Shown one piece after another: positions 1 through 20,200 of a stretch of DNA of 20,200 nucleotides. The notes under the pieces were generated by a model. The model did no database searches, was not told the DNA's origin, and saw only the letters and a program-made list of their open reading frames with translations. Location of the stretch: the NCBI GenBank assembly GCA_024699575.1, contig JAILPF010000532.1, forward strand, positions 1 through 20,200, written 5' to 3'. How positions within the stretch are numbered: position 1 is the first letter of the stretch; every line of letters starts with the position of its first letter. This stretch comes from Acetatifactor sp. GTDB lineage: Bacteria; Bacillota; Clostridia; Lachnospirales; Lachnospiraceae. Position numbers and translations under genes: made by a program.

Positions 1-76
1 AATCTTGTATATTTCTGAACATATCTGTTTGTTATCATATGCTTGTACAGAAGAAAAATAATCAAGGAGATAGCAT

Positions 77-1027
77 ATGAGTGTAAATGCAAAAGCGATG
101 AGGTTTGGCGAAAGAGCTCAAAAAAGCTGGAGAAAGCATAAGTTTCTTTATATTGCAATGCTTCCGGCGGTTATCTGGGCAATGGTTTTTTGTTATGGAC
201 CAATCGTTGGATTATACATGGGATTTGTAAATTATGTTCCACAACCCAATTACTTTATCACATTGTTTCAACAAAAATTTGTTGGTATCGCATGGTTTCA
301 GTATTTCTTTCAGACAGGTGATTTCATGCGTATCATGAGAAACACAATCTGTACAAGTCTTATCACGTTACTGATTAGTTTCCCGGCGCCGATTATCCTG
401 GCGGTTTTGTTTACGGAATGTCGCTCGCCGAGATTTAAGAAATTCTCGCAGACAGCATCCTATCTTCCATTTTTTATCTCGTGGGTTATCTGCGCAAATA
501 TTTTTCTGTCGATGATGTCAAGCGATGGTGTAGTAAACCAACTTTTGATGCAGATGGGAATGATAAAAGAGCCAATTTTATTCTTTCAAAACGGTAAATT
601 ATTCTGGGTGCTTTTGGGAATTGCCAATGCCTGGAAAGGAATGGGCTACAATGCGATCATTTATCTTTCTGCCATCACATCGATAGACCCTGAAATCTAT
701 GATGTTGCTTCCATCGATGGGGCAGGAAGATTTAAAAAGATTTGCTATATCACCATCCCATGTATCCTGCCAACTATTTCGGTTATGTTGGTGCTGGCGG
801 TGGGAGGACTTTTGAATGCCGGATTTGAGCAGCAGCTGTTGATGTCCAATGACACAATCATAAATTACTCGGATGTTATTGACACTTATGCTTATCGGTA
901 TGGCATTGGAAGTGGCATGTACTCTTATAGTACAGCAGTTGGATTTTTCAAATCTATTGTGAATTTTGTGCTGGTGATGGGAGCAAACGGAATCGTCAGC
1001 AAAATACGAGGAAGGACATTGATTTAG
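77..1027 (+). CDS. Sugar ABC transporter permease, LplB type
   Basis: Inner-membrane permease of a binding-protein-dependent carbohydrate importer (CUT1/LplB-like, 316 aa, normal for the family). Hydrophobic segments fall near residues 23-50, 90-113, 127-147, 174-198, 226-248 and 285-303, giving about six membrane spans. The cytoplasmic EAA loop that docks the ATPase is visible at about 206-228, with E-I-Y-D-V-A-S-I-D-G-A-G followed by I-T-I-P. The ATG is preceded by AAGGAGA at the usual distance. The second permease follows after 12 bases and the binding protein after that, so the three form one transport unit. No ATPase gene lies nearby, so a shared MsmK/UgpC-like ATPase encoded elsewhere is inferred. 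The substrate cannot be read from the permease; the neighbouring glycosidases suggest an oligosaccharide. Confidence 0.93.
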   Translation: MSVNAKAMRFGERAQKSWRKHKFLYIAMLPAVIWAMVFCYGPIVGLYMGFVNYVPQPNYFITLFQQKFVGIAWFQYFFQTGDFMRIMRNTICTSLITLLISFPAPIILAVLFTECRSPRFKKFSQTASYLPFFISWVICANIFLSMMSSDGVVNQLLMQMGMIKEPILFFQNGKLFWVLLGIANAWKGMGYNAIIYLSAITSIDPEIYDVASIDGAGRFKKICYITIPCILPTISVMLVLAVGGLLNAGFEQQLLMSNDTIINYSDVIDTYAYRYGIGSGMYSYSTAVGFFKSIVNFVLVMGANGIVSKIRGRTLI

Positions 1028-1039
1028 GAGGAAAAGTGT

Positions 1040-1954
1040 ATGAAACGTGAGAAAGAGCAGGTGCGGCCCAAGGGAAGTATAGAAAATCAGATATTTGACT
1101 GGGGAGTTTATTTTCTTCTTTTCATCGTTGTAGTTATTTGTCTCTATCCGTTTTGGAATATTTTTATTCTATCTATTAATGATGCAAGCGATACGGTAAG
1201 AGGCGGACTCTATCTCTGGCCGAGAAAATTTACGTTGGAAAGTTATAGGATGGTCTTTAAAAATACTGCAATTTGGCATGCGGCATTTATTTCGCTCTCA
1301 AGAAGTATCGTGGGAACAATTGTAGCTTTGTTTTTCACCACATTATTAGCTTATGCAATGAGTAAAAAAGATTTGTTCGGTGGAAAGGTTATCAGCCTGT
1401 TTTTTGTCTTTACCATGTATTTTGGAGGAGGATTGATTCCGTATTACATGGTGTTAAAGGCAGTTCATCTGATTGATACTTTTTGGGTATATATCATTCC
1501 CAGCGCTATTGGTGTCTACAATATGATTTTGATTCGAATTTATATGGAATCACTGCCGGTGGAACTGGAAGAATCTGCATATTTGGATGGTGCGGGGGAG
1601 GCAAGAACATTTTTCAGTATCATTTTACCGTTAATCAAGCCGGTGCTTGCTACCGTTGGGTTGTTTGTTGCAGTGGGGCAATGGGGTTCCTGGTTTGATA
1701 CAAATTTATATACATACAAAACAAGTTTAAGCACGCTACAGTTTTTGCTGGTGCAAATATTGAATAACTATAATCTGGGTACCAGTAAGAGCAGTACGCA
1801 GATATTGGCGGAGGTAGCTAAGGCAAATACGATATCCAGTAATTCCATCCGCATGGCGACTGCAATGGTGGCAACAGTTCCAATCCTGATTGTTTATCCA
1901 TTTGTCCAAAAATATTTTGTGAAAGGTATGATGATTGGAGCGGTTAAGGGGTAA
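1040..1954 (+). CDS. Sugar ABC transporter permease, LplC/YtcP type
   Basis: Second permease of the importer (304 aa, typical for LplC/YtcP and related MalG-like proteins). A membrane span near residues 22-46 follows a charged cytoplasmic N-terminus, and further spans lie near 85-107, 117-139, 147-168, 200-218 and 275-290. The EAA loop is at about 175-197, with E-L-E-E-S-A-Y-L-D-G-A-G followed by I-L-P. AGGAGG overlaps the stop codon of the preceding permease and lies just upstream of the ATG, so the two are probably translated in equal amounts and pair as a heterodimer. The binding-protein gene begins 74 bases downstream. Confidence 0.93.
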   Translation: MKREKEQVRPKGSIENQIFDWGVYFLLFIVVVICLYPFWNIFILSINDASDTVRGGLYLWPRKFTLESYRMVFKNTAIWHAAFISLSRSIVGTIVALFFTTLLAYAMSKKDLFGGKVISLFFVFTMYFGGGLIPYYMVLKAVHLIDTFWVYIIPSAIGVYNMILIRIYMESLPVELEESAYLDGAGEARTFFSIILPLIKPVLATVGLFVAVGQWGSWFDTNLYTYKTSLSTLQFLLVQILNNYNLGTSKSSTQILAEVAKANTISSNSIRMATAMVATVPILIVYPFVQKYFVKGMMIGAVKG

Positions 1955-2016
1955 AACGGATAGGCAGATAAAAAAAGCTTTGTGATTTGTCTATTTGTAA
2001 ATATAATAAGATATAT

Positions 2017-2022
2017 GGAGGG
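2017..2022 (+). promoter_or_regulatory. RBS that fixes the binding-protein start
   Basis: GGAGGG, six bases before the ATG at 2029. It decides against the in-frame TTG 42 bases upstream at 1987, which would put 14 residues in front of the lipoprotein signal. Confidence 0.8.
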
Positions 2023-2028
2023 AAAGGT

Positions 2029-3690
2029 ATGAAAAAAAAGTTATTGTCATTACTGCTTGTCGGAAGTGTTCTTATGTCGCTTACGGCATGTGGAAATGGT
2101 GAGGAGGTCGGCAACGATGGTGTGGTTATGGATAAGGATAATGTGCCGACTTCCGATGGGGTTTCCGGAGAGGAAAAGGAGCCCATTACGCTGTCTGTTT
2201 TCTTTAAATCAGAGTTTACATGGGACACGGCAGTTGCAGAAGAAATCACCAGGAGAACAGGTGTAACGCTTGAGCCGATTCCTGTAGCCGGTGATGCTGC
2301 GGAAAAGCTGAATCTGATGATGATTTCAGGGCAGATTCCGGATATTGTTTGTATCGACCGTGGCGCTGAGGCGAATGCACAGTATATCAGTAATGGCAAG
2401 GTAATTGCACTGGATGAGCTGCTTGATAGTTATGGATCTGATATTAAGGAGCAGTTGGGAGAGACACTGAACAAAGTGCGAAATGTGGATGATGGCAAGG
2501 TGTATGGCCTGCCGAGCTGGTTCCAGAATGAGATGGCACCTTCTCCGGTTTTTGCATTTAATATTCGAATGAATTATGTAAAAGAGTTGGGCTATTATGA
2601 TACTTATGTGGACAAGGGATACTTCACGCAGGATGAATTTGTCACGATGTTGAAGGAGTTCAAGGAAAAATACCCGACAATCAACGGCAATGATTCTATC
2701 GCAATGGCATTCAATGTGGAGAATGATGGCGATTATACCTGGCCCTTCCGTGGCATGTACGGTATCAAAGCCTACTATGAGAGCGATGGACAGATTTATG
2801 ATAGTCTTCGCAATCCCAAAAATAAAGAAATGTACCTGTTGATGAATGAACTGTATCGTGAGAATTTAATTGATAAGGACTGGCCGGTTACGAAGAAGAC
2901 CTTGTACGATGAAAAGATTGCGAACGGATATGTGTTCTCATCACCGGCTGCTTACTGGAATATTCCCAATGCACAGCTTAAAACAGATGCAGACGGAAAT
3001 GTAGATATTGATAATCAAATGTTTCCGTTCTTAGTGACGGCAGATGGTGTTACACCGGAAGAAACTACATACGGACCGTCCACAGTACTTGGCTGGACGA
3101 ATACTTACATTTCATCTACCAACAAAAATCCAGAGAGGACAATGGAATTCTTAAACTTCTTAATGAGCGAAGAGGGGCAGTATCTGACACAGTGGGGTGT
3201 TGAAGGCGAAGACTGGAATATGGTAGATGGCAAGAGAGTGGTTTCGGATGAGATGAAAACAAAGTTTGACGAGGGGAAACAGTGGGATTACTTCGGTGAA
3301 CGAGGCATCAGAAAGTATGAAATTGTATTCAAATCGGGCATTGCTAAGGATGGACAGTACTATGATTTGGATTCTGCCTATAAAGAAGCAAGCAATTCTG
3401 TAGAACCGGTGGATGCTTTTGCCAGAAAATATCTTGGTAGCACTGCATATGATACGACAGAATATGATGATTTGTCGCCGGATGCAGGTACTCCTGAGGC
3501 CTTGATTAATACAAAGATCAATGATTTGAAAAAGGCAGCTTTCCCGAAGATTATTCTTGCTGAGAGTAGGGAGGAAGCAGAGAAATTATATGATAAGCTG
3601 GTTGAGGAAGCAGAGAATTCCGGGATGGACCAGGTCGAGAAAATTGCCAACGAAAAGCATGCACGAAGAATGTCTGCTTGGGGTAAATAA
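2029..3690 (+). CDS. Extracellular solute-binding lipoprotein, LplA type
   Basis: Membrane-tethered sugar-binding protein that delivers substrate to the two permeases (553 aa; LplA-like proteins are about 500-560 aa). The N-terminus is a classical type II signal: M-K-K-K, a hydrophobic core, then the lipobox L-T-A-C with Cys21 as the predicted lipidated residue. An acidic, Gly-rich linker follows, then the binding fold, starting with P-I-T-L-S-V-F-F at about residue 53. Later aromatic-rich stretches (for example near W-P-F-R-G-M-Y) could line the sugar site. The start is chosen from the ribosome site at 2017-2022. It lies downstream of the permeases and is followed directly by a strong terminator, so it is the last gene of the transport unit. 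The ligand is unknown; an oligosaccharide released by the surface glycosidase is inferred. Confidence 0.92.
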   Translation: MKKKLLSLLLVGSVLMSLTACGNGEEVGNDGVVMDKDNVPTSDGVSGEEKEPITLSVFFKSEFTWDTAVAEEITRRTGVTLEPIPVAGDAAEKLNLMMISGQIPDIVCIDRGAEANAQYISNGKVIALDELLDSYGSDIKEQLGETLNKVRNVDDGKVYGLPSWFQNEMAPSPVFAFNIRMNYVKELGYYDTYVDKGYFTQDEFVTMLKEFKEKYPTINGNDSIAMAFNVENDGDYTWPFRGMYGIKAYYESDGQIYDSLRNPKNKEMYLLMNELYRENLIDKDWPVTKKTLYDEKIANGYVFSSPAAYWNIPNAQLKTDADGNVDIDNQMFPFLVTADGVTPEETTYGPSTVLGWTNTYISSTNKNPERTMEFLNFLMSEEGQYLTQWGVEGEDWNMVDGKRVVSDEMKTKFDEGKQWDYFGERGIRKYEIVFKSGIAKDGQYYDLDSAYKEASNSVEPVDAFARKYLGSTAYDTTEYDDLSPDAGTPEALINTKINDLKKAAFPKIILAESREEAEKLYDKLVEEAENSGMDQVEKIANEKHARRMSAWGK

Positions 3691-3701
3691 CTAATAGATA
3701 T

Positions 3702-3737
3702 ATCTAACCTTTACGGTTACGTGAAGGTTAGATTTTT
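3702..3737 (+). terminator. Strong intrinsic terminator after the transporter genes
   Basis: A 14-bp stem (3702-3715 with 3720-3733, one G-U wobble at 3712/3723) closes a GTTA loop and is followed at once by a T run to 3737. It starts 11 bases after the binding-protein stop codon. It would separate the transporter mRNA from the two-component genes or limit read-through into them. Confidence 0.88.
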
Positions 3738-3742
3738 GCAGT

Positions 3743-3748
3743 TATAAT
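3743..3748 (+). promoter_or_regulatory. Possible -10 element for the two-component genes
   Basis: A perfect TATAAT lies just after the terminator and 26 bases before the response-regulator start. The position where a -35 should lie is inside the terminator stem and has no TTGACA-like match. It would therefore be a weak or activator-dependent promoter, or a chance match. Confidence 0.35.
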
Positions 3749-3760
3749 TCTGACACGATT

Positions 3761-3768
3761 TGGAGGGG
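3761..3768 (+). promoter_or_regulatory. RBS supporting a TTG start
   Basis: TGGAGGGG six bases upstream of the TTG at 3775. It points to this rare start codon rather than the in-frame TTG at 3760, which lies before the ribosome site itself. Confidence 0.7.
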
Positions 3769-3774
3769 CTGACA

Positions 3775-5310
3775 TTGATTAAAGTAGCAATCGTAGAAGA
3801 TGAAAAAATACTATTGGAAGATATTGAAGAGAGCGTGGACTGGGAGGCTATGGGCGCTGTGGTTGCTTTTACAGAGCGAAATGGGGTGAATGCGCTAAAG
3901 CATCTGCAGAAAGAACCGGTGGATGTTGTAATCACGGATATACGTATGCCTGTCATGTCAGGCATTGAGATGGCTGAAAAGCTCAGGGAGTCAAATTCTG
4001 AGACGCAGATTATCTTTTTGACGGGTTATGAAGATGTGGAATATATGAAATCAGCCATCCAGTTAGGTGCGGTATCCTATTTGGCGAAGCCTTTTCGGGA
4101 AGAGGAATTGCAAACTGCAGTGCAGAAGGCCGTAAAAAAAATGGAATTGGTAAAGAATGCAAACCTAGGGAAACAGACGCGATATGAAAACGAATTAAAG
4201 GATATTATTTTATCGAAAAGGCAGGAGAGTACCCTGTTAAAGACAGGAGAATATACGTTGATGATGGCGAAAATCAGCAGTTTTCCTGCCATATTTAACG
4301 CCAGAAACGCCATGGAGGTCAATTGGATTATCGATGAGGTGAAGGAAAGATTATCAGACTTCTTCGGGTGTCGGGCAGAGGAATCTATTATTCTGTATCT
4401 TTCGAAGGGACAGTTTTTGATTGCAGTAAAGCCACCAATCGCCTTTTCCTATTTGGAGGATTCGGATATGGAAGAGTTAAATGAGGGTCATGATACCGTT
4501 CAGATTACGCTTTTTTCACAACAAGAAAAAAATGTAGTCAGAGTGGAAGAATTCGGAAAAGTATATGAGGAATTAGTGGAACAGGTGAAGGAATCCTTTT
4601 ACACAGGCAGGGCATTCAGGAAACCGGATGAAAGTGCTGAATCCTATAAAAAAACACTCTGTTTACAACTGCCTACCTTGAGTGAGTATGATTTCAATCA
4701 TACGCTGAAAAATTATATGAACGCTGTAGTTACGTCTCGATTAAATCGCAAGAAGGTATTACATGATTGTTACGAAATCTGTTGTGCAATTTACGACACC
4801 TTTAATTACAGCTTTCAGAACAAAGAGGAGTTGAAGCTGGAAAAACACAATCTGGTGTTGGCTCTGGAGGAGTTCGATACGGTTGACGGTATCGAAAAAT
4901 TTATGAGAGATTTCTACGAAGTGCAGAATAAACGTGCCAATGATCCGGAAAAAGAGCAGGATGACGAAAAGATAGTACAGCGCATATTGTGTTATATCGA
5001 TGAGCATTACACAGAACCGATATCAGCAGAATCATTGGTGGAGGAGTTTTACTTTTCGTCGAACACAATTCGTGCATTATTTAAAAAACATACGGATCAG
5101 ACGATTCATGAGTATCTGAGTCAGGTGAGGATGGAAAGGGCAGCGGAAATGCTTCATAATCCCCACATCAAAATTAAGGAAATCGCAAACAGAGTGGGAT
5201 ATGATAACGTTTCTTATTTCTGCATGAGATTTTCCAAGGATTATGGGATGTCTCCGCTAGCTTATCGAAAAAAACATCTGAATGTAATCGGGAGAAGAGT
5301 TGATGATTAA
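3775..5310 (+). CDS. Response regulator, YesN type (receiver plus AraC DNA-binding domain)
   Basis: DNA-binding response regulator paired with the adjacent kinase (511 aa, usual for YesN-like proteins). The receiver domain occupies about residues 1-120. Its acidic pair is E8/D9, the predicted phosphoacceptor is Asp55 in V-V-I-T-D-I-R-M-P, and the conserved Lys is near 104 in Y-L-A-K-P-F. A long middle region of unknown fold follows. The last ~100 residues are an AraC-type double helix-turn-helix, with the family-typical second motif I-K-E-I-A-N-R-V-G-Y and S-Y-F-C-M-R-F. The start is a TTG behind a strong ribosome site. The gene overlaps the kinase start by 8 bases, so translation is probably coupled. 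Regulators of this type usually control nearby sugar transporter and glycosidase genes; here the transporter operon and the surface glycosidase are the obvious targets, by inference. Confidence 0.92.
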   Translation: MIKVAIVEDEKILLEDIEESVDWEAMGAVVAFTERNGVNALKHLQKEPVDVVITDIRMPVMSGIEMAEKLRESNSETQIIFLTGYEDVEYMKSAIQLGAVSYLAKPFREEELQTAVQKAVKKMELVKNANLGKQTRYENELKDIILSKRQESTLLKTGEYTLMMAKISSFPAIFNARNAMEVNWIIDEVKERLSDFFGCRAEESIILYLSKGQFLIAVKPPIAFSYLEDSDMEELNEGHDTVQITLFSQQEKNVVRVEEFGKVYEELVEQVKESFYTGRAFRKPDESAESYKKTLCLQLPTLSEYDFNHTLKNYMNAVVTSRLNRKKVLHDCYEICCAIYDTFNYSFQNKEELKLEKHNLVLALEEFDTVDGIEKFMRDFYEVQNKRANDPEKEQDDEKIVQRILCYIDEHYTEPISAESLVEEFYFSSNTIRALFKKHTDQTIHEYLSQVRMERAAEMLHNPHIKIKEIANRVGYDNVSYFCMRFSKDYGMSPLAYRKKHLNVIGRRVDD

Positions 5311-7075
5311 ACGTTGGAGAAAACTGAATTCAATCAATAGAATCATGATAGCGGTAACATTGACAGTGCTGATTTCTTTCGGTTTCTGTTCCGCGGGATT
5401 TATTGTAAAAATTCAGAGAGAGCTCGAAAAAAAGACATTATATGAGTTGGAACTGACAACGGAGCAGTTAAAGTCCAATCTAGATGTTGACATTCAGAAT
5501 ATTTTAAGTATCAGTGGATGGATTCTTTCGAATAACCAGTTATGTCAGGAACTGACCAAGACTTTTGAAAAACCTTATGATTATTGGGAGTTTTATGACT
5601 ATTTCGGGGAACTGTCTTCAGGGATTATGGAGATGGACAGTTACATCCACCTAATCACGGTATTTACCTCTAATGAGACGTTAAAGCCGGATAAAAAGCA
5701 TGTGCGCGACATCAATGAAATCAAAGATACAGAGATATACAGGGAAGTCTTAGAGAGAAAAGGCTCTGCGGTGTTTGGTATGATGCGGGATGCTATGCCG
5801 GAGGATTATTTTAAGTATAATCTGGCGTCAGACGGTGATAATCTTTGTATGTTACGGTTGATGGATTATCAGGGGACTCAGCAGATTTTGATGCTGGAGA
5901 TTAAACGAATGTTGTTTGTCAATGAGTTCTGCAGACAGTCAGACAAAGGAATGTTTGTCACAGATGCGTCCGGTGGTGTGCTGATGTACTATAATCGTGG
6001 CAAGAATCAGTGGAATGGAAATCTGACAAAAGACGCAATGGAGGAACTTAAGAAAGACAATATTTATATTGAACAGGTGTTGGACAATCAGTGGACGGTA
6101 ACATTGTTCCAGGGGAAAAACGAGTTATTTGCCAGTGTAAATCACAGTGTCAGAGAGTTGATAGTGTCGGGTTGCCTGATTGTTCTCTTAATGTTGGGTA
6201 TCATTCTGCTTGTGTTGCAAAAAACATCTACCCGTTTAAAGGAATTGAACTGTGTCATCCAAAAAGCGTATCTGGTCAGCAAAAACAGAGCGGAAGAGTG
6301 TGCCGTTTTGCAGTCGCAAACGCCTTCGGAGGAGGAGCAGGATGAGGTGGGCATGGTGTTGCATTCTTTCCAGAATTTGATGAACCGTGTGGATTATCTG
6401 ATGAAAGAGATTTATGAGAAAGAAATTGAGAATAAGACCATGGAACTGAACCTCCTGCATTCTCAGATTAAGCCCCATTTTTTGTATAATACGCTGTCCT
6501 CCATTGCTTCTCTTGCCAGAAAATATCAGGATAAGCAGCTGGTAGATATGATTACTTCGCTGTCGGAACTATATCGAACTTCTCTGAGCAGAGGTAAGGA
6601 TATTATCACGATTGAAAAAGAAATTGAGATGACAAAAAATTATCTGGTAATTATGGAAAACCGTTTTGAAGATATGATTCATGTCGAATTTAAGACAGAT
6701 CCGGAGGCTTTGCAGGGGTTGATCCCCAAAATTTTGCTACAGCCATTTGTGGAGAATTCCATCAATCATGCCATTCGACCGGATCAGATCCTGAACATCA
6801 TTATTGATATCCGTAAGGTGCATGAAAATGTGTTATTTCAGATATATGATGATGGTCTGGGGATGGATGACGATAAGGTAGCTGAGCTTTTGGATACGGA
6901 AACGATTCATAGCGAGAAGGAAAACGGATATGGAATTCCCAATGTTGCCCAAAGGATTAAGATTTTTATGGGAGAGCAGTACGGTGTCGAGATCCTAAGC
7001 AAGAAGAATGTGGGAACTAATGTAAAGATTACCGTTCCGTATTGGACGGAGGAGTGTGACTTCAAACGAAGTTAA
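5303..7075 (+). CDS. Sensor histidine kinase, YesM type
   Basis: Membrane sensor kinase of the two-component pair (590 aa). One membrane span lies near residues 14-37 and a second near 286-306, flanking an extracellular sensing region of about 245 residues. A HAMP-like and coiled segment leads to the HisKA_7TM-unlike 'His_kinase' domain of the LytS/YesM group, with the phosphoacceptor His392 in Q-I-K-P-H-F-L-Y-N-T-L. The ATP-binding part shows the N box L-Q-P-F-V-E-N-S-I-N-H-A, a D-D-G-L-G-M G1 box and a G-Y-G-I-P-N-V G2 box. The ATG at 5303 has GGAG eight bases upstream; an adjacent in-frame TTG at 5300 is less likely. The stop is followed by 114 bases before the surface glycosidase gene. 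The ligand is unknown; a carbohydrate sensed directly or through the binding lipoprotein is inferred. Confidence 0.93.
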   Translation: MIKRWRKLNSINRIMIAVTLTVLISFGFCSAGFIVKIQRELEKKTLYELELTTEQLKSNLDVDIQNILSISGWILSNNQLCQELTKTFEKPYDYWEFYDYFGELSSGIMEMDSYIHLITVFTSNETLKPDKKHVRDINEIKDTEIYREVLERKGSAVFGMMRDAMPEDYFKYNLASDGDNLCMLRLMDYQGTQQILMLEIKRMLFVNEFCRQSDKGMFVTDASGGVLMYYNRGKNQWNGNLTKDAMEELKKDNIYIEQVLDNQWTVTLFQGKNELFASVNHSVRELIVSGCLIVLLMLGIILLVLQKTSTRLKELNCVIQKAYLVSKNRAEECAVLQSQTPSEEEQDEVGMVLHSFQNLMNRVDYLMKEIYEKEIENKTMELNLLHSQIKPHFLYNTLSSIASLARKYQDKQLVDMITSLSELYRTSLSRGKDIITIEKEIEMTKNYLVIMENRFEDMIHVEFKTDPEALQGLIPKILLQPFVENSINHAIRPDQILNIIIDIRKVHENVLFQIYDDGLGMDDDKVAELLDTETIHSEKENGYGIPNVAQRIKIFMGEQYGVEILSKKNVGTNVKITVPYWTEECDFKRS

Positions 7076-7118
7076 TTTGATAGAATCTTTGTTGAAAAAT
7101 GACAGAAATGTAGAAAAA

Positions 7119-7124
7119 TATAAT
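7119..7124 (+). promoter_or_regulatory. Possible -10 element upstream of the surface glycosidase
   Basis: A perfect TATAAT in the 114-bp gap between kinase and glycosidase genes. The best -35-like hexamer is TTGAAA at 7092-7097, spaced 21 bp, which is too long for good constitutive activity. An overlapping alternative is ATGACA (7099-7104), 16 bp, TAATAT (7121-7126). Poor spacing would fit an activator-dependent promoter. Confidence 0.4.
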
Positions 7125-7137
7125 ATTTCTTCCATTC

Positions 7138-7150
7138 TCATAGACTATGA
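7138..7150 (+). promoter_or_regulatory. Perfect 13-bp palindrome, candidate operator
   Basis: TCATAG-A-CTATGA is a perfect inverted repeat just downstream of the possible -10 at 7119 and 40 bases before the glycosidase start. It sits where a repressor or roadblock operator could act. No second copy was found elsewhere in the window; only CTATGAT recurs, at 18407. Its function is inferred from position alone. Confidence 0.3.
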
Positions 7151-7189
7151 TAAAAGTGTAGCAAAAAACACTATTAGGAGGAGTGAGGT

Positions 7190-10100
7190 ATGTGGAAGAA
7201 CGAGAATCACAACAGGAAGATGCGATGGCTATTTATGCTTGTGCCCATACTGTTGACAGGTTGCTTTGGGGACGCGTCAAAGTCAAGTGCTCAGGCAGCA
7301 GACACTAGAGGAGGACATCGGATTGTTTATGCCAAGGAGGCTAAAGATGCGGTTTTGACGAATGGGGCGTCAACAAACGTAGTTGACGATCTGGCAACCG
7401 GGAATAGAGTTACGATTGTGGGAGTCGGAACGGATAATGTGCCGGAACGTCCAAATGGAACCTGTACGTTTACAGATGTTTCTGTACCGGCAGAGGGGGA
7501 ATATCTGTTAAATTTGTATTATTGCGCAGATAACGATGACCGCTATTTTGATTTCTATGTGAATGGTGAGTATCGCAAAATACAGTGCCCGGCCAGTGGA
7601 CCGTGGTACACTGTAGGCATGTATCAGATCAGCGTGAATCTGAGTGCAGGGGTAAATGAAATCTCTTTTAACTGTGCCAGATGGTATGCGCCCAATCTGC
7701 AGAAGATTGAAGTGTTGGAACAGGCGATTACGATTGAGGCGGAGGACGGAGTACTGACGAATGGGGCAGGAGCCTTTAATGTCACTACACAGGAAGGTCA
7801 AAATGCAACGATTGTGGGGGTTGGTACAGATGCAGTGCCGGATCGCCCAAATGGAACCGTAACCTTTAGCAACATTATGGTACCGGAAGGAGGTACATAC
7901 GGGTTAGATTTATATTACTGTGCGGATAATGGGGACAGATACTTTGACATGACAGTCAATGGAGAATACCAAAAAGTGCAGTGTCCAGCCAGCGGACCGT
8001 GGTATACAGTAGGTGTATACCGAGTGAATATCCAGTTGAATGCGGGTGCAAATGAACTTGTCTTCAACTGTGTTTCCTGGTATGCGCCGAATCTGGACAA
8101 GATTGTGCTTACCAGATTGACGGAGACAGATGTACCCGGAGTCACACTGCAACGTGTGGTGATGGAGACAGAGGATGCTGCCTTGAGTAATGGGGCATCA
8201 CTAGATTCCACTGCTGAGTTTTGTTCGAATGCAGACAAGATAGACAACCTGGGAGGAGACCGGGATGGAAGCGCGTCATTTGATGTAACGGCGGAGCAGG
8301 ACGGAGATTACGGTCTGGTACTCAGCTATTGTACAGTGGACGCAAGAGAATTTGAGGTGATAGTCAACGGAGAGACGCAAACGATTGTCTGTCATAACTC
8401 TGGGGATTGGAATCGTCCAAATAATATTGTGATGGCAGTTCATCTGAATGTAGGGCAGAACAATATCACAGTGCACAATTCAAATGGCTACGCTCCCAAC
8501 TTGGACAAGATAGAAATATATCCTGCACAGGTGGTGGAAGCAGGGGATATCCGGTTGATATATGATGTGAGCAACGGAGTCTATTCCATTACTCAGAGGG
8601 GAAGAACCGTTGTCGAAGATGCATTTGCAAAGGTGGTTTTAAACGATACGGAATACACCAGCGCGCAGTATACGGAAAGAGACTTTGCGAGAGAGGTGAT
8701 TTCTGACAATTTTGGCAGTGGAATTTGTTTGACTGTAACCAATACGGCAGATGGTTTGGTGTCAATGGTACAGGAGTTTCGACTTTATGATCAGTTAGAA
8801 TATATGCTGATGAAGGTGACAATGGATGCCGGAAGCGGAAATGTGGCTACCAATTGGATTTCTCCGTTAACCACCAATAAAAGAGGAAGCGTAGAGAACG
8901 TCATTGGAGGATCCAATTATGTGATACGCACTCCCTATGACAATGACAGCTGGATCACCTACGATTTGCAGACAATCAATGGCTCCGGGGAAAGTTATGA
9001 GGTTACGGCTGTTTTGGATCAAACGCAAGGGGCGGGACTAGTACTTGGTTCTATTACCCATGATACATGGAAGACAGGAATCAGCTATACCGGAAGCAAT
9101 CAACAGATTGACAGACTGTCTGTCTACGGAGGTGCAAATTCTTCATTAACCAGAGACCTGGCACCTCATGGTACGGTCAGTGGTAACACAGTGGTATCTC
9201 CCACAATCATGGTGGGACATTTTGAGAACTGGGAAGAAGGGCTGGATGCATTCGGCGATGCCAATACCAAGGTAGTACCCACAAAGACAGCATATACTGA
9301 AAAAGTTCCGTTTGGCTGGAACAGCTGGGGAGCGATTCAGACGGATATCAATCTGAGCAAAGCAAATGCTATCTCCGATTATATTCATGATAATCTCCAG
9401 AGTGCATGGCTGGAGGATGAGACGGATGTTGTATATGTGAATCTGGATTCCTATTGGGATAATATGAGCGATGCACAGCTTGTACAGTTTGTGGAGCACT
9501 GTACAGCAAATGGACAAAAAGCAGGAATTTACTGGACTCCGTTTGTGGCATGGCATGGGCCGGATCAGATATATAATGCAAATGTAGAGAATACCAACGG
9601 ACAATATAAGATTGCAGATATTATTTTGCGGAAATTCAACGGTGAGATGTACGATAACAGTTTGGACGGTGCTTATCCTGTAGATGTAACACATCCCGGG
9701 ACAAAAGCAAGGATTGACTATTTTATAGACCGCTTTAAGACAGCCGGATTCTCGTATATCAAGCTTGACTTTATGACTCATGGTGCTTTAGAGGGAGTAC
9801 ATTACGATGCAACCGTTCAGACAGGAACACAGGCGTATAATCAGGCGATGCAGTATATCTTGGACCGAATCGACGGAACCATGTTTGTCAACTTGTCAAT
9901 TGCACCGACCTTCCCGTATCAATATGCAGATGGCAAACGTATTGCCTGTGATGCATACTATCGTATCAATGATACGGAATATACTTTGAATAGCTTGACA
10001 TATGGTTTTTGGCAGAAAAAATTATATCGTTACCCGGATCCGGACAATCTGATTGTATGGGGAAGGGATGGAAATGCGTCAATTCAGGAGGCAAGAAGCC

Positions 10101-10972
10101 GAGTGCTTTCCGGCGTTCTTCTTGGAACCAGCTTCATTGCAGGAGATGATTTCGCAAATCCGGTTGGAAATAATGTGGAAGCCAATCGTAGATTTACCAG
10201 CATATTGACAAATCCCCTGATCATCAGTACCGCAAAGATTGGTAAGGTGTTTCATCCAATTCAGGTGAATGCGGCAGAGCGGGCAGCAACACAGTTTGTG
10301 ATGCAGGATCAAGGGAATACGTTTGTGGCTGTATTGAATTATTCTGCGTCAAACAGAGATTACACAATAAATCTTACGCCCTATCTGCTTGCCGGTACAC
10401 AGTATGAGATGACTACGGCATATACAGGCAGTACATCGGATGTGCCTGCTAACGGTATGGTGACTATTTCAGTGGCTGGAAAAGATGGGGAGTTAATTCG
10501 GATTGCACCCAAGGAAACCGTGATGGCTCCACCTGAACCGGAGGAACAAGGTGAACAGGAACCGACTCAGACCCCCGAAGTGGAGGCGCCTGTAAAAGAG
10601 CAGCTCGAAGTGTTTGAGCCTGCAAAGGAGCTGACTAAGGTGTCGGAGCCTGCAAAGCAAGCAGGCAGTGACGTGAAGATTGTACCGCAGGATATCCTTA
10701 CCATTGCTGCAAATAATCAGAATAGTGCGAAGCCGGGGAAACGGGCAATGATTGATAAAACGCTGGAGAAGCCTACCGATAAAAACACCGAGGAAGAGAA
10801 AGAGATATTGAAAGAAGAGGAAAGTAGTTATATTCCGGAAACAGAAACGCCTACAACGGTGATGGAACAAAAGAACCCGGCTGGAGGGGTGTGGTTGTTC
10901 CTCGGAGGAGTATTCACAGGGGCAGCAACTTCTTTGGCAGCGACCTATTTCTTCTTTTTCAAAAAAAATTAG
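7190..10972 (+). CDS. Surface-anchored multidomain glycosidase (3 CBM-like domains plus GH-D-like catalytic domain)
   Basis: Large extracellular glycoside hydrolase, 1260 aa. A lipoprotein signal ends in L-T-G-C (Cys25). Three CBM35/CBM6-like beta-sandwich domains follow at about 46-178, 180-310 and 322-448. An N-terminal catalytic-module beta domain covers about 450-700, and a TIM barrel about 701-985 carries G-W-N-S-W-G (709-714). The predicted nucleophile is Asp860 in Y-I-K-L-D-F-M-T-H-G and the predicted acid/base is Asp921 in R-I-A-C-D; P-D-P-D lies at 949-952. A C-terminal beta domain runs to about 1107. These match clan GH-D (GH27/GH36, alpha-galactosidase-like), but the nucleophile motif differs from the usual ones. 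A Pro/Glu/Lys-rich linker (about 1110-1228) leads to a membrane segment (1233-1257) and a K-K-N tail; there is no clear LPXTG. AGGAGG lies before the ATG. First gene of a likely four-gene operon. Alpha-galactosidase-type activity is likely; the real substrate is unknown. Confidence 0.88.
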   Translation: MWKNENHNRKMRWLFMLVPILLTGCFGDASKSSAQAADTRGGHRIVYAKEAKDAVLTNGASTNVVDDLATGNRVTIVGVGTDNVPERPNGTCTFTDVSVPAEGEYLLNLYYCADNDDRYFDFYVNGEYRKIQCPASGPWYTVGMYQISVNLSAGVNEISFNCARWYAPNLQKIEVLEQAITIEAEDGVLTNGAGAFNVTTQEGQNATIVGVGTDAVPDRPNGTVTFSNIMVPEGGTYGLDLYYCADNGDRYFDMTVNGEYQKVQCPASGPWYTVGVYRVNIQLNAGANELVFNCVSWYAPNLDKIVLTRLTETDVPGVTLQRVVMETEDAALSNGASLDSTAEFCSNADKIDNLGGDRDGSASFDVTAEQDGDYGLVLSYCTVDAREFEVIVNGETQTIVCHNSGDWNRPNNIVMAVHLNVGQNNITVHNSNGYAPNLDKIEIYPAQVVEAGDIRLIYDVSNGVYSITQRGRTVVEDAFAKVVLNDTEYTSAQYTERDFAREVISDNFGSGICLTVTNTADGLVSMVQEFRLYDQLEYMLMKVTMDAGSGNVATNWISPLTTNKRGSVENVIGGSNYVIRTPYDNDSWITYDLQTINGSGESYEVTAVLDQTQGAGLVLGSITHDTWKTGISYTGSNQQIDRLSVYGGANSSLTRDLAPHGTVSGNTVVSPTIMVGHFENWEEGLDAFGDANTKVVPTKTAYTEKVPFGWNSWGAIQTDINLSKANAISDYIHDNLQSAWLEDETDVVYVNLDSYWDNMSDAQLVQFVEHCTANGQKAGIYWTPFVAWHGPDQIYNANVENTNGQYKIADIILRKFNGEMYDNSLDGAYPVDVTHPGTKARIDYFIDRFKTAGFSYIKLDFMTHGALEGVHYDATVQTGTQAYNQAMQYILDRIDGTMFVNLSIAPTFPYQYADGKRIACDAYYRINDTEYTLNSLTYGFWQKKLYRYPDPDNLIVWGRDGNASIQEARSRVLSGVLLGTSFIAGDDFANPVGNNVEANRRFTSILTNPLIISTAKIGKVFHPIQVNAAERAATQFVMQDQGNTFVAVLNYSASNRDYTINLTPYLLAGTQYEMTTAYTGSTSDVPANGMVTISVAGKDGELIRIAPKETVMAPPEPEEQGEQEPTQTPEVEAPVKEQLEVFEPAKELTKVSEPAKQAGSDVKIVPQDILTIAANNQNSAKPGKRAMIDKTLEKPTDKNTEEEKEILKEEESSYIPETETPTTVMEQKNPAGGVWLFLGGVFTGAATSLAATYFFFFKKN
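7325..8533 (+). repeat. Three tandem carbohydrate-binding-like domain repeats
   Basis: Three consecutive domains of about 130 codons each (about 7325-7723, 7727-8119 and 8153-8533). Copies 1 and 2 are close, sharing V-G-V-G-T-D, R-P-N-G-T, Y-Y-C-A-D-N and C-P-A-S-G-P-W-Y-T-V-G. Copy 3 is clearly related (E-D, L-S-N-G-A-S, Y-A-P-N-L-D-K-I) but diverged. All end with Y-A-P-N-L-[DQ]-K-I. This fits an old duplication followed by a more recent one. Confidence 0.85.
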
Positions 10973-11030
10973 AGCAAGATTTCACAATCATTCAGCAAGA
11001 AACAGTAATGTATATTGCCATTGCATTAGT

Positions 11031-11036
11031 TATAAT
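11031..11036 (+). promoter_or_regulatory. Possible -10 element or palindrome before the DUF5107-TPR gene
   Basis: A perfect TATAAT lies in the 95-bp gap after the surface glycosidase gene, overlapping the inverted repeat CATTA-GTTA-TAATG (11024-11037). No matching -35 is visible. There may be an internal, regulated promoter here, but read-through from upstream is equally possible because no terminator is seen in the gap. Confidence 0.28.
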
Positions 11037-11055
11037 GACAACAAAAAAAGCCAAT

Positions 11056-11060
11056 GGAGG
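11056..11060 (+). promoter_or_regulatory. RBS that fixes the DUF5107-TPR start
   Basis: GGAGG seven bases before the ATG at 11068. The open frame extends 59 codons further upstream into the end of the preceding gene, but that stretch lacks a ribosome site and overlaps the coding region of the preceding gene. Confidence 0.75.
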
Positions 11061-11067
11061 AATCGCT

Positions 11068-14000
11068 ATGAAGCAGGCAGTATCGATATGGGAGGAAACG
11101 GTTATCATTCCGACCTATGAGGTGGGGGAACCGGATAAAAACCCGATGTTTCTTGAAAAGAGAGTGTATCAGGGAAGCAGTGGAAAAGTATATCCATTGC
11201 CCACGATTGAAAGCATTTCTGATCAAAAGGTGGAGAAAGAGTATCGGGCGGTTTTTTTGGAGAATGAGTACTTAAAGATAATGGTCTTGCCACAGCTGGG
11301 CGGTAGAATTCAAAGAGCATATGACAAGACCAACGGTTATGATTTTGTATATTACAATGAGGTAATCAAACCGGCATTGGTTGGTCTGGCAGGTCCGTGG
11401 ATTTCGGGAGGAATTGAGTTTAACTGGCCACAGCACCACAGACCGACCACATTCTCCCCGGTAGAACATCTGATCAGGGAGAATGAGGATGGCAGCAAGA
11501 CAGTTCTGTTAAGTGAATTGGATGTGATGAACGGCACGAAGGGGATGGCAGCGTACACCTTGTACCCGGACAAAGCCTACATTGAGATCAAAGGGCAACT
11601 TTATAATAAAACGTCTCTCCCACAGACATTTCTCTGGTGGGCGAATCCGGCGGTCAGTGTCAATGACAATACCTATTCGGTGTTTCCGCCGGATGTGCAT
11701 GCGGTCTATGACCATGGAAAACGAGATGTCTCGGAATTCCCGATTGCAAAAGGGATTTATTACAAGATGGATTATTCTGCTGGGGTGGATATTTCCAGAT
11801 ATAAAAATATTCCAGTTCCCACCTCATACATGGCATATCGCTCCAATTATGATTTTGTGGGAGGCTATGACGAAGGGGTACATGCTGGCATTTTGCATAT
11901 TGCAGATCATCATATCTCTCCGGGGAAAAAACAGTGGACCTGGGGATGTGGTGATTTCGGTAAAGCCTGGGATCGGAATCTGACAGATGAAAATGGCCCA
12001 TATATTGAACTGATGACAGGCGTGTTTACAGATAACCAACCGGATTTCACATGGCTGAAACCGGCGGAGGAAAAGAGTTTTACTCAGTATTTTATGCCTT
12101 ACAAAGAAGTGGGAATGGTGAAGACTGCGAAGGTGTGCGGGGCACTGGGAGTAGAGGAAGCAGCAGAAGGCGACAAAATTCGTATATGCATTAAGCTATA
12201 TATGACAGGCGTGTATCAGAATATTAAAGTCAGCATCTTGTCGGAAGGAAAAGAATTGTTTTGCGAGACACTGACAGAGATTTCCCCCAAGCAGGCGTGG
12301 TGCAAAAATGTTCTGCTGGATGCCAAAGCTTTGCCCCTTGAATACGTGGTCTGGGATGAAGATGATCGTCAGCTATTGTATTATAAGGCTGAAGAGGGCG
12401 AGATTGAGATTCCGGAGCCTGCCCGTCCTGTAAAGGCGCCCGAAGAGGAGGAGAACCTGGAAGATCTTTATCTGATCGGTCTACATTTGGAGCAGTATCG
12501 CCATGCAACTTACGAACCGTCAGATTATTACAGGGAAGGACTTCGAAGAGATCCTTCGGATATCCGGCTCAATACCGCATACGGAACACTGTTGCTGCGC
12601 CGGGGCTTATTTGAGGAAGCTAAGTCTTATTTTAAACGTGCTATTTTAAAGCTAAAGCATTATAATCCCAATCCCTACGATTCTGAGGCTATGTACATGG
12701 CAGGTCTCTGCGATTTTTATCTGGAGAATGAGAGTGAGGCCTATGCCATGTTTCGGAAAGCGGCATGGTCCAAGGAACAGCAGGAAAACAGCTTCTATTA
12801 TGCGTCCTGTATTAAAGCCGGACAACATGATTACGTAGAAGCTCTGGCATTGATCGATCAAGCCTTGATTCGAAATACACATAATATGAAAGCGAGAGGG
12901 CTGCGCAGCAGTCTGCTGAGAGTATTGGGACGCGGTGCTGAGGCTGCGCAATTTGTAGAGGAAACATTGAAGCTTGATCCCTTTGATTACCGGAGTCTTT
13001 ATGAACAGTTTTTGCTATGTCAGGACAGAATGAGCAAAAAGGAGCAGGAAAATGCTTTGAGCGAAATATGCCAAAGAATAGAAGACAAGGTAAATAACTA
13101 TCTGGAGTTGTCCATGGATTATGGCGAGGGAGGCTTCTGGGCAGAAGCAATCAAAATCTGTGAAATGTGCTGTGTTAATCATCCGATGATTGGTTATTAC
13201 CAAGGATATTTCCATCAGAGACAGGGGGAGGAAAAGCTGTGCGAGGAAGCGTGGAAACGTGCGGCAAAGGCGCCAAGCGACTATTGCTTTCCCAACAAGC
13301 TGTGGGATATTCGTGTGCTGGAGTCTGTGCTTCAGAGACATCCCGAGGATGGGTATGCGTGGTATTATCTGGGAATTCTGTGGTATGACAAAAAGCAGTA
13401 CGAGAAAGCACGACATTGCTATGAACAGAGTATGGCTTTCATTCCGGACTTCCCAACAGTTCATAGGAATATGGCATTGTACGAATTCAATAAAAATCAT
13501 GATGAAAAAAGGGCAAGGCTGGAAATGGAAAAAGCGTTTGCTCTGAATACCGGGGATGCCAGAGTTTTCATGGAGTTGGATCAGCTCTATAAAAAACTGT
13601 GCTTTTCTGTGAAGGTGCGACTTGCCAATATGGAAAAGTATCCGGAGTTGCTGAAGCAGAGAGATGATTTGTACACCGAATATATCACCCTACTGAATTT
13701 GGATGGTCAATATCAGAAAGCTTTGGACTGCTGTATGGAGCATCAGTTTCATCCCTGGGAAGGGGGAGAAGGAAAAATCTCCGGGCAGTATGTCTTTTCC
13801 CTGTTGCAACTGAGCAAAAAGATTCTTCACCAAAAATCGGCAGACGTAAAGGAGATAGAACAGGCGATTCAGTATTTGGTGCAGGCAAAGAGCTATCCGG
13901 ATAATCTAGGGGAAGGGAAACTTTTCGGTGCAAGAGAAAACCATCTGGATTATTATTTGGGCTGCTTATTTGAGAAAGCAGGGAACACGGAACAGGCAAA

Positions 14001-14391
14001 CAGGCACTGGAAAGATGCAGCGCAAGGTAAATTTGAACTCGGAAACGCTATGTATTACAATGACCAACCGGCGGACAGATGCCTGTTTCAGGGGCTTGCT
14101 CTACAAAAGCTGGGAAGAAAACAGGAGGCGGAGACCATCTTTACTGCAATGATGGAGTATGGAACATCGCATATGGAAGATCATCTGAAAATGGATTATT
14201 TTGCAGTTTCGCTACCCGATTTCCTCATTTTTGATGAGGATCTTGATAAAAAAAATCGAGTACACTGCAATTACCTGATTGGTCTGGGTAGACTGGGGCT
14301 GTGTGACGAGGAGGGAGCACACAATGCATTCGAACAGGTTCTGAAGCTGGATTGTGCCCACATTGGTGTCGCCGAGTTTAGTGAATTGTAA
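11068..14391 (+). CDS. DUF5107 domain and TPR-repeat protein
   Basis: Cytoplasmic two-part protein of 1107 aa with no signal peptide or membrane span. Residues about 40-345 match the DUF5107 pattern, related to the galactose-mutarotase beta-sandwich: V-L-P-Q-L-G-G-R-I at 73-81, G-G-I-E-F-N-W-P-Q-H-H-R-P at 114-126 and a late W-G-C-G-D-F-G-K-A-W-D block at 292-302. A second beta-rich segment reaches about 450, then an acidic hinge. From about 466 to the end, helical repeats with TPR features dominate (for example L-L-R-R-G-L-F-E-E-A-K-S-Y-F-K-R-A). DUF5107-TPR proteins are seen in sugar-use loci, but no established activity is known to me. The conserved Glu117 and the His pair 123/124 are candidate active-site residues. 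It sits between the surface enzyme and the AraC regulator in the same orientation, with a 42-bp gap downstream, so it is probably in that operon. It could process the imported sugar or act as a scaffold. Confidence 0.85.
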   Translation: MKQAVSIWEETVIIPTYEVGEPDKNPMFLEKRVYQGSSGKVYPLPTIESISDQKVEKEYRAVFLENEYLKIMVLPQLGGRIQRAYDKTNGYDFVYYNEVIKPALVGLAGPWISGGIEFNWPQHHRPTTFSPVEHLIRENEDGSKTVLLSELDVMNGTKGMAAYTLYPDKAYIEIKGQLYNKTSLPQTFLWWANPAVSVNDNTYSVFPPDVHAVYDHGKRDVSEFPIAKGIYYKMDYSAGVDISRYKNIPVPTSYMAYRSNYDFVGGYDEGVHAGILHIADHHISPGKKQWTWGCGDFGKAWDRNLTDENGPYIELMTGVFTDNQPDFTWLKPAEEKSFTQYFMPYKEVGMVKTAKVCGALGVEEAAEGDKIRICIKLYMTGVYQNIKVSILSEGKELFCETLTEISPKQAWCKNVLLDAKALPLEYVVWDEDDRQLLYYKAEEGEIEIPEPARPVKAPEEEENLEDLYLIGLHLEQYRHATYEPSDYYREGLRRDPSDIRLNTAYGTLLLRRGLFEEAKSYFKRAILKLKHYNPNPYDSEAMYMAGLCDFYLENESEAYAMFRKAAWSKEQQENSFYYASCIKAGQHDYVEALALIDQALIRNTHNMKARGLRSSLLRVLGRGAEAAQFVEETLKLDPFDYRSLYEQFLLCQDRMSKKEQENALSEICQRIEDKVNNYLELSMDYGEGGFWAEAIKICEMCCVNHPMIGYYQGYFHQRQGEEKLCEEAWKRAAKAPSDYCFPNKLWDIRVLESVLQRHPEDGYAWYYLGILWYDKKQYEKARHCYEQSMAFIPDFPTVHRNMALYEFNKNHDEKRARLEMEKAFALNTGDARVFMELDQLYKKLCFSVKVRLANMEKYPELLKQRDDLYTEYITLLNLDGQYQKALDCCMEHQFHPWEGGEGKISGQYVFSLLQLSKKILHQKSADVKEIEQAIQYLVQAKSYPDNLGEGKLFGARENHLDYYLGCLFEKAGNTEQANRHWKDAAQGKFELGNAMYYNDQPADRCLFQGLALQKLGRKQEAETIFTAMMEYGTSHMEDHLKMDYFAVSLPDFLIFDEDLDKKNRVHCNYLIGLGRLGLCDEEGAHNAFEQVLKLDCAHIGVAEFSEL

Positions 14392-14418
14392 GGAATAAGT
14401 AATTTATCGGTAGGAATG

Positions 14419-14425
14419 AAAGGAG
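14419..14425 (+). promoter_or_regulatory. RBS that fixes the AraC-type regulator start
   Basis: AAAGGAG eight bases before the ATG at 14434. An upstream in-frame ATG at 14416 directly abuts this site and has no good ribosome site of its own. Confidence 0.7.
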
Positions 14426-14433
14426 TGCCCCAC

Positions 14434-15285
14434 ATGAAGACAAAGGAAAAAGGTGTTCAAAATCAATCAGATGTCTATTTTGTATCGCCCAGTAATCTGG
14501 CATTGAACACTTTCCTGTATGTAACCTGTGTGGGGCATTTTTTCTATGAAGATGATTATCATTTATGGAGAGAGAATTATAACAGCTATTTATGCATGTA
14601 TCTGGTGAAGGGAAAAGCGAGAATTATGTCCGGGGAGCAAGCATATTTGGCGAAGCAGGGTGATTTTGTCTATTTGGATTGTTATAAACCCCATGGTTAT
14701 GAAGCAGTATCGGATTTGGAAACAATTTGGTTTCACTTTGACGGAGTGGGTGCAAAGCAGATAAATGCAGCTCTTCAGGAGTTGGATACAGTTGTTTTTA
14801 CATTGAGTGATAATACGCGTGCGGTACATTGTATGAAACAGATTTATGAGAATTATTGCAGAAGAAATCCGAGGAGTGAACCGGTTATCAGCTCTGTGAT
14901 CATGGCAGTGCTGGCAGAGCTGTTCCCAAGTTCACAGACCCGTGTCAATAACAAGAGTATGGTTGAGGCGGATATCATGGAACAGACATTTGAATATGTG
15001 AGGCAACATTTAAGCGATGAGTTGACGTTGGAAGTGTTGGCAACACAGGCATCCTTAAGTAAATTTTATTTTTCGCGTGTTTTTAAAAAGGAAACAGGAT
15101 TTACACCGCATGAGTATGTTTGTAAGGCGCGACTTAACTATGCAAAGGAGCTGTTGCGCGGCACGGATTGCATTTTGCGTCAGATTGCTCATCAGTGTGG
15201 GTTCCCGGATGAATCCAGCTTTTCGGCTGCCTTCAAAAAGAATGTGGGACTGACACCGGGTGAATTTCGCAGAATGAAACTTTAG
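14434..15285 (+). CDS. AraC-family transcriptional regulator with cupin sensor
   Basis: One-component DNA-binding regulator, 283 aa, typical length. The N-terminal half is an AraC-type cupin, with a Y-L-V-K-G-K-A-R-I strand, a G-D-F-V-Y-L-D-C-Y-K-P-H-G-Y sugar-pocket loop and I-W-F-H-F-D-G. The last ~100 residues hold two helix-turn-helix motifs: L-T-L-E-V-L-A-T-Q-A-S-L-S then R-V-F-K-K-E-T-G-F-T-P-H-E-Y, and I-A-H-Q-C-G-F-P-D-E-S-S-F-S-A-A-F-K-K. It follows the DUF5107-TPR gene by 42 bp and precedes the mutarotase-like gene by 21 bp. It probably responds to an intracellular sugar from this pathway and acts on promoters in this cluster, with the divergent region at 18188-18438 a likely target. 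This is inference from context. Confidence 0.92.
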   Translation: MKTKEKGVQNQSDVYFVSPSNLALNTFLYVTCVGHFFYEDDYHLWRENYNSYLCMYLVKGKARIMSGEQAYLAKQGDFVYLDCYKPHGYEAVSDLETIWFHFDGVGAKQINAALQELDTVVFTLSDNTRAVHCMKQIYENYCRRNPRSEPVISSVIMAVLAELFPSSQTRVNNKSMVEADIMEQTFEYVRQHLSDELTLEVLATQASLSKFYFSRVFKKETGFTPHEYVCKARLNYAKELLRGTDCILRQIAHQCGFPDESSFSAAFKKNVGLTPGEFRRMKL

Positions 15286-15306
15286 AATGGATTGTGAGAT
15301 AATAAT

Positions 15307-16194
15307 ATGTTGGAATATTGTCGATTGGAAAATGGGAATTTGACTGTGGAAGTGGTGCCCGAGAGAGGGGGGAAAACCATTTCCATTTTTGATAAGTTAC
15401 ATAAATTTGAGTTGCTTTTTCAGAGAGCGGACTTTGGAACCAGAGCGGTTGACATTGGATCGCCCTTTGGACAGGGGGATGCGAGTGGATTCGATGATGC
15501 ATTTCCTGGGATTGATCGGGAACAAGTGATGATCAATGGTGAGACCGTCGTATATCCGGATCATGGAGAGGTCTGGAGCTGTCGGATGGACAGGATAGAT
15601 TTTGATGACAACTGTGACAAACCTTATATAGTGTTGGCGATGGATAGCAGGATTCTGCCCTATCATTATGAGAAAAAGATACAACTGACCGACAGCAATG
15701 AGGTGACATACTCCTATCTGATTCAGAATACCGGAACATTCGCGTTTCCCTGTCTATGGGCCTGTCATTGTCTGGTGCGTTATGAGGAGGATATGCGGTT
15801 GATTTATCCGGAAGGGGTAACAGAGTTTCAAACTGTCCTAAATCAGGAAGCTTATCCGCCCAGATATGATTATGGCAGAGTACCTCCCCGACAGATGGCT
15901 TCCATGGTAAAGTATTATGCTCTCGGAAAAGTGAGCAGAGGATATTGCGGATATGACTACCCAACACAAGGGATGCAGTGCAGATTCCATTATGATTCTG
16001 AGAAGCTTCCCTATCTTGGCTTTTGGTTGACCGCCGGGGGCTATCAGGGGGATTATAACTGCGCGTTGGAACCCACTAACGGGTATTATGATAATATAGC
16101 GACAGCTCGTAAAAATCATGCCTGTTATAGCCTTATGCCCGGCGAAACCTTTCAATTTGATTTCAAGGTGACTTTGAATCCTATCACTTTTTAG
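15307..16194 (+). CDS. Aldose 1-epimerase (galactose mutarotase)-like protein
   Basis: Cytoplasmic 295-aa protein of the galactose-mutarotase-like beta-sandwich superfamily. V-V-P-E-R-G-G-K-T-I-S near residues 16-26 matches the usual N-terminal strand and turn. F-D-D-A-F-P at 62-67, H86 in P-D-H-G-E-V-W, H154 in W-A-C-H-C-L and E255 in A-L-E-P-T-N-G-Y are the counterparts of the substrate-binding and catalytic residues (His and Glu) of aldose epimerases. It could equilibrate sugar anomers released by the cytoplasmic glycosidases, or belong to a related branch with another task. The start is ATG at 15307 with only a weak GTGAG upstream, so expression may depend on coupling to the regulator gene 21 bp before. 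Its stop overlaps the end of the convergent glycosidase gene by 11 bp. Confidence 0.82.
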   Translation: MLEYCRLENGNLTVEVVPERGGKTISIFDKLHKFELLFQRADFGTRAVDIGSPFGQGDASGFDDAFPGIDREQVMINGETVVYPDHGEVWSCRMDRIDFDDNCDKPYIVLAMDSRILPYHYEKKIQLTDSNEVTYSYLIQNTGTFAFPCLWACHCLVRYEEDMRLIYPEGVTEFQTVLNQEAYPPRYDYGRVPPRQMASMVKYYALGKVSRGYCGYDYPTQGMQCRFHYDSEKLPYLGFWLTAGGYQGDYNCALEPTNGYYDNIATARKNHACYSLMPGETFQFDFKVTLNPITF

Positions 16195-18187
16195 CTCGAA
16201 GCAATAGGGATTGCTTTGGTTCTAAGTGGATGGTAAATTTCTCTCCTGTGTAGGTTTGTAAGCCGTCCAGAGTCTCGAAGGACGGACTGTCAGGCAGTTG
16301 TCCCAGCCGCTTGGTGTCAATCACAACGGAAGATGTGGTGGTTTCAAAATTGAATACAGCCACATAGCAGGCATCCTCATCTTCACGGTAAAAAATACGA
16401 CTGGCGCGGTCCGATGTTGCCATTTCCACTGGGAGGAAAGTGGTGCCTTTTTTGGCGATGGAAAGCAATTCGGGCGTAAGAAGCTTTTGGGTGCGCGCAA
16501 AGGCTTCCGGAATCCGGTAGTCATCGCTTAACAGGAGGACAGTGCCGGAGATGACAGATGCTAACAGTCTGGTTTCGGCTTCCAGCTCGTCGGATACATC
16601 TCTCCAAACGCACTTATAGATACAGGTGTGATCCGGGTCATTGTAGGTATAGATGGTCTGGTTCTGCCAAAATCCATAGGTCAGTGAATTCAGCAGATAT
16701 TCCGTGTCATATATCTGACCAAAAACATCGCAGGAGATTCTTCGGGAATGAGCGAACTGATAGGGAAAAATCGGTGCGATGGAAAAATCAACGAAGATAT
16801 CTCGTCCTGCATTTTCCGGGGATAAAAAATTTAACATATGGGTGAGACCGTAGCAGTAGGCTTCCACACCGGTGCTGATTGTATGCAGATAGTGGATGCC
16901 TTCACAACTTCCATGGGACATAAAATCCACCTTGAGATAATCAAATTCCAAATCTACAATCATTTTCATCATGGCTTCCACCCGCATGAGGTTTCCGGGA
17001 TGAGTCGGGTCGATTGGGTAGCCACCGGAAATCGGGGGCAATGGTTGCCCATTTGCATCACGTAAGAGTATGTCTCTGTAAGTATACTGATTGTTCGTAT
17101 TTTCAACTACCTGATCAAAATTCTGAGTCCAGCAGGTAAACGGAGTATAGTAAATGCCGGCCTTCTGACCACGGCTGTGAATGGTACTTACTGCCTGCTT
17201 CAGCTCCTGCGGTGTCAATCTATCCCAGAATGAGTCGAAGTTTAGGTATACAGTCTCATTATTTTCAAATCCCTGTTCCTGAAATTTTGCAAGAGCTTTG
17301 CTGGCTTCATCATACACTTCATAACTGAGATTTGTGGCAACACATGCCCAGCTGTTCCAACCGAAGGGAACACCATGTTTCCATGGCAACCTTGGCTGGT
17401 ATAAGGTATTGGCATTGCCATAGTCGATCAACCCTTCTCGGATATCCTCATAATATCCCACGAGAACCAAAGGTGAAGAAATCTGTTTACCACAGACCTC
17501 TCCATGGGGCATGGCCGTATCTCTGGTAGTGGCATCGGCCACACCGCCATAAATGGTGAGCATGCTCAAAGAACCATATCCACCGTGGGTATTGATTCCT
17601 GTTTTCCAGTGGTCGTGAGAGATGGAACCGATGACATAACCGTTTCTGGAGACATCGTCATAAACGGCAGTCACCTCATAGCTGATGCCACATTCCTGCA
17701 GCTCCTGTGCCTTGTAACGAATCCATTTATCGTTGTCATATGGGACATAGAGCAATCTTGGGCTTAAGGCATTGCGAAGAGAAAAGACATCTCCGTGTGC
17801 TGAAAGAGGAGACATATAATTGCTTCGAATAAAATCAGCTCCTTCCAGCTCAAGCTGGACAAGAAAGTAACGTGATGAGTCGTAAAACTGAAAGTGTTGA
17901 TGGATGGATAGTAAACCATAGGAATGTGTCACAATGACTTCCATTCCTTCGCCAAAGGAATTCGAAACTGCGTTGGAGTAGATACGGGCTTCCTGACCAA
18001 TCAGTACTGCCTGTGTGAACATCAGATTCTGAAAACGATATTCAAATCCACAGCCCTGTAGCATTGGATAGATGGATTCGGTGAATTCCACATCATATAA
18101 TTTACTGTCTTTGTGATAGGTAAAAATCAGCATTGGTGTGGTTACGCGAAAAAAGTCCGTTGTTTCTTTTGCGATGCACTGCGTCAT
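16184..18187 (-). CDS. Cytoplasmic GH-D-like (alpha-galactosidase-type) glycosidase, paralogue of the surface enzyme
   Basis: A 667-aa glycoside hydrolase without signal peptide, hence cytoplasmic. It aligns end to end with residues about 450-1107 of the surface enzyme: shared P-Y-D-N-D-x-W-I (149-156), S-Y-E-V-T-A-V, H-W-K-T-G-I, P-F-G-W-N-S-W (274-280), G-G-Y-P-I-D-P-T-H-P-G and D-T-E-Y-L-L-N-S-L-T-Y-G-F-W. The predicted nucleophile is Asp421 in Y-L-K-V-D-F-M-S-H-G, the predicted acid/base is Asp487 in R-I-S-C-D, and N-D-P-D at 516-519 is as in GH27/GH36. It lacks binding domains, linker and membrane tail. The ATG at 18187 is preferred over an upstream in-frame ATG at 18247, because AAAGGGAG lies eight bases before it and the upstream ATG coincides with the predicted -10. 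It likely cleaves imported oligosaccharides. The gene is transcribed against the operon and overlaps it by 11 bp at the 3' end. Confidence 0.9.
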   Translation of the reverse strand: MTQCIAKETTDFFRVTTPMLIFTYHKDSKLYDVEFTESIYPMLQGCGFEYRFQNLMFTQAVLIGQEARIYSNAVSNSFGEGMEVIVTHSYGLLSIHQHFQFYDSSRYFLVQLELEGADFIRSNYMSPLSAHGDVFSLRNALSPRLLYVPYDNDKWIRYKAQELQECGISYEVTAVYDDVSRNGYVIGSISHDHWKTGINTHGGYGSLSMLTIYGGVADATTRDTAMPHGEVCGKQISSPLVLVGYYEDIREGLIDYGNANTLYQPRLPWKHGVPFGWNSWACVATNLSYEVYDEASKALAKFQEQGFENNETVYLNFDSFWDRLTPQELKQAVSTIHSRGQKAGIYYTPFTCWTQNFDQVVENTNNQYTYRDILLRDANGQPLPPISGGYPIDPTHPGNLMRVEAMMKMIVDLEFDYLKVDFMSHGSCEGIHYLHTISTGVEAYCYGLTHMLNFLSPENAGRDIFVDFSIAPIFPYQFAHSRRISCDVFGQIYDTEYLLNSLTYGFWQNQTIYTYNDPDHTCIYKCVWRDVSDELEAETRLLASVISGTVLLLSDDYRIPEAFARTQKLLTPELLSIAKKGTTFLPVEMATSDRASRIFYREDEDACYVAVFNFETTTSSVVIDTKRLGQLPDSPSFETLDGLQTYTGEKFTIHLEPKQSLLLRAKK
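16199..16217 (+). terminator. Weak terminator-like hairpin after the mutarotase gene
   Basis: A 7-bp stem AAGCAAT / ATTGCTT with an AGGG loop begins 5 bases after the stop codon and ends in only three T residues. It lies inside the 3' end of the opposing gene. It is the only hairpin seen near the operon end; its termination strength is doubtful. Confidence 0.3.
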
Positions 18188-18195
18188 AGATTTTT

Positions 18196-18203
18196 CTCCC
18201 TTT
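18196..18203 (-). promoter_or_regulatory. RBS that fixes the cytoplasmic glycosidase start
   Basis: Read on the minus strand, AAAGGGAG ends eight bases before the ATG at 18187. This supports a protein beginning M-T-Q-C rather than one extended by 20 residues. Confidence 0.75.
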
Positions 18204-18242
18204 CTGGTATGTTTATTTCTGGTGTCTGTGTAATACATTGTC

Positions 18243-18272
18243 ACCATAATCGGAAACCTTAAGGGTTGTCAA
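18243..18272 (-). promoter_or_regulatory. Promoter of the cytoplasmic glycosidase gene
   Basis: On the minus strand a perfect TTGACA (18272-18267) is followed by 18 bp and TATGGT (18248-18243), placing the transcript start about 50 bases before the ATG. The spacer contains the perfect palindrome CCTTAAGG within a near-symmetrical longer element, a possible operator between -35 and -10. Confidence 0.6.
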
Positions 18273-18404
18273 TGGAATGAAAACGGATGTGTGGAAATGA
18301 AATATTTTTGTGGGAAAAACGCAATGCTGGTCTGGAGCGAAAGTGGAAGCTGTCAGAAAACAACATAAAATGAAAAAACTAATATGTTTGCGTATCCATC
18401 TGTT

Positions 18405-18413
18405 TGCTATGAT
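18405..18413 (+). promoter_or_regulatory. Extended -10 promoter of the GH95-like gene
   Basis: TGCTATGAT matches an extended -10 (TG, one base, TATGAT), 25 bases before the start codon. No good -35 is seen at 15-18 bp upstream, which the extended -10 could offset. It is divergent from the cytoplasmic glycosidase promoter, with about 130 bp between them. Confidence 0.42.
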
Positions 18414-18426
18414 GAGAGAAAATATG

Positions 18427-18433
18427 GGAGGGG
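18427..18433 (+). promoter_or_regulatory. RBS supporting a GTG start
   Basis: GGAGGGG five bases before the GTG at 18439. An in-frame ATG at 18424 overlaps this site and has only a weak GAGAG upstream, so the GTG is the better start. Confidence 0.65.
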
Positions 18434-18438
18434 TTACA

Positions 18439-20200
18439 GTGAATACAAATAGAAAAGATTTTATAATTGACAGGATTCCCATGCAATTTTCAGAAGGCCC
18501 ATTTTGGGGGAATGGCGTGATTGGTACAGTCATGTATGTAAAGGACAACGAACTGATTTTCTCAGTGGATCACGTTAATATCTGGGAGCTTCGGGAGGAA
18601 CTTCCGGATCAGCCGAAAGCAGATTTCCAAACAATTTTGAATCATCAACAGGAGTTTCTTCATGGGGACAGGAACTATGTGGAGGATACCGATATTTTTC
18701 ACCGTGGTCACGGTAGAACAAAGCTTCCAGGGCTTGGCGTATCCCTGCCTCTCAGAAGTACTGTAAAGAGCTTTTCTTCTTCTCTGAACCTGAAGGAAGC
18801 CTACGCAGATATAGAGCTTACGCTTGCAGATGGTTCCGAGGTGCCGCTCATAGTCTATGTGGATTCAAACGTAAATATATTATTCATTGATGTAAAGGGA
18901 GGACATGCGTCAGATGCTAAAATGCGCGCGCTAGGTTGGGATTATGAGAGCCCTCGATTATCCGTTCTTAAGAACTGGAATTATCCGCCTTGCAAGGAAA
19001 AGCATGATACCGATACCTTTGCAATGCTCCAGGAATATTCAGAGGATGGAATCGCTGTGCTTGCTGCCAGACAGGAAAAAGTGGGGGACACTCTTAGAGT
19101 AGCTGTCTCTATGAATGCCGGAAAGGTTCAAGATGAAGAAAGTATGCTGACCCAAGGGCTTATACTTGCGAAGAATTATATGGAGGATTCCAAGAAGTAT
19201 TTTTATGCCCATAAAGCTGATTGGAAAAATTACTATGCAGGCTTTGATGTGCATGTGCCAAATGAGAGACTGCAAGAAGCTTTTGATACGGAGATGTATA
19301 AGCTCTACTGCAATGAGAGAAGTACTTCGGTGCCGGTAACACTTCAGGGTGTTTGGAACAGCAACGAGAGAATGCCGGCCTGGTATGGGGATCTGCACAA
19401 TGATTTGAATGTAGAAGCGTGTTACTGGGCAGCCTTTCGTACCGGGAACGCAAATCTGGCAAGACCTTATGTGGAGTATTATACTGCGGCTGCCAGGCGG
19501 TTAGAAGAACGTGCATATAAGTTATTTGGAGTGGAGGATGCGATTCATATTCCGATTATGATGGCACCGAATGGGTACGGTGCTGCTTCCGAATGGTGCT
19601 TTTGGAACAGTATTTTAGGACCGGAGCTGTTTGTCGCAACGGATTTTTGCTGGTTCTATGAATATACACAGGACCGGGACACTTTGAAAACAAAAATTTT
19701 ACCTTTTTTAAAAAAGGTAGCGAATCTCTATATTGGAATTGCCGAGGAAGATTCAGATGGTTTCCTACATATCCCGTTTACTTGTTCACCGGAGTTTTTT
19801 GCGGAGGGCACTATGCTGATGCAAAGGGATGCTACATTTACGATATCTGTTCTTCATTATCTGATGGATAAGATTAAAAAATATGGCGAGCTATTTGGGG
19901 AGGATACAGGCAAGTGGACAGAATTCGGCGAGAGGCTTACGCCTGTGACCACGGATGACACCGGATTTCCATTATTCCCGGGCATCGACTTGCCGGAATC
20001 CCACAGACATTTTTGCCATATGTTTCCTATTTTTCCACTCTGTACGGAATCCCATAATGTGATTTCCAATCGTTCACTGGATCATGTGATTAATCTGGGA
20101 TTTGGAGAATATGCGGCATTTTCCTTCCCTTATATGTCAGTTATGGCATCCAGATGCGGAAGGGGAAATATGGCGGAGACTATGCTGGATTTATACTGTA
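18439..20200 (+). CDS. GH95-like glycosidase (alpha-L-fucosidase/galactosidase type), 3' end beyond the window
   Basis: Open frame of 587 codons running off the window end; no signal peptide, so cytoplasmic. The N-terminal domain has G-P-F-W-G-N-G-V-I-G-T-V and N-I-W-E-L-R, matching the G-N-G-x-x-G and tryptophan block at the start of GH95 proteins. The helical barrel begins with V-T-L-Q-G-V-W-N (GH95 proteins have N-L-Q-G-x-W-N). Then come D-L-H-N-D-L-N-V-E-A-C-Y-W at about 318-330, F-T-C-S-P-E-F-F with the candidate catalytic Glu452, and E-S-H-R-H-F-C-H-M-F. Where characterised GH95 enzymes carry two Asn in the N-x-N motif, this protein has Asp322 and Asn324. The C-terminal part, which would contain the last catalytic Asp, is outside the window. 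GH95 enzymes are alpha-1,2-L-fucosidases or alpha-L-galactosidases; this divergent member may act on another sugar. Start: GTG with GGAGGGG upstream. Confidence 0.8.
   Translation, partial: MNTNRKDFIIDRIPMQFSEGPFWGNGVIGTVMYVKDNELIFSVDHVNIWELREELPDQPKADFQTILNHQQEFLHGDRNYVEDTDIFHRGHGRTKLPGLGVSLPLRSTVKSFSSSLNLKEAYADIELTLADGSEVPLIVYVDSNVNILFIDVKGGHASDAKMRALGWDYESPRLSVLKNWNYPPCKEKHDTDTFAMLQEYSEDGIAVLAARQEKVGDTLRVAVSMNAGKVQDEESMLTQGLILAKNYMEDSKKYFYAHKADWKNYYAGFDVHVPNERLQEAFDTEMYKLYCNERSTSVPVTLQGVWNSNERMPAWYGDLHNDLNVEACYWAAFRTGNANLARPYVEYYTAAARRLEERAYKLFGVEDAIHIPIMMAPNGYGAASEWCFWNSILGPELFVATDFCWFYEYTQDRDTLKTKILPFLKKVANLYIGIAEEDSDGFLHIPFTCSPEFFAEGTMLMQRDATFTISVLHYLMDKIKKYGELFGEDTGKWTEFGERLTPVTTDDTGFPLFPGIDLPESHRHFCHMFPIFPLCTESHNVISNRSLDHVINLGFGEYAAFSFPYMSVMASRCGRGNMAETMLDLYC

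Follow-up and report, generated by a model that had tools for sequence, protein, structure and literature searches.

Paired exported and cytoplasmic members of a putative clan GH-D glycosidase lineage in an Acetatifactor locus

Two homologous genes in one locus of Acetatifactor sp. probably encode two enzymes, one exported and one cytoplasmic, that belong to a single uncharacterised lineage of retaining exo-glycosidases within clan GH-D and would act on the same kind of residue outside and inside the cell, most likely a galacto-configured one. Sequence and predicted structures form the basis of this reading: the two enzymes, here called A and B, have a common fold and two invariant aspartates in the expected places, differ in location, belong to separate old clades and lie beside importer and sensor genes. 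As the end residue of the substrate we favour an alpha-D-galactoside or a beta-L-arabinopyranoside-type sugar.

The window, meaning the whole stretch of DNA analysed, comprises 20,200 nucleotides of contig JAILPF010000532.1 (assembly GCA_024699575.1), and its source bacterium is a member of a gut-dwelling family. As originally predicted, it holds two homologues, one exported and bearing three binding-like domains, the other cytoplasmic and bare. Enzyme A (7190..10972, + strand, 1260 aa), a GH-D-like glycosidase recognised by its ORF, Pfam matches, lipobox, motifs and model, opens with the lipobox LTGC (residues 22-25) and continues through three CBM35/CBM6-like domains, the catalytic part and a linker to a fairly hydrophobic C-terminus. 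The carbohydrate-binding-like domains (7325..8518, +) span residues ~46-176, 182-310 and 323-443, the first boundary (residue ~46) being our own estimate; Pfam finds CBM_35 three times and CBM_6 twice in A, and PDB CBM chains match residues 94-165, 182-310 and 221-308. The catalytic part (8522..10564, +) is predicted to consist of an N-terminal beta domain, a TIM barrel and a C-terminal beta sandwich (residues 445-1125, pLDDT 93.9). Enzyme B (16184..18187, - strand, 667 aa), a GH-D-like glycosidase called from its ORF, motifs and model (pLDDT 95.9), starts at ATG 18187, where a ribosome-binding site is visible, and ends at 16184; it has no signal peptide, with no strongly hydrophobic stretch in residues 1-60 (19-residue maximum 0.62), and is predicted to be cytoplasmic.

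Over B residues 71-622 the catalytic parts of the two enzymes share 41% identity (E 5e-125; the query was the longer 687-aa ORF of B, in whose numbering the aligned stretch is 91-642), a similarity that reflects homology and not chance. At E 0.001 the assembly, which is 77.8% complete, yields no matches other than these two. All three motifs predicted to be shared occur in both enzymes, as YIKLDFMTHG (856), RIACD (917) and DTEYTLNSLTYGFW (928) in A and as YLKVDFMSHG (417), RISCD (483) and DTEYLLNSLTYGFW (494) in B; their sharing by chance is ruled out by the A-B identity together with family-wide column counts. The family is large, not rare, with 917 and 1075 database proteins matching the two queries in sets that may overlap, and many of its members carry the public automatic name 'alpha-galactosidase'. 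Our literature search found no characterised member, and the family is seemingly an uncharacterised branch of the alpha-galactosidase superfamily.

Conservation was counted in 381 family proteins, a subset of all relatives made up of the best-listed matches and the loci. Asp318, Lys419, Asp421, Arg483 and Asp487 (B numbering) are identical in all 381, as are the nucleophile and proposed acid/base columns among them, and the K-x-D-F core is likewise unchanged. From the models, column counts and motifs we infer that the nucleophile is Asp421 in B (16925..16927, -), after strand 417-420, and Asp860 in A (9767..9769, +), within YIKLDF at 856; the acid/base would be Asp487 in B (16727..16729, -), after strand 481-483, and Asp921 in A (9950..9952, +), within RIACD at 917. 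The nucleophile signature that the original prediction called unusual is therefore real but no oddity of this locus, since its core is invariant across the family. The stronger deviation, absent from the original prediction, is that an Asp-Asp pair has lost its second member: by the column counts, position 319, following Asp318, is occupied by Ser, Ala, Gly or Cys in 381 of 381 proteins and by Asp in none. This residue is Ser319 in B (17231..17233, -; ungapped in profile alignments) and Ser754 in A (9449..9451, +; NLDSYW at 751), whereas the canonical GH27 and GH36 alpha-galactosidases examined have Asp at the equivalent position and Abp has Ile67.

Both models adopt a clan GH-D fold with a GH36-like three-domain architecture (N-terminal supersandwich, barrel, C-terminal sandwich), in which a GH27/GH36-type barrel is predicted to carry the two catalytic Asp residues and a K-x-D nucleophile stretch after a barrel strand, and folds and profiles together bear out the GH-D-like call. 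The proposed profile comparison had a divided outcome: the family lies nearest the Abp arm of GH27 (E 8.6e-22), but its links to GH36 (E 9e-4, probability 23%), GH31 (E 0.012) and GH97 (E 0.012, with a template of only 4 sequences) are weak. Measured against two yardsticks from the same shallow templates, built from Paenibacillaceae loci only (one GH27 arm against the other, E 3.9e-39; canonical GH27 against GH36, E 2.5e-12), the gap between the family and the Abp arm is wider than that between the two GH27 arms and narrower than that between GH27 and GH36. Among Pfam models, the GH27 catalytic model PF16499 matches one of 25 members scanned (E 9e-4) and neither A nor B, and the C-domain PF17801 is present in 14 of the 25; the GH36 models PF02065, PF16875 and PF16874 give no match at E 1 in the 25 members or in A and B, and neither PF01055 (GH31) nor PF10566 (GH97) matches A, B or the members scanned. 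A distinct lineage, as had been proposed, agrees with this failure of the GH36, GH31 and GH97 models and near-failure of that of GH27.

The GH27 beta-L-arabinopyranosidase Abp (4nx0) and the BH1870 protein (3cc1), likewise of GH27, are nearest by sequence profile and have the GWNSW motif, the K-x-D stretch and the C-terminal sandwich in common with the family, but identity in the profile alignment is 20%, Abp has Ile where the family has Ser/Ala, and the GH27 chains lack the N-terminal beta domain, as VIA aligns them only from residues ~257-270 onward. Foldseek ranks FpGalNase (Flavonifractor plautii galactosaminidase, GH36; 8x1b, 9awt) first for both models, matching across N domain, barrel and C domain, although it retains D346-D347 and is 12-14% identical to them; a passage of PMC11762096 describes it as acting on blood group A jointly with a deacetylase. 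The GH36 alpha-galactosidases of T. maritima (5m1i) and Geobacillus (AgaA, 4fnr) share the three-domain architecture, but the Asp-Asp pair persists in 19 of 19 GH36 rows, some of them neighbours of the A/B family. GH97 enzymes (SusB 2jka, BT1871 3a24) share the beta domain and barrel and rank high for model A. Among the 21 of 30 GH27 loci that had the required motif and were counted (nine were dropped), the pair, located where strand 2 ends, is retained in 15 of 15 canonical sequences and lacks its second Asp in six of six of Abp type, so that the missing Asp separates the family from the canonical GH27 arm only. The A/B lineage is a variant of a known enzyme type and possibly a new family.

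In a midpoint-rooted tree of family proteins gathered with A and B as search queries, two clades separate with support of 100/100, one of them exported and the other mainly cytoplasmic, export being assigned by a hydrophobicity rule rather than SignalP; A and B fall on opposite sides, each adjoining Paenibacillaceae members. A local duplication giving rise to the pair is ruled out by their positions in different well-supported clades. The split is old, and the predicted outside/inside pair matches it. An Armatimonadota-type pair (L158/L180) lies on the exported side in the 131-row tree, in which the export label of P0090 is probably wrong, and on the other side in a smaller tree of 60 rows hand-picked from it with four long-branch rows omitted. 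One tentative extension of these results is a distinct clan GH-D lineage at or near family level, in which a GH27-like core with a GH36-like N-terminal domain might have lost the O6-side Asp and act not on plain galactose but on another sugar, such as C6-modified galactose or L-arabinopyranose. Both products of an ancient duplication would then have been retained in Lachnospiraceae and Paenibacillaceae, giving a surface and a cytoplasmic enzyme for the same residue.

A profile scan of genome contigs found 418 relatives, and a scan with B alone confirmed none; neighbours were counted within ~10 kb flanks of the best 75 of these 418, some of which share a contig. Anaerocolumna sp. AGMB13025, whose genome is complete, carries the same gene set. 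On the + strand of the window lie two permeases of an ABC oligosaccharide importer (77..1954; homologues in 55 of 75 loci), its solute-binding lipoprotein (1987..3690; homologue cluster in 51), an AraC-type response regulator (3760-5310; 55) and a sensor kinase (5300-7075; 46), all called from ORFs. Between A and B, also on +, are a DUF5107 and TPR protein (11068..14391, Pfam, start taken as ATG 11068), 66% identical to one encoded close to a homologue of B in Herbinix (L136), an AraC-family regulator (14416..15285, Pfam) and a DUF4432/aldose-1-epimerase-like protein (15307..16194; PF14486 at E 1.7e-6, below Pfam's cut-off, and a weak PDB match to 3ty1, E 0.007). Beyond B, a divergent GH95-like enzyme (18439..20199, +; PF22124 E 3e-29, PDB fucosidase chains E 3e-11), whose GTG start at 18439 is our own reading, is cut by the contig end; its His/Thr position was abandoned as evidence for L-fucose or L-galactose, as a passage of PMC8245568 reports that this position does not set specificity. 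In locus L134, genes for a class II aldolase, for a PfkB kinase and for a protein with weak similarity to sulfoquinovose isomerase (99 bits, where the cut-off is 700) come closely after a B homologue (53%). As the other loci compared contain no counterpart of these three, this pathway for the released sugar is only a lead.

The importer, sensor-regulator and GH95 neighbours are consistent with trimming outside, import, and finishing inside. Surface-held A, aided by its three sugar-binding domains, would strip terminal residues off a large oligosaccharide or a polymer, products would enter through the ABC importer, and B would cleave the same kind of residue within the cell. That residue would most likely be alpha-D-galactopyranosyl or beta-L-arabinopyranosyl, which has a similar shape; its binding would not involve the Asp found beside O6 in canonical enzymes, and the glycan may be branched, fucose-bearing and of plant type, processed jointly with the GH95 enzyme.

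The pair might instead be specialised for a C6 variant (beta-L-arabinopyranose, 6-substituted or 6-deoxy galactose, or a uronic acid), Ser/Ala opening the pocket beside C6, a possibility that we hold tentatively. The Abp arm is nearest by sequence, passages of PMC4598101 and PMC10688797 report, respectively, that Ile67 of Abp, at this same GH27 position, biases against galactose and that the specificity determinant of SaArap27A lies near O6, and GH36 neighbours with Asp-Asp could handle plain alpha-galactose; yet Ser/Ala is small where the bulky Ile of Abp blocks C6, and no arabinose or uronate pathway gene was present among 50 neighbour proteins scanned with Pfam. We are doubtful of a division of labour in which A is adapted to the polymer while B attacks another linkage or residue in the oligosaccharide taken up. 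The age of the two clades speaks for it, as do some columns that separate the length classes (Tyr at residue 320 in 134/145 long members, Phe in 183/236 short ones; columns 277, 417 and 486 vary mainly among long ones), but the five invariant residues are the same throughout and both classes have a small residue at position 319. That A and B are ordinary alpha-galactosidases, belonging to a divergent part of GH27/GH36 and removing plain alpha-D-galactose with Ser/Ala neutral because another residue holds O6, would fit the public names, fold and catalytic residues, but is unlikely given that the names look automatic and that Asp, universal in the canonical GH27 and GH36 rows, never occurs at position 319.

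Our preferred reading, of exported and internal enzymes for one kind of residue, has a partial parallel in bifidobacterial arabinogalactan clusters, which according to a passage of PMC10688797 combine a GH39 GAfase/AAfase, GH36 and an ABC importer. There, too, a secreted enzyme with three galactose-binding-like domains, an importer and a GH-D enzyme occur together, but the secreted enzyme is a GH39 that releases a disaccharide, whereas A and B are exported and internal paralogues. With paralogues kept outside and inside the cell beside one importer, it can be tested cleanly how the degradation of a single glycan is shared out by a cell, and the lineage may help to explain the divergence of GH27 and GH36. 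As the 'alpha-galactosidase' labels apparently derive from distant similarity, they would, if specificity differs, mislead predictions of the glycans eaten by gut and soil bacteria.

In A (7190-10972, forward strand), a lipobox and three CBM35/CBM6-like domains precede the catalytic part, which is followed by a charged linker and then by a C-terminus that is fairly hydrophobic, its 19-residue mean of 1.47 being borderline for a membrane anchor; if the apparent lipobox and the hydrophobic C-terminal segment with its KKN end are both genuine, A would be anchored twice. B (16184-18187, reverse strand, start ATG at 18187) is the catalytic part alone, without a signal peptide. The two are 41% identical, and each of the three motifs that the original prediction described as shared by a surface and a cytoplasmic glycosidase is present in both.

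No Pfam or NCBIfam model matched either catalytic part above its cut-off, and the sole sub-threshold match of B was PF08924 (E 0.068). Among 25 scanned members of the family formed by A, B and their relatives, 14 matched Melibiase_C and one weakly matched PF16499, while none matched the GH36, GH31 or GH97 models. A profile search of PDB sequences placed the BH1870 protein (3cc1, E 2.7e-9) and the GH27 beta-L-arabinopyranosidase Abp (4nx0, E 5.6e-9) first, with the C-terminal sandwich as the best-matching stretch of each. Profile-profile comparison, in which the templates were shallow (4-25 sequences), gave E 8.6e-22 against Abp-type GH27, 6e-15 against canonical GH27, 9e-4 against GH36 and 0.012 against each of GH31 and GH97. 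Set against yardsticks of 3.9e-39 between the two GH27 arms and 2.5e-12 between canonical GH27 and GH36, these values place the family in between, beyond both GH27 arms tested but less distant from GH27 than is GH36. For the fold shared by the models of A and B, Foldseek put the Flavonifractor plautii GH36 galactosaminidase (FpGalNase) first, but that enzyme, unlike the family, keeps both Asp residues (PMC11762096). A search of openly accessible papers brought up no characterised member, and the family is possibly a new one of clan GH-D.

Comparison of 381 distinct family proteins (236 shorter than 800 residues and 145 longer) revealed that Asp318, Lys419, Asp421, Phe422, Arg483 and Asp487, in B numbering, are unchanged in all 381. 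In the model of B, Asp421 follows strand 417-420 and Asp487 follows strand 481-483; the latter is the predicted acid/base, from its invariance and its R-x3-D spacing, at a position where the hhalign alignment is gapped. Residue 319 is Ser in 265 proteins, Ala in 113, Gly in two and Cys in one, and the aligned residue is Asp in 19/19 GH36 rows, Asp in 15/15 canonical GH27 and Ile in 6/6 Abp-type GH27, the GH27 count leaving out nine of 30 loci that lacked the needed motif. The Abp crystal structure suggests that Ile67 would clash with galactopyranosides (PMC4598101). From these comparisons we think that the pocket is altered on its C6 side in the family.

The exported and signal-less forms represent an old split. 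A quick tree of 131 proteins had two sides, one of 64 rows (57 labelled exported) and one of 67 (63 without a signal), with SH-aLRT 97, and a careful tree of 60 proteins (IQ-TREE, C20 mixture) separated a clade of 26 proteins, all exported, from one of 34, of which 30 are signal-less, with support of 100/100, placing A in the exported and B in the mainly signal-less clade. Paenibacillaceae members occur in both clades. In three other Lachnospiraceae loci (L184, L185, L199), two members of the family stand in tandem and a GH36 is present. The hydrophobicity rule calls one of the L185 pair exported and the other signal-less, yet the mainly cytoplasmic clade contains both, so that export may have been gained separately there.

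Of 299 genomes sampled across the phylum, 10 match at E 0.001, only three of them at full length, including the window's own, and 85 of 295 Paenibacillaceae genomes match at E 1e-50, 79 of these with at least two matches. Only 4/397 genomes of the window's own family match, its own genome counted, and the two genomes listed for its genus give no match, so the locus is accessory in that family. Of 74 named loci, 36 combined a short with a long member within the flanks retrieved; 34 had the short one alone and four the long one alone.

The window, one entire 20.2-kb contig (assembly completeness 77.8%), opens on the forward strand with two permeases, a solute-binding lipoprotein, and a response regulator and sensor kinase; importer genes thus lie alongside the A and B genes. 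Downstream of A, also on the forward strand, follow a DUF5107-TPR protein of unassigned function (11068-14391), an AraC regulator and a DUF4432-like protein (15307-16194), the last forward gene before B; these two genes converge with an overlap of 11 bases, and their counterparts on a Herbinix contig (L136) run in the same direction. That contig keeps the DUF5107-AraC-DUF4432 order (4253-9981) beside a B homologue (63%), its DUF5107 protein is 66% identical to the window's, and no A counterpart lies in the stretch retrieved. The GH95-like gene (18439-20199), truncated by the contig end, belongs to a divergent group with the motif WYGDLHNDLNVEACYW and a DUF5703-like N-terminus; L056 and L199 have similar motifs, and Paenibacillus GH95 rows, where located, a different one.

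In 75 named loci, the best 75 of 418 relatives, homologues of the permeases (55), response regulator (55), binding protein (51) and sensor kinase (46) recur, as do GH95 (22) and a GH36 cluster (11), and in Anaerocolumna sp. AGMB13025 homologues of A and B (59% each) sit together with the kinase, the regulator, the binding protein and both permeases. Paenibacillus-type example loci scanned add GH36, GH110-like, GH27 with S-layer domains, GH2 and GH78 genes. These neighbouring genes point to a branched, plant-type target glycan with galactose-like and fucose-like ends. In one further locus (L134, 9926-15297), three genes follow a B homologue at gaps of ~30-40 bases each and might handle the sugar that B releases: they encode a class II aldolase, a PfkB sugar kinase and a protein weakly related to sulfoquinovose isomerase. 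A and B, both probably acting by retaining double displacement, would divide the breakdown of the glycan, with A trimming the glycan outside the cell, the products being imported, and B finishing the breakdown inside.
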